Source of the DNA: Candidatus Sericytochromatia bacterium
GTDB lineage: Bacteria; Cyanobacteriota; Sericytochromatia; S15B-MN24; JAQBPE01
Direction of reading: 5' to 3'
Assembly: GCA_035285325.1 (NCBI GenBank)
Contig: JAYKJB010000056.1
Span: forward strand, 1-47,161
Length of the DNA stretch: 47,161 nucleotides
The position numbers and the translations under genes are program-made. Within the stretch, counting starts at the first letter, position 1; each line of letters begins with the position of its first letter. Of this stretch, positions 1 to 47,161 are shown piece after piece. The notes beneath the pieces were generated by a model, which was not told where the DNA came from, did not search any database, and saw only the letters and a program-made list of their open reading frames with translations.

Positions 1-46
1 CGTCCGCTTAGAAGGCGGATGCTCTATCCAGCTGAGCTACGGGCGC
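1..46 (-). tRNA. tRNA-Arg (anticodon TCT), 3' part cut off by window edge
   Basis: The reverse complement begins with the 5' acceptor strand and a standard D-arm, then an anticodon stem-loop with loop CTTCTAA. The anticodon TCT lies at positions 12 to 10, which reads AGA codons. The variable loop, T-arm and 3' end lie outside the window. It is the third tRNA of the operon reading away from the promoter at 223-251, only 4 bases after tRNA-Gly. Confidence 0.9.
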
Positions 47-50
47 AAAA

Positions 51-125
51 TGGAGCGGGAGACGGGACTCGAACCCGCAACAACCTGCTTGGAAGGCAGG
101 TACTCTACCATTGAGTTACTCCCGC
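51..125 (-). tRNA. tRNA-Gly (anticodon TCC)
   Basis: The 75-base cloverleaf reads GCGGGAG at its 5' end and CTCCCGC plus T-CCA at its 3' end, so CCA is encoded. The anticodon loop is CTTCCAA with TCC at 93-91. The T-loop GGTTCGAGTCC is canonical. It lies 12 bases downstream of tRNA-Pro and is presumably processed from the same transcript. Confidence 0.95.
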
Positions 126-137
126 GAAACGGTGGAA

Positions 138-214
138 TGGTCGGGACGACTGGATTCGAACCAGCGACCCTCTGCTCCCAAAGCAGATGCGCTACCAAGC
201 TGCGCTACGTCCCG
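138..214 (-). tRNA. tRNA-Pro (anticodon TGG)
   Basis: The 77-base cloverleaf has acceptor arms CGGGACG and CGTCCCG, discriminator A with encoded CCA, anticodon loop TTTGGGA with TGG at 180-178, and T-loop GGTTCGAATCC. It is the first gene of the minus-strand tRNA operon and starts within about 8 bases of the promoter's -10 box. Confidence 0.95.
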
Positions 215-222
215 CCGAAGCG

Positions 223-251
223 AGTCTACAAGATGTGAGGGGGGCTGTCAA
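223..251 (-). promoter_or_regulatory. sigma-70-type promoter of the tRNA operon
   Basis: On the minus strand a perfect -35 TTGACA (251-246) is followed by a 17-base spacer and -10 TAGACT (228-223). This places transcription start just before tRNA-Pro at 214. The -35 box contains the stop codon of the upstream PilZ gene, so the two are packed end to end. Confidence 0.85.
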
Positions 252-865
252 ACAGGCCCGTGCAGCGTTTCACCGCTTCCCGCGAGCAGGGCGATGAAGC
301 GATGCAGGAATTCGACTTCCTTGCGCGACATCTCCACGAAGGCGACGCCGATTCGCTGCCCCCCTTCGATCGGGCCCGCATGGATCACGCGCACGATGGC
401 ACTGATCTCGTTCTCGTCCTGACGCATCAGGAGCACACTGTGCATGCCGACCGGCGGCGCATCCGGGGCCAAGATCTCGGCGCCTCCAAAGCTGATGTTG
501 GAAATTTCAACCGGTGCGTTGATGGTGTGTTCGGCCGAAATATAAATCAGCAACCCCGGCATGCTGACGTCATAACGAGCCTCTCGGCGGCGTTGCACCC
601 GTCGCATCGCGCGTGGCCGTTCCAGGATGAGCACCATCACGGGCATCATCTGAACGCCGATCAGCTTGGAGGTGAAGTGATACAGCCCCTCCGGCGTGAA
701 GACCTCGCCTTGCACGGGCGTGCCAGGTTCGGCGGCCGGCTTCTCACGCGAGGTGCTGGCCACCAGCATCGCGTCCGCCCCCATGTTGACGATGAGACCT
801 TTGAGCGTCTCCTCGCCGATGCGCAGGCGCAGCGCTTGGTTGATGGTGATATGGTCGGCGTACAT
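248..865 (-). CDS. PilZ-domain cyclic-di-GMP effector (YcgR-like)
   Basis: This is a cytoplasmic protein of 205 residues. A YcgR-like N-terminal beta domain occupies about residues 1-85. A C-terminal PilZ domain follows, with both halves of the c-di-GMP site visible: an RRREAR stretch at about 92-97 and an NxSxxG motif at about 123-128. PilZ proteins change conformation on binding c-di-GMP and act on motility, secretion or polysaccharide machinery. The ATG at 865 was chosen because the YcgR-like homology begins there; the frame is open upstream to a GTG at 937 and there is also an ATG at 898, and none has a strong ribosome site. It is divergent from the GGDEF gene that starts 107 bases away, a pairing that suggests synthesis and sensing of the same messenger. 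The output partner is not visible. Confidence 0.85.
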   Translation of the reverse strand: MYADHITINQALRLRIGEETLKGLIVNMGADAMLVASTSREKPAAEPGTPVQGEVFTPEGLYHFTSKLIGVQMMPVMVLILERPRAMRRVQRRREARYDVSMPGLLIYISAEHTINAPVEISNISFGGAEILAPDAPPVGMHSVLLMRQDENEISAIVRVIHAGPIEGGQRIGVAFVEMSRKEVEFLHRFIALLAGSGETLHGPV

Positions 866-972
866 CGGAGATTCTGGCTTGGGCCGCGGCCCCGTCATCC
901 TAACACGCCCAGCGCCGCGCGCAGGTGACCCTCGCACTTGCGAGGCGCCTCTTCAGCGACGAGGATGGGGGC

Positions 973-2256
<1,284 letters not shown>

Positions 2257-2285
2257 GCAGGGGGCGAGCTGACCGACCGGTCGGC

Positions 2286-2561
2286 TCAGTTACCGCCGCA
2301 GCAACCGGCCGGACCCGTTTCGTCGACCTCGGCCTGCATCACCATGGGCGCCGTGATGCGGCGGACGAAGTCTTCCAGGTGGTCCCCGATTTCTTCCCGG
2401 AACATGTCGTCGAGGGCCTCATCGCTCAGCTGCAGTTGCTCTTTCACGAGGCGCATCAAGACCCGGGTGCGACAGCGGTCGACCGCAATCTCACCGGCCA
2501 GGAACGTGATGTCCCGGTAAAGCTTGGCAACGATGTCGTCCTGGATGGGGGCGGTGTGCAT
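2286..2561 (-). CDS. Small hypothetical protein with CCGG C-terminus
   Basis: The product has 91 residues, is acidic and mostly helical, and ends in CCGGN after a Gly-Pro-Ala turn. I do not recognise a family. The vicinal Cys pair at the extreme C-terminus could bind a metal or be redox-active, but that is only suggested by the residues. It converges with the GGDEF gene, with 29 bases between the two stop codons. The ATG at 2561 has a weak, distant GAGG. The start could be internal, but the reading frame has normal codon use for this genome. Confidence 0.6.
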   Translation of the reverse strand: MHTAPIQDDIVAKLYRDITFLAGEIAVDRCRTRVLMRLVKEQLQLSDEALDDMFREEIGDHLEDFVRRITAPMVMQAEVDETGPAGCCGGN

Positions 2562-2743
2562 CAGTAAACGGCCTCGACAGGGAGCAGCCTCATCAGTATC
2601 TGACCTTCCGCCTCAGGGGTCAAATGCGGGATGGCGTCCCGGTCCGTCCAGGCCTGGAGGCTGGCAAGGCTTGACTGGAATGCTGCCTCGGGAGGGTATA
2701 ACGGAGTCGTCGTCCTTGTTCTTTGCCGGGGGTGCCTCTCCTT

Positions 2744-3445
2744 ATGACTCGTCTTCTCCAAGCGACCTGCCTGGCCCTGGCCTTGCAGGCCGCGGTCGCC
2801 GCACCGGCACTGGCCAGTTCCTCCTTCGGGGCGTCCTTTGGTTTCTCGCAGGCCGATAGCGGGAATCTCGCCCGCTTCGACACCCTCCACGGCTCCTCCG
2901 CGTTCCGCTATCGTTGGGGGGCCCTGACGCCGTTCACGGATTTCGGCCTGGGGTTGGTGTCCCGCTCGCAGACCTTGTCGCCAGACCGAACCTACGTGTT
3001 CGAGACCGCCGGCGGCTCTGTCGATGCGTCCCTGAGACTCGGCCCCGTGCGCCTGGGCTCTGCGCTGGAACTGGCGTGGCTGCGCCAAATTGTGGCCGAT
3101 ACGGCCCAGGCGGGCACCTTGCGGTTTCACAACGGCGCCGGGTTCTTGCTTGAGCCGTACCTCGGGTTCCAATTCACGCCTGACCCGCGCAAGGACCTCA
3201 CCTTGGAACTTTCCGTCCACTATCCGGTGCCATTGCCGCAGATGCGGGTGGACCCGGCCATCGGGCCTCGCGTGATGCTCACGATGTGGGTTTCGGACGA
3301 TGAGGAATCGGAGGATGCCCCCGACACGAAGGCGCCAGCCACCGAATCCGATGACTCAACGGCCTCGCCGAAACCCGCGCAGACAGCACCTCGCACGCCG
3401 GCGCCCGGCAAGACGCCTCCTGTCAAATCGCGCCCCGGGCGCTGA
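2744..3445 (+). CDS. Exported beta-rich (outer-membrane-like) protein of unknown function
   Basis: The product has about 233 residues. The ATG at 2744 gives a clean Sec signal peptide (TRLLQATCLALALQ, then AxA-type residues ending near ALASS, about 26 residues). The mature part, up to about residue 190, alternates aromatic/hydrophobic and polar residues with repeated Gly turns, in the style of a small outer-membrane beta barrel (strands such as PFTDFGLGLV and GFLLEPYLGF). The last 45 residues are a low-complexity Ser/Thr/Pro/Lys tail that would lie outside a barrel. The ATG 21 bases upstream (2723) is possible but would put MPGVPLL before the signal. No specific family was recognised. It precedes the MFS gene in the same direction. 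Confidence 0.65.
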   Translation: MTRLLQATCLALALQAAVAAPALASSSFGASFGFSQADSGNLARFDTLHGSSAFRYRWGALTPFTDFGLGLVSRSQTLSPDRTYVFETAGGSVDASLRLGPVRLGSALELAWLRQIVADTAQAGTLRFHNGAGFLLEPYLGFQFTPDPRKDLTLELSVHYPVPLPQMRVDPAIGPRVMLTMWVSDDEESEDAPDTKAPATESDDSTASPKPAQTAPRTPAPGKTPPVKSRPGR

Positions 3446-3493
3446 GAGGCTGGCTGACTTGGCAGCTTGCCCGGTGGGTTGGGTGCCGAAGCT

Positions 3494-4819
3494 GTGACCG
3501 CAACGCTTCGGCAACTGGCCGCTTATCTCCGAAACACCCTGCCGCCTGGCCCCGAGGGGCTGGTGTGGTGGTTGACCTTGCTGGCCTCGCTCGGGGTGAC
3601 CTCGGTCATTCCCCTGCTGCCGCTTTACGCGAGGGACCAGGGGGCCGACCTGCAGGCCATCGGCTGGATGGCCGCGGCCTACCTGGCGACCAATCTGGTG
3701 TTTCTTTATGGGGCCGGGCGACTCTCCGATTGGCTGGGGCGGCGTCCGCTCATGGCGGTGGGTATGCTTACCTACGCCGCTTGTTCGCTGGGGTTCCTGC
3801 TCTGGCCCTCCGCGTTGGGCTTCATTGTCCTGCGTGGCATCGAAGGCATCGCGGCGGCCTGCTTTTTGCCGGCGGCCCTCGCCTACGTGGCTGACCGCTA
3901 TCCCATTTCCGAGCGGGGTCTGCGCATCAGCCAACTCGCGGTGGCGGAAAATCTCGGTCTGCTGCTCGGGCCTGCGTTCGGTGGGGCCGTCAAGACGGCC
4001 TTGGGGATGGGGGTGCTGTTCGCTTGCCTGGCGGTGATGTGCCTGATCGGCACGGCGCTGGTCTTTCGTCTCCCGGTCCCAGCGAAGCGGGAGGCTGACG
4101 TCCCTGTGCCGCCGGGGGCCCAGGGGACGCCTTCCCAGGCACCTGAGCAGCCGCCTGAGGCAACAGAGGCGAGCACCGTGACGCGGACGGGTGGGCCTTT
4201 GATGAGAAAAGGGCCGGGTTTGTGGCACTCGGTTCGCCCCTACCTGTTCGTGGGCATTTCCTGCCGGGCCGCGGCCGCAGGTTTTGCCCTCGGTTCCTAC
4301 CTGACCGTCTGGCCCCTGTTCATGGCCGCGCTGGGAGCCAGCGATTGGGATGTGTCGTTTTCGTGGACGGTGTTCGCGGTGCCGTCGCTGTTTCTGGGGC
4401 CGTTTGCGGGGCGCCTGATTGACCGCGTCGGTGGGGGCCGCCCGTTGCTGTGGGGCGCCCTGTTCTCGGGGTGCGTGGTCTGCTCTTATGCGTTCTGTGC
4501 GGATGTGTCGACCTTGTTGGCCTTTTGCGCGCTGGAAGGGGTCGGATTTGCCTTCGCGTACCCTGCGGCCAACACGTTGATGGTGCAGGCGGCCCCGGAA
4601 GCGATGCGTGGGCGGATGATCGGCGCTGTGACGGCCATCCGCACCCTCGGCACGCTGATCGGGGCGCTGCTGACCCCGATCTGGTATGCCCACGGCGCTC
4701 GCCCCACCTTCTTGGGGGTGGGCGTCGTCTTGCTGGTCGGTGCCGCGACTCTGGCCCTTTGCCTGGCCTTGGATCGGCGCCAAACGGTCTCCGCGGAGGG
4801 CGCGGGCGCGCCCGTTTGA
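3494..4819 (+). CDS. MFS-family transporter
   Basis: The product has about 441 residues with twelve hydrophobic segments in two six-helix halves. They are separated by a Pro/Glu/Thr-rich cytoplasmic loop at about 200-245. The MFS motif A (GRLSDWLGRRPLM) lies between helices 2 and 3, and a degenerate copy (GRLIDRVGGGRPLL) sits in the second half. It is most like drug or metabolite effluxers of the DHA1 type, but the substrate cannot be told. The start is uncertain: the GTG at 3494 is used here, while TTG codons at 3467 and 3479 are in frame and none has a clear ribosome site. No terminator was seen before the next promoter at 4905. Confidence 0.85.
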   Translation: MTATLRQLAAYLRNTLPPGPEGLVWWLTLLASLGVTSVIPLLPLYARDQGADLQAIGWMAAAYLATNLVFLYGAGRLSDWLGRRPLMAVGMLTYAACSLGFLLWPSALGFIVLRGIEGIAAACFLPAALAYVADRYPISERGLRISQLAVAENLGLLLGPAFGGAVKTALGMGVLFACLAVMCLIGTALVFRLPVPAKREADVPVPPGAQGTPSQAPEQPPEATEASTVTRTGGPLMRKGPGLWHSVRPYLFVGISCRAAAAGFALGSYLTVWPLFMAALGASDWDVSFSWTVFAVPSLFLGPFAGRLIDRVGGGRPLLWGALFSGCVVCSYAFCADVSTLLAFCALEGVGFAFAYPAANTLMVQAAPEAMRGRMIGAVTAIRTLGTLIGALLTPIWYAHGARPTFLGVGVVLLVGAATLALCLALDRRQTVSAEGAGAPV

Positions 4820-4904
4820 GCTCCGGAGTGGGCCATCTTGGTGAGCTGCGGATCGCCCTTCGGGCGCGGCCAGTGCTTCCTCACGAGAATTTCCGAGTGA
4901 ACAC

Positions 4905-4933
4905 TTTACTGACGTACTTAACCTTTTTATAAT
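4905..4933 (+). promoter_or_regulatory. Strong sigma-70-type promoter for the lipoprotein gene
   Basis: -35 TTTACT (4905-4910), 17-base spacer, perfect -10 TATAAT (4928-4933). It lies in one of the few AT-rich patches of the window and 40 bases upstream of the lipoprotein start, which has its own GGAGG. Confidence 0.85.
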
Positions 4934-4973
4934 ATATGCTTAAGCTTTACTTCTCTTTGCGTGGAGGTCCCCG

Positions 4974-5642
4974 ATGTCTCGTTGTCTGCTCGTGGCGCCC
5001 GTGTTGGCGGCCTCTTTGATGCTTGGAAGCCTGGCGGGTTGCGGAACCGCCGGCGCACCAGCGCTGCCCCGGCAGGCTTCGGCCGCCCCGGCCGCGGTCA
5101 AGCTGCAGGCCGCTGCCCGCAAGGAAACGCGGGCGCAGGCGGAGGCCCGGGCCAAGCGTTACATCGCCGAGTTCAACGAGACGGCCTGGCGCTCGATCAA
5201 CGCCCGCAGTGAGATGGTGCGCAAGATCGCGCGGACGGACTCCGATGCGGCCTACGATTTCCTGCTGCAGGAGATCGAGGATCTACAGGAGTTGCGCGGG
5301 GAGATGAAGAAGGTCACGGCTGCCGAGGCCGAGGAATATGAGGAGCTGCTGACGGAAGAACTCGATGAGATGACGCCGGATCAGCAGGTGGTCAAAGCCC
5401 GCGTGCGCAAGGCTGAATCGCTCTCGATGGACCTGGACGAGGTCACCATCCTGGAAGAGCAAGCCGCCGGCCCTTCGGCCCAGTGGGCGGGGAATGCCCG
5501 CGTGGGCAGCCGCAACCGGGTGCTCTCCGCCATTCAGGAAAGCAAGCTTTACCGCGCCGTGTCTCGTGCCTTCAAGAACACGCGGAAGAAGGTGCGTACG
5601 ATCCTGCGCAGCCTGTGCCGCAAGGTGCTGTGGTGCCGTTGA
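4974..5642 (+). CDS. Predicted lipoprotein with coiled-coil region, unknown function
   Basis: The product has 222 residues. The signal peptide ends in lipobox SLAGC, so Cys23 should be lipidated. Residues about 45-145 are strongly helical and highly charged (Lys/Arg then Glu-rich), probably a coiled coil. The C-terminal 40 residues are very basic and contain two further Cys (SLCRKVLWCR). GTGGAGG precedes the ATG by 7 bases. It is a monocistronic unit: a strong promoter at 4905-4933 and an intrinsic terminator at 5668-5687. High expression of a small charged lipoprotein fits a structural envelope role, but no family was recognised. Confidence 0.75.
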   Translation: MSRCLLVAPVLAASLMLGSLAGCGTAGAPALPRQASAAPAAVKLQAAARKETRAQAEARAKRYIAEFNETAWRSINARSEMVRKIARTDSDAAYDFLLQEIEDLQELRGEMKKVTAAEAEEYEELLTEELDEMTPDQQVVKARVRKAESLSMDLDEVTILEEQAAGPSAQWAGNARVGSRNRVLSAIQESKLYRAVSRAFKNTRKKVRTILRSLCRKVLWCR

Positions 5643-5667
5643 GCCCGGTCTTTCTCTGAGCCCGCGA

Positions 5668-5687
5668 CCCCGCTTCGGCGGGGTTTT
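5668..5687 (+). terminator. Rho-independent terminator
   Basis: Stem CCCCGC / GCGGGG with TTCG tetraloop (5668-5683), followed by TTTT. It is placed 26 bases after the lipoprotein stop codon. On the minus strand the U-run is missing, so it should not stop the convergent operon efficiently. Confidence 0.88.
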
Positions 5688-5711
5688 GGCTTTCATCGCG
5701 GCGGTCTCGGA

Positions 5712-6947
5712 TCAGGCGTCGGCGCTGGGCGCCTGACCGGCCCGGCGAAACCCCGGCACCCAGGCCAGCGCGATGGCCAGGGCCCCGATCGCCACGGCGT
5801 TCACGCGCAGCAGGGCAGCGGGCGCCAGATGCTCCGCCAGCATGCCGTAGACCCCGTATGACAGGGGGATCAGGCCGCTGCAGATGCTGGTCATCAGACC
5901 AAAGAACCGGCCGGCTTCGGCCGGTGGAATCCGCCCTTGGAACCAGGCGATCGTCACGACGTTGACCCCTCCCATGCAGAGGCCGGCCAGCGCCAGCGCG
6001 GCCAGATGCAGCGGAAAGCTGGGCCATTGCCCCATGGCGGCGATCGCCAGCGCCACCCCGGCAATGCCACCCGCCACCCACGGGAACGGTCGGCGGACGC
6101 GCAGCCGGGTGGCCAGGGCCAGTGCGGCGAGCAGCATGCCCAGCCCCAGCGCACCTTCCATCCAGCCCAGTCCCGCTGCGCCGACCTGAAAGACCTCCCG
6201 CGCGAAATAGGGCATGAACAGGATCACCGGCATGGTGAAGATGTTGACGGTGGCAAAGCACGTCAGCACACCGGCCACGGTGGGGTCCAGGCGCAGCAAG
6301 CGAAACCCGCCCCGGCTGGCGGCCAGGAAGGACTCGGCTGCGGGGCCCGGCGGGAGGCCCTGGCGAGGCAAACCGGCCAGCAGCAGCCCTGACAGCAAGA
6401 AACTGCCGGCGTTGAGGGCGAAGGCCCCCGCGCTGCCTGCTCCCGCCACCAGCAGGCCACCCAGCACGGGGCCTGCCAACGACGCGCCATGCTGGCTGCT
6501 CTCCATCCAGGAGGTGGCCCGCATCACCTGCGAGGACGACACGACGCTCGGCAAGGTGGCCAGGGCTGCGGGCGCGAAGAGGGTGGTCAGCGCGGACAGG
6601 CAGGCACTGGCCAGCAGGGCCACGGGAACGGTCAGGGCCCCGTGCCAGGCCAGCCAGGCCAGGGCCGCCACCACCCCGGCGCGCGCCAGGTCCGAGAGCA
6701 CCATCAGCCTGCGCCGTTCGACCCGATCCGCCAGGGTTCCGGCCAGCGGACCCAGCAAGACGGCCGGCAGGGTCGAGGCGATCAAGACGGCACCGGTCTG
6801 TGCCACCGAGCCGGTTTGCACCATGGTCCACCACATCAGCGCCAGCTGATGCAGGCGATCGCCCAGCTGGCTGACGGTGTGCGCCAGCCACAACTTCAGA
6901 AAACCGGGGGTGCGCAGCAGCGATGCGTCAGCGGGCGCGTCACTCAC
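5712..6947 (-). CDS. MFS exporter (EntS/MFS_3-like), last gene of the LuxE/LuxC operon
   Basis: The product has 411 residues and twelve membrane segments. Its N-terminal half resembles the EntS/DUF894 branch of MFS: FLKLWLAHTVSQLGDR, then a motif-A-like LAGTLADRVERRRLM. It is preferred here as an efflux permease for a small molecule. The GTG start at 6947 overlaps the TGA of the LuxC-PaaK gene (GTGA), so translation is coupled and the transporter belongs to the same pathway. The natural inference is that it exports the product of the upstream acid-activating and acid-reducing enzymes. There is no intrinsic terminator with a U-run after it; the hairpin at 5668-5683 reads correctly only on the other strand. 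Confidence 0.87.
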   Translation of the reverse strand: MSDAPADASLLRTPGFLKLWLAHTVSQLGDRLHQLALMWWTMVQTGSVAQTGAVLIASTLPAVLLGPLAGTLADRVERRRLMVLSDLARAGVVAALAWLAWHGALTVPVALLASACLSALTTLFAPAALATLPSVVSSSQVMRATSWMESSQHGASLAGPVLGGLLVAGAGSAGAFALNAGSFLLSGLLLAGLPRQGLPPGPAAESFLAASRGGFRLLRLDPTVAGVLTCFATVNIFTMPVILFMPYFAREVFQVGAAGLGWMEGALGLGMLLAALALATRLRVRRPFPWVAGGIAGVALAIAAMGQWPSFPLHLAALALAGLCMGGVNVVTIAWFQGRIPPAEAGRFFGLMTSICSGLIPLSYGVYGMLAEHLAPAALLRVNAVAIGALAIALAWVPGFRRAGQAPSADA

Positions 6948-9601
6948 GAGGGTTGCCGCCGGTCGATCACGCGAATGACCTTGCCCGTGCGCCCGACGCG
7001 CTCAAGCCCCCCGGCGGGGACGATTTCGAGCGACCAGTTCAGGGGGGCAAGGCCAGGAACTCGCGCCTCCAGGGAGCTTTTCAGGGCACCGATGACAGGG
7101 TCTTCCGCTGGCCTCGGCGCCAGGCTCTCCACGCGTACCGTCACGCGTGGGTCATCCGCCAGAATCAACTGCGGGCTGGCCGAAAAGGCCCCGTGTTCAG
7201 CCACCACCGCTTGAATTTCGCCGTAATTCAGGCGCGCGTCCGCCACGGAGACGAGGTCCTCGACCCGACCGGTGAGTTCGAAGCGAGGGGCCTGTGCACC
7301 GCAGGCACAGGGTTCCGGCAGCCAGCGCGCCAGGTCTCCCACGTGGTAGCGCAACAGCGGCATGACCCGTCGATTCAGGCTGGTGATGAGCACCTCGCCC
7401 ACCTTCCCGGCGGGGCAGGGCTGTCCCGTCTGCGGGTCCAGAATCTCCAGATAGACGTGGTCGTCGTGGACGTGGTGGACGTTGCCGGTGCAATGCGAAC
7501 AGGCATAGCCCATCGGGCCCGCATCCACCCCGCCATAGCCGATCGAGGCGATCCGCGTGATGCCCAGCGTCTCGCGCAGACGCTGGCGTTCGGAGGCATG
7601 AAAGGGCTCCCCGGCGTAGTAGACCTGCCGGATCGTGATGCCCTCGGGCGCCTTGGCGACCTCTGCCAACACGGCCTGCACGTAGGTAGACAGCCCCATG
7701 ACGGTGTCGATCTGGAACTGCCGCAAGCAGGTCAGGACGCTCTCGATGGGGGCGAAATGCGTCAGGGGGAAGGAGTTGGCCCCCACCAGCTCCAGCACCC
7801 GGTTGAGGCTCAGGAAGGAGCCGTAGAGGTCACCTGCAAAGAACAGATTGGCCACCTTTTGCCCGGGTCTGAGCCCGGCCATCCAGGCCCCCCGAGCGGC
7901 CCGCGCCATATCGGCCTCATAGTCGTCGTAGCCGTAGATGGACAGCTTGGGGTCACCACTGCTGCCGCCCGTGCGCAGCCAGTGCCCGCCGCCCTCAGGG
8001 GCCGGCGCACAGGTCAGCAGCGCATCTCCCGCCGGCGGGGTGTGGGCGACCAGATCCGCCTTGCGCAGCTGAGGCAAGGCCAGCCAATCGGTCTCGTCCT
8101 TCAGCGGGACCCCGGGCAGGCGGTCCCGCCAGTAAGGACTGTCCGGCAGAATGCTCTCCACCAGACGGCGCCGTCGCGCCCAGCTGGTGCGTTCCGCCTG
8201 TGTCCGGGTGACCAGAAAATGCCCATCGGGAAATTGCGTGCGCTCGGGGAGGTCGAGCGATATCCAGCGCACCAATTCGCCGAGGCCGTAGACGCCGTCG
8301 TGCGGTTCTCCGGGCGCCCCGCCGCTCATTTCGCCCGTGCGTGTCACCCGATGCACGCCGGCGGCCAGCAGCGCCTGAGCCAGTGGCCCGAGACGGGCGG
8401 GGGCCACGCGCAGCCCGACCGTCTGCAAGTAGGCCCGCCAGCGTGCCAGCTGGGGAATCGCCAGCGCCAGGTCTTGCACCGGCTTGATGGCAACCGTGCG
8501 ATAGAGCGGTGACAGCTCGAATTCGGGAGAGGGGTCGACCAGCATGGTCCAGCTTTGGGTCCTGCCGGGACGGGTCGGTACCACCAAGCGGGGGCCACCG
8601 AGCAGTTCTCGGGCGATCGCCAGTTCACGTTCCTTGGTGATCTCGGCCTTCTCATGGAGATCGAGCGTTCCCATCGGCAGCTCGTCCGCCAGGCGATCCA
8701 GGGCCTCGCTCAGGGCCGCGACGAAGCGCGGCGTGAGCGCGCCTTCCGGGTCCTCCAGGTAGATCGCCTGAGCGCTGGAACAGGCATTCTGATCCCAGAG
8801 CGCGACGTCTCGGGCGGCCTCCGCGGCGGCCTGCTGCAGACCGTCTCCTTGCAGGGTGTCTGCACCGAGCAGCGCCATCGACACCTTGGGCCCATAGGCA
8901 ATCAGGCGGGCCTGCGGGCCGAGGGACTGACGGTAGGTCGCTACCACCTCATCCCCCCCCCAGACCACGACGGCGTCCACTTCCTGCAGAAATTGAGGGT
9001 GCAGCGCCTCGCGCTCACCGCTCCAGCTCAGGACGGCCAGGGCGGAGCGCAGCAGGCCCTCCGGGTCGCAGTCCCGGAGCGTCTCGGCAAAGCGCAGCGG
9101 TAAGGTGGTGGCGGCGCTGGCGGCCTTGAGCAGGTTGACGTTGCGCGCCAGCAGGCCCTCGACCACGGACAGCACGCCGGTGGTCGAGACGTTGCCGCTG
9201 GCCACGTGGAGCACCACCCCGCGTGGGACGGCCCGTTGCAGCAGGGGACACCCCGCGCGGCGATGCCAGGTGTCGACGGCATCGGCCCGGCCCCATTCCG
9301 CCCGTAGCTTGCCTTCCAGAAACGGGCGCGTCAGCGCCAGGTGCAGGCCGGTGAGTTCGAGGGCGACCATCTCTCGAGAGAAGCCGATCTCACCCGGTAA
9401 AACCTCCAGCAAGCTGCCGTGCAGGGGGCCGCCAGGTACAAAGCGCTGCCCCACGCGTTCCAGGATGCCCAGCACGTCCTCGATCGGGACGGCCGCCACC
9501 GCCTCGCGAGCGGCTCGGGCTTCCCGCAACAGCTCGGCCACCCGCTCCGGGGTGAGGTGGCCACTCAGAGGACGACCAAAGGTCAGATGGGTTCGAGACA
9601 C
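6944..9601 (-). CDS. LuxC-type acyl reductase fused to a PaaK-type adenylate-forming domain
   Basis: The product has 885 residues in two full domains. Residues about 1-455 match LuxC acyl-CoA reductases, which reduce an activated acyl group to aldehyde with NADPH. The catalytic Cys lies in WDQNACSSAQ at about 274, and the region around PRGVVLHVASGNVSTTG matches the family. Residues about 460-885 match the phenylacetate-CoA ligase/PaaK family: a phosphate-binding loop TGGSSGDPKLSIYG at about 544-557, a YGGVDAGPMG motif, and Cys clusters CSHC and CAC. The GTG at 9601 was chosen because GAGGAA stands 7 bases before it; the frame is open to 9670. Upstream is luxE (95-base gap) and downstream the coupled MFS gene. 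LuxC is normally a free protein of about 480 residues, so this fusion is unusual. It suggests that one acid is adenylated or thioesterified in one domain and reduced in the other. Confidence 0.88.
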   Translation of the reverse strand: MSRTHLTFGRPLSGHLTPERVAELLREARAAREAVAAVPIEDVLGILERVGQRFVPGGPLHGSLLEVLPGEIGFSREMVALELTGLHLALTRPFLEGKLRAEWGRADAVDTWHRRAGCPLLQRAVPRGVVLHVASGNVSTTGVLSVVEGLLARNVNLLKAASAATTLPLRFAETLRDCDPEGLLRSALAVLSWSGEREALHPQFLQEVDAVVVWGGDEVVATYRQSLGPQARLIAYGPKVSMALLGADTLQGDGLQQAAAEAARDVALWDQNACSSAQAIYLEDPEGALTPRFVAALSEALDRLADELPMGTLDLHEKAEITKERELAIARELLGGPRLVVPTRPGRTQSWTMLVDPSPEFELSPLYRTVAIKPVQDLALAIPQLARWRAYLQTVGLRVAPARLGPLAQALLAAGVHRVTRTGEMSGGAPGEPHDGVYGLGELVRWISLDLPERTQFPDGHFLVTRTQAERTSWARRRRLVESILPDSPYWRDRLPGVPLKDETDWLALPQLRKADLVAHTPPAGDALLTCAPAPEGGGHWLRTGGSSGDPKLSIYGYDDYEADMARAARGAWMAGLRPGQKVANLFFAGDLYGSFLSLNRVLELVGANSFPLTHFAPIESVLTCLRQFQIDTVMGLSTYVQAVLAEVAKAPEGITIRQVYYAGEPFHASERQRLRETLGITRIASIGYGGVDAGPMGYACSHCTGNVHHVHDDHVYLEILDPQTGQPCPAGKVGEVLITSLNRRVMPLLRYHVGDLARWLPEPCACGAQAPRFELTGRVEDLVSVADARLNYGEIQAVVAEHGAFSASPQLILADDPRVTVRVESLAPRPAEDPVIGALKSSLEARVPGLAPLNWSLEIVPAGGLERVGRTGKVIRVIDRRQPS

Positions 9602-9696
9602 GGTGGGCTTCCTCGGGGGATGGGATGGCTGAGGTTCGCGGGGGGAGGCGAGAGAGGGACCGGTTCGCACGTACCGTCGCAGCGGCCAGGTCCGGT

Positions 9697-10833
9697 TCAG
9701 GAGAGCAACTGGGTGGCCTGAATGGCGCAGCCCTTATTTTTCTTGGTGCCGAGCCGGCCGTGCAGTTCGATCGTGGCGGTGTTGCGGCCACACGGGCAGC
9801 CGTGACGGCGGATGGCCAGGTCGCTGGTCAGCAGAGAAATAGCGGGCATGGAAAGCAGGTAGGGCGTCAGCAGGTTCAGAAAGCCGGCCTCCCCATCCGG
9901 GAGTGGGGCCAGGGTCTCGACATCGCGCACGATCGCCCGGGCGAAGTGCGACACGTGAAATCGATGCGCGGCGCACTCCAGGTAGGGTACGCCGTGTTCC
10001 ACCAGGCCGTAGCCGTCCCGCTGATTGGCTTCGGGAATGCCCAGGGCGGCGGCCACCTCCGCGCGGAAGACCTGTTTGGGAATGGCCTCCTGCTCATTTT
10101 TCTTCCACCCTCCACCGGTCAGCACCCAGCTGGCGGGGCCCAGGGCCAGAGGCGGCAGTCCTTGCTCGCGTCGCCACGCCAGCAGGCGGTGCAGGAATGC
10201 CGGAAAGCCGATGATGCGGACCGGCAAGCCTTCCTCGGCATAGGCCTCCAGACGGGCATTGGTCTGTGCCACATCGAAGGCCCAGTCCTGGGCCTCTTGG
10301 TTCCAGCGCAGCGCGTACCAGCAAGCCTGCACGGCCGTGAAACCGGTCATGTAGTGATCGGTGTAGGACGTGCCCCGCGTGCTGGCGTGAGCCGGGTCGT
10401 GCGCGAAGATCAGGTAGTTCACGGGCTGGTCGCGCTGCACCATTCCCATGGCCTCGAAACAGCGGTCCACCGTGGCCAGCCCGCGGGCGAGCGAGCCCTC
10501 ATCGAAGAAAATCTGACTCTTCTGTCCGGTGGTGCCGCTGCTCGTCAGCGTCAATTTCACGTCGTCGTGCGCCACCGAGAGCAGCTCGTGATGCTTGAGC
10601 GTGTTGACGAACAGCCAGGGCACCTGGGCCAGGTCTGCCGGCACGACGAGCGCCTCCGGTGAGAAGCCGTGGCGGGCACACAAGGCCTGGTAGAAGGGGC
10701 TGGCTGCCGCGTGATGGCGCACCGCCTCGCGCATGGCCCCAAGGAACAGGGCGTCTTTGCTGTCTGAAAGCTCGTAAGGTTCCGCGGCCGCCATCAAGGC
10801 GGTCAGTTGGGTGGATGCGGCAGGCGCTGACAT
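9697..10833 (-). CDS. luxE: LuxE-family acyl-protein synthetase
   Basis: The product has 378 residues, the normal LuxE length. The adenylation loop is LTSSGTTGQKSQIFF at about 95-110. A Cys in the KGCAIQATQLL tail (about residue 369) sits where LuxE enzymes carry the acyl-accepting Cys. LuxE activates a fatty acid with ATP, holds it as a thioester and hands it to LuxC for reduction to aldehyde. The next gene encodes LuxC, so the classic partner is present, but luxA, luxB and the LuxD thioesterase are absent. GAGGAG precedes the ATG by 7 bases. The 192-base gap upstream contains a possible leader peptide and hairpin. The acyl substrate is unknown and it need not be a long-chain fatty acid. Confidence 0.9.
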   Translation of the reverse strand: MSAPAASTQLTALMAAAEPYELSDSKDALFLGAMREAVRHHAAASPFYQALCARHGFSPEALVVPADLAQVPWLFVNTLKHHELLSVAHDDVKLTLTSSGTTGQKSQIFFDEGSLARGLATVDRCFEAMGMVQRDQPVNYLIFAHDPAHASTRGTSYTDHYMTGFTAVQACWYALRWNQEAQDWAFDVAQTNARLEAYAEEGLPVRIIGFPAFLHRLLAWRREQGLPPLALGPASWVLTGGGWKKNEQEAIPKQVFRAEVAAALGIPEANQRDGYGLVEHGVPYLECAAHRFHVSHFARAIVRDVETLAPLPDGEAGFLNLLTPYLLSMPAISLLTSDLAIRRHGCPCGRNTATIELHGRLGTKKNKGCAIQATQLLS

Positions 10834-10868
10834 CGTGGGCTCCTCTGGCCCTCATGATACCCGCCTGT

Positions 10869-10885
10869 GCGTCGGCTTCCGACGC
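10869..10885 (-). repeat. Perfect 7-bp hairpin in the luxE leader
   Basis: GCGTCGG and CCGACGC arms flank a 3-base loop, 36 bases upstream of the luxE ATG and 7 bases downstream of the stop of the seven-codon ORF. There is no U-run, so it is not a standard terminator. It may be an RNA processing, pausing or translational control element. Confidence 0.6.
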
Positions 10886-10892
10886 GATTCGC

Positions 10893-10916
10893 TCAGAACT
10901 TGGTCTTGCCGAACAT
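10893..10916 (-). CDS. Putative 7-residue leader peptide (MFGKTKF)
   Basis: A perfect GGAGG stands 8 bases before ATG at 10916, followed by six sense codons (Phe-Gly-Lys-Thr-Lys-Phe) and TGA at 10893. A second in-frame ATG at 10922 lies within the ribosome site and would be too close to it. The ORF lies in the only long gap of the GNAT/Lux operon and ends just before a hairpin. This is the layout of a regulatory leader, or possibly a tiny secreted or signalling peptide. A chance occurrence cannot be excluded from one genome. Confidence 0.35.
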   Translation of the reverse strand: MFGKTKF

Positions 10917-10967
10917 GCCCATTCCCTCCACTCTCCGCGCCACCCGGCGCCCACAAGAGGGAGGTCT

Positions 10968-10994
10968 GTTCCAAACGTTCCAAGCCGGTTCCAA
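10968..10994 (-). repeat. Three direct TTGGAAC repeats upstream of luxE
   Basis: On the plus strand GTTCCAA begins at 10968, 10977 and 10988, spacings of 9 and 11 bases. The repeats lie just after the stop of the PaaK-like gene and before the leader ORF. They could be a tandem operator or, less likely, ECF-type -35 boxes (GGAAC). No matching -10 element was found at 16-17 bases from any copy. Confidence 0.5.
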
Positions 10995-11025
10995 GCCCGG
11001 TTTCAATGGTTAATAAGGCGTTAAA

Positions 11026-12357
11026 TTACTCGTCCTGGGCGAGGGTCTCGTCGCGCACCCCCTGGAACTTGCCGGTCACGGAGACCCGTGGAATGCCGTT
11101 TTGCGGGTAGAGTTCCACACGCACGGGGGCCAGGCTGCCGGTTCCAATCAATCTGGCCAGGTCCGGTTTGCTGCGCAGCAAGGCCTCGGCCAGACGCTCG
11201 GCCAGGCCCGGGTCGGCCTCCGGTTCCAGCACCTCCACCCGCAGGCAGAGGACTTCTCGTCCGGCCTGGCGCTGTTTGACCAGCTGCACCGCCTGGCCCA
11301 CCGGGGCAACCGTGGCCAGGGCCGCCAGGGCCTCGGCCCGGGTCAGCGTGGCATATCCCAGGCGCAGGGCGTCGTCGGCGCGGCCGAGCAGGTCGAAGAC
11401 CGGGGTCTTGCGCCCACAGGGGCAGTCCGCACCGACCCAGCGCGCCCGGTCACCCACCCGGTAGCGGATCACGGGTTGCAGGTGGCGATCGAGGTTGGTG
11501 ACCAGCAACTCGCCAGGCTCTCCCGGGCCGACGGGCCCGCCATGGTCCGGATCGACGATTTCCAGCCAGACGTGGTCACTCAAGACGTGGTGGTGGCCTG
11601 GCGGACTGGCCGGGCAGGCGTGTCCCATCAAGCCGGAATCGACCGCGCCGTAGCCGGCGGAGGCGATCACCCGCACGCCCAGTTCCCGCACGAGGCGCTG
11701 GCGGTCTTCCGGATGCAGGTGTTCGCCTGCATAGAAAATCTTCTCGATGCGGGCGCCGCGGGCAGCGATCGCCGGCATCACCTGCAACAGGCGCGAGGGA
11801 AAGCCCACCAGCACGTTGAGCCCGAAGCGCGTCACGCCATCGGCCACCACCTCCGCGTCCGCCGAGGCCGTGTAGGGGAAGTTCAGACAGCCCATCGTTT
11901 CGAGCAGGCGATCCACGAATTTGAATGACGCGTACAGGCTGCCCGCGGCGAACAGGTTGGCGACGCGGTCCTCAGGAGCCAGACCGGCCGCCCGATACGT
12001 GCGGCTGAACAGCGGCATGGCCGCCGCGAACTCCGCGTGCGAGTAGATCGAGAACTTGGGGTCGCCGGTGCTTCCCCCACTGCGAAACACCAGCGCGTCG
12101 GTCAGCGGCCCCGTCAGGGCTTCGTGGGAACGGGGCGGGCTGGCGGCCACCCAGGTTGCCTTGTCGAGGGGGGCGAGATGAGCCAGCGTTGGCAGGCCCA
12201 GCGGCGTCCCCGCGGGACAATCGGCCAGGCGCGCGCGATACAGGGGGGCCTGCCGGGCTCGCGTGAGCAGGGCCCCCAGCCGGGTGTCGATCCAGCGCTC
12301 GCGAGCCTCTCGCTCCCAGCTCTCCACCGGATCGAAGGCGTCCACCGCGTCATTCAT
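11026..12357 (-). CDS. PaaK-like adenylate-forming enzyme (phenylacetate-CoA ligase family)
   Basis: The product has 443 residues. The ATP loop is SGGSTGDPKFSIY at about 93-105, followed by YGAVDSGLMG and the Cys motif CPCGRKTPVFDLLGR typical of PaaK/coenzyme F390 synthetase-like enzymes. The family adenylates a carboxylic acid and usually transfers it to CoA. It is clearly a paralogue of the C-terminal half of the LuxC fusion two genes on: the ANLF-AG-LY, YAGE and DHV-LEI-DP segments correspond in order, so a duplication preceded the fusion. Its ATG overlaps the end of the GNAT gene by 8 bases (ATGAATGA), implying translational coupling. Substrate unknown; aromatic or alkyl carboxylates are equally possible. 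Confidence 0.87.
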   Translation of the reverse strand: MNDAVDAFDPVESWEREARERWIDTRLGALLTRARQAPLYRARLADCPAGTPLGLPTLAHLAPLDKATWVAASPPRSHEALTGPLTDALVFRSGGSTGDPKFSIYSHAEFAAAMPLFSRTYRAAGLAPEDRVANLFAAGSLYASFKFVDRLLETMGCLNFPYTASADAEVVADGVTRFGLNVLVGFPSRLLQVMPAIAARGARIEKIFYAGEHLHPEDRQRLVRELGVRVIASAGYGAVDSGLMGHACPASPPGHHHVLSDHVWLEIVDPDHGGPVGPGEPGELLVTNLDRHLQPVIRYRVGDRARWVGADCPCGRKTPVFDLLGRADDALRLGYATLTRAEALAALATVAPVGQAVQLVKQRQAGREVLCLRVEVLEPEADPGLAERLAEALLRSKPDLARLIGTGSLAPVRVELYPQNGIPRVSVTGKFQGVRDETLAQDE

Positions 12358-13546
12358 CCGTGACGGGGTCTTGCATCTGCACGACCAGGTTGCGGAATTC
12401 GGTATTCATCAAATAGGCGTCCAGGAATTTGCGGTCGCGCGGGGTCAGTTGCACGTTCGAAAAGTTCAAGGGCAGGGTCGAGCGAGCAAAGATCAGGTAA
12501 TCGCTGCGCTGGTCACCGGTGTGGGCCATGCCGGGAAAGTAGGCACAGGGCAAAAACTCGGCTGACAGGGCCGCCCGCTGGTGGGTGGGTTCGTAGGCGC
12601 TGATCAGCACCTCCAGGTAGTCGATGCCGACGCTCCGCCCGGTTTCGAACACCATCTCGAACACGTGGGTGAGGTGCTGCACCTCCGCCCGGTCCACTTC
12701 CAGGGCCCGCAGCACCCCGTGGCCGTCCTTGCCGTCGTGGTTGACGAAGGCCTTGACCTGTCCGTGGTCGGCGATGAACAGGTGGGTGGGTTGATGGAAT
12801 GGGAAAAAATCCATCAGCAGTGAGCCTTGGGAGCGACATCGCATCAGCGCCTCGGGCACGAGCTCACCGCGTTCGACACGCAGGCGCAGCCGATCGCTGA
12901 TGGGCGTGATTTCAGCTGGTTCCAGCTCGTAGGAATCGCGCACGATCTCGTAGAAACCGGCCACCTCCGGGATCAAGCGTGGCGTGGGTCGGCGGGCGCC
13001 GAAGGCGTCCGGATGAAACAGCGCCTTCAGCCCGTGCGTCTCATAGTGCGTGGTCCGGTGGACATTGGGAAAGATGCCCAAGCTCATGAAGCCGAGTTTG
13101 CGCAGCAGCGCGTCGGGCCCCATGGTGCGCGTGCGGGTCGTCGCGTAGATCACGTCGCAGCAACGCGGTTCCCGGTACATCAGGTGTTCGATACCCAACC
13201 GGATCGAGGCTTCCGCCAGGCCATCCCGTCGCCAGGCCTGCTCGGTGGCCGCTGCAAAGACCTTGGCGTGTCGTTCCCGCAGGTCGAACTGGAAAATGAC
13301 CGAACTGACCAGTTGCCCCGCCTCGTGTTCCGCCACGATCCAAAGACAGGCTGGGTCCCTCAGGGCCTCTTCCCGCTGGGTGCGCAGGTTCACAATCGGC
13401 AGGGAATAGGTGCCCTGGTAGACCCGATGATACAGTTGCCAGATGGCTTCGGCGTCGTCTGGCCGGGCGCGCCGAAGTCGCACCGAGCGCCCACTTGGCA
13501 CCGCATGATGGGTCTCGATTTCCAAACTGGGCCAGTGTTCTGTCAT
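12350..13546 (-). CDS. Tandem GNAT-fold acyltransferase, first gene of the LuxE/LuxC operon
   Basis: The product has 398 residues and seems to hold two GNAT-like halves. The first (about residues 15-170) has VRLRRARPDDAEAIWQLYH and the family's closing LLRKLGFMSLGIFPN. The second (about 205-385) ends in a comparable LSAEFLPCAYFPGM segment. The second half lacks a clear acetyl-CoA loop and may be a scaffold. The ATG at 13546 lies seven bases after a perfect extended -10 box, so the mRNA probably begins with this codon (leaderless); an ATG at 13555 falls inside the -10 itself and is rejected. Overlap with the PaaK-like gene ties it to that pathway, where it could N- or O-acylate an intermediate such as an amino acid or amine. 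The precise activity is not known. Confidence 0.75.
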   Translation of the reverse strand: MTEHWPSLEIETHHAVPSGRSVRLRRARPDDAEAIWQLYHRVYQGTYSLPIVNLRTQREEALRDPACLWIVAEHEAGQLVSSVIFQFDLRERHAKVFAAATEQAWRRDGLAEASIRLGIEHLMYREPRCCDVIYATTRTRTMGPDALLRKLGFMSLGIFPNVHRTTHYETHGLKALFHPDAFGARRPTPRLIPEVAGFYEIVRDSYELEPAEITPISDRLRLRVERGELVPEALMRCRSQGSLLMDFFPFHQPTHLFIADHGQVKAFVNHDGKDGHGVLRALEVDRAEVQHLTHVFEMVFETGRSVGIDYLEVLISAYEPTHQRAALSAEFLPCAYFPGMAHTGDQRSDYLIFARSTLPLNFSNVQLTPRDRKFLDAYLMNTEFRNLVVQMQDPVTDE

Positions 13547-13553
13547 GGGCTGC

Positions 13554-13562
13554 ATTATAGCA
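13554..13562 (-). promoter_or_regulatory. Extended -10 promoter of the GNAT/PaaK/LuxE/LuxC/MFS operon
   Basis: The minus strand reads TGCTATAAT, a perfect TGn extension plus consensus TATAAT (13559-13554). No good -35 box exists at 17 bases, as is usual for extended -10 promoters. Seven bases separate the box from the ATG at 13546, so the predicted start of transcription coincides with the start codon. Confidence 0.75.
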
Positions 13563-13711
13563 GGGCCCTCGCAGCGTGCAGCGCCCCCCGTCTCCCCGCG
13601 TCCACGGACGATGGCCGCTCTCTTGACAGCACCCTGATGGGCCGGTGAGGGGTGAATTTCGGAGCGGTTCGGGTACAGTGGAAGCAGTTGTTGGATTGGC
13701 CCGATCTACCT

Positions 13712-14395
13712 ATGGCTCACCTACTCCGCCTCCCTCTCCAAGTGCCTTCCCTCGAGCGGCGTCCGGGCTGCGCGAGGCGCTCTTCGGTACGGAAGACTGC
13801 GCGACCTGGCTTCAGCTTGGTCGAGATGGCCGTGGTCATCACCATCGTCGGGACCTTGGCGGCCATTGCCATTCCCTCCTACCAGAGTTCTCAAGACAAG
13901 GCGCGCAACGCCGCCATGCAGGGGAACGTCAAAACCGTTGCCACCGCGCTGGTCCAGTACGCCGCCGAGAACGATGGCTCCTTCCCTCGCAGTCCGGACG
14001 CGCAGGACACCGACAGAGGGGCCGCGCCCTACTCCCCCAGTGCCATCGGTCTGGCCAACTACCTGGTGGGAGGAAGCCTGCCATCCAACCCCTGGTCGAC
14101 CATTGTCCAGGAGGAATTCACGGCGCCCAACGGGGCGCCCGTGGTCATCAATTCGGCCACAGAACTGGCGACCGAGGATGGTTTCGCCAAGCGACCGGGG
14201 TCCTACATCGGAAACGGCCAACTGCCCGTGGATGGGACGCCCCTCACGACGGATTGGGGCGTGTATCTGTACAGTCGCGATGCGGAGAACCAGGTCACGC
14301 TGCTCTACGGCATCGGCAAGAAACTGGACGATGCGATCGTGGCGGGCAGCCATGCCAACGAGACCGGCAACGCCGGCGGCGGTGGCGGTCCCTGA
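13712..14395 (+). CDS. Type IV pilin-like / pseudopilin protein
   Basis: The product has about 227 residues. The class III signal RPG/FSLVEMAVVITIVG is complete: Gly before the cleavage site, Phe at +1 and Glu at +5, followed by the hydrophobic helix ending AAIAIPSYQ. The head has PNG, GTPL and NPW turns and a Gly-rich tail (GGGGGP). Such proteins are processed by prepilin peptidase and assembled into type IV pili or type II secretion pseudopili. The prepilin leader is long (about 33 basic residues) if the ATG at 13712 is used, and no good ribosome site is seen; a GTG at 13652 is also in frame. No other pilus gene is near, so this is an orphan subunit. Confidence 0.85.
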   Translation: MAHLLRLPLQVPSLERRPGCARRSSVRKTARPGFSLVEMAVVITIVGTLAAIAIPSYQSSQDKARNAAMQGNVKTVATALVQYAAENDGSFPRSPDAQDTDRGAAPYSPSAIGLANYLVGGSLPSNPWSTIVQEEFTAPNGAPVVINSATELATEDGFAKRPGSYIGNGQLPVDGTPLTTDWGVYLYSRDAENQVTLLYGIGKKLDDAIVAGSHANETGNAGGGGGP

Positions 14396-14505
14396 AGGAC
14401 GCCCTGCGACGCCCCACCCCTGAACACTCCGACCAACGCCTGGAGGATGGGGTCACCTGCTGACCCCCACGCCTCCCACTCGGGGGCTGAACGCGGCGCC
14501 TTGTG

Positions 14506-14514
14506 TGGTATAGT
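14506..14514 (+). promoter_or_regulatory. Extended -10 promoter of the pyruvate dehydrogenase operon
   Basis: TGG followed by TATAGT (14509-14514) matches the TGn extended -10. A weak -35 CTGAAC lies 16 bases upstream. The start of pdhA is about 55 bases downstream of the predicted transcription start. Confidence 0.65.
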
Positions 14515-14576
14515 TGTCGCTTGCTCAGGCCCCACAAGTGGGATCCGGTCGCGGCGGGGCCTTCAGGAGATTCGTC

Positions 14577-15548
14577 ATGGATCGTGAATCGCGGCGCAAG
14601 CTGTACCGCCAGATGGTGCTCATCCGGCAGTTCGAAGAGAAGTGTGCCGAGCTGTATGCGGGGGCCCAGATTGGCGGCTTCCTGCACCTTTACATCGGGG
14701 AAGAGGCCGTGGCGGTGGGCGCCATCCACGCGTTGGGGCCTGACGACGACGTGGTGACCCATTACCGGGATCACGGCCACGCCCTCGCGCGGGGCATCGA
14801 GGCGGCTCCCTTGATGGCGGAACTGTGTGGCCGCGCGACCGGCGTCTGCAAGGGGCGAGGCGGCTCGATGCACCTGGCGGATATCAAGCGCCGGATGTGG
14901 GGCGGCTATGCCATCGTCGGGGGGCACCTGCCGGTGGCGGTGGGTCTTGCGCACGCCCATCAGTTCCGTCAGTCGGGTGGGGTCACCATGTGCTTCTTCG
15001 GGGATGCCGCCACCGACATCGGCGAGTTCCACGAAGCCATGAACTTTGCTCAACTCTGGCGCTTGCCGATCGTGTTCGTCTGTGAAAACAACCTGTACGG
15101 CATGGGCGTGCCGATCGCGATGAACTCCGCCATGCAACAGATTGTCGAGAAGGCGCGGGCTTATGGCATGCCGGCGGAACGCTGCGACGGCATGGACGTC
15201 GAAAACGTTCACGAAGTCGTTTCCGCGGCGGTGGCGCACGCGCGGGCCGGCCGGGGACCATTCTTTATTGAAGCGATGACCTACCGCTTCCGCGGCCATT
15301 CGATGGCGGACCCGGAACTGTACCGGGAGAAGGCGGAGGTCGAGGCCTGGAAGCAACGCGACCCGATCCAGACCTTCAAGGCCCGCCTGGTACGCGCCAA
15401 AGTGCTGAGCCAGAGTGCGGCCGACCAGCTGGAACGGGAGGTCTCCGAGGAAGTGGAAGCCGCCGCGCGCTTTGCGCTGGAGAGCCCCTTCCCCGATGAA
15501 TCCACCTTGTTCGACGACATCTACACGCCCGTTGGCGCCAGCGCCTAG
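14577..15548 (+). CDS. pdhA: Pyruvate dehydrogenase E1 component, alpha subunit
   Basis: The product has 323 residues, normal for the alpha subunit of the heterotetrameric E1. It binds thiamine diphosphate and magnesium and decarboxylates pyruvate. Visible are GRGGSMHL (about residue 98), the TPP motif GDAATDIGEFHEAMNFA running to VFVCENN (about 141-171), and the YRFRGHSMADPELYR segment before the C-terminus that carries the phosphorylation loop in eukaryotes. The ATG at 14577 has AGGAGA six bases upstream and was chosen over the TTG/GTG start at 14514. It is the first gene of the E1alpha-E1beta-E2-E3 operon. An acetoin dehydrogenase alpha subunit is the main alternative, but no acetoin accessory gene is present. 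Confidence 0.93.
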   Translation: MDRESRRKLYRQMVLIRQFEEKCAELYAGAQIGGFLHLYIGEEAVAVGAIHALGPDDDVVTHYRDHGHALARGIEAAPLMAELCGRATGVCKGRGGSMHLADIKRRMWGGYAIVGGHLPVAVGLAHAHQFRQSGGVTMCFFGDAATDIGEFHEAMNFAQLWRLPIVFVCENNLYGMGVPIAMNSAMQQIVEKARAYGMPAERCDGMDVENVHEVVSAAVAHARAGRGPFFIEAMTYRFRGHSMADPELYREKAEVEAWKQRDPIQTFKARLVRAKVLSQSAADQLEREVSEEVEAAARFALESPFPDESTLFDDIYTPVGASA

Positions 15549-15568
15549 GGCCTTTTGAGAGGCCATCC

Positions 15569-16537
15569 ATGCCAGTCATCACGTACCGCGAGGCGCTGCG
15601 TCAAGCCATCGCCGAGGAAATGCGTCGCGACCCTGCCGTCTGGATTCTGGGGCAGAACATCGCGGCTTATGGCGGCACCTATGCCGTCACCAAGGGGCTG
15701 TTCGATGAATTCGGCCCGGAGAGGGTCCGCGACACCCCGATCGCTGAAGCCGGTATCATCGGGCTGGCGGCCGGGTCGGCGATGGGGGGCACCCGCCCCA
15801 TCGCGGAAATCATGAGCATCAACTTCACGCTGGTCGCGATCGACCAGATCGTCAACCACGCGGCCAAGATGCGCCACATGTTCGGGGGCCAGTGGTCGGT
15901 GCCGATGGTGATTCGCACCTCCTCCGGCTACGGCATGCTGGCAGCCACCCACTCGCAGACGTTCGAGAACTGGTATGCCTACGTGCCGGGGCTCAAGGTC
16001 GTGATGCCGGCGACCCCCTACGACGCAAAGGGCATGCTCAAGGCCGCCATCCGCGATGCTGACCCCGTCATGTTCATCGAACACTCCAATCTGTACGGTC
16101 AGAAGGGAGAGGTTCCTGAAGGGGATTACACCGTGCCGCTCGACCGGGCCGAGATCAAACGGGCGGGAGACCAGGTGACGCTGGTCGCCTGGTCGAGCAT
16201 GCTCAAGCCTTGTCTCAATGTGGCCGAGACCTTGGCCCAACAGGGCGTCTCGGTCGAGGTCATCGACATGCGCGCCCTGCGTCCGCTCGACACGGCGACG
16301 GTGGTCCAATCCGTGAAGAAGACCAGCCGCTGCGTGGTGGTGGAAGAAGGCTGGCGCACGCTGGGCATCGGGGGGGAGATTGCCGCCCGGGTGTCCGAAG
16401 AGGCCTTCGATTGGCTGGATGCGCCGGTGGGGCGGGTCGCGGGCAAGGAGGTTCCGATGCCCTACGCCAAGAACCTGGAAAAGCTCTGCATCCCCAGCGA
16501 GGCGGACATTCTCGCCGCCTGTCGGGCGACGCTCTGA
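15569..16537 (+). CDS. pdhB: Pyruvate dehydrogenase E1 component, beta subunit
   Basis: The product has 322 residues. It completes the E1 heterotetramer and supplies the Glu that activates the TPP thiazolium. The N-terminal transketolase-like domain carries TYREALRQAIAEEMRRDP, then IAEAGIIGLAAGSAMGG and GQWSVPMVIRTSSG. The C-terminal domain has the EGDYTVPLDRAEIKRAGDQV linker and the VEEGWRTLGIGGEIAA tail. It starts 20 bases after pdhA with a GAGAGG ribosome site. Its presence beside lipoyl E2 and E3 genes makes oxidative acetyl-CoA supply to the citrate cycle likely; citrate synthase is encoded about 20 kb further on. Confidence 0.93.
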   Translation: MPVITYREALRQAIAEEMRRDPAVWILGQNIAAYGGTYAVTKGLFDEFGPERVRDTPIAEAGIIGLAAGSAMGGTRPIAEIMSINFTLVAIDQIVNHAAKMRHMFGGQWSVPMVIRTSSGYGMLAATHSQTFENWYAYVPGLKVVMPATPYDAKGMLKAAIRDADPVMFIEHSNLYGQKGEVPEGDYTVPLDRAEIKRAGDQVTLVAWSSMLKPCLNVAETLAQQGVSVEVIDMRALRPLDTATVVQSVKKTSRCVVVEEGWRTLGIGGEIAARVSEEAFDWLDAPVGRVAGKEVPMPYAKNLEKLCIPSEADILAACRATL

Positions 16538-16582
16538 ATTGGCGTCCCCCACGGCACTCGCGAATCCGTCTGGAGGTTGACG

Positions 16583-17914
16583 ATGGCAAGTAACATTTTG
16601 ATGCCCAAAATGGGCTACGACATGGAAGAAGGCAAGCTCCTGCGCTGGTTGAAAGCGGAGGGAGAGCCGGTCGCCAAGGGGGAGGCGGTGGCCGAGATCG
16701 AGACCGACAAGGTCGCGATCGAGATCGAGGCCTTCGCTGCGGGGACGCTCGCCAAGGTGCTGGTGGGACCCGGAGAAATGGCCAAAGTGGGCGCCCCGAT
16801 CGGGGTCATCGCGGAACCCGGTGAGAAAGTGGCGGATGTGGCCGCCTCGGCCGCGCCTGTCGCGCCATCAGCCGCCGCGGCTGCCGCGCCGGCCGTTGCC
16901 CCCGCTGCACCTGTCGCACCGACCTCGCCCCCTGCGCCGCCGGCGCCCCCCACCGGAGCCCCCTTGGCCTCGGTTGCTGCCCCGGCTCCCACATCGGCGC
17001 CGCAGGATGCCGGCGCGCGTCGATTCGCGTCTCCCCTGGCGCGCAAGGTGGCACGCGAGCGGGGCCTTGATCTGGGTTCTGTGGTGGGAACGGGGCCTGC
17101 GGGTCGCATCGTGCGCCGTGATGTCGAGGCGGCTCTGGCGGCTGCTCCCGCCGCTGTTGCCGGGGCGCCTGCCCCGTCGGTCGCGTCGGTCGCCCCGTCC
17201 GTTTCCCAGCCTGCGCCGCCCGTCGGACTGCCGGGACGCCGGGAGCCGCTGACGGGCATGCGCAAGGCGATCGCCCGGCGCATGGTCGAGTCGATGTCAC
17301 CGATTCCCCATTTCTACGTGACGATGGCCGTTTCCATGGACGCAGCCATGGCCCTGCGAGAGCAGATCAACGCGGGGCTTGAGAAGGCGGATCGCATTTC
17401 AGTCAATGACTTGGTGGTCAAGGCCTGTGCGGTGGCGCTGCGCAAGCAACCCCTCCTGAATGCTCGCTGGGACGAGGATGCGATCTTCCACCCGGCCGGC
17501 GTGGCCATCAGCGTGGCCGTGGCCTTGCCTGATGGCCTGATTGCGCCGGACATCCACGATGCCGATCTCAAGTCGGTCGGGGCGATCGGGCGAGAAATTC
17601 GGGAAAAAGCCCAGCGCGCCAAGAATGGCCAGCTGGCGCCGGACGAATATGGGCGTGGGACTTTCACCGTCAGCAACCTGGGCATGTTTGGCGTCGAGGC
17701 TTTCACGGCCATCGTGACGCCGCCGCAGAGTGCGGCGATCGCCGTGGGGGCGGTTCAAGCCGAACCGGTGGTGCGAGAGGGCGCGCTGGCCGTGGGCCAG
17801 GTGATGCGATTCACCGTCTCGGCGGACCACCGCATCACCGATGGCGCCGTCTCCGCTCAGTTCGCAGCGGAAGTGAAGCGTCTGCTCGAACATCCGCTTC
17901 AGTTGTTGGTGTGA
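16583..17914 (+). CDS. pdhC: Dihydrolipoamide acetyltransferase (E2) of pyruvate dehydrogenase
   Basis: The product has 443 residues. Residues 1-78 form one lipoyl domain with the lipoylated Lys at 43 (IETDKVAIEIE). About 80-145 is an Ala/Pro swinging linker. About 147-188 is the E1/E3-binding domain (ASPLARKVARERGLDLG), and a second Ala/Pro linker follows. About 215-443 is the catalytic acetyltransferase with DHRITDGA near 417. It forms the core of the complex and moves acetyl groups to CoA. The ATG at 16583 has GGAGG 7 bases upstream; a TTG two codons earlier overlaps that site. Lipoic acid must come from genes outside the window. A hairpin follows before lpdA. Confidence 0.94.
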   Translation: MASNILMPKMGYDMEEGKLLRWLKAEGEPVAKGEAVAEIETDKVAIEIEAFAAGTLAKVLVGPGEMAKVGAPIGVIAEPGEKVADVAASAAPVAPSAAAAAAPAVAPAAPVAPTSPPAPPAPPTGAPLASVAAPAPTSAPQDAGARRFASPLARKVARERGLDLGSVVGTGPAGRIVRRDVEAALAAAPAAVAGAPAPSVASVAPSVSQPAPPVGLPGRREPLTGMRKAIARRMVESMSPIPHFYVTMAVSMDAAMALREQINAGLEKADRISVNDLVVKACAVALRKQPLLNARWDEDAIFHPAGVAISVAVALPDGLIAPDIHDADLKSVGAIGREIREKAQRAKNGQLAPDEYGRGTFTVSNLGMFGVEAFTAIVTPPQSAAIAVGAVQAEPVVREGALAVGQVMRFTVSADHRITDGAVSAQFAAEVKRLLEHPLQLLV

Positions 17915-17927
17915 CGGCATCCCCGTG

Positions 17928-17952
17928 GGCGCCCGCCTTCCGGCAGGGCGCC
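17928..17952 (+). repeat. GC-rich hairpin between pdhC and lpdA
   Basis: GGCGCCC-GCC / GGC-A-GGGCGCC with a TTCC loop forms a 10-bp stem with one bulged A. There is no U-run. Within a four-gene operon it could protect the upstream mRNA, or partly reduce E3 relative to E1/E2. Confidence 0.55.
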
Positions 17953-17987
17953 TCGCGGTGTGACCGGTTTCAGGGAGTGCAAGTGAC

Positions 17988-19361
17988 GTGTCGAGCGTGA
18001 TCATCATCGGGGGAGGACCGGGTGGCTATGTGGCGGCCATCCGGGCGGCGCAACTGGGCTTGAAGGTCACCTTGGTGGAGCGGGAGTGGTTGGGCGGTGT
18101 CTGTCTCAACTGGGGCTGCATCCCCACCAAGGCCCTGCTGCGCAATGCCGAGGTGCTCAATCTTTTTCGCCACGCACGTGACTGGGGTGTGACCATCGAA
18201 GGGCTCTCGGCCGATTACGGCGCGGCCTTCGACCGCTCCCGGCAGGTGGCCGACAAGCTGGTGCGTGGCATCCAGTATCTGATGAAGAAGAACGCCATTC
18301 GGGTGGTGCAGGGAGAGGGCCGCCTGCTGGCACCTGGTCGCGTGCAGGTCGGCGGCGAGGTGCTGGAGGCCGAGCACGTGATCGTGGCGGTGGGGGCGCG
18401 GCCGCGCTTGCTGCCTGGCATGACGGCGGACGGACAGCGCGTGGTAACCAGCCGCGCGGCCTTGCTGGAGAACCGCCAGGCGCCCGCCTCGATCGTGATT
18501 CTCGGAGGGGGCGCGATCGGCTGCGAATTCGCGTATGTCTATGGCAGCTATGGGGCCAAGGTGACCCTGGTCGAGATGCAGAACCACCTGCTGCCCAATG
18601 AAGATCCCGAGAGCAGTGAGGTGCTGGAGAAGGCCTATCGCGCGCACGGTTACGAGTTGTTGCTCGGCAGCCGCTTCGAGGGTCATGAACTCACCTCAAA
18701 CGGAGTCAAGGTAAGGGTCAGCACCCCGGCCGGCGCACGAGAAATTGAAGCCGAGCGGATGCTGGTGGCGCTGGGCATCACTCCGAACACGGAAGGTCTC
18801 GGCCTCGAAGCGCTGGGGGTGAAGCTGGAACGGGGCTTCATCTCCGTGGATGCGCAGATGCGCACCAGCGTGCCCGGCCTCTGGGCGATCGGCGACTGCA
18901 ACGGCCTGTCGGGTCTGGCCCACGTGGCGTCGGCCCAGGGCGTGGTGGCGGCCGAGGCGATCGCCGGTCACCACCCGCAACCGCTGCGCTACGAAGACAT
19001 GCCGCGCTGTACCTACTGCCATCCGCAGGTCGCGAGTCTGGGCCTCACGGAAGCCCAGGCCCAGGCCCGTGGACTGGAGGTCCGCATCGGGCGGTTTCCC
19101 TTGGGCGCCAATGGCAAGGCCCTGGCCCTCGGAGATGCCACGGGACAGGTCAAGGTGGTGGTCGAGGCGCGCCACGGCGAGTTGCTGGGGATCCATATGG
19201 TCGGCCCGGACGTGACGGAACTTTTGCCTGAGTTCGGCCTGGCACGGGCGGCCGAGGCCACCGCAGATGAGCTGGAACTGGCTGTCCACGCGCACCCGAC
19301 CCTCTCTGAGGCCCTGCACGAGGCGGTGCTGGGGGCGCTGGGGCGCGCCATTCACGTTTAA
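17988..19361 (+). CDS. lpdA: Dihydrolipoamide dehydrogenase (E3)
   Basis: The product has 457 residues and is a flavoprotein of the Class I disulfide reductase family. It has an N-terminal FAD motif GGGPGGYVAA, the redox-active pair in CLNWGCIPTK (Cys39/Cys44), an NAD site GGGAIGCEFAYVYG near residue 170, and the C-terminal HAHPTLSE carrying the catalytic His at about 436. It reoxidises dihydrolipoamide of E2 with NAD. The start is GTG (17988). A GGGAG about 10 bases upstream is a fair ribosome site, and the other nearby GTG is out of frame. No lipoyl domain is fused to it. It ends the pyruvate dehydrogenase operon; no clear terminator follows. Confidence 0.95.
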   Translation: MSSVIIIGGGPGGYVAAIRAAQLGLKVTLVEREWLGGVCLNWGCIPTKALLRNAEVLNLFRHARDWGVTIEGLSADYGAAFDRSRQVADKLVRGIQYLMKKNAIRVVQGEGRLLAPGRVQVGGEVLEAEHVIVAVGARPRLLPGMTADGQRVVTSRAALLENRQAPASIVILGGGAIGCEFAYVYGSYGAKVTLVEMQNHLLPNEDPESSEVLEKAYRAHGYELLLGSRFEGHELTSNGVKVRVSTPAGAREIEAERMLVALGITPNTEGLGLEALGVKLERGFISVDAQMRTSVPGLWAIGDCNGLSGLAHVASAQGVVAAEAIAGHHPQPLRYEDMPRCTYCHPQVASLGLTEAQAQARGLEVRIGRFPLGANGKALALGDATGQVKVVVEARHGELLGIHMVGPDVTELLPEFGLARAAEATADELELAVHAHPTLSEALHEAVLGALGRAIHV

Positions 19362-19457
19362 GGCAAACTTCTAGCAGTTTTAATTCGCTCACAATCTTCA
19401 GCTGGCAAGGCGCCTCCGGCCCGCGGCGATAGAGAGGGTGGCCCCTGGAGTGAGTTG

Positions 19458-20747
19458 ATGACTGCCCTGCGTATTGCTTCCTGCTTGCTGACCGTCGCGT
19501 TGCTCACGGCAACGGGCTGTGGCCGCGTGACGAGCACCCAGGCGCCTCGCCTGACGCCGTCGACGGCCAAACGAGCCGCCGCCCCACTGTCTTCCGGGGC
19601 CACTCCAGCGCGCAGCGCGTTGTCTTCGGCTCCCGTGGCGTTGACCGGGGTGGGCGCGGCGCAAGGGCAGGTGCTGAGCCAGACCAACCAGGCCCCGCTG
19701 GCGGGTGTCACGGTGGTAGCAGAACCGGGTGGCTTTCGAGGCACCACGGATGCAGCGGGCCGTTTCCAGATCAATGGCCTGACGGCCGGCAACTATACCT
19801 TCCAGGCCATGGGCAGCGGATTGGTTCAGATGGGACCTGCCGGCAGCCTGGTCATGCCTGGGCAGCCCGCCGACGTACCGACCATCTTCATGGTGCCTGG
19901 CAACGGGGCGTCCGGCATCACGCGGGTTTCGTACATTCTCGAGAAGGAAATGGGGCGCAGCGGAGAAGCGCCTGCCCCTCTGCTTTTCCCTGTCGGAGTG
20001 GCCGCGCGTGGGGCGGCCGTGCTGGTGCTCGACCGCAACGTGGCCTCCCTGGTGAAGACCGGGGTGATTCGTCAGTACGACGCTGAGGCCGGAACCTTTC
20101 AGGGCAAGTTCGGCGATTACAGTCGGTGGCTCGGGCTGGCGCAGATGAAAGACAGTGTGCGCGCCCTGACGTTGGATGCGTCGGGTCGTGTGGTCGTGAT
20201 TGACGGAGACAAGCGTTTGTGGCGCTTCGACAGCAAGGGCAACAAGGACAAGCAAAGCGAACTGAGCGAGGAGGCGACCGACATCGCCTTGGATGCGCAA
20301 GGCAATCTGGTCCTGGCCGGGCCTGGTGGATTGTTCCGCCTCAGCCCGGATGGCGAAGGGGCCCAGCCGATCGGAAACCTGGAGGCTTGTCGTGCCGTGG
20401 CTGCGGCCAAGGATGGCTGGTGGGCCATTTCCGCTCAAAAGGTCGTCAAGGTCAACGCCGAGGGCCAGACCGTGATGGAATTCGGGGCCGGGGGCCCAGA
20501 TGGGTCTGCCGCCTTCCGTGAGGCCGTGGATCTGGCCGTCGACCCCCGCAATGGGCACGTGGTGGTGGTCGATCAGGGAGCGCAGCAGGTGTACGTCTAT
20601 GACGGCCTCGGTAACCTGATCGGCAATGTCGGGCAAGGCGTCTTCGACAAGCCGGTGGCCGCCACGGTGGATGCCGGGGGCCGCATTTATGTGGTCGACC
20701 AGGGCAAGAAGAAGGTCTACAAGTTCTTGCCAGGCGTGGTGCGTTGA
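19458..20747 (+). CDS. Predicted lipoprotein with carboxypeptidase-regulatory-like domain and beta-propeller repeats
   Basis: The product has 429 residues. The signal peptide ends near LTATGC, so a lipid anchor is expected (lipobox position -3 is Ala, weaker than usual). Residues about 65-140 form a CarboxypepD_reg-like beta-sandwich (PLAGVTVVAEPGGFRGTTDAAG, then FQINGLTAGNYTF). About 170-425 hold at least six NHL/SMP-30-like blades with the pattern IALDAQGNLVLA and DLAVDPRNGHVVVVD, a six-bladed propeller fold. Such exported scaffolds usually bind protein or glycan; catalytic residues are not evident. The ATG at 19458 has TGGAG 8 bases upstream. It converges with the small membrane gene at 20762 and has no visible promoter box. 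Confidence 0.75.
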   Translation: MTALRIASCLLTVALLTATGCGRVTSTQAPRLTPSTAKRAAAPLSSGATPARSALSSAPVALTGVGAAQGQVLSQTNQAPLAGVTVVAEPGGFRGTTDAAGRFQINGLTAGNYTFQAMGSGLVQMGPAGSLVMPGQPADVPTIFMVPGNGASGITRVSYILEKEMGRSGEAPAPLLFPVGVAARGAAVLVLDRNVASLVKTGVIRQYDAEAGTFQGKFGDYSRWLGLAQMKDSVRALTLDASGRVVVIDGDKRLWRFDSKGNKDKQSELSEEATDIALDAQGNLVLAGPGGLFRLSPDGEGAQPIGNLEACRAVAAAKDGWWAISAQKVVKVNAEGQTVMEFGAGGPDGSAAFREAVDLAVDPRNGHVVVVDQGAQQVYVYDGLGNLIGNVGQGVFDKPVAATVDAGGRIYVVDQGKKKVYKFLPGVVR

Positions 20748-20761
20748 ACGGACCGTCTCTA

Positions 20762-21262
20762 TCAGGGCGAGGCTGGGCTCTGACTCGGGTTCGGTCCTCT
20801 GGACAGGGGACGCAGGGCTTCCGGGTCCAGGGGTTCGGTCAGATCGGTCAGCCGGTTCAGCAAGGCGTCGCATCGTTGCCGACGCGCCTGGGCCAGGCCG
20901 TAGGCATCGGCAAGGCTCACCCCCGACACGCTCAGAAAACTCCCTAAGACCAACCAGTCCGTGATTTTCTGGCCTCCCCAGGTGGCCTGAGCCGGAATCA
21001 GAGAATGGGTCAGCGTGTAGGCCGTCAGGTAGCTTCCCCAGAGCAGCAGGGCTCGGTCGGGATGGCCCAGTTGCAACTGCACCGACCCGGGGAAGACAAA
21101 GGCCGCTAGTGCCACGGAGGCCAGGTTCGGCTTCGCTTCGATCAGGCTGGTCTTGAGGGCTTCAGCCTCCTCGAGGCTCAGAGCGACGGTCTCCTCGGCT
21201 GCCGCGACCGGCGACGTGAAGGCGAGCAGACCCGCCAGGGTCAAGGCCAAGGCGGGGGGCAT
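20762..21262 (-). CDS. Small exported/membrane protein of unknown function
   Basis: The product has 166 residues. The ATG at 21262 is chosen for its strong GGAAGGAA ribosome site (6 bases) and because it starts a clean signal peptide (PPALALTLAGLLAFTSPVAAAEE); an ATG at 21316 overlapping the LCP stop would add 18 residues. About residues 45-120 hold two or three hydrophobic segments (ASVALAAFVFPGSVQLQLG, then ALLLWGSYLTAYTLTHSL). This LGHPDRALLLWGSY arrangement recalls DUF5683-like small membrane proteins, though I do not assign one. It lies directly behind the LCP gene and is likely to be cotranscribed. Confidence 0.62.
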   Translation of the reverse strand: MPPALALTLAGLLAFTSPVAAAEETVALSLEEAEALKTSLIEAKPNLASVALAAFVFPGSVQLQLGHPDRALLLWGSYLTAYTLTHSLIPAQATWGGQKITDWLVLGSFLSVSGVSLADAYGLAQARRQRCDALLNRLTDLTEPLDPEALRPLSRGPNPSQSPASP

Positions 21263-21315
21263 CCGGATTCCTTCCTTCGCCCGGCCTGCGGCGAGGGCAG
21301 CCCGCCGGGCCCGCA

Positions 21316-22635
21316 TCAGCGGCGCCCTTGTGTGCTGGACTCGGCAGCCTGTCGCTGAATCCAGTCGCGTCCAATCACCACCGTGTAATCCGCGTAGATG
21401 TTCCCCGTCGCCGCCATGACCACCTTGCCCACCCCCAGGGACTCAGCCAGCTGCTTGGCCCCCGGCAGGTCCGCATTCTGAGCGATGATCTGGGTCTCCG
21501 CCAGGCCCAGTTGCGGGGCCAGTCCATCCATGTCGATGCGCCCATAGCCGAGACCCAGGATCTCCCGTTTCATGGTGCGGGTGCCGGTGCGGTCACCCAC
21601 CCCGTCTCGGATGGCCACCCGATACATCCGCGGCGGGAGGGCTTCGGCAGCGGCGTCGGCAATCAGAAAACTGCTGACCATCCGGCGCGTGGCATTCTCG
21701 TTGGCCACCCAGTAACTCACGCCGTCGATGCTCGTGGCCACACCTGGCACCATCGCCATCTGCACCCGTTCGCGATCCAGATCCTTGCTCAAAGTCACCA
21801 GTTTCAGCAATTCTTCGTTGCTCAGGTTCGTTTCCAGGTTCTCCTTGGCCACGGCCAGCAATTCCGGCGTTTTCAGCAGGTTGGCCGGCATCAGCATCTT
21901 TTTCAGGACGGCCTGGACAAAGGCTTGCTGCCGCTGCACCCGGCCGATGTCACCCAGTTCGTCGTGCCGAAAACGCAGAAAGTCGTGCGCCTGACGGCCA
22001 TCCAGGGTGTTCCAGCCTTTCTGGACGTTGATATGCAGGTTCCCAGCCCAGTCGTTGTAATACAGCCGCTTGGGCACGAAGATCTCGATGCCTCCGAGGG
22101 CATCGACAATCTGGACCACCGCGCGCGTGTTCAGCAGGACGTAGCGATCCACCTGCACACCCAGGAAATCGGCCACCACCTGGGCGGCGAGCACGGGGCC
22201 CCCGTAGGGATTGGCCGCGTTGATCTTGAAGATGCCGTGGCCTGGAATGGGCACGCGGGTGTCGCGTGGAATCGACAGCGCGCGCACCTGTTCGCCGGCC
22301 GGGTCGAAGCGCGCCAGAATCATCGTATCGGTGTTGCCCGTCAGCCCCATGACGCGTCGCCCACCACGCACCGTATAGTTCACGTCGGTGGCCATGACCA
22401 GCACGTTCATGGCATCGGTCAGGCGGGGCGAAAAGGAGAACGAGGAACCGAGCGATGGGGCGCTGGACTCTGAAGCGGTGGGGTCTGTGGCATCCACCGC
22501 CGGACTGGGCGCATACGCTTCCCCCACCAGCACGCCAACGGCCAGGCCGGTCGCAATGGTGACGACCAGGGCCAGCAGGTATTCTTTGATTCCAGGCCCC
22601 CGGCGGCGGCCTTGACGTCGGTTCGATGGGCTCAT
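21316..22635 (-). CDS. LytR-CpsA-Psr (LCP) family glycopolymer transferase
   Basis: The product has 439 residues. There is one N-terminal membrane helix (EYLLALVVTIATGLAVGVLV, about residues 17-36), a variable Ser/Pro stretch, then an LCP domain (about 75-300). Conserved elements are NTDTMILARFDP, SIPRDTRVPIPG and FLRFRHDELGDIGRVQRQQ, whose Arg and Asp residues bind polyprenyl-pyrophosphate. A LytR_C-like region follows at about 335-430 (YRVAIRDGVGDRTGT). LCP enzymes attach teichoic acid or capsular polymers to peptidoglycan on the outer face of the membrane. The ATG at 22635 was chosen; the frame is open to 22686, and neither has a strong ribosome site. A TATAAT promoter precedes it and the peptidoglycan recycling genes are its neighbours. 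Confidence 0.9.
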   Translation of the reverse strand: MSPSNRRQGRRRGPGIKEYLLALVVTIATGLAVGVLVGEAYAPSPAVDATDPTASESSAPSLGSSFSFSPRLTDAMNVLVMATDVNYTVRGGRRVMGLTGNTDTMILARFDPAGEQVRALSIPRDTRVPIPGHGIFKINAANPYGGPVLAAQVVADFLGVQVDRYVLLNTRAVVQIVDALGGIEIFVPKRLYYNDWAGNLHINVQKGWNTLDGRQAHDFLRFRHDELGDIGRVQRQQAFVQAVLKKMLMPANLLKTPELLAVAKENLETNLSNEELLKLVTLSKDLDRERVQMAMVPGVATSIDGVSYWVANENATRRMVSSFLIADAAAEALPPRMYRVAIRDGVGDRTGTRTMKREILGLGYGRIDMDGLAPQLGLAETQIIAQNADLPGAKQLAESLGVGKVVMAATGNIYADYTVVIGRDWIQRQAAESSTQGRR

Positions 22636-22710
22636 GGTGGGGGCGCGTGATGCGCCTGAGGGCCGTTGAGGGAAAGACGGGCACAAGCGCCCGCACGGCC
22701 ATACAACTCA

Positions 22711-22739
22711 ATTATAGGCCTGTGTGCTGGACTTGGCCA
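22711..22739 (-). promoter_or_regulatory. Promoter for the LCP gene
   Basis: On the minus strand -35 TGGCCA (22739-22734), 17-base spacer and perfect -10 TATAAT (22716-22711), 75 bases upstream of the LCP ATG and just after the nagZ stop. It separates the LCP unit from nagZ. Confidence 0.75.
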
Positions 22740-22753
22740 GTGCGCCCCGGGGG

Positions 22754-24352
22754 TCAGCGTGACGACCCGAGTGGGGCCACCGGCAGGCGGCCTGGCAGCC
22801 GGGCACGGCCCCAGAGGGCTTGGACGGCGGCTCGCTGACAGTGGGTATTGGGCGAGTAGGCACAGATGTAAGCGTCCGCCTCAGGCATCTCGTCCCGCAA
22901 GAAGGGGCTGGTAAAGGACAGCAGGACCACCTTGGCACCGGCCTCCGCCAGGCGTCGCGGCACGGTCGAGAGCAAGGCGGGCAGACTGACGCGGTTCTTC
23001 CAGGCCCGCACCCACATGAAGACCGGCACCACCACCACCTCGTGCTTGGCGGCCTCGGCACAGGCGGCCTCGATCGTGGCCTCATCCGATTGGGCGGTCA
23101 GCGTGGCCACCTTGACGTCCGCCGTCTGGTCGCCCAGTTCCCGCAGAACCTCTCGCCAGGTGCGTTGTAGATCGGCGTCGTCGTCATCATCCAGGACCAA
23201 GGTACAGACCGAAGTGCCCGGCTTCAGCGGCAAGAGGTTCTGCTCATCGTCAACCAGGGTCAACGCGGCGTCGGCGATCGCGGCCACGGCAGGCGCGTAG
23301 TCGTGCCATTCGGTGCTGGGGACCGGGTCGTACTCGTCGTCGTAGCGCCACAGCCCCAGTTCGAGCCGGGCCTGGTCAATGCGTTCCACCGACTCAAGCA
23401 GGCGATGCTTGGTCAGGCCGCCCTCCTCCAGCGCACGTAGCACCGCGGCGACCACCGCATCCGGGTCAGGCGGCATCAGCAGCACGTCGACGCCGGCTTG
23501 CAAGGCGCGCACGGCGGCCAGGCCTGGGTCAAATCGACGGGTGATCGCCCCCATGTCGAGCGCATCCGTGATGATCAGGCCGCGGAAGCCCATCTGCTCG
23601 CGCAGCAGGTCGGTCACGATGCGCTTGGACATGGTGGCAGGCAAGCCCGTCTCGTCCAAGGCTGGAACGGCCAGGTGCCCCACCATGATCGATTGCACAC
23701 CGGCCTCGATGGCGTGACGAAAGGGCACGAGGTCTTCGTGTTCCATCCGGTGCCGCGAAATGTTGAGTTCCGGCAATTCCTCGTGTGAGTCCACGCTGGT
23801 CTGGCCGTGGCCAGGGAAGTGCTTGGCGCAGGCGATCGCCCGATGACGCTGCACGCCCAAGATGAATGCGGCGCCCAATTTGCCGGTGGTGCGCGGCGAG
23901 TCGCTGATGCCCCGCACATTGATGATGGGGTTGGCCGGCAGGTTGACCAGGTCCAGGCAGGGCGCAAAGATCCAGTGGACCCCGATTCGACGGGCCTCCA
24001 AGGCGGTGATGGCCCCTTGCTGATAAGCCAGGTCAGGGTCCCGTGCGGCACCCAGCGCCATCGCATGGGGGAAATTCGTGGCCGACGTGAATTGCTGTCC
24101 CGCGCCGCGCTCGAGGTCTGCGCCGATCAGCAGCGGCAAGTCGCTGAGTTCCTGAAGCTCAGCCAGCATCGGTGGGGTTTCCGTGCGGTCGCCCCGAAAC
24201 ACGATGTAGCCGCCGAAGCTGAATTTGGCCTGGTCGTCCACCACGCGTTGCCACACTGCCGGGTCCCGCAACTCCGCCGTGTCGGGGAGTTTCGGCATCA
24301 TCAGCTGGCCGATGAGTTCACGGATGGTGAGCTGGGAAGGCGCGATGCGCAC
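22754..24352 (-). CDS. nagZ: Beta-N-acetylhexosaminidase, glycoside hydrolase family 3 (NagZ-like)
   Basis: The product has 532 residues without a signal peptide, so it is cytoplasmic. The NagZ signature KHFPGHGQTSVDSHEELPEL (about residues 175-194) carries the His/Asp acid-base pair. The catalytic Asp lies in IITDALDMGAI near 261. A C-terminal GH3 alpha/beta sandwich follows (about 355-530). NagZ releases N-acetylglucosamine from GlcNAc-anhydroMurNAc fragments. The GTG at 24352 has GAGGAA 6 bases upstream; longer frames reach into the anmK gene on the other strand and are rejected. It is divergent from anmK-murQ, whose product handles the other half of the same disaccharide. Confidence 0.88.
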   Translation of the reverse strand: MRIAPSQLTIRELIGQLMMPKLPDTAELRDPAVWQRVVDDQAKFSFGGYIVFRGDRTETPPMLAELQELSDLPLLIGADLERGAGQQFTSATNFPHAMALGAARDPDLAYQQGAITALEARRIGVHWIFAPCLDLVNLPANPIINVRGISDSPRTTGKLGAAFILGVQRHRAIACAKHFPGHGQTSVDSHEELPELNISRHRMEHEDLVPFRHAIEAGVQSIMVGHLAVPALDETGLPATMSKRIVTDLLREQMGFRGLIITDALDMGAITRRFDPGLAAVRALQAGVDVLLMPPDPDAVVAAVLRALEEGGLTKHRLLESVERIDQARLELGLWRYDDEYDPVPSTEWHDYAPAVAAIADAALTLVDDEQNLLPLKPGTSVCTLVLDDDDDADLQRTWREVLRELGDQTADVKVATLTAQSDEATIEAACAEAAKHEVVVVPVFMWVRAWKNRVSLPALLSTVPRRLAEAGAKVVLLSFTSPFLRDEMPEADAYICAYSPNTHCQRAAVQALWGRARLPGRLPVAPLGSSR

Positions 24353-24509
24353 CGGAGGTTCCTCGGGGAGAGGGGGGGGCGGCGGCGGGAACCGGCGCAA
24401 TTCGGGCGCTGACGCGACGAATCGTGCATAATCTACACCATCTTCCGCGTGAAAGTCCAAAAAGGGCGCTTGCTCGTGCAAGCCTGTTGTCCCCTGGAGT
24501 CCTGCCCCC

Positions 24510-26606
24510 ATGCGCATCGTTGGATTGATGTCCGGTACTTCCCTGGATGGGCTCGACGCCTGTCTGGTCGAGGTCGAAGGGGTCGGGGAGCGATTGCGTT
24601 GGGAGGTCCAGGCGACGCAATCGCTGGCGCTGCCGGAGTCGTTGCGGGGGGAACTCGAACGGGCCGTGCGGGGGCAGCCGATGCCGGCCGCCGATTGGGC
24701 CCGTTTGAACGCGGACTTCAGCCGCCAACTGGTGCTCGCGGTGGAAGCGTGTGTCGGCTCAGCGGGTCTGCCGCTGGCGGCCCTTGACCTGGTCGCCTCC
24801 CACGGGCAGACCATCTGGCATGCGCCGAGCGCTGGCTCGCCATTCACCTGGCAGCTTGGCCACGGCGCTGTGTTGGCGGCATTGACGGGCGTCACGACCG
24901 TCTCTGACTTTCGCGTGGCGGATGTCTGCCTGGGGGGGCAAGGGGCACCTCTGGTGCCGTACGTCGATCGCCTGCTGGCGAGTCACCCTCGGGCCTTGCG
25001 ACCGGGCGGCGCGGTTTTTCTGAACCTGGGGGGCATCGCCAACATCACGTGGGTGCCGCCTCAAGGGGCGGAGGCTTCGCTGTTGGCCTGCGACACGGGA
25101 CCCGCCAACATGGTGCTGGATGCGCTGGTCCAGCACCTGTCAGGCGGGGCCAGGCGGTTCGACGAAGACGGTCGTGGGGCCGCCGAAGGCCGGGTCCACG
25201 AGGCCCTGCTGGCGCGTTGGCTCGCCCGCGACGCTTTCCTGGCCCTGCCACCGCCCAAGTCCACGGGCCGTGAACATTACGGGGCAACATTCCTGGCTGG
25301 CTTGCTGTCCGATGCGGCTCAGGAAGGTCTTGGTGAAGCGGATCTGCTGGCGACCGTCACGGCTTACACGGCGGAATCGGTGGCGGAGGCCGTGCGTCGG
25401 CACGTCCCGGCCCAGCTGGCCGACCTCGGCGTGTTTGTGAGCGGAGGCGGTGCCGCCAATCGGACCCTGCTGTCCATGCTGCGCCAGCGGCTGGCGCCGG
25501 CCAGCCTCGATAGCGTTGCCGTGCTGGGGGTCGATCCGGATTTCAAGGAGGCCTGGGCCTTCGCGCTGCTGGCCTATCAAACCGTGGCGGGCGAGCCAAA
25601 TGTCGTGCCCGCAGCCACCGGGGCCCGAGAGCCCTGGGTGCTTGGCGTGGTGGCGCCAGGTCGCAATTATCGCCGTCTGATCCTCGGCCCGACCCTTCCC
25701 ATCGGGGTGACCGGGGTGGCGACCGAGTCGGTCAATCCGGCCAGCCGGGGACTGGATACCCTCAACGCCCGCGAGGCCGTGGCCGTCATGCACGCTCAGG
25801 ATTGGGATGCGGTGCGGGCCGTAGGGGAGGCGACACCGGCGATCGCCGCGCTGGTGGACTCCACGGTGGCGGCCATGCGCGCAGGCGGCCGACTTTTCTA
25901 CGTGGGCGCGGGCACGAGCGGTCGCCTCGGCGTGCTGGACGCCAGCGAGTGTCCCCCTACCTTTTCCACGCCTCCGGAGTGGGTGCAGGCGGTGATGGCC
26001 GGGGGCGACATTGCCCTTCGACAGGCGGTGGAGGGGGCCGAAGACGATGCCCGTGCTGGTGCCCAGGACCTGCGCGACCGGGGCCTGCGGGCGGGGGACG
26101 TGGTGGTCGGCATCAGCGCGAATGGTGGGGCCCCTTATGTCAGGGGGGCCCTGGAACTGGCGCGCACCTGCGGGGCGGTCGCGGCCTTGCTGACGTGCAA
26201 CCCACAGCCGGCGGCGGGGGCTGAGTTGGACCATCTGGTGGTGATTCCGACCGGTCCTGAAATCGTGGCCGGCTCCACCCGTCTGAAGGCCGGGACGGCC
26301 ACCAAGCTGGTGCTGAACATGCTCAGCACGCTGACGATGGTGGCGCTGGGCAAGGTCTACGACAACCTGATGGTCGATGTCACGATCTCCAATCAGAAGT
26401 TGCGCAAGCGTGCCGAGTTGCTGGTGGTCCGGTTGACCGGGCTGACTTCAGAGGCGGCGGCTGTCCTGCTCGACGCTGCAGCCGGGCGGGTGAAACGCGC
26501 CGTGGTGATGCACCATCAGAATGTCGATGCCGACGGCGCCGATGCCTGTCTGGCCCGTTCTGGAGGACGCTTGCGCCCCTGGATGCCGGCTGAGGCGCTG
26601 GCCTGA
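24510..26606 (+). CDS. anmK-murQ: Bifunctional anhydro-N-acetylmuramic acid kinase / N-acetylmuramic acid 6-phosphate etherase (AnmK-MurQ fusion)
   Basis: The product has 698 residues joining two cytoplasmic recycling enzymes. Residues about 1-390 are AnmK: phosphate motif [13 protein letters not shown] (5-17), [26 protein letters not shown] and [12 protein letters not shown]; it cleaves the 1,6-anhydro ring and phosphorylates to MurNAc-6-P. Residues about 403-698 are Mur[21 protein letters not shown] with the catalytic Glu near 480, VEGAEDD near 508, and the SIS-fold SANGGAPYV and [12 protein letters not shown] segments; it cuts the lactyl ether to give GlcNAc-6-P. The product of the first domain is the substrate of the second. 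The join is short (TLPIGVTGV). Most bacteria carry separate genes. ATG at 24510 with TGGAG. Confidence 0.92.
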
Positions 26607-26611
26607 CGTCG

Positions 26612-26884
26612 ATGCATTGGATGTACGTGCTGCTGTGTGCCGACGGGACGCTGTACACCGGCTACACCACGGATGTCGCGCGGCGTCTGGCGGTCCATCA
26701 GGCGGGCAAGGGCGCGCGTTACACCCGTTCCCGCCTGCCCGTCCGCTTGCTGGCCGGCTGGGCCTATGACTCCAAGCGCGCCGCGATGGCCGCCGAGTGG
26801 CATTTCAAGCGGCTCTCGAGGGAGCGGAAACTGGCCTTGCTCGTGGCCACGGCGGGCCAGACCAGCGGTCCTCCACTTCCCTGA
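26612..26884 (+). CDS. GIY-YIG domain protein (YhbQ-like)
   Basis: The product has 90 residues, almost entirely one GIY-YIG nuclease fold: [22 protein letters not shown] (core Tyr and Arg), a [14 protein letters not shown] segment and the [12 protein letters not shown] helix with Glu. Members of this small free-standing branch are linked to DNA repair or damage tolerance, though biochemical roles are unsettled. It begins 5 bases after the anmK-murQ stop and so rides on that transcript, probably without functional connection. An ATG three codons downstream is an alternative start. Confidence 0.85.
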
Positions 26885-26901
26885 CCGCCGCAATCAGGCT
26901 T

Positions 26902-28704
26902 TCAGGGCTGTGGCAGACGGAAGGCCTGGCCGGGATAAATCCAATGGGGATTGCTGATCCGGTCGCGATTGGCCCGATAGAGTTCCGGCCAGCGGAAGGG
27001 ATCGCCGAGGTGGGTCGCGGCGATCGCCCAGAGGGTGTCCCCTGCGCGCACCACGTACTTGAGGGCATGGTGCCGTCGCGTCGCCGGGATCGCGATGATC
27101 TGTCCGGCGTAGAGCCAGCTCGGATTGGCAATCTTGTGCCGATTCAGTTGATAGAGTTCTTGCCACCGCTCCGCCGAACCGAGATAGCGGCGGGCCAGCA
27201 GCGAGAGTGACTCTCCGGGCTGAACCGTGTGGTAGTGGGCGACCGGGGCCTCATAACCGGCCTGGCCCGGCAGCAGGGTTTCGGCGGCGCGCGCGCTGGG
27301 GGGCATTCTCAGGGACGTATGGGGAGGTAACACGGTCTGGGCCAGCAGCCGGTCCTGATTCAGGGCCCAAATCTCGCGCCAGCGCTCGGGATCGCCCAGG
27401 TGGCGTGCCGCCACGGCGCGCAGCGTATCACCCGGGCGGGTGGTCAGCATCCGCTCCTCGCCCGCTGCGGGGGCTTGTCTGGCGGAAGGCGTTACCGCGG
27501 CCCCTTGACCAAGCGATGTCGGCGTGGGCGTCTCGCCCTCGGCGGGCTCTGCCGCAGGCAAGTGGACGACCTGGCCCGGGCGAATCAGGTCAGGGTCGTG
27601 AATCGAGGCCGCGTTGAGTTCGTAAATCTGGGTCCAGCGTTCCAGATCGCCGTATTCCCGCAGGGCGATCAGCGAGAGGCTATCCCCCTGATGCACCACG
27701 TATTCTTTGACCCGCGGCTGGACCCTCACCCTGGGGGTAGGAGGACGCAAATGACCAAGTGGCGAGGGGCGAGCGGCGTGCGGACGAGGGGGGACGGATG
27801 CCGGCGGCGAAATCTCGGCCCCGCCGGGACTTGCGGCATGGGTTGGCGGCACGTGAGCGGGCGTGGTCGGCCCGGCTGCCGCGGGGACAGGCGTGGGCAC
27901 CGGCGTTTGCTCCAGCCAGGGCGAGGGGGGAGCGGTTGCTGGTTTCTCCGTGGGCGGCTCCGTCGGCGCTTCCGTTTGGGGAGCGGACGGCGTGGGCGGC
28001 GGCTCGGTGGGCTCGCCAGGAGATGCCTGGTCCCTATCGTCCCGCGGCTCCACCACCCGCCAGCGGAAGGGGTCCTTTGCGAAGAGCACCGCCGCGCCTC
28101 CAGCCAGCAGCGCCAGCGCCAGGACGAGCTTGAGCCAGGGCCGACCTCTGGGCTGTTCGTCGTCACCCGGGGGCAGCCCCGCCAGTCCGCTGGGCAGGGC
28201 TTCTCCACCGAAGAGCGGTTCAGCCCCACCATTCCGCAGCAGAAAACTCGGGAAGGCCTGGTCTTCCTCTCCGTCCCGCTGCCGCGCGGGCGTGACGGGC
28301 GGCCGGACGAAGGCAGGAATGTCCTCTGGCGGTGGGGGAGCCGCCGACGTGGAAGGCGAGACGGGCTGTTCCGTCGGGGCCGAAGGGGGTGTTGGTGGAG
28401 GAGGGGCGACGCCCTCCCCACCGGGAGCCGTGGGGGCCCCCTCCGGGGAGGCGGGCCTCTCCGGGACGCTCTCGGCGCGGGGAGGGGGGACGGCTTCTGG
28501 GGGAGCTTCCGGCCCCGGAGCGGCGGCGGGCTTGCGGCCCTCGACCTTCGGGACCATGCTGGGGTCGACGCTTTTCACCAGGCGCCGGAGGCTGTCACCG
28601 AGTTGGTCCATCTCGGGCGCTCCCTGGGAGGACCAACGGTTCAGAAGGTCAATTTCTCGGGCGATGTCCTCGCGCTTTCGAAACTCGGTCACGGTGATCC
28701 CCAC
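26902..28704 (-). CDS. Membrane protein with four LysM domains and Pro-rich linkers
   Basis: The product has 600 residues with an unusual order. About 1-55 is charged and helical; about 56-185 is very rich in Pro, Ala and Glu. One membrane helix lies at about 190-208 (PWLKLVLALALLAGGAAVLF), then a second Pro-rich linker (about 225-330). Four LysM domains follow near 335-385, 420-470, 495-545 and 552-600, each opening with a G-D/E-S/T-L pattern such as QGDSLSLIA or AGDTLWAIA. LysM binds N-acetylglucosamine in peptidoglycan, so the C-terminal part should face the wall and the N-terminal part the cytoplasm. The layout loosely recalls FimV/TspA polar proteins. Start is GTG at 28704, or GTG at 28692; neither has a good ribosome site. 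It converges with the GIY-YIG gene. Confidence 0.8.
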   Translation of the reverse strand: MGITVTEFRKREDIAREIDLLNRWSSQGAPEMDQLGDSLRRLVKSVDPSMVPKVEGRKPAAAPGPEAPPEAVPPPRAESVPERPASPEGAPTAPGGEGVAPPPPTPPSAPTEQPVSPSTSAAPPPPEDIPAFVRPPVTPARQRDGEEDQAFPSFLLRNGGAEPLFGGEALPSGLAGLPPGDDEQPRGRPWLKLVLALALLAGGAAVLFAKDPFRWRVVEPRDDRDQASPGEPTEPPPTPSAPQTEAPTEPPTEKPATAPPSPWLEQTPVPTPVPAAAGPTTPAHVPPTHAASPGGAEISPPASVPPRPHAARPSPLGHLRPPTPRVRVQPRVKEYVVHQGDSLSLIALREYGDLERWTQIYELNAASIHDPDLIRPGQVVHLPAAEPAEGETPTPTSLGQGAAVTPSARQAPAAGEERMLTTRPGDTLRAVAARHLGDPERWREIWALNQDRLLAQTVLPPHTSLRMPPSARAAETLLPGQAGYEAPVAHYHTVQPGESLSLLARRYLGSAERWQELYQLNRHKIANPSWLYAGQIIAIPATRRHHALKYVVRAGDTLWAIAATHLGDPFRWPELYRANRDRISNPHWIYPGQAFRLPQP

Positions 28705-28794
28705 TGCGGCTTGTGTGATCCATGGTACAAAGCCGAGCGACCGGCGTCAAAACCAGCAGAGAAGCAAATCGGGCGTGAAGGCTCGTGAGGCCGC

Positions 28795-28825
28795 AACAGA
28801 AAGCCACGGCCCAACGGGCCGTGGC
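28795..28825 (-). terminator. Rho-independent terminator of the CxxC mini-protein gene
   Basis: A perfect 10-bp stem GCCACGGCCC / GGGCCGTGGC with a 3-base loop (28803-28825) is followed on the minus strand by CTTTCTGTT. The U-run is imperfect. It separates the small gene from the LysM gene downstream. Confidence 0.72.
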
Positions 28826-28875
28826 GAGTAAAGTCTGTCAGCGTGGGCGACGATGGGGCTTCCCCCAGCCGCCAA

Positions 28876-29055
28876 TCAGGCGCGTGCGTGTTCGCTACGG
28901 AACGCGTTGGGCTGCACCAGCTTCACGCCACGGTAGCGCTTGACCACCGTGAAACAGCCGGGGCAGTAATCCCCTTGACCGCCAGGCATCGAGACCGTAA
29001 AGGCCGCGCAACTGGGGCACACGCAAGGGGCAGCGGTTTTCAACGTCGAGAGCAT
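28876..29055 (-). CDS. Small double-CxxC (zinc-ribbon-like) protein
   Basis: The product has 59 residues. Two Cys pairs, CVCPSC and YCPGC, are spaced about 18 residues apart, as in small zinc ribbons; an extra Cys lies within the first knuckle. The remainder is basic (VVKRYRGVKLV). The ATG at 29055 has a near-perfect AGGAGG 6 bases upstream. The gene has a good promoter 125-155 bases away, a long leader able to fold into several hairpins, and its own terminator. That is a lot of apparatus for a mini-protein and argues for high or regulated expression. Function unknown; a rubredoxin-like or ribosome-associated role is conceivable. Confidence 0.75.
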   Translation of the reverse strand: MLSTLKTAAPCVCPSCAAFTVSMPGGQGDYCPGCFTVVKRYRGVKLVQPNAFRSEHARA

Positions 29056-29175
29056 CGGATCCTCCTCATTGAGAATTCGGTCGAACGAGGCCAACTGGAA
29101 CTTTCAGCCCCCTCTGTGGGGCTTGGGGCGTCTCACGAATGTGAGTGGTCTGGCCATCGTGGGCAGACCGTCCTT
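29056..29175 (-). promoter_or_regulatory. Structured 5' leader of the CxxC mini-protein mRNA
   Basis: About 120 bases between the predicted transcription start and the AGGAGG/ATG. Reading the minus strand, three stems are possible: GGTCTG/CAGACC, CTCAC-ATTC-GTGAG, and GCCCC-ACAGA-GGGGC. No known riboswitch core was recognised. It could be an RNA switch or simply a stabilising leader. Confidence 0.45.
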
Positions 29176-29181
29176 ATTTTT

Positions 29182-29210
29182 ATAATAACAAACGCTTAAT
29201 CTCAGTTCAA
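29182..29210 (-). promoter_or_regulatory. Promoter of the CxxC mini-protein gene
   Basis: -35 TTGAAC (29210-29205), 17-base spacer, -10 TATTAT (29187-29182) on the minus strand, in an AT-rich island unlike the surrounding sequence. Confidence 0.82.
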
Positions 29211-29258
29211 GCGTCACAGTCGCCAAACCTGATCAAATTTTCAATCGCGGCCCGTCCC

Positions 29259-30944
29259 TCATTCCCGGAGCTCCGCTTCGATGGCCTCGGCCGGGCGAGT
29301 GTTCCAGACCTGGGCTCGGTTGAGGCCCCCCTTGCGTGCCATCTCCACGCCCCAGCGGACGTCCGACATCCCTTCCAGGCTGTGCGCGTCCGGGTTGATG
29401 GCGATCGGGATTCCCAGCTCCCGCGCGCGCGGCAGCCAGCGCCAATCGATATCCAGTCGATGCGGGTTGGCGTTCAATTCGATCACCTTGCGGTGTTGGG
29501 CGGCGGCGGTCAACACCGCTTCCATGTCGATGGCGCTGGCCTCCCGCGCCAGCAGCAAACGACCACTCAGGTGGCCGAGCATGGTCAAACGAGGGTGGGC
29601 GAGGGCCTTCACCAGGCGTTTCGTCATCGTGTCGCCATCCTGGCCGTGACGCGCGTGCACCGAGCCAATCACGAAGTCGAAGCGGCTCAAGGTCTCGTCA
29701 TCGTAGTCGAGATCCCCGTCCGCCAGGATATCGGCTTCGATGCCCGAGAAGATCACAATATCCGGGAATGTCTCCCGCAAGCCATTGATTTCCGCCAGTT
29801 GTTCAGCCACGCGCTCGCGTCGCAGGCCTCGCGCATAGACGGCGGTTTCACTGTGATCGGAAATGCCGAGATAGCGCCAGCCCATTGCCCTGGCCCGATG
29901 GACCAGTTCCGCCAGCGTCGCGCTGCCGTCACTGTAGTGGCTGTGAAGGTGAAAGGCCCCCTGGATATCCGAGAGCACGACCAGTTGGGGGGAAGGCACC
30001 TGGCGAGACCAGTCGGCCAGGCGGCCCGTTTCCCGCGTCTCGGGGGGCATCGGCCAGAGCCCGAGCGTCTCGAAAACCTGCGCTTCCGAGGGGGCCTCGA
30101 GGGGGCGATCGCCCTGCCGGAGGCCTTCTCGTGACAGGTGAAAACCCTGTGCGCGTGCGAGCTCGACCAGTTCGACCAGAAAGCCTGCACTGCCGGTTTG
30201 GAAGAGCAAGGCAAGGCCTTCCTCAGAAGGTGAAGCATGGTGAACGTACACGGGCATCCCGTGGTAGGCCCAGTCGCCTTCAGCGGCTTCCAGCCCGGGC
30301 ACAGCCCCCAGAGCCAGCGACGCCTGAACTGGGTCCACACCGCAGAGCAAGATCTCGATGCGATCGACCGTTTCACATCGCCGTCGCAGGTCGCCCACCA
30401 GGGTGGCACGTCCTGTGACCCGTTGTTCGATGGCGCTGAGCAGTAGCTCGGCGGGACCCAGCACGTCAGCCAGCAGGCGCTGCCCGCGATGGCGTTTCCA
30501 GAAGACGATGGCATCCGACAGCTTGGCCTGGGTCTTGTGCCCAAACCCCGACAGTTCCAGCAAGCGGTTCTCGGAGATGGCGTACTCCAACTCTCCGACG
30601 CTCGCGATGCCCAGCCCGTCGTGCAACGCGCGTACCTTTTTGACGCCCAACCCCGGCAGCTCCATCATTTCGAGCAGACCCGCCGGCGTGCGCGCGCGCA
30701 GCGCATCCAGCGCCGGCAGGCTACCGGTTTCCACCAGGCAGCGGATGTCCTGAAACAGTCCGCTGCCAATGCCCTTGACCGTGCGCAAAGCACCGCTGGC
30801 GATCATCTCGGCCAGTGGTTCACTGATCGATTCCAGCACCCGCGCGCCGTTCTGGAAGGCGCGCACCTTGAAAGGGTTTTCGCCTGCCAGTTCCAGCAGG
30901 GTGGCCATCTCTTCGAGTGCCGCGATCACGTCATCTCTGGTCAT
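29259..30944 (-). CDS. PolX-PHP protein with degenerate polymerase site and intact PHP phosphoesterase
   Basis: The product has 561 residues in the PolX-PHP order: helix-hairpin-helix fingers (about 1-165), PolX palm (about 170-310), PHP domain (about 335-561). The palm signature GSxRRxxETVxDxD reads GDLRRRCETVDRIEI, replacing both catalytic Asp by Arg and Glu. The third site, normally VDLRVV, reads VYVHHA. So DNA synthesis is unlikely. PHP metal ligands look complete: HLHSHYSDG, GISDHSE, GIEADIL, GSVHARH, ELNANPHRLD and NPDAHS. It may serve as a 3'-5' exonuclease or phosphoesterase in repair. The ATG at 30944 has GGAG 8 bases upstream and was preferred to a GTG at 30962. It lies 68 bases after the Nudix gene on the same strand. 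Confidence 0.85.
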   Translation of the reverse strand: MTRDDVIAALEEMATLLELAGENPFKVRAFQNGARVLESISEPLAEMIASGALRTVKGIGSGLFQDIRCLVETGSLPALDALRARTPAGLLEMMELPGLGVKKVRALHDGLGIASVGELEYAISENRLLELSGFGHKTQAKLSDAIVFWKRHRGQRLLADVLGPAELLLSAIEQRVTGRATLVGDLRRRCETVDRIEILLCGVDPVQASLALGAVPGLEAAEGDWAYHGMPVYVHHASPSEEGLALLFQTGSAGFLVELVELARAQGFHLSREGLRQGDRPLEAPSEAQVFETLGLWPMPPETRETGRLADWSRQVPSPQLVVLSDIQGAFHLHSHYSDGSATLAELVHRARAMGWRYLGISDHSETAVYARGLRRERVAEQLAEINGLRETFPDIVIFSGIEADILADGDLDYDDETLSRFDFVIGSVHARHGQDGDTMTKRLVKALAHPRLTMLGHLSGRLLLAREASAIDMEAVLTAAAQHRKVIELNANPHRLDIDWRWLPRARELGIPIAINPDAHSLEGMSDVRWGVEMARKGGLNRAQVWNTRPAEAIEAELRE

Positions 30945-31012
30945 TTTTTCGTCTCCGTCCACGCCATCATTTTAGGGCGAACACAGCCTGCCGTAGGCCC
31001 GCTGGCGCGGCC

Positions 31013-31561
31013 TCAGCCCCGGCGCTCGCGGGTTGGTCGCCGCGAGGTGGCCCAATCCATCAGGGTGCGATGGTGGTTGGGGTAGGCGATCTGTGAAGCC
31101 GGCGGGAGGTCTTCGGCGGTGTAGAAGGCCATCTCGGTCGACTCGGCGTTCGGGCGCCAGGCTCCTCCCACGATGCGGGCGCGGTAGGCCACGTTCAAGG
31201 AGTGGTGAGATACGGTGGCATCGCCGCGGCCGTCCCAGTGTCCAATATAGATCCCGAGTTGTTCCAGCGGTTCAATCTCGAACCCGGTTTCCTCCAGCGC
31301 CTCCCTGCACGCCCCGGCCAGGGGATGCTCCTCCGCCTCCAGAAATCCCCCCGGAAGGTTCCAGAGGCCTCGATAGGGGTCGATCCCGCGACGGACCAGG
31401 AGCACGCGTCCATCGGCGTCCTCGATCACGACGGTCGCACACGGCTTGGCACAGTCGTACCAGACGCCGCGGCAGGCGGGGCAGGTGTCGCGCAGGCGAC
31501 CTTCCAGGGGCTGCGCCTTGGTGGCATGCCCGCAGCGGGGGCAGTGCAGGTGTCGGGGCAT
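31013..31561 (-). CDS. Nudix hydrolase with N-terminal zinc ribbon
   Basis: The product has 182 residues. Residues 5-40 have a zinc ribbon (CPRCG then CPACRG). The Nudix box GxxxxxExxxxxxxREUxEExGU is present (GGFLEAEEHPLAGACREALE, then ETG) at about 71-93. It probably hydrolyses a nucleoside diphosphate derivative; the ribbon plus Nudix order resembles NudC-like NADH pyrophosphatases and ADP-ribose hydrolases, but the box alone does not tell the substrate. The Nudix gene reads away from pepA. The divergent gap holds a perfect 35-base palindrome. The PolX-PHP gene follows on the same strand. Confidence 0.9.
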   Translation of the reverse strand: MPRHLHCPRCGHATKAQPLEGRLRDTCPACRGVWYDCAKPCATVVIEDADGRVLLVRRGIDPYRGLWNLPGGFLEAEEHPLAGACREALEETGFEIEPLEQLGIYIGHWDGRGDATVSHHSLNVAYRARIVGGAWRPNAESTEMAFYTAEDLPPASQIAYPNHHRTLMDWATSRRPTRERRG

Positions 31562-31599
31562 GCCTGCAGCATAGCAGATGGAACCCCAGCCTCAGCCAG

Positions 31600-31634
31600 C
31601 CCCGTGTCGCCTGGCGTCGCCAGGCGACACGGGG
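31600..31634. repeat. Perfect 35-bp palindrome (17-bp arms, one central base)
   Basis: The left arm CCCCGTGTCGCCTGGCG (31600-31616) and its exact reverse complement (31618-31634) flank a single T. It lies between divergent Nudix and pepA genes, 38 bases from each start codon, so it is upstream of both. It is not followed by U-runs on either side, which argues against a terminator and fits a dimer-bound operator, a REP-like element or a cruciform. Confidence 0.85.
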
Positions 31635-31672
31635 TAAACTGGCGGTTCCACTCCCTCATCCTAGGCGACTAT

Positions 31673-33154
31673 ATGCAGCTTGAATTCACGAATGCCTCGC
31701 TGACCGAAGCGGTCGTTGACGCCCTGGTCCTGTCTTTCCCGGAGTCCGAGGCACCGCCCGCGGACCTGCCCGAAGTGCTTCGCCCCTGGCTGGAAGCCGC
31801 CTGGGCGGATCACACGTTCCGGGGGGCGGAAGGGGCGTGCGAGGTGCTGTATCCCATTCCAGGTGTGGGGGCCCGGAGGCTCGTGCTGCTGGGCCTCGGG
31901 AAGGACACTCTCACGCCGGAGGCCTGGCGCAAGGTGCTGGCGGCTGCGGTGGGTGCCCTTCACGGCAAGGCCCGTTCGATGGCCGTCGGCCTGCCTGCCC
32001 AGCTGCCGCCTGCTGAAGCGGCGGAAGCCACGGCTGAGGCGGTGGCGCTGGCGGCCTTCGAGACGCGCCTCTATCAGACGGCTGAGGACAAGGACAAGAA
32101 AGACGAGCAGAAGCTGGCCACGCTGTGGCTGGGCCTGGCGGCAGACGGACCAGAGGCGACGGCCGCCCATCGTGGCTTGGACCTGGCGCGGGTGGTCAAT
32201 CGGGCGCGCACCCTCTCGAACATGCCCGGCAACAAGTTGACGGTGTCCGATCTGCGCGACGAGGCGCTGGCGGTGGCCCAGCGGGCGGGCCTGACGGCCC
32301 GGGTGCTGGAGTTTGAAGACCTCCAGCGAGAGGGATTTGGCTGCCTGGTGGGAGTCGGGCAGGGCAGCGCCCATCGCCCCTGCTTCGTGGCGCTGGAGTA
32401 TCACGGGGCGCCGGTCGCCGACGCCGCTCCCATTGTGCTGGTTGGCAAGGGGATCACCTTCGATACGGGCGGTATCTGTATCAAACCCCGGGCTGGCATG
32501 GAAGAGATGAAGACCGACATGCACGGCGTGGCGACCGTGCTCGGCGTGCTGGAGGTGGCGGCGGCCCGGCAGTTGCCTCTCAACCTGGTGGGGTTGCTGC
32601 CGATCGCGGAGAACATGCCGAGCGGGCGGGCGCTCAAGCCCGGGGATCTATTGACCGCCTACAATGGTCTCGTGGTCGAGGTGATCGACACGGATGCCGA
32701 GGGTCGGCTGATTCTCTCCGATGCGCTGGCCTACGGGGCCAAGCATTATCAGGCGCGCTACACGATCGATGTGGCGACACTGACAGGGTCGATCATCATG
32801 GCGCTGGGATACGCGGCTTCGGGCCTGTTCTCGACCGACGACGCCCTGGCCGAGGCCCTGAGGCAGGCGGGAGAGGCCACGGGTGAGCGTCTCTGGCGCT
32901 TCCCGATCTGGGACGCTTACGAGTTCATGGTGAAGAGCGACATCGCGGACCTGGCCAACTCGCACCCTGAGAAGGGGGACGCGATCGCTGGGGCCATGTT
33001 CCTGAAGCGTTTTGCCGGGGCAGCGCCGTGGGCGCATCTCGACATCGCGGGTCCTTCCTATCTGTCCGAGGGCAAGGACTACCGTCCCAAAGGCTCGACC
33101 GGGGTCGGGATCCGCTTGCTGATTCATTGGCTGAGCCAGCTCACGACGGCCTGA
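31673..33154 (+). CDS. pepA: Leucyl aminopeptidase, M17 family
   Basis: The product has 493 residues, the usual cytosolic M17 size. The N-terminal macro-like domain (1-160) is followed by the catalytic domain with VGKGITFDTGGICIKP, MKTDMHGVA and the signature DTDAEGRL (canonical first residue Asn is Asp here). The metal ligands Lys, Asp and Glu are present in these motifs. It removes N-terminal residues from peptides, working as a hexamer with two metal ions. The ATG at 31673 was chosen because the family homology begins there; a reading frame open to 31202 runs across the palindrome. No strong ribosome site is visible. Confidence 0.92.
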   Translation: MQLEFTNASLTEAVVDALVLSFPESEAPPADLPEVLRPWLEAAWADHTFRGAEGACEVLYPIPGVGARRLVLLGLGKDTLTPEAWRKVLAAAVGALHGKARSMAVGLPAQLPPAEAAEATAEAVALAAFETRLYQTAEDKDKKDEQKLATLWLGLAADGPEATAAHRGLDLARVVNRARTLSNMPGNKLTVSDLRDEALAVAQRAGLTARVLEFEDLQREGFGCLVGVGQGSAHRPCFVALEYHGAPVADAAPIVLVGKGITFDTGGICIKPRAGMEEMKTDMHGVATVLGVLEVAAARQLPLNLVGLLPIAENMPSGRALKPGDLLTAYNGLVVEVIDTDAEGRLILSDALAYGAKHYQARYTIDVATLTGSIIMALGYAASGLFSTDDALAEALRQAGEATGERLWRFPIWDAYEFMVKSDIADLANSHPEKGDAIAGAMFLKRFAGAAPWAHLDIAGPSYLSEGKDYRPKGSTGVGIRLLIHWLSQLTTA

Positions 33155-33176
33155 ATCGCGCGGGCAGGCAGATAGC

Positions 33177-33209
33177 AAAAACCCCCCAGCGCTGACTTGC
33201 GCTGGGGGG
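33177..33209 (-). terminator. Rho-independent terminator of clpC
   Basis: Perfect 11-bp stem with arms CCCCCCAGCGC / GCGCTGGGGGG and a TGACTT loop (33182-33209). On the minus strand it is followed by a run of five T, so it ends clpC transcription. pepA converges from the other side and may share the hairpin without a U-run. Confidence 0.88.
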
Positions 33210-33225
33210 CCGTCTTCTGGAACGC

Positions 33226-35682
33226 TCAGACGCCGGCCTGGGCTTCCTCCTTGGTCGCTTCCGGTTCGGACTGCTGCCCGAAGACCACCTTTTCACCCTC
33301 TCGACGGGCTTGAATCAAGCCTTTCTTCAGGCTACCGGCCAGAATTTCTTCCGCCAGCGGGTCCTCGATCAGACGTTGGATGGCCCTACGCAGAGGACGC
33401 GCCCCGTAAGAGGGGTTGTAGCCCTCGTTGGCGAGCAATTCGTGAACCTCGCGGGTCAGTTCGAGGTCGTATTCCTGCTCCTTGAGACGGTTGCGCACCT
33501 CAGCGAGCATGACATCCACGATCTGACTGATCTCTTCCTTGGAAAGCGGATGGAAGACGATGATTTCGTCGATGCGGTTGATGAACTCGGGCCGGAAGTT
33601 GTTTTTCAACTCTTCCATCACGACGTCTTTCATCTTCCGGTAACGATTGTCTTCGCCCCCCGTCTGGAAGCCCAGGCTCTGGCCCTTTTCGATGGCGCGT
33701 GCGCCGATGTTGGAGGTCAGAATCACGATGGTGTTCTTGAAGTCCACCACCCGACCCTTGGCATCCGTCAGGCGACCGTCTTCCAGAATCTGGAGCATGA
33801 TGTTGAAGGCATCCGGGTGGGCCTTTTCGATTTCGTCGAACAGAACCACGCTGTAAGGTTTCCGCCTGACCGCTTCGGTGAGTTGACCACCTTCGTTGTA
33901 ACCGACGTAGCCAGGTGGGGAGCCGATCATCTTGGAGACAGCGTGCTTCTCCATGTACTCGGACATGTCGACGCGAATCAGCGATTCTTCCGAGCCGAAG
34001 AAGATCCCGGCCAGCGCCTTGGCCAGTTCGGTTTTGCCCACACCGGTGGGGCCACTGAAGATGAAGCTGCCAATGGGACGCTTCGGATTTTTCAGCCCGA
34101 CCCGAGCCCGTCGGATGGCCCGCGAGATGGAGTGAATCGCGTCGTCCTGGCCGATGACCCGCTTGTGCAGGTCAACTTCCATATGAACCAACGCTTCCGT
34201 CTCGCCCTGGGTCATCTTCTTGACCGGGATGCCCGTCCAGGATGCCACGATGTGGGCGATCTCTTCCTCGTCCACCATCGGGGTGGCCGTTTGGCCTCGC
34301 TCGGAGCGCCACTCGGCCGCAATCTCTCGGATGCGGTCTCGCACGCCCTGCTCCTGATCCCGCAGTTGCGAGGCTTTCTCGAAGTCCTGGGCGCGAATGG
34401 CCGCCTCTTTTTCCTTGGTGTAGCCGCGCAGCTCCTTTTCGAGTTCCTTGGCCGCGGGAGGAAGCGAACTCGAGCGCAGGCGCACGCGGCTGGCCGCTTC
34501 GTCCATCAGGTCGATGGCCTTGTCCGGCAAGAAGCGGTCCGAGATGTACCGGTCGGCCAGCTTGGCGGCCGCCACCAGCGCCTCGTCGGTGATCTGGAGG
34601 CGGTGGTGCGTTTCGTAGCGTTCCCGCAGGCCTTTGAGAATCTCGATGGTCTCATCAACGGAAGGCTCGTTCACGTTGACCGGCTGAAAGCGACGCTCCA
34701 GCGCGGCATCCCGTTCGATGTGCTTGCGGTACTCGTCCAGTGTCGTCGCGCCAATGCACTGCAACTCGCCGCGCGCCAGGGCCGGTTTCAGGATGTTGGC
34801 CGCGTCAACGGCCCCCTCGGCAGCGCCGGCGCCAATCAGGGTATGCAGCTCGTCGATCACCAGGATGATGTTTCCGGCGTTGCGAATCTCTTCCATGATC
34901 TTTTTGAGGCGTTCTTCAAACTCGCCGCGGTATTTGGTGCCCGCCACCAGGGAGCCGATATCGAGCGTGACCACCCGCTTGTCGGCCAGAATGTCGGGCA
35001 CTTCGCCGGCCGTGATTTTCAGGGCGAGACCCTCGGCGATGGCGGTCTTACCGACCCCTGGTTCCCCAATCAGGACAGGGTTGTTCTTGGTGCGGCGTCC
35101 CAGAATCTGGATCACGCGCTCGATTTCCTTCTCGCGCCCTACCACGGGGTCCAGTCGGTGTTCCTCGGCCATTTGCGTCAGGTTGGACCCGAACTCGTCC
35201 AAGGTGGGCGTCTTGCTGCGATGCTGCCCGCTGGTGGTGGTCGTGGCGTTTTCGCCCAGCATGCGAATCACGTTGGACCGCACGCGCGACAGGTCGACCC
35301 CCAAGTTCTCGAGCACCCGCACCGCCACCCCCTCGCCTTCGCGAATCAGGCCGAGCAGCAGGTGTTCCGTGCCAATGTAGTTGTGACCCAGCTGGCGCGC
35401 TTCATCCCACGCCAGCTCTAGAACCCGCTTGGCACGGGGCGTAAAGGGGATCTCGACCGCCACGAAGCCAGATCCGCGGCCGATGATCTTTTCCACTTCA
35501 ATGCGGGCGTCTTTCAAACTGACCCCCAGGCTTTTCAGGGTTTTGGCAGCGACACCGGTGCCCTCCCCGATCAGTCCAAGCAGGATCTGTTCGGTGCCCA
35601 CGAAGTTGTGGCCAAGTCGCCGCGCCTCTTCCTGCGCCAGCATGATGACCTTGATGGCCTTTTCGGTGAACCGTTCGAACAT
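33226..35682 (-). CDS. clpC: ATP-dependent Clp protease ATPase subunit ClpC
   Basis: The product has 818 residues and closely follows cyanobacterial ClpC. Two N-terminal repeats lie at about 1-145 ([20 protein letters not shown]), AAA-1 with Walker [10 protein letters not shown] near 208, a UVR-type coiled middle domain at about 415-470, and AAA-2 with GPTGVGKTE near 548. SLGFQ in the second module could be the ClpP-docking loop. It unfolds substrates for degradation by ClpP. Downstream of HspR by 197 bases; a possible promoter (TTGTGA-N17-TAAGGT on the minus strand) lies just after the hspR stop. ClpC is the strongest taxonomic hint in the window. Confidence 0.97.
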
Positions 35683-35879
35683 GATGACACCCCCTTTTCC
35701 AGGGCCGGACCTGCTTCAAATGAGGCTCGCTGCGTGACCCGCCGTGGCTCCGAACCGTGCGTGGATTCCGCTTGGTGCTCACCACCCGAAAGGCGGACCG
35801 TCAGGCACGTCGCGGAAGCCGGGGCAGGGCCACGAATGGCGCCCACCTTACCATGGCATTTACCCACTCACAAGGGATT

Positions 35880-36278
35880 TCAGCGCGCATCGTCGTCGGT
35901 TGCCGATTCCTTGATTTTTTCCTTGATGACCCGAATGTCTTTTTCCCGGGCCGTCTTCATGACGGCCAGCTCGTTCAAGCGCGCTTCGATCAGCTGCAAT
36001 TCCCGTTCTTTGAAGTGCTTCAAGCTTTCCAGCTCGTTTTGCAGGCGGATGATTTTCTCCACGCCGGCCAGGTTGATCCCCAACTCCTGGGTGAGCTGCT
36101 GGATATACTGCAGGCGCTCGATGTCGCTCTGAGAATACAGGCGGTTCTTGCCCTGTCGCTTGGGGGCAACCAGGCCTCGCCGTTCATACAGGCGCAGCGT
36201 CTGGGGGTGCATGTTCACCAGGTCGGCCGCAACGCTGATGATGTAGAGCGGGCGGTCGTTGGGATGCATCTCGGGCAT
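35880..36278 (-). CDS. hspR: MerR-family regulator, HspR-like heat-shock repressor
   Basis: The product has 132 residues. The winged-helix region matches Hsp[21 protein letters not shown], then [21 protein letters not shown], followed by [18 protein letters not shown] long charged coiled-coil tail carries the dimerisation helix. HspR proteins repress chaperone and clp genes through HAIR sites. Here the gene directly precedes clpC on the same strand. A HAIR-like inverted repeat overlaps its own promoter, which predicts negative autoregulation and control of clpC. Start is ATG at 36278; in the alternative, the ATG four codons on would be used. Assignment as HspR rather than a generic MerR is fair but not certain. 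Confidence 0.8.
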
Positions 36279-36335
36279 GGGCGCTGGCTCCCTTCGTCCC
36301 GTCAGGCGCGTGACGGTTCAGTGATTGTGAGGCGA

Positions 36336-36361
36336 CTTGATAGCTCAGGTATCATACCTGA
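36336..36361. promoter_or_regulatory. HAIR-like operator and nested palindrome upstream of hspR
   Basis: CTTGATA-N7-TATCATA (36336-36356) has the arm spacing of HspR-binding HAIR elements (CTTGAGT-N7-ACTCAAG), with differing arms. Nested within it is a perfect palindrome TCAGGTAT-C-ATACCTGA (36345-36361). It overlaps the -10 of the predicted hspR promoter. Confidence 0.6.
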
Positions 36362-36379
36362 TGAGGCCAGGCTTGTATC
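36351..36379 (-). promoter_or_regulatory. Predicted hspR-clpC promoter
   Basis: -10 TATGAT (36356-36351) with a weak -35 GATACA (36379-36374) at 17 bases on the minus strand. The -10 sits inside the HAIR-like palindrome, so a bound repressor would block polymerase. Confidence 0.5.
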
Positions 36380-36657
36380 GAGCAGGGCGGGATGAGGCCT
36401 TTTTGACGGCATCCTGGCGGCGTGACACGCCGCGTGGTAGGATCGGGCGGCCCTTCGATCGTGCCATTGCCGTCCGTTCGCGCGTGTCGGTGAGAGGCGT
36501 CGTGGGACCCCGGCTCGCGAGCTCGAGGATGAGCCTGCCACGAGGCAGCGCGGTGTCGCTGGACGCCACGGGTTTGGTCTGTTGTTTGGCCTGACGGAAT
36601 GGCCTGGTCGCCGGCAGCGGCAATCAGCCCCGAACGAGAGAGGTTGGTACCGGTTCT
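36380..36657. other. Intergenic region between hspR operator and gltA
   Basis: About 280 bases. Short reading frames exist on both strands but none has a ribosome site or protein-like composition. No convincing gltA promoter or RNA was recognised; a GAGAGG stands 14 bases before the gltA ATG. Confidence 0.6.
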
Positions 36658-37785
36658 ATGAGCGCAAACGTTGTGATCAACAAGGGCCTTGAAGACGTGG
36701 TCGTGAGCACTTCGTCGATCTGCTCGATCATCGATGACATGCTGACCTACCGGGGTTACAGCATCGACGAACTGACCGAGCAAGCGGAATGCTTCGAGGA
36801 GATCGTCTGGTTGCTGTGGCACGGCGAATTGCCGTCGCAGGCGCAACTCGACGGTTTGAAGGCGTCTATCGCGGCCGGGGCTGCCTTGCCGCAACCCGTG
36901 ATGGATTTGCTGCGTGGGTTCCCCAAGGATGCCAATCCGATGGACGTGCTCCGCACGGCCGTGTCGGCCCTGGGGCTGTACGACCCTCAAGCCGATGACA
37001 ACGGCCCCGAGGCCAACCTGGCCAAGGCCACCCGCTTGCAGGGGCAGATTCCAACGATTGTGGCTGCTTTCGAGCGCTTGCGTCGCGGCGAGGCTCCGAT
37101 TGCCCCCAAGCAGGGTGTCACGCTCGCGCACAATTTCCTCTACATGATGACTGGCCAGGACCCGGACGCGGTTTCGGTCAAGGCGATGGAGCGGGCCCTG
37201 ATCCTGCACGCCGACCACGAATTCAATGCGTCGACCTTCTGCGCGCGGCAAACGGCCTCGACCTTGTCCGACATGCACTCCTGCGTCACTTCGGCCATCG
37301 GCACCCTGAAGGGGCCGCTTCATGGCGGTGCCAACACGGCCGTCATGAAGATGCTGGCTGAAATCGGCACGGCCGAGAATGCCGAAGCCTGGATCATGGA
37401 CGCGCTGGAGAAGAAGAAGAAGATCATGGGATTCGGGCATCGCGTCTACGAGAATGGCGATCCCCGCGCCAAGCACCTGCGTCGCATGTCCGAGGAACTG
37501 GGCCGCATCAAGGGCGACATGAAGTGGTACGAGATGTCGATCAAGGTGGACGAGGTCGTCAAGCGCGAGAAGGGCTTGTTGACCAACGTCGACTTTTACT
37601 CGGCCTCGACCTACCACTACATGGGGATCCCGGGCGACCAGTTCACCCCCATCTTTGCCGTCAGCCGCTTGTCCGGTTGGGCGGCTCACGTGATGGAGCA
37701 GCTGGCCAATAACCGCCTGATTCGCCCGCGGGCTGAATACATCGGCCCTGGTGCGCGCCATTACGCGCCGGTTGCTGCCCGCTGA
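36658..37785 (+). CDS. gltA: Citrate synthase (short, archaeal/Gram-positive type)
   Basis: The product has 375 residues. The three catalytic residues lie in recognisable motifs: His in LHADHEFNAS, His in FGHRVY, and Asp in TNVDFYSA. GPLHGGAN and the C-terminal RPRAEYIGP Arg motif are also present. It condenses acetyl-CoA with oxaloacetate; 2-methylcitrate synthase activity cannot be excluded on sequence, but no prp genes are near. Acetyl-CoA would come from the pyruvate dehydrogenase encoded earlier in the window. A strong terminator follows 21 bases after the stop. Confidence 0.93.
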   Translation: MSANVVINKGLEDVVVSTSSICSIIDDMLTYRGYSIDELTEQAECFEEIVWLLWHGELPSQAQLDGLKASIAAGAALPQPVMDLLRGFPKDANPMDVLRTAVSALGLYDPQADDNGPEANLAKATRLQGQIPTIVAAFERLRRGEAPIAPKQGVTLAHNFLYMMTGQDPDAVSVKAMERALILHADHEFNASTFCARQTASTLSDMHSCVTSAIGTLKGPLHGGANTAVMKMLAEIGTAENAEAWIMDALEKKKKIMGFGHRVYENGDPRAKHLRRMSEELGRIKGDMKWYEMSIKVDEVVKREKGLLTNVDFYSASTYHYMGIPGDQFTPIFAVSRLSGWAAHVMEQLANNRLIRPRAEYIGPGARHYAPVAAR

Positions 37786-37806
37786 GAGCGGCGCGCCACC
37801 TGTCGA

Positions 37807-37843
37807 CGGCATCGGCCTCTCCGGAGGTCGGTGCCGTTTTTTT
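37807..37843 (+). terminator. Rho-independent terminator of gltA
   Basis: A 13-bp stem (37807-37819 with 37824-37836, two G-U pairs) has a TCCG loop and is followed by seven T residues. Confidence 0.93.
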
Positions 37844-37976
37844 CCGGGCGATACCTGTCGCCCCCCTCCCCAACTCCTATTACTTGGGAGGATTTTGCAA
37901 TCTTAAACCAAGCTTTACCGATTGTTGCCCGCCCCTCCCGATAACATGGCATCAGTTCCCTCGTTTGCGAGGTCCC

Positions 37977-39140
37977 ATGCGTCGGCTCATCCGACAAGTT
38001 CAATCCCTGGTGGCGGCGGCCGCGCTCGCGGCGTCCCTGCCGGGCTGCGGCCGGGAATCGGCCTGGTCCGCGCCGCCCCCTGCTTCCAGCACGGTGGACC
38101 TGATTCGTCGAGGCCCCGGTGGCACGACGCGCTTCATGGCGCGCAATGTGCTTTACCGCATGGATCGAAACGTGGCCATGTTCCTGTCCGAAATGAACGC
38201 GGACATCCTGGCGCGCGACCCCTCCATGCCCTTCGTACCGGCCAACAAGAGCGAGTTCAAGCTGCTGATTCACAAGGCCTCGGTCGACAAGGGGGCTGCT
38301 GACCTCGAGGCGGTGATGAACACTTACGTGTTCAATGATGCCGATTCGCCGATCAAGGACCTGCGCATTCGCTTCAATGGCGATCGCCTGGTCATGTCGG
38401 GGCGCATGAAAAAGGGTGTCTGGGTCTCCTTCGAAATGGAAGGGGTGCTGGAACCTACCCCGGATGGCAAGATTCGCTTGGTTCCCAAGGTGATCAAGTC
38501 GATGGGCCTGCGGGTTGACGGCCTGATCGGCCTGTTCGGGATCGAACTGGCCAAGCTGATGAAGGCGCGCGAGGAGAAGGGGCTGGCAGTGGCCGGCAAC
38601 GACATCATCATGGACCCTGCCAGGTTGTATCCCCCGCCCCAGATGATCTGCAAGGTCAGCGCGATCGGCATCCGCAACAACGCGCTTCACATTGAGATGG
38701 ATGATGGCAAGGCACGCCCGTGGCCGGAGGACCTCCCGGCGCCCCAAGCGCGCGCCACATTGCTGATGTGGGGCGGTGATGTCTTGATCAATTCGGTTCT
38801 GAACCTCAATGCCAAGATGCAGGTGCTCGACGCCACGCCACAAACCCCCATGGTCTTTGCGCTCGACCGTTACCGCGAACAACTGGAGGCGGGTTATGTG
38901 ACGCCGACCCGTGCCGGCCACCTGATCGCCTATGTGCCGGACGTGCTCGACTACAACGGGGACATGGGGCGTCACGCGCCGTCCGCCTTCCCGGTTCCCG
39001 GCATCAAGGAAGGGCCCTCCGACCTGCGCCCCGGCAGTGGCGGCGTGTGGCAAGGGGGCAGCACGCGCGTGGACACGTCTGAAGAAGAAGCCGCCGCGCA
39101 AGGACTGCCGCTCGGACGGCTGGAACCCAGCAGGCGCTGA
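37977..39140 (+). CDS. Predicted lipoprotein of unknown function
   Basis: The product has 387 residues. The signal peptide ends ALAASLPGC, giving a lipidated Cys. The mature part, about 60-330, is a beta-rich domain with the recurring style of lipid-binding or surface proteins (LRIRFNGDRLVMSGRM, GVWVSFEMEGVLEP, LFGIELAKLMK), then MVFALDRYREQLEAGYVTP, a motif I have the impression of seeing in other uncharacterised bacterial proteins. The C-terminus is low-complexity and Gly/Ser-rich. No catalytic residues identified. The ATG at 37977 has GAGG 5 bases upstream; a TTG/GTG frame reaches 37884. It converges with the polysaccharide operon. Confidence 0.7.
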   Translation: MRRLIRQVQSLVAAAALAASLPGCGRESAWSAPPPASSTVDLIRRGPGGTTRFMARNVLYRMDRNVAMFLSEMNADILARDPSMPFVPANKSEFKLLIHKASVDKGAADLEAVMNTYVFNDADSPIKDLRIRFNGDRLVMSGRMKKGVWVSFEMEGVLEPTPDGKIRLVPKVIKSMGLRVDGLIGLFGIELAKLMKAREEKGLAVAGNDIIMDPARLYPPPQMICKVSAIGIRNNALHIEMDDGKARPWPEDLPAPQARATLLMWGGDVLINSVLNLNAKMQVLDATPQTPMVFALDRYREQLEAGYVTPTRAGHLIAYVPDVLDYNGDMGRHAPSAFPVPGIKEGPSDLRPGSGGVWQGGSTRVDTSEEEAAAQGLPLGRLEPSRR

Positions 39141-39194
39141 GGTCGGCCGAGAGATTGGCGTCTATCTCCAGTGGCGGGGCGCGGCCAAATCTCC

Positions 39195-39226
39195 AAAAAA
39201 AAAGGGGAAGGCATGCAGCCACCCCT
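39195..39226 (-). terminator. Rho-independent terminator of the polysaccharide operon
   Basis: On the minus strand AGGGG-T-GGC / GCC-TT-CCCCT with a TGCAT loop is followed by nine T residues (39203-39195). It lies 16 bases beyond the flippase stop. The plus strand has no U-run for the converging lipoprotein gene. Confidence 0.88.
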
Positions 39227-39241
39227 CTCAATGACCCCAGT

Positions 39242-40771
39242 CTAGCGGATGGAAGCCACAGGGGACGTGATCGCGGTCACTTCCGGCGTGCGATGTCGCC
39301 TGGTCCACTGATGCCGGATCCAGCGGCGAAGCGTGTCTTGCTCCTGGGACGTCACGACCCCCCCCTTCCAGCACGCCAGCGCGTAGATCACGGTGCCGAG
39401 GGGGGCGCCAATGGCGAGTGCCAGGGCCGGTGGCAGGTGGCTTGCCAGCGCCCAGAGGGGGACGAAGGTGACGGTGGCCGCCCGTGTGATCCGCGCCAGA
39501 CTGGACCAGTCCGGACGGATGCCACCGCAGGCGCGGGCCGCCAGCCCCACTCCCGCGGCGACGCTGAGGCTCTGGGCAATCGCCGTGACCCAGGCTGCTC
39601 CCTGGGCCCCGTGAGCGGGAATGATCTGGATGGCCAGCAAGAGATAGAGCAGCGCCGTCGCCAGCCCCATGCGGAGCACCGCGCGTTGTTGCTCCAGCGC
39701 GTACAGCACGCTGCTGGCTGGAAATCCCAGGGCCATGGCGATCGCCCCGGCCCACAGCAGAATGGAGAAGGGGGCCACCATCCCTCCGTAGGCCTCGCCG
39801 TAGATCCAAGGGAGCAGGGGCGGTCCGAGAACCGTGCCGAGGGTGGCCAACCAAACGGCCGTGGCCCCCATCCATCGCCCTGCGACGCGATACAGGCTGC
39901 CCACTCGGGCCGTGTCTCCGGCTCCCACGGCCCGCGACATGGCGGGCACCAGGACGCCGATCAGGCTGCCCGGGATGGTCCGCATGGCCAGCTGAGCCAG
40001 TCCGAAGGCCAGCGTGTAGTAGGCCACCTCGGAGGGCGCGCCGCTTTGGCCCAGAAACAAGACGCCTGAGCGTTGCCAGATCAGGGCATCCAACAAGACC
40101 ATCAAAGCCAGTGGTGCGGCGAATTTTCTGAGCTCGCGCTGGCGCGCGCCGGGCAGGGGCTGATGCCACCAGCCGGCGCGCCAGCGTGTCAGGCCCCGCC
40201 AGAGAACGGCGCAGCCCATCCCCCAGGCAATCGTCTGGGCCAGCAAGACGCCGACCAGGCCCCCATCCCAGGCCATGGCCAGGCCGGTCGCGAGGACCAG
40301 GCTGGCCGCCCACAGCGCACTGGCCAGGGCGCACTGCCCGTAGCGTTGCAGCGCCTGACACGCTCCCAGCAGCCAGGTGAACAAGCTGCTGGTGGCAATC
40401 AGAGGGAGGGCGGCGGAGAGGGCCGAATCCAGTCCGTGTTGACCGTAGGTGCTCACCATCGACGGCCCCAGGGCCAGCCACAGCAGGCTGACCCAGAACA
40501 GATTGCGTCCCCACGTTCGCAGGCCGCGAGTCAGGTAGCCAGCTGCCAGTTCGGGGGCGGCTGCCCCTTGGGCTTCCGAGACGTACTTGACGGTGGTGGT
40601 GATGCCTCCCAGGTGGACGAGCACACCCGCCATGGCGATCAGCCACCCCAGCAAGCCGTAAGCGCCCATTCCATCGGGCGAAAACCAGCGGGCCAGCGCG
40701 ACCGTCAGGCCCAGCTGAGCACCGGCTTGAATCGCCATGCTGAGCGCGTGGTGACGGGTTTGCTGCGCCAT
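39242..40771 (-). CDS. Polysaccharide/oligosaccharide flippase (MATE/Wzx superfamily)
   Basis: The product has about 509 residues and twelve to fourteen hydrophobic helices in the Wzx/MurJ pattern, beginning HHALSMAIQAGAQLGLTVALA. It should move a lipid-linked saccharide across the inner membrane. It is the last gene of the operon ugd - radical SAM - GT4 - acyltransferase - flippase. The ATG at 40771 follows a GTG at 40777; neither has a strong ribosome site. A MurJ role is less likely in this exopolysaccharide setting. The large reading frame that overlaps it in another frame (39228-41126) is an artefact of codon composition. Confidence 0.85.
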   Translation of the reverse strand: MAQQTRHHALSMAIQAGAQLGLTVALARWFSPDGMGAYGLLGWLIAMAGVLVHLGGITTTVKYVSEAQGAAAPELAAGYLTRGLRTWGRNLFWVSLLWLALGPSMVSTYGQHGLDSALSAALPLIATSSLFTWLLGACQALQRYGQCALASALWAASLVLATGLAMAWDGGLVGVLLAQTIAWGMGCAVLWRGLTRWRAGWWHQPLPGARQRELRKFAAPLALMVLLDALIWQRSGVLFLGQSGAPSEVAYYTLAFGLAQLAMRTIPGSLIGVLVPAMSRAVGAGDTARVGSLYRVAGRWMGATAVWLATLGTVLGPPLLPWIYGEAYGGMVAPFSILLWAGAIAMALGFPASSVLYALEQQRAVLRMGLATALLYLLLAIQIIPAHGAQGAAWVTAIAQSLSVAAGVGLAARACGGIRPDWSSLARITRAATVTFVPLWALASHLPPALALAIGAPLGTVIYALACWKGGVVTSQEQDTLRRWIRHQWTRRHRTPEVTAITSPVASIR

Positions 40772-40789
40772 CGACACCAGGGCCTGCCT

Positions 40790-41404
40790 TCAATCGACCT
40801 CGCCTGGCGGCGAGACCTCCAGCAGGGGACGCAGCAGGCGGGCGGGCACGCCTCCGATGAGACTGCCGGGTGGGTAGGAGCGAGTCACGACGGCACCGGC
40901 GGCGACCACGCTGCCTTCGCCCAGTGAGACCCCCTTGACGATCGTCACGCCGCTTCCGAGCCAGACGTTGCGTCCGATGTGGACGGCCGCCAGGCGGTAA
41001 CCCTGGGCTCGGTAAGGAGTGCCTTCGGGCGAGAAGGCGTGGTCGTGGTCCCGGATGGACACGCCCTCGGCAATCAGGCAGTCGTCCCCGATCTCGACGC
41101 CATGCAAGGCACTGATCGTGCACCACGGGCCGATATGCACGTTCTGTCCGACCTGAATGCGGCTGCCGGGGTCGGCTTTGAACTCGCAGCCACGTCGTAG
41201 CACGCTGCCGGCACCGAAGCTCACCTCGGTGTTGGGCGCCAGGCGCCAGAGAACGCCGGCTTCGACCTTGACACTGTCGGGCAGGCGCAGGCCGGGGTGT
41301 CGCCGCAGGAGCAGCGCCCGCTGGCTGCGCGAGCGCCAGTGGACCAATCGCTCATCCCAGCGCCCCAGGGTGCTGAGCAGGCGGATGGGGAGACTGGTTG
41401 TCAT
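40790..41404 (-). CDS. Hexapeptide-repeat acyltransferase (WbbJ/LacA type)
   Basis: The product has 204 residues. Residues about 60-190 are left-handed beta-helix with hexapeptide repeats of the form [LIV]-G-x4 (IQVGQNVHIGPWCTI, VEIGDDCLIAEGVSI, VHIGRNVWLGSGVTI). The loop IRDHDHAFSP has the typical catalytic-site His. O-acetyl- or acyl-CoA donors are usual; the acceptor is likely a sugar of the glycan made by this operon. ATG at 41404 is one base beyond the TGA of the GT4 gene, so coupling is very likely. Confidence 0.9.
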   Translation of the reverse strand: MTTSLPIRLLSTLGRWDERLVHWRSRSQRALLLRRHPGLRLPDSVKVEAGVLWRLAPNTEVSFGAGSVLRRGCEFKADPGSRIQVGQNVHIGPWCTISALHGVEIGDDCLIAEGVSIRDHDHAFSPEGTPYRAQGYRLAAVHIGRNVWLGSGVTIVKGVSLGEGSVVAAGAVVTRSYPPGSLIGGVPARLLRPLLEVSPPGEVD

Positions 41405-41405
41405 G

Positions 41406-42701
41406 TCAGGCCCCCCTGTGGCAGCCCGCGTCGCTGGCCTGGTGAGCCGCCACGGCAGTGCGGTAGTGGGACTCGGTTCGGGCTGCCAGCTGGGCCAGGG
41501 TGAATCGCTGCTGGACCTCCTGATGGGCCGCCTCCCCCAGACGGCGACGCCAAGCTTCGTTTTCCACCGTCGTGCGCAACGCGTTGGCCAGGGCCTCGGG
41601 GTGGCTCGCCGGAACCAGCAGGCCACTGCGACCGTGCTCGATGATTTCCAGGGCGCCGCCGGCACGGCACGCCACCACCGGCTTTCCGCAGGCCATGGCC
41701 TCCAGGTAGACCATTCCGAACGGCTCGAATGGCGAGGGAGCCACGAACACGTCACAGGCGCCGTACAGCGCAGGTAACTCCTGATAGGGGCGATGTCCGA
41801 GAAATCGGATGCGATCCGCGAGCCCGCTCTCGCGGCTCAGTCGCTGCAAGTGTCCCAGCACGCTGTCCCCTTGCCGGCTCAGGTCGGTGCTGTAGCCAGC
41901 CAGGTGAAGATGCAATTGCGGCAACTGAGGAGCCAGTCTGGCGAAGGCTTCCCACAGCGTCAAGACGCCCTTGCGACGCTCCAATCGTCCCACGTAAAGC
42001 AACAGGATAGCCTGCTCGTCGAGCCCGTGGGCGCGGCGATACGGGCCTCCTTCCGAGGGCTTGAAACGCTGGGTGTCGATTCCTAGCGGCAGCACCTCCA
42101 GCCGTCTGCTGGCCTCCAGACCGGGAAAATCACGAGATGCCTCGCGGGCCAGGGCCTGCGAGTTGGCCAGAACCCGCTCGGCCCGTCGGAGTACCTGGGC
42201 CTCCAGGCGCGTACACAGGCGATCGTCCAGGGTGAGGGGGACGGCGTTCAGGGCGCGAACCAGCCGGGTGTGGCTGTGCAGACGGGCGATCAGGGGACAA
42301 CGTCGGACGAGTGAGACCCCCAGGCCCCAAGCCTGATATTCCGGGACCTCGACCACGTCGAAAGGGTCTTGGCGATCGAGCGCTTGATAGCGCTTGCCCG
42401 CCGCCAATGCAAACGCAAGGCTGCGTGAACTGGTGCCGAGCCAGCGACGGCCGAACGGCAGCCTGAAAGCTTCGGTGCGACCCACCCCGAGCAGACGCAC
42501 CGTTCCCGCTTGCGGCCTGGGGGGGCTGGACGGTGGCTCCCCGTCTGCCAGCACGGTCACGCAGTGGCCCCGCGCCGCCAGGCCTTTGGCCAGGTTGTCG
42601 GTATAGGTGCCGATGCCACCGGTTTCGGGCAGACTGGGATGCTCGCGAGAGACCAGGCAGATGTTCAAGGCTCTCGAATGCAGAGGCTCTTCAGGCGCCA
42701 A
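41406..42701 (-). CDS. Family 4 glycosyltransferase (GT-B)
   Basis: The product has 431 residues. N-terminal Rossmann half with PETGGIGTYTDNLAKGLAARG, C-terminal half with LYVGRLERRKGVLTL, FLGHRPYQELPALY and the nucleotide-binding PSPFEPFGMVYLEAMACGKP with its EX7E pair. It transfers a nucleotide-activated sugar, probably UDP-linked since ugd is in the same operon. The start is unusual: TTG at 42701 is preceded by GAGGAG at 7 bases and overlaps the end of the radical SAM gene by 11 bases; a TTG at 42668 nearer the homology lacks a good ribosome site. Confidence 0.88.
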   Translation of the reverse strand: MAPEEPLHSRALNICLVSREHPSLPETGGIGTYTDNLAKGLAARGHCVTVLADGEPPSSPPRPQAGTVRLLGVGRTEAFRLPFGRRWLGTSSRSLAFALAAGKRYQALDRQDPFDVVEVPEYQAWGLGVSLVRRCPLIARLHSHTRLVRALNAVPLTLDDRLCTRLEAQVLRRAERVLANSQALAREASRDFPGLEASRRLEVLPLGIDTQRFKPSEGGPYRRAHGLDEQAILLLYVGRLERRKGVLTLWEAFARLAPQLPQLHLHLAGYSTDLSRQGDSVLGHLQRLSRESGLADRIRFLGHRPYQELPALYGACDVFVAPSPFEPFGMVYLEAMACGKPVVACRAGGALEIIEHGRSGLLVPASHPEALANALRTTVENEAWRRRLGEAAHQEVQQRFTLAQLAARTESHYRTAVAAHQASDAGCHRGA

Positions 42702-44160
42702 GGGGCAACTCCTCGCGATGTGTCGTGGCCGGGGCCAGCGATTCCACCTGTTTGATTCGCCGCCGGAGACGGGTGACGCGATGGCGCTGTGCCAGATACC
42801 GCAGGGTCTGCCACCAATGGCGCCAGTGCAATCCGCGTCTGCGCTGCACCAGTTCAAGTTCCGCAGAGGCCCAGGCGTGGGCCAGCACCACCTGCTGATG
42901 GTCCAGCCCCGAGGTCCTCACCAGGCCGGTATAGCCGTTGTAATCGCGGAAGTCGCCCTCGCGATGATAGCCCGCCTTGATGAAGGCTTCGCGGCTTTCC
43001 GTGCCAGGATAGGGGGTCATCAAGGAGACGCTGTACTCGCACGGCAGGGTTCGCGCGGTGGCGATCGTCTGACGAATGCTTTGCCAGGTTTCCGTCAGGG
43101 CGCCCACGATGAAGAAGCCCGTCACGGCAATACCCAGCTCCGCACAGGTCTGCATGTTCACCAGCACGCGTTTGAGGGCCTGCCCGTTCTGATGGATGTC
43201 GCGCAAAATCGTCTCATCGACGGATTCGACGCCGGTCATGATGCGGACGAAGCCTGCTTCCCTGAGACGCTCGAGATCCTGACGATTCAGCGCCTCCAGG
43301 TCGGTTTCGGTGGTGATGGCCAGCTGACGCTGGCCAGCCAACCGCTCGGCCAGGGCCATCAGGTGCGGCTTGCGCCAGGAAATGTTCGGGTCCCGGGTCT
43401 GCACCCGACGGGCGCCCATGTTGGCCAGGTGAGCGAATTCGGCTGCCAGGTGGTCGAGTGAGCGCGCCCGCCACTCGGCGCCCTGATAGACGAAGTACGG
43501 GCACATCGCGCAGCCTTTGGGACAGCCTCGGCTGGTCAACACGTAGTAGACGAAGTCGTCTGCGTGCCCCCTGCGCGTATAGGCCGCGCGGTCGACCCGA
43601 TGCCAGGCTGGAAAGGGCAAACTGTCCAGATTTTCAAGCGTCTGCCAGCTGGCCGGCGTGGCCGATTGGGGCGGACGCAGGACGGCCCGCTCGGCCTGGC
43701 CATCGAGGTAAGCGAGCAGGAGGGCCTCGACCTCGCCGTAGAGGACCGCATCACCCCGAAACTGCCCCAACCAGCGGGAGTGCGTCATTTTCGCGCAGGC
43801 GCCGAAGAGGAACACTTGCGCCCGGGGAAGGGCTGTGACCACGGCATTGGCCAGGGCCAGGTCCTCCTTCAGCGAGGGAAGGCTGATGCGCACGCCCACG
43901 TGCGTCGGGTTGGTCTCGCAGATGGCGGCGAGCGTTTGTCGGGCGTTCCAGCGCCGGGCGATCGCGTCGACGAAGCGGTTTGGAATGCCAGCCCGGTCTG
44001 CGAGCGCCAGCGCGTAAAGCAGGTCCAGCGCGGGAGTGGGAGGGCAGTAGCGGTTCCAGAGTCGTCGTTGGTAGGGCCGCGCGACGCCGACGCCTCCGGC
44101 CTTGTCGCGGTCGCTCACAAAACCGGGCATTTCAGGCGGATTGACGAGGCACAGATGCAT
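42691..44160 (-). CDS. B12-binding-type radical SAM protein
   Basis: The product has 489 residues. Residues about 1-160 form a cobalamin-binding-like Rossmann domain (LCLVNPPEMPG, then VGVRISLPS and VFLFGA). The radical SAM core follows at about 190-400 with cluster motif CPKGCAMC (Cx3Cx2C), then ETDLEALNRQDL and TGVESVDETILRDI. Such proteins methylate or rearrange unreactive carbons, and the fold resembles P-methylase and hopanoid/glycan enzymes of that class. Its substrate is not known. It lies inside an exopolysaccharide operon, 16 bases after ugd and overlapping the GT4 gene. ATG at 44160 has GGGAGG 6 bases upstream. Confidence 0.87.
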   Translation of the reverse strand: MHLCLVNPPEMPGFVSDRDKAGGVGVARPYQRRLWNRYCPPTPALDLLYALALADRAGIPNRFVDAIARRWNARQTLAAICETNPTHVGVRISLPSLKEDLALANAVVTALPRAQVFLFGACAKMTHSRWLGQFRGDAVLYGEVEALLLAYLDGQAERAVLRPPQSATPASWQTLENLDSLPFPAWHRVDRAAYTRRGHADDFVYYVLTSRGCPKGCAMCPYFVYQGAEWRARSLDHLAAEFAHLANMGARRVQTRDPNISWRKPHLMALAERLAGQRQLAITTETDLEALNRQDLERLREAGFVRIMTGVESVDETILRDIHQNGQALKRVLVNMQTCAELGIAVTGFFIVGALTETWQSIRQTIATARTLPCEYSVSLMTPYPGTESREAFIKAGYHREGDFRDYNGYTGLVRTSGLDHQQVVLAHAWASAELELVQRRRGLHWRHWWQTLRYLAQRHRVTRLRRRIKQVESLAPATTHREELPLGA

Positions 44161-44176
44161 GGTGACCTCCCTTTCC

Positions 44177-45574
44177 TCAACGCCCGATGCCGACATACAG
44201 AAAACCGAGCTCCCGCATCAGGGGCGGGTCGAACATGTTGCGCCCGTCGATGAAGACGTGATGCTGGTTCATCATCAAGCGCATGCGGCCCAGGTCGAGC
44301 GAATGAAATTCCGGCCATTCCGTGGCCAAGACCAGCGCATCGCAACCTTCGGCCATGGTGTAGGGGTCGTCGAAGACCTTCAGACCTGGCGCCAGCAAGC
44401 TCGCGTGGGCTGAGGCGACCGGGTCATAGCCGCGAACGGCGGCGCCGCGCTGCAGCAATTGCTGGGCCAGGGACAGGGCGGGGGCATCCCGCACGTCGTC
44501 CGTCTCAGGCTTGAAGGCCAGGCCGAGGAGGCCGATGGTTTTGCCCTTCAAGGTCTTCAGATGTTGTTGCAGCTTGAGCAGGGGCACCAGACGCTGGCTC
44601 TGGTTGACGTCGATGGTGGCCTTCAGCAGCGACGCATCGTAACCTGCTTCCCGGGCGATCTGCAGCATGGCCAGCAGGTCTTTGGGGAAACAGCTGCCGC
44701 CCCAGCCGATGCCGGCTTGCAGAAACTGGCGTCCGATGCGATGGTCGAGCCCGATCCCGTCGGCCACCGCCGTGACATCGGCTCCGACCCTTTCACAGAT
44801 GTTGGCCATCTCGTTGATGAAACTGATCTTGGTGGCCAGGAAACAGTTGGCCGCGTATTTGATCATCTCCGCCGAGTTGAGGTCCGTCACCACGAAGGGC
44901 ACGGGTGAGCGAGCGTCTGCGCCAGGAAAACGCTGCTCGATCAGGGGCAAGTACAACGCTCGCATGTGAGCCAGCGCTCTGGGGCTTGCGCTGCCGACCA
45001 CGATCCGGTCCGGATGTAGACTGTCGTGGATGGCCGAGCCCTCGCGCAGGAACTCCGGGCAACTCACCACGTCGAAGGAGGCCGGGCCGAGGGCCTCTGA
45101 GGCGCCGTCTTCGGGGGGACGTTGAGCTTTCCAGGCCGAGCCGACCCCCTGGCGAGTGGCGAGCCCTTCGCGCACCAACATGGCGACCCAATCGCCGCTT
45201 CCCACGGGAACGGTGCTCTTGTTGACGATGACCTTGTACGTATTGAGGCTCCGCCCGATCTCCCGGGCCACTCGCTCCACGGCGCTCAGGTCTGCCTCGC
45301 CGTGCTCGCCAGTGGGGGTGCCCACCGTGATGAAGATGGTGTCGGCTCGTTGCACCGCCGTCGCCACGTCGGTGGAAAAGGCCAGACGACCGCTGGCGCG
45401 TTGCGTATTCACCATTTCTGCCAGCCCAGGCTCGTAGATGGGCATCTCGGCGCGATTGAGGCCGGCGATTTTCTCGACGTGTTCATCGACGCACATCACA
45501 TCGTGTCCGATGTGGGCCAGGCAGGTACCCGTCACCAGCCCGACGTATCCTGTTCCAATCACGCAAATCCGCAT
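44177..45574 (-). CDS. ugd: UDP-glucose 6-dehydrogenase
   Basis: The product has 465 residues. NAD site GTGYVG (7-12), catalytic Cys in GWGGSCFPKD near residue 294, and the C-terminal UDP-binding LGLAFKPETDDVRDAPALSL. It oxidises UDP-glucose to UDP-glucuronate. Compared with common bacterial UGDs there is an extra segment of about 20 residues (GSAWKAQRPPEDGASEALGP, near residue 146) before CPEFLREG. It is the first gene of the glycan operon and indicates a uronic-acid polymer. ATG at 45574 has GGAGG 5 bases upstream. Confidence 0.92.
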   Translation of the reverse strand: MRICVIGTGYVGLVTGTCLAHIGHDVMCVDEHVEKIAGLNRAEMPIYEPGLAEMVNTQRASGRLAFSTDVATAVQRADTIFITVGTPTGEHGEADLSAVERVAREIGRSLNTYKVIVNKSTVPVGSGDWVAMLVREGLATRQGVGSAWKAQRPPEDGASEALGPASFDVVSCPEFLREGSAIHDSLHPDRIVVGSASPRALAHMRALYLPLIEQRFPGADARSPVPFVVTDLNSAEMIKYAANCFLATKISFINEMANICERVGADVTAVADGIGLDHRIGRQFLQAGIGWGGSCFPKDLLAMLQIAREAGYDASLLKATIDVNQSQRLVPLLKLQQHLKTLKGKTIGLLGLAFKPETDDVRDAPALSLAQQLLQRGAAVRGYDPVASAHASLLAPGLKVFDDPYTMAEGCDALVLATEWPEFHSLDLGRMRLMMNQHHVFIDGRNMFDPPLMRELGFLYVGIGR

Positions 45575-45765
45575 GCCGCCTCCATTTCTTCTGTGTCGCT
45601 CCGCGGTGTGACGCCTTCGGGCCATGTAACGCCAAAGTTCCTCGGCGCGACTGGTTGCAACGGACAAAAACGCTGGGCCGAGACGTTGCCCACGGGCTGA
45701 ATGAGGGCGGGCGCGGCGGGGAATGACGCCCCTGTCGATGCTGAGAACCGACGAGGCGCCACCGC

Positions 45766-46533
45766 TTGGAACCTGCCGCTGACCAGCCCTCCTCTACCGC
45801 CACGCTGCTGGCTGCGTGGTTGCTACGCGATGCGCAGGAGCATCCGGATGTTTGCCTGGCGCGCCTGGCCGAGGCGGCTGGCCCCGCAGTGTCCTGGGAG
45901 GCTTGGGGCAGGGAATGCCTGGCACTGGCCGAGTCCGGCCCAGCTTACGGCGTCCCGCAGGCTGAGGACCAGGCCTTGAACCGGGCCTTGCTCGAACTCG
46001 TGCTCGCGATCGCGCGGCGAACCCGCGCCCACGACCTGTACGCCCAGGCCTCTCGCTTGTTGATCCAGATGACGAGCCACGGAACGCCCGAAAAAAAATC
46101 CTCGCTGCGCGCAGCCTGGGAGTTGGCTCTCGAGGCCGAAGATTTTTCGTACCTGGTCTGGTTAGCCGCGCAGATGCAGCTCGAATTCGGCGAGGGGGCC
46201 CTGGAGTTAGCCCCCCTCTGGCAAGCCTGGCGATCCCGCGCGCAGCGTCGTGGTGATCGGCTTGCCTCGGCGGAGTCGGCGCTTTGCCTGGCGTTGCATC
46301 GGCGCGCCGCTCGCCAGGTGGCCTATGCCATTCCGCTCTTGGCGGAGGCTGCCGCAGGGTTTTCGGAGCTGGGGGATGATCGGGGCCAGGCGCGCGCGGT
46401 GGCCGCCTGGCTGAGCTGTGTGGGCGAGGAGGATGACCCCGCGGAAGCGCACCGCCTGGCCGATGTGCTGGCCCGCCTGATGGCCCGGACGGACGACCCC
46501 GACGTGCATCGCTGGCTGCTAGGTGGCTGGTGA
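45766..46533 (+). CDS. Helical hypothetical protein (TPR-like?)
   Basis: The product has 255 residues, almost entirely Ala/Leu-rich amphipathic helices of about 30-35 residues (ALNRALLELVLAIARRTRAHD, AYAIPLLAEAAAGFSELGDD), compatible with TPR-like repeats though no consensus could be confirmed. No signal peptide or membrane helix. Start is TTG at 45766 with a distant GAGG; no ATG lies upstream. It is divergent from ugd and convergent with the SRPBCC gene. Function unknown. Confidence 0.6.
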   Translation: MEPAADQPSSTATLLAAWLLRDAQEHPDVCLARLAEAAGPAVSWEAWGRECLALAESGPAYGVPQAEDQALNRALLELVLAIARRTRAHDLYAQASRLLIQMTSHGTPEKKSSLRAAWELALEAEDFSYLVWLAAQMQLEFGEGALELAPLWQAWRSRAQRRGDRLASAESALCLALHRRAARQVAYAIPLLAEAAAGFSELGDDRGQARAVAAWLSCVGEEDDPAEAHRLADVLARLMARTDDPDVHRWLLGGW

Positions 46534-46564
46534 GGCGATCCTGGGGCTCATTGGACCGTCGCTA

Positions 46565-47161
46565 TCAGGGGCGCCGAGAAGGTCCCGTCGACCCGGGGCG
46601 TGGTGAGGAGTCTGCGTGGCTCGTCTCAATGCGACGACGCACGGCGAGCAGCATCGTGGGCAGAGCCTGGCGCTGCAAAAAGCGGGTCACGGACGCCGGC
46701 ACGGGCTGGTGCGGCACGACGTGAACGCGGTAGCGCACGCCGGTGCCGTCTCCCAGGTGGGTGAACTCCCATTCGCCATCGTTTCGCAGGAGGTCCCCTC
46801 CCACCCCGTGCCAGCTGATACGGGTCGGTTCGAGGCGGCGTTCCGTGATCAGGGTGGTCAGGAAGGGCCCCTGGGCCCCGGTCTGCTCCACCACCTGAAA
46901 GTCGCGGGCCTCCTTGAGGCTCCTCGAACTGCGGGAGTGGGGCATGAATTCTGGAAATTTTTGATGGTCCCAGAGAACGGCGCGGCAAACCGACCAAGGG
47001 GCCCGCACAAATAACCTCGCCTCGACGGCCGCGCCGGAGTCCACGGGAAGATCGCGAAGCGTGACCTCGCCGCCGCGCTCCGCGGCCCAGGTCGGTCGCG
47101 ATGGCGTGGGGGTTGACCAGGCCGCCGGCGCGAGAGCGCAGAGCCCCAGCAGGCTAGCGAG
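46565..47161 (-). CDS. Exported SRPBCC/polyketide-cyclase-like protein, 5' end beyond window
   Basis: The frame is open to the window edge (at least 198 residues) and starts, as seen, with LASLLGLCALAPAAW, the end of a signal peptide, so the true start lies outside. About residues 40-185 have the SRPBCC pattern (VEARLFVRAPWSVCRAVLWD, PEFMPHSRSSRSL, then ISWHGVGGDLLRNDGEWEF). Members bind hydrophobic ligands; an exported form suggests lipid handling in the periplasm. A shorter frame beginning at a GTG (47044) would lose the signal peptide and is rejected. Ligand unknown. Confidence 0.75.
   Translation of the reverse strand, partial: LASLLGLCALAPAAWSTPTPSRPTWAAERGGEVTLRDLPVDSGAAVEARLFVRAPWSVCRAVLWDHQKFPEFMPHSRSSRSLKEARDFQVVEQTGAQGPFLTTLITERRLEPTRISWHGVGGDLLRNDGEWEFTHLGDGTGVRYRVHVVPHQPVPASVTRFLQRQALPTMLLAVRRRIETSHADSSPRPGSTGPSRRP

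Follow-up and report, generated by a model that had tools for sequence, protein, structure and literature searches.

A recurrent five-gene set predicted to activate and reduce carboxylic acids and export the product in a non-photosynthetic cyanobacterial lineage

The window (the whole stretch of 47,161 nucleotides analysed) was found to carry five genes, encoding a tandem GNAT acyltransferase, a PaaK-like ligase, a LuxE-family protein, a LuxC-PaaK fusion and an MFS exporter, that form a real conserved unit recurring in other genomes far beyond chance. This acid-activating, reducing and exporting set apparently represents an undescribed small-molecule pathway. It is very probably an aldehyde cassette as such, and the best reading, at a probability of roughly 0.45, is a self-contained NRPS-free cassette for the production and export of an N-acyl amino acid aldehyde or di/tripeptide aldehyde. 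Aldehydes are reactive warheads and signals. Shared as it is by a cyanobacterial lineage that does not photosynthesise, by Streptomyces and by Salmonella plasmids, the set would amount to a transferable aldehyde route, of a kind that searches for modular synthetases would miss. As the cassette is compact enough to be expressed whole in a laboratory host, the question of its product is directly testable.

Gene content and arrangement

Inspection of the ORFs confirmed the five genes, their order and their strand as given in a preliminary description of this DNA (Table 1). The overlap coupling that it reported was identified at both ends of the set, where the GNAT and PaaK genes overlap by 8 nt and the fusion and MFS genes by 4 nt, but it is confined to these ends, with internal gaps of 192 bp between PaaK and LuxE and 95 bp between LuxE and the fusion. 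The former spacer measures 5-23 bp in three relatives (G003, G006 and G007) and 102 bp in a fourth (G005), and its position in the window corresponds to the breakpoint of the set in the nearest relative, G001. A single operon is thus only a candidate reading. Scans of the gene-set region with Rfam and for sigma-70 promoters gave no matches, and terminator-like matches there did not rise above those in shuffled sequence.

Table 1. Features of the five-gene set in the window
Feature	Position	Strand	Basis
Tandem GNAT acyltransferase, 401 aa	12350..13555	minus	ORF, Pfam, AlphaFold model
Stand-alone PaaK-like adenylating ligase, 443 aa	11026..12357	minus	AMP-binding, motifs
PaaK-LuxE spacer, 192 bp	10834..11025	minus	
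LuxE-family acyl-protein synthetase, 378 aa	9697..10833	minus	Pfam, 7xc6 alignment
LuxC-PaaK fusion	6944..9601	minus	LuxC residues about 1-450, PaaK-like about 455-885
MFS exporter, 411 aa	5712..6947	minus	MFS_1

Recurrence in other genomes

The order GNAT-PaaK-LuxE-fusion-MFS was found unbroken in four relatives from a basal cyanobacterial order (G003, G005, G006 and G007), while parts of the set lie on separate contigs in G001, G008, G009 and G010. On Streptomyces plasmids the same five families are contiguous in the order PaaK-MFS-GNAT-LuxE-fusion, with 4-nt overlaps, and the families were identified as adjacent, with a related LuxE and fusion, in Streptomyces NBC_00158, S. cattleyicolor and BHT-5-2. 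On Salmonella plasmids the four enzymes are encoded in the order LuxE-fusion-PaaK-GNAT, together with an MFS-like remnant, and E. coli genomes gave no close match to this copy. Since four relatives share the order and two further phyla hold the five families, the recurrence lies far above chance. The co-occurrence that the preliminary description proposed to look for was identified, the set being conserved as a unit in three unrelated phyla. Scattering of the genes, which had been named beforehand as a result that would speak against the set, was observed in G010, where they occur in two places, and partly in G001, but most relatives keep the set together.

The sequences flanking the set vary among genomes, and for the one pair tested dN/dS values of 0.13-0.23 in every gene indicate purifying selection. 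A scan of GTDB contigs with the fusion returned just one distant PaaK-like locus. Phylogenetic analysis separated the stand-alone from the fused PaaK domains with support of 100/99 across all three phyla, and a grouping by phylum instead of by role received a p-AU of 0.036; this division by role indicates that both ligases are members of one ancient set. A described cluster with exactly this composition had been named as a further contrary result, and none was found in the literature searched, which covered LuxE/LuxC with PaaK, GNAT, leupeptin, RiPP and DUF692.

Domains and catalytic residues

Both bioluminescence-related families were assigned with confidence by Pfam, LuxE (PF04443) scoring 132.6 bits against a cut-off of 24.9 (E 2e-38) and the LuxC half of the fusion (PF05893) 289 bits against a cut-off of 21 (E 7e-86). 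The catalytic cysteine of LuxC and the C-terminal cysteine of LuxE were kept, as had been noted earlier: Cys274 of LuxC (WDQNACSS) and Cys369 of LuxE (GCAI) align with cysteines of the Photobacterium LuxC-LuxE complex 7xc6 and are invariant in the alignments. The set has LuxE adenylation with an acyl-cysteine, the LuxC cysteine and the reductase fold in common with the fatty-acid reductase of bacterial luciferase systems (luxCDABE). In contrast to that operon, no luxA, luxB or luxD adjoins the genes, in agreement with the non-luminescent role already proposed, LuxC is fused to a PaaK-like ligase, and an additional PaaK, a GNAT and an MFS protein are present. Scores against the lux equivalogs were far under cut-off (LuxE 114 of 550 bits, LuxC 134 of 750 bits), and a single luciferase-fold LLM gene was identified in the genome, on another contig.

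Pfam AMP-binding matched both the stand-alone PaaK-like protein and the second part of the fusion, the former retaining its A3 motif (SGGSTGDPK, residue 93) as well as the C-terminal GK at 429-430. Profile comparison placed the MFS protein in the H+-antiporter group with EntS and Mef. For the GNAT, Pfam Acetyltransf_1 matched one half only; the second half is GNAT-like in an AlphaFold model of moderate confidence (pLDDT 68), which bears out the tandem architecture previously suggested. In comparisons of the model, the full-length fold match was weak (TM 0.34), the relatives including tandem GNATs with amino-acid-like acceptors, namely 2wpw of the clavulanic pathway and the histidine acetyltransferase 9en3. 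The CoA-binding motif of the first half (RRDGLA) is intact in the window and degenerate in most close relatives, so that GNAT activity is not certain. A search for GNAT relatives in phages found none.

Proposed pathway and related systems

From strong family support, LuxE would adenylate a carboxylic acid with ATP and bind the acyl group to Cys369 in thioester linkage; from there it would pass to Cys274 of the LuxC half, which would reduce it to an aldehyde with NAD(P)H, and the MFS protein would export the product. The two PaaK-like enzymes may activate two different acids and couple these to a partner bearing an amine or hydroxyl, a bond-forming step modelled on the PaaK-family ligases of benzoxazole pathways, and the tandem GNAT may use acyl-CoA to acylate, and so cap, an amino group. 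Activation, reduction and export, as set out in the preliminary description, hence follow from the families, whereas acylation by the GNAT is what we infer. The logic of the product would be leupeptin-like (a cap, two bond formations, C-terminal reduction and export), and the compound would probably be a protease inhibitor, or a signal arising from the aldehyde by cyclisation. The peptide or amino acid character of the product is put forward tentatively, at a little under even odds.

Li et al. (2020) reportedly described an NRPS-free leupeptin pathway in Klebsiella and Photorhabdus consisting of leupABCD and a transporter. In Klebsiella, leupABCD spans 5,831 bp and is accompanied by a transporter (PMC8283571). 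The presumed likeness to the set lies in pathway logic, with separate proteins that would cap, form the bonds and reduce the C-terminus and a transporter alongside, and in a similar total length. The published leupA primer (PMC8283571) begins ATGAAGATAGCGATTCACAAC and matches no gene start in the set, and the two groups of genes, likened by logic and not by gene sequence, may be unrelated. Small peptide aldehydes carry an N-acyl cap and a reduced C-terminus, and the livipeptin cluster of the S. lividans SLP3 plasmid, for which an acylated peptide aldehyde is predicted, likewise combines an N-acyltransferase with reductive release (PMC10548850). Livipeptin, however, depends on an A-PCP-R NRPS and a tRNA-dependent transferase, where the set has LuxE, LuxC and PaaK.

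Alternative functions

The solved structures nearest to both PaaK-like domains are phenylacetate-CoA ligases and the benzoxazole ligases NatL2, ClxA and AjiA1, with EhpF a weaker match, and the nearest NCBIfam entries are BagE/FevW, FlxY and PaaK, all far below cut-off. These similarities favour an aryl product, a somewhat unlikely outcome, in which the PaaK-like ligases would adenylate aromatic acids to yield an aldehyde, ester, amide or benzoxazole-like compound, the GNAT would acylate an aromatic amine, and LuxE/LuxC would reduce an aryl carboxylate, as EhpF/EhpG have been proposed to do. In the formation of griseoluteic-acid phenazines, the EhpF/EhpG pair, comprising an adenylating enzyme and an aldehyde-dehydrogenase-like reductase, reduces a carboxylate in a natural product, but from separate genes of a phenazine cluster without a GNAT or second ligase. 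NatL2, AjiA1 and ClxA share fold and adenylation motifs with both PaaK-like domains, at approximately 20-21% identity to the fusion model, and they are not known to occur in association with LuxC/LuxE. The resemblance to PaaK itself is one of family, through fold and adenylation motifs only, TIGR02155 (phenylacetate-CoA ligase PaaK) giving 65 and 104 bits against an equivalog cut-off of 646; this argues against an aryl product, as does the observation that no chorismate or aminobenzoate enzyme genes were seen in or next to the set among the genomes read.

A role in supplying an aldehyde, made from a fatty or hydroxy acid, for surface glycan, flagellin or lipid modification, in the manner of V. 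cholerae RfbN or the enterobacterial flagellin-glycosylation sets, is improbable. LuxC and LuxE families are found in such islands (PMC4875605), without a luciferase as here, RfbN carrying a joint acyl protein synthase/acyl-CoA reductase annotation (PMC11264103), and the genome possesses a second, classical locus of this ordinary make-up (ACP-SDR-ligase-LuxE-LuxC, C36). Those sets, however, have an ACP, SDR and sugar context and lack the GNAT-PaaK-MFS combination, whereas no ACP, SDR, ketosynthase, glycosyltransferase or other glycan gene belongs to the set in the window, which has a dedicated exporter, flanks that vary by genome and a LuxE distant from the C36 copy, at 27% identity. An arylpolyene, FAS or PKS aldehyde cluster was also not indicated, with no ketosynthase, ACP or dehydratase identified in the set or its neighbours (Pfam; translations of 3467-19361). 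Enzymes of the PaaK and GNAT families often take part in catabolism, and the genes might instead serve acid catabolism or detoxification by CoA activation and acetylation; strict retention of the LuxE and LuxC catalytic cysteines and inclusion of an exporter make this very unlikely. Finally, the split in G010, the break in G001 and the 192-bp gap in the window would suit independent neighbours that form no system, a hardly credible explanation already contradicted by recurrence in three phyla with differing gene orders and by the joint phylogeny of the two PaaK forms.

LuxE/LuxC in a ribosomal peptide cluster

A YcaO/MNIO ribosomal-peptide (RiPP) cluster on one plasmid was found to include a LuxE/LuxC pair whose LuxE falls in the same clade; a 53-aa ORF of this cluster contains four FPFR repeats, making peptides a plausible substrate. 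The LuxE node concerned has support of 80/93 only. Outgroup branches in the LuxE tree are long, and the tree was used solely for the Streptomyces/Salmonella/RiPP node. That plasmid and that node form the whole basis of the RiPP analogy.

It is conceivable, if doubtful, that LuxE/LuxC is a general C-terminal carboxylate reductase acting on amino acids and peptides in an ancient, widespread class of NRPS-free pathways. One branch of this speculative class would combine LuxE/LuxC with two PaaK-type ligases and a capping GNAT, as at the locus described here, and a second branch would act on ribosomal peptides, the FPFR-repeat cluster yielding peptide argininals. Were this true, protease-inhibiting aldehydes would be made without modular synthetases and overlooked by searches for those enzymes.

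Start codons

The start of the fusion is most likely the GTG at 9601, chosen by comparison with relatives, rather than 9670, which gives the longest ORF. At the GNAT gene, a TATAAT sequence at 13554-13559 overlaps the first ATG, and consequently the gene may in fact begin at the second ATG (13546).

Gene order and conservation of the cassette

Five long ORFs were found in the order assigned to them by the preliminary description, and the overlaps it had claimed at both ends were likewise observed (8 nt between GNAT and PaaK, 4 nt between the LuxC-PaaK fusion and MFS). The two middle junctions were found to be uncoupled, with spacers of 192 bp (PaaK-LuxE) and 95 bp (LuxE-fusion), the latter with the fusion start taken as the GTG at 9601, which was preferred because the fusions of relatives start at the same place. 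Flanking genes (3467-5642 and 13652-19361) are oriented opposite to the set, which leaves the five genes without same-strand neighbours. A TATAAT within 13546-13559 runs into the GNAT gene's first ATG; the second one, at 13546, may therefore be used instead, possibly for leaderless translation. Elsewhere in the window (39242-45667) lies a polysaccharide-type gene run, judged from translations only to encode a flippase-like protein, an acyltransferase, a glycosyltransferase, a radical-SAM-like protein and a UDP-glucose dehydrogenase.

Features of the five-gene cassette in the window
Order	Feature	Position	Strand	Length
	Five long ORFs	5712-13555	minus	
First	GNAT		minus	401 aa
Second	PaaK-like ligase		minus	443 aa
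Third	LuxE		minus	378 aa
Fourth	LuxC-PaaK fusion		minus	885 aa (longest ORF 908 aa)
Fifth	MFS transporter		minus	411 aa

LuxE orthologs were identified in nine of 18 genomes examined for the class, eight of these nine also having a GNAT ortholog, with a fusion and MFS found on a short contig of a further genome, G009. Among 386 genomes sampled from the phylum, LuxE matches at E < 1e-20 were confined to three other genomes, all of them weak. The host was placed in Cyanobacteriota on the strength of the many small genomes of one family in that phylum, and a Sericytochromatia-like identity is proposed for it; no photosystem I genes were found in the window genome.

Scattering of the genes in other genomes, which the preliminary description had set against its proposal, was observed in part. 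The complete GNAT-PaaK-LuxE-fusion-MFS order is intact in related genomes G003, G005, G006 and G007, while genes lie apart in G001 and G010. The set of G001 is broken between PaaK and LuxE, with GNAT-PaaK adjoining pyruvate dehydrogenase genes, the same neighbours as in the window, and LuxE-fusion-MFS, with a contig break inside the fusion, adjoining the genes found at the other end of the window's set. G010 has its fusion away from GNAT-PaaK-LuxE. The two halves are therefore able to live apart. A single operon for the window's five genes is nonetheless likely, with the 192-bp PaaK-LuxE spacer and the separated halves counting against it. Parts of the G008 set sit on contigs ending inside the fusion, and dN/dS was 0.13-0.23 across all genes in the close pair G005/G008. 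In the divergent copy of G002, a protein that weakly matches HATPase and GNAT (L051:11011-12270) adjoins LuxE in place of the tandem GNAT and PaaK.

Active sites and predicted functions

The catalytic cysteines reported as kept are indeed present: LuxC Cys274 (WDQNACSS) and LuxE Cys369 (GCAI) align with those in the structure of the Photobacterium LuxC-LuxE complex (7xc6) and do not vary among the aligned relatives. Both PaaK domains retain the glycine-rich A3 motif, the RYxxGD motif and the C-terminal GK, and should therefore adenylate acids. NCBIfam scores fell well under the equivalog cut-offs for luminescence LuxE, luminescence LuxC and phenylacetate-CoA ligase; on these scores the proteins are relatives rather than orthologs of the named enzymes. 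In the AlphaFold model of the fusion, one half matches PaaK-fold ligases and the other LuxC. The GNAT model, of moderate confidence and low full-length TM-score, has two GNAT-like halves, with tandem GNATs 2wpw and 9en3 among its best fold matches; most relatives have a degenerate CoA motif in the first half.

The 24 PaaK domains placed in a tree split exactly into stand-alone and fused forms (support 100/99), the more divergent G002 fusion being left out because it had grouped with stand-alone forms in a first tree with long outgroup branches. As each clade contains members of all three phyla (represented by the host's class of Cyanobacteriota, Streptomyces and Salmonella), the two ligases had probably separated by the time of the ancestor that these clusters share. 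Constraining the Streptomyces and Salmonella forms together was weakly rejected (p-AU 0.036).

Copies on plasmids

Six plasmid records were found to cover 80-91% of the fusion, and next to it they carry LuxE, GNAT sequence and a second PaaK; one S. cattleyicolor strain accounts for two of the six records, a single one of which was analysed. The order PaaK-MFS-GNAT-LuxE-fusion is common to three Streptomyces plasmids, with 4-nt overlaps at three of four junctions in NBC_00158. The order on two conjugative Salmonella enterica plasmids (CP053580 and CP054717; loci L059 and L060) is LuxE-fusion-PaaK-GNAT, with a truncated MFS-like remnant of 121 aa upstream, recognised by eye and having no Pfam match. 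The Salmonella cluster seems to be decaying, as one copy has a disrupted GNAT frame and part of LuxE is all that another two plasmids carry.

Predicted product

From the chemistry of the families, LuxE would activate a carboxylate and hold the acyl group as a thioester, LuxC would reduce this LuxE-borne group and MFS would export the product. Two adenylating ligases and one acyltransferase would be what it takes to cap an amine and form two bonds ahead of the reduction, following the scheme of leupeptin-type peptide aldehydes. A peptide-like substrate is independently supported by a ribosomal-peptide cluster on Streptomyces europaeiscabiei plasmid NZ_CP109155.1 (L062:3025-12142), encoding LuxE, LuxC, a YcaO, an MBL hydrolase and an MbnB/TglH-type (DUF692) iron enzyme. 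Its LuxE falls within the LuxE clade of the cassette (node 80/93), and a 53-aa ORF directly downstream contains four (D/N)(E/D)FPFR repeats, an ORF absent from all other plasmid records searched. The ORF resembles a ribosomally made precursor of FPF-argininal, and the cluster as a whole a ribosomal pathway to peptide argininals.

The PaaK relatives NatL2, ClxA and AjiA1 would fit an aromatic substrate, a plausible reading though less probable than the peptide-like one. LuxC/LuxE without luciferase are carried by flagellin-modification islands (PMC4875605), while the annotation of RfbN combines acyl protein synthase with acyl-CoA reductase (PMC11264103). A role in surface glycans is disfavoured for the cassette, as the five-gene set is without ACP, SDR and sugar genes, and it is a second LuxE-LuxC locus of the window genome that resembles this kind instead. 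That classical-looking set of overlapping genes (G000:C36; L055:498-5213) comprises a small ACP-like ORF (by eye), an SDR, an AMP ligase, LuxE and LuxC.

In Klebsiella and Photorhabdus, leupeptin is made without an NRPS by leupABCD, next to which lies a transporter (PMC8283571, PMC11480411); the cassette is likened to this pathway by its logic. Should leupA-D belong to these same families, the cassette would join already known leupeptin-type pathways; if they belong to others, it would constitute a distinct pathway type. No published description of the five-gene set was found in the literature searched, mostly outside subscription journals. Proteases or protease inhibitors (two C39-like peptidases, one trypsin and three I36 inhibitors, at L045:13794-14966, L051:6101-7147, L057:11516-12493 and L058:12016-13383) adjoin four copies, a suggestive pointer to a protease-inhibitor product that may also be due to chance.
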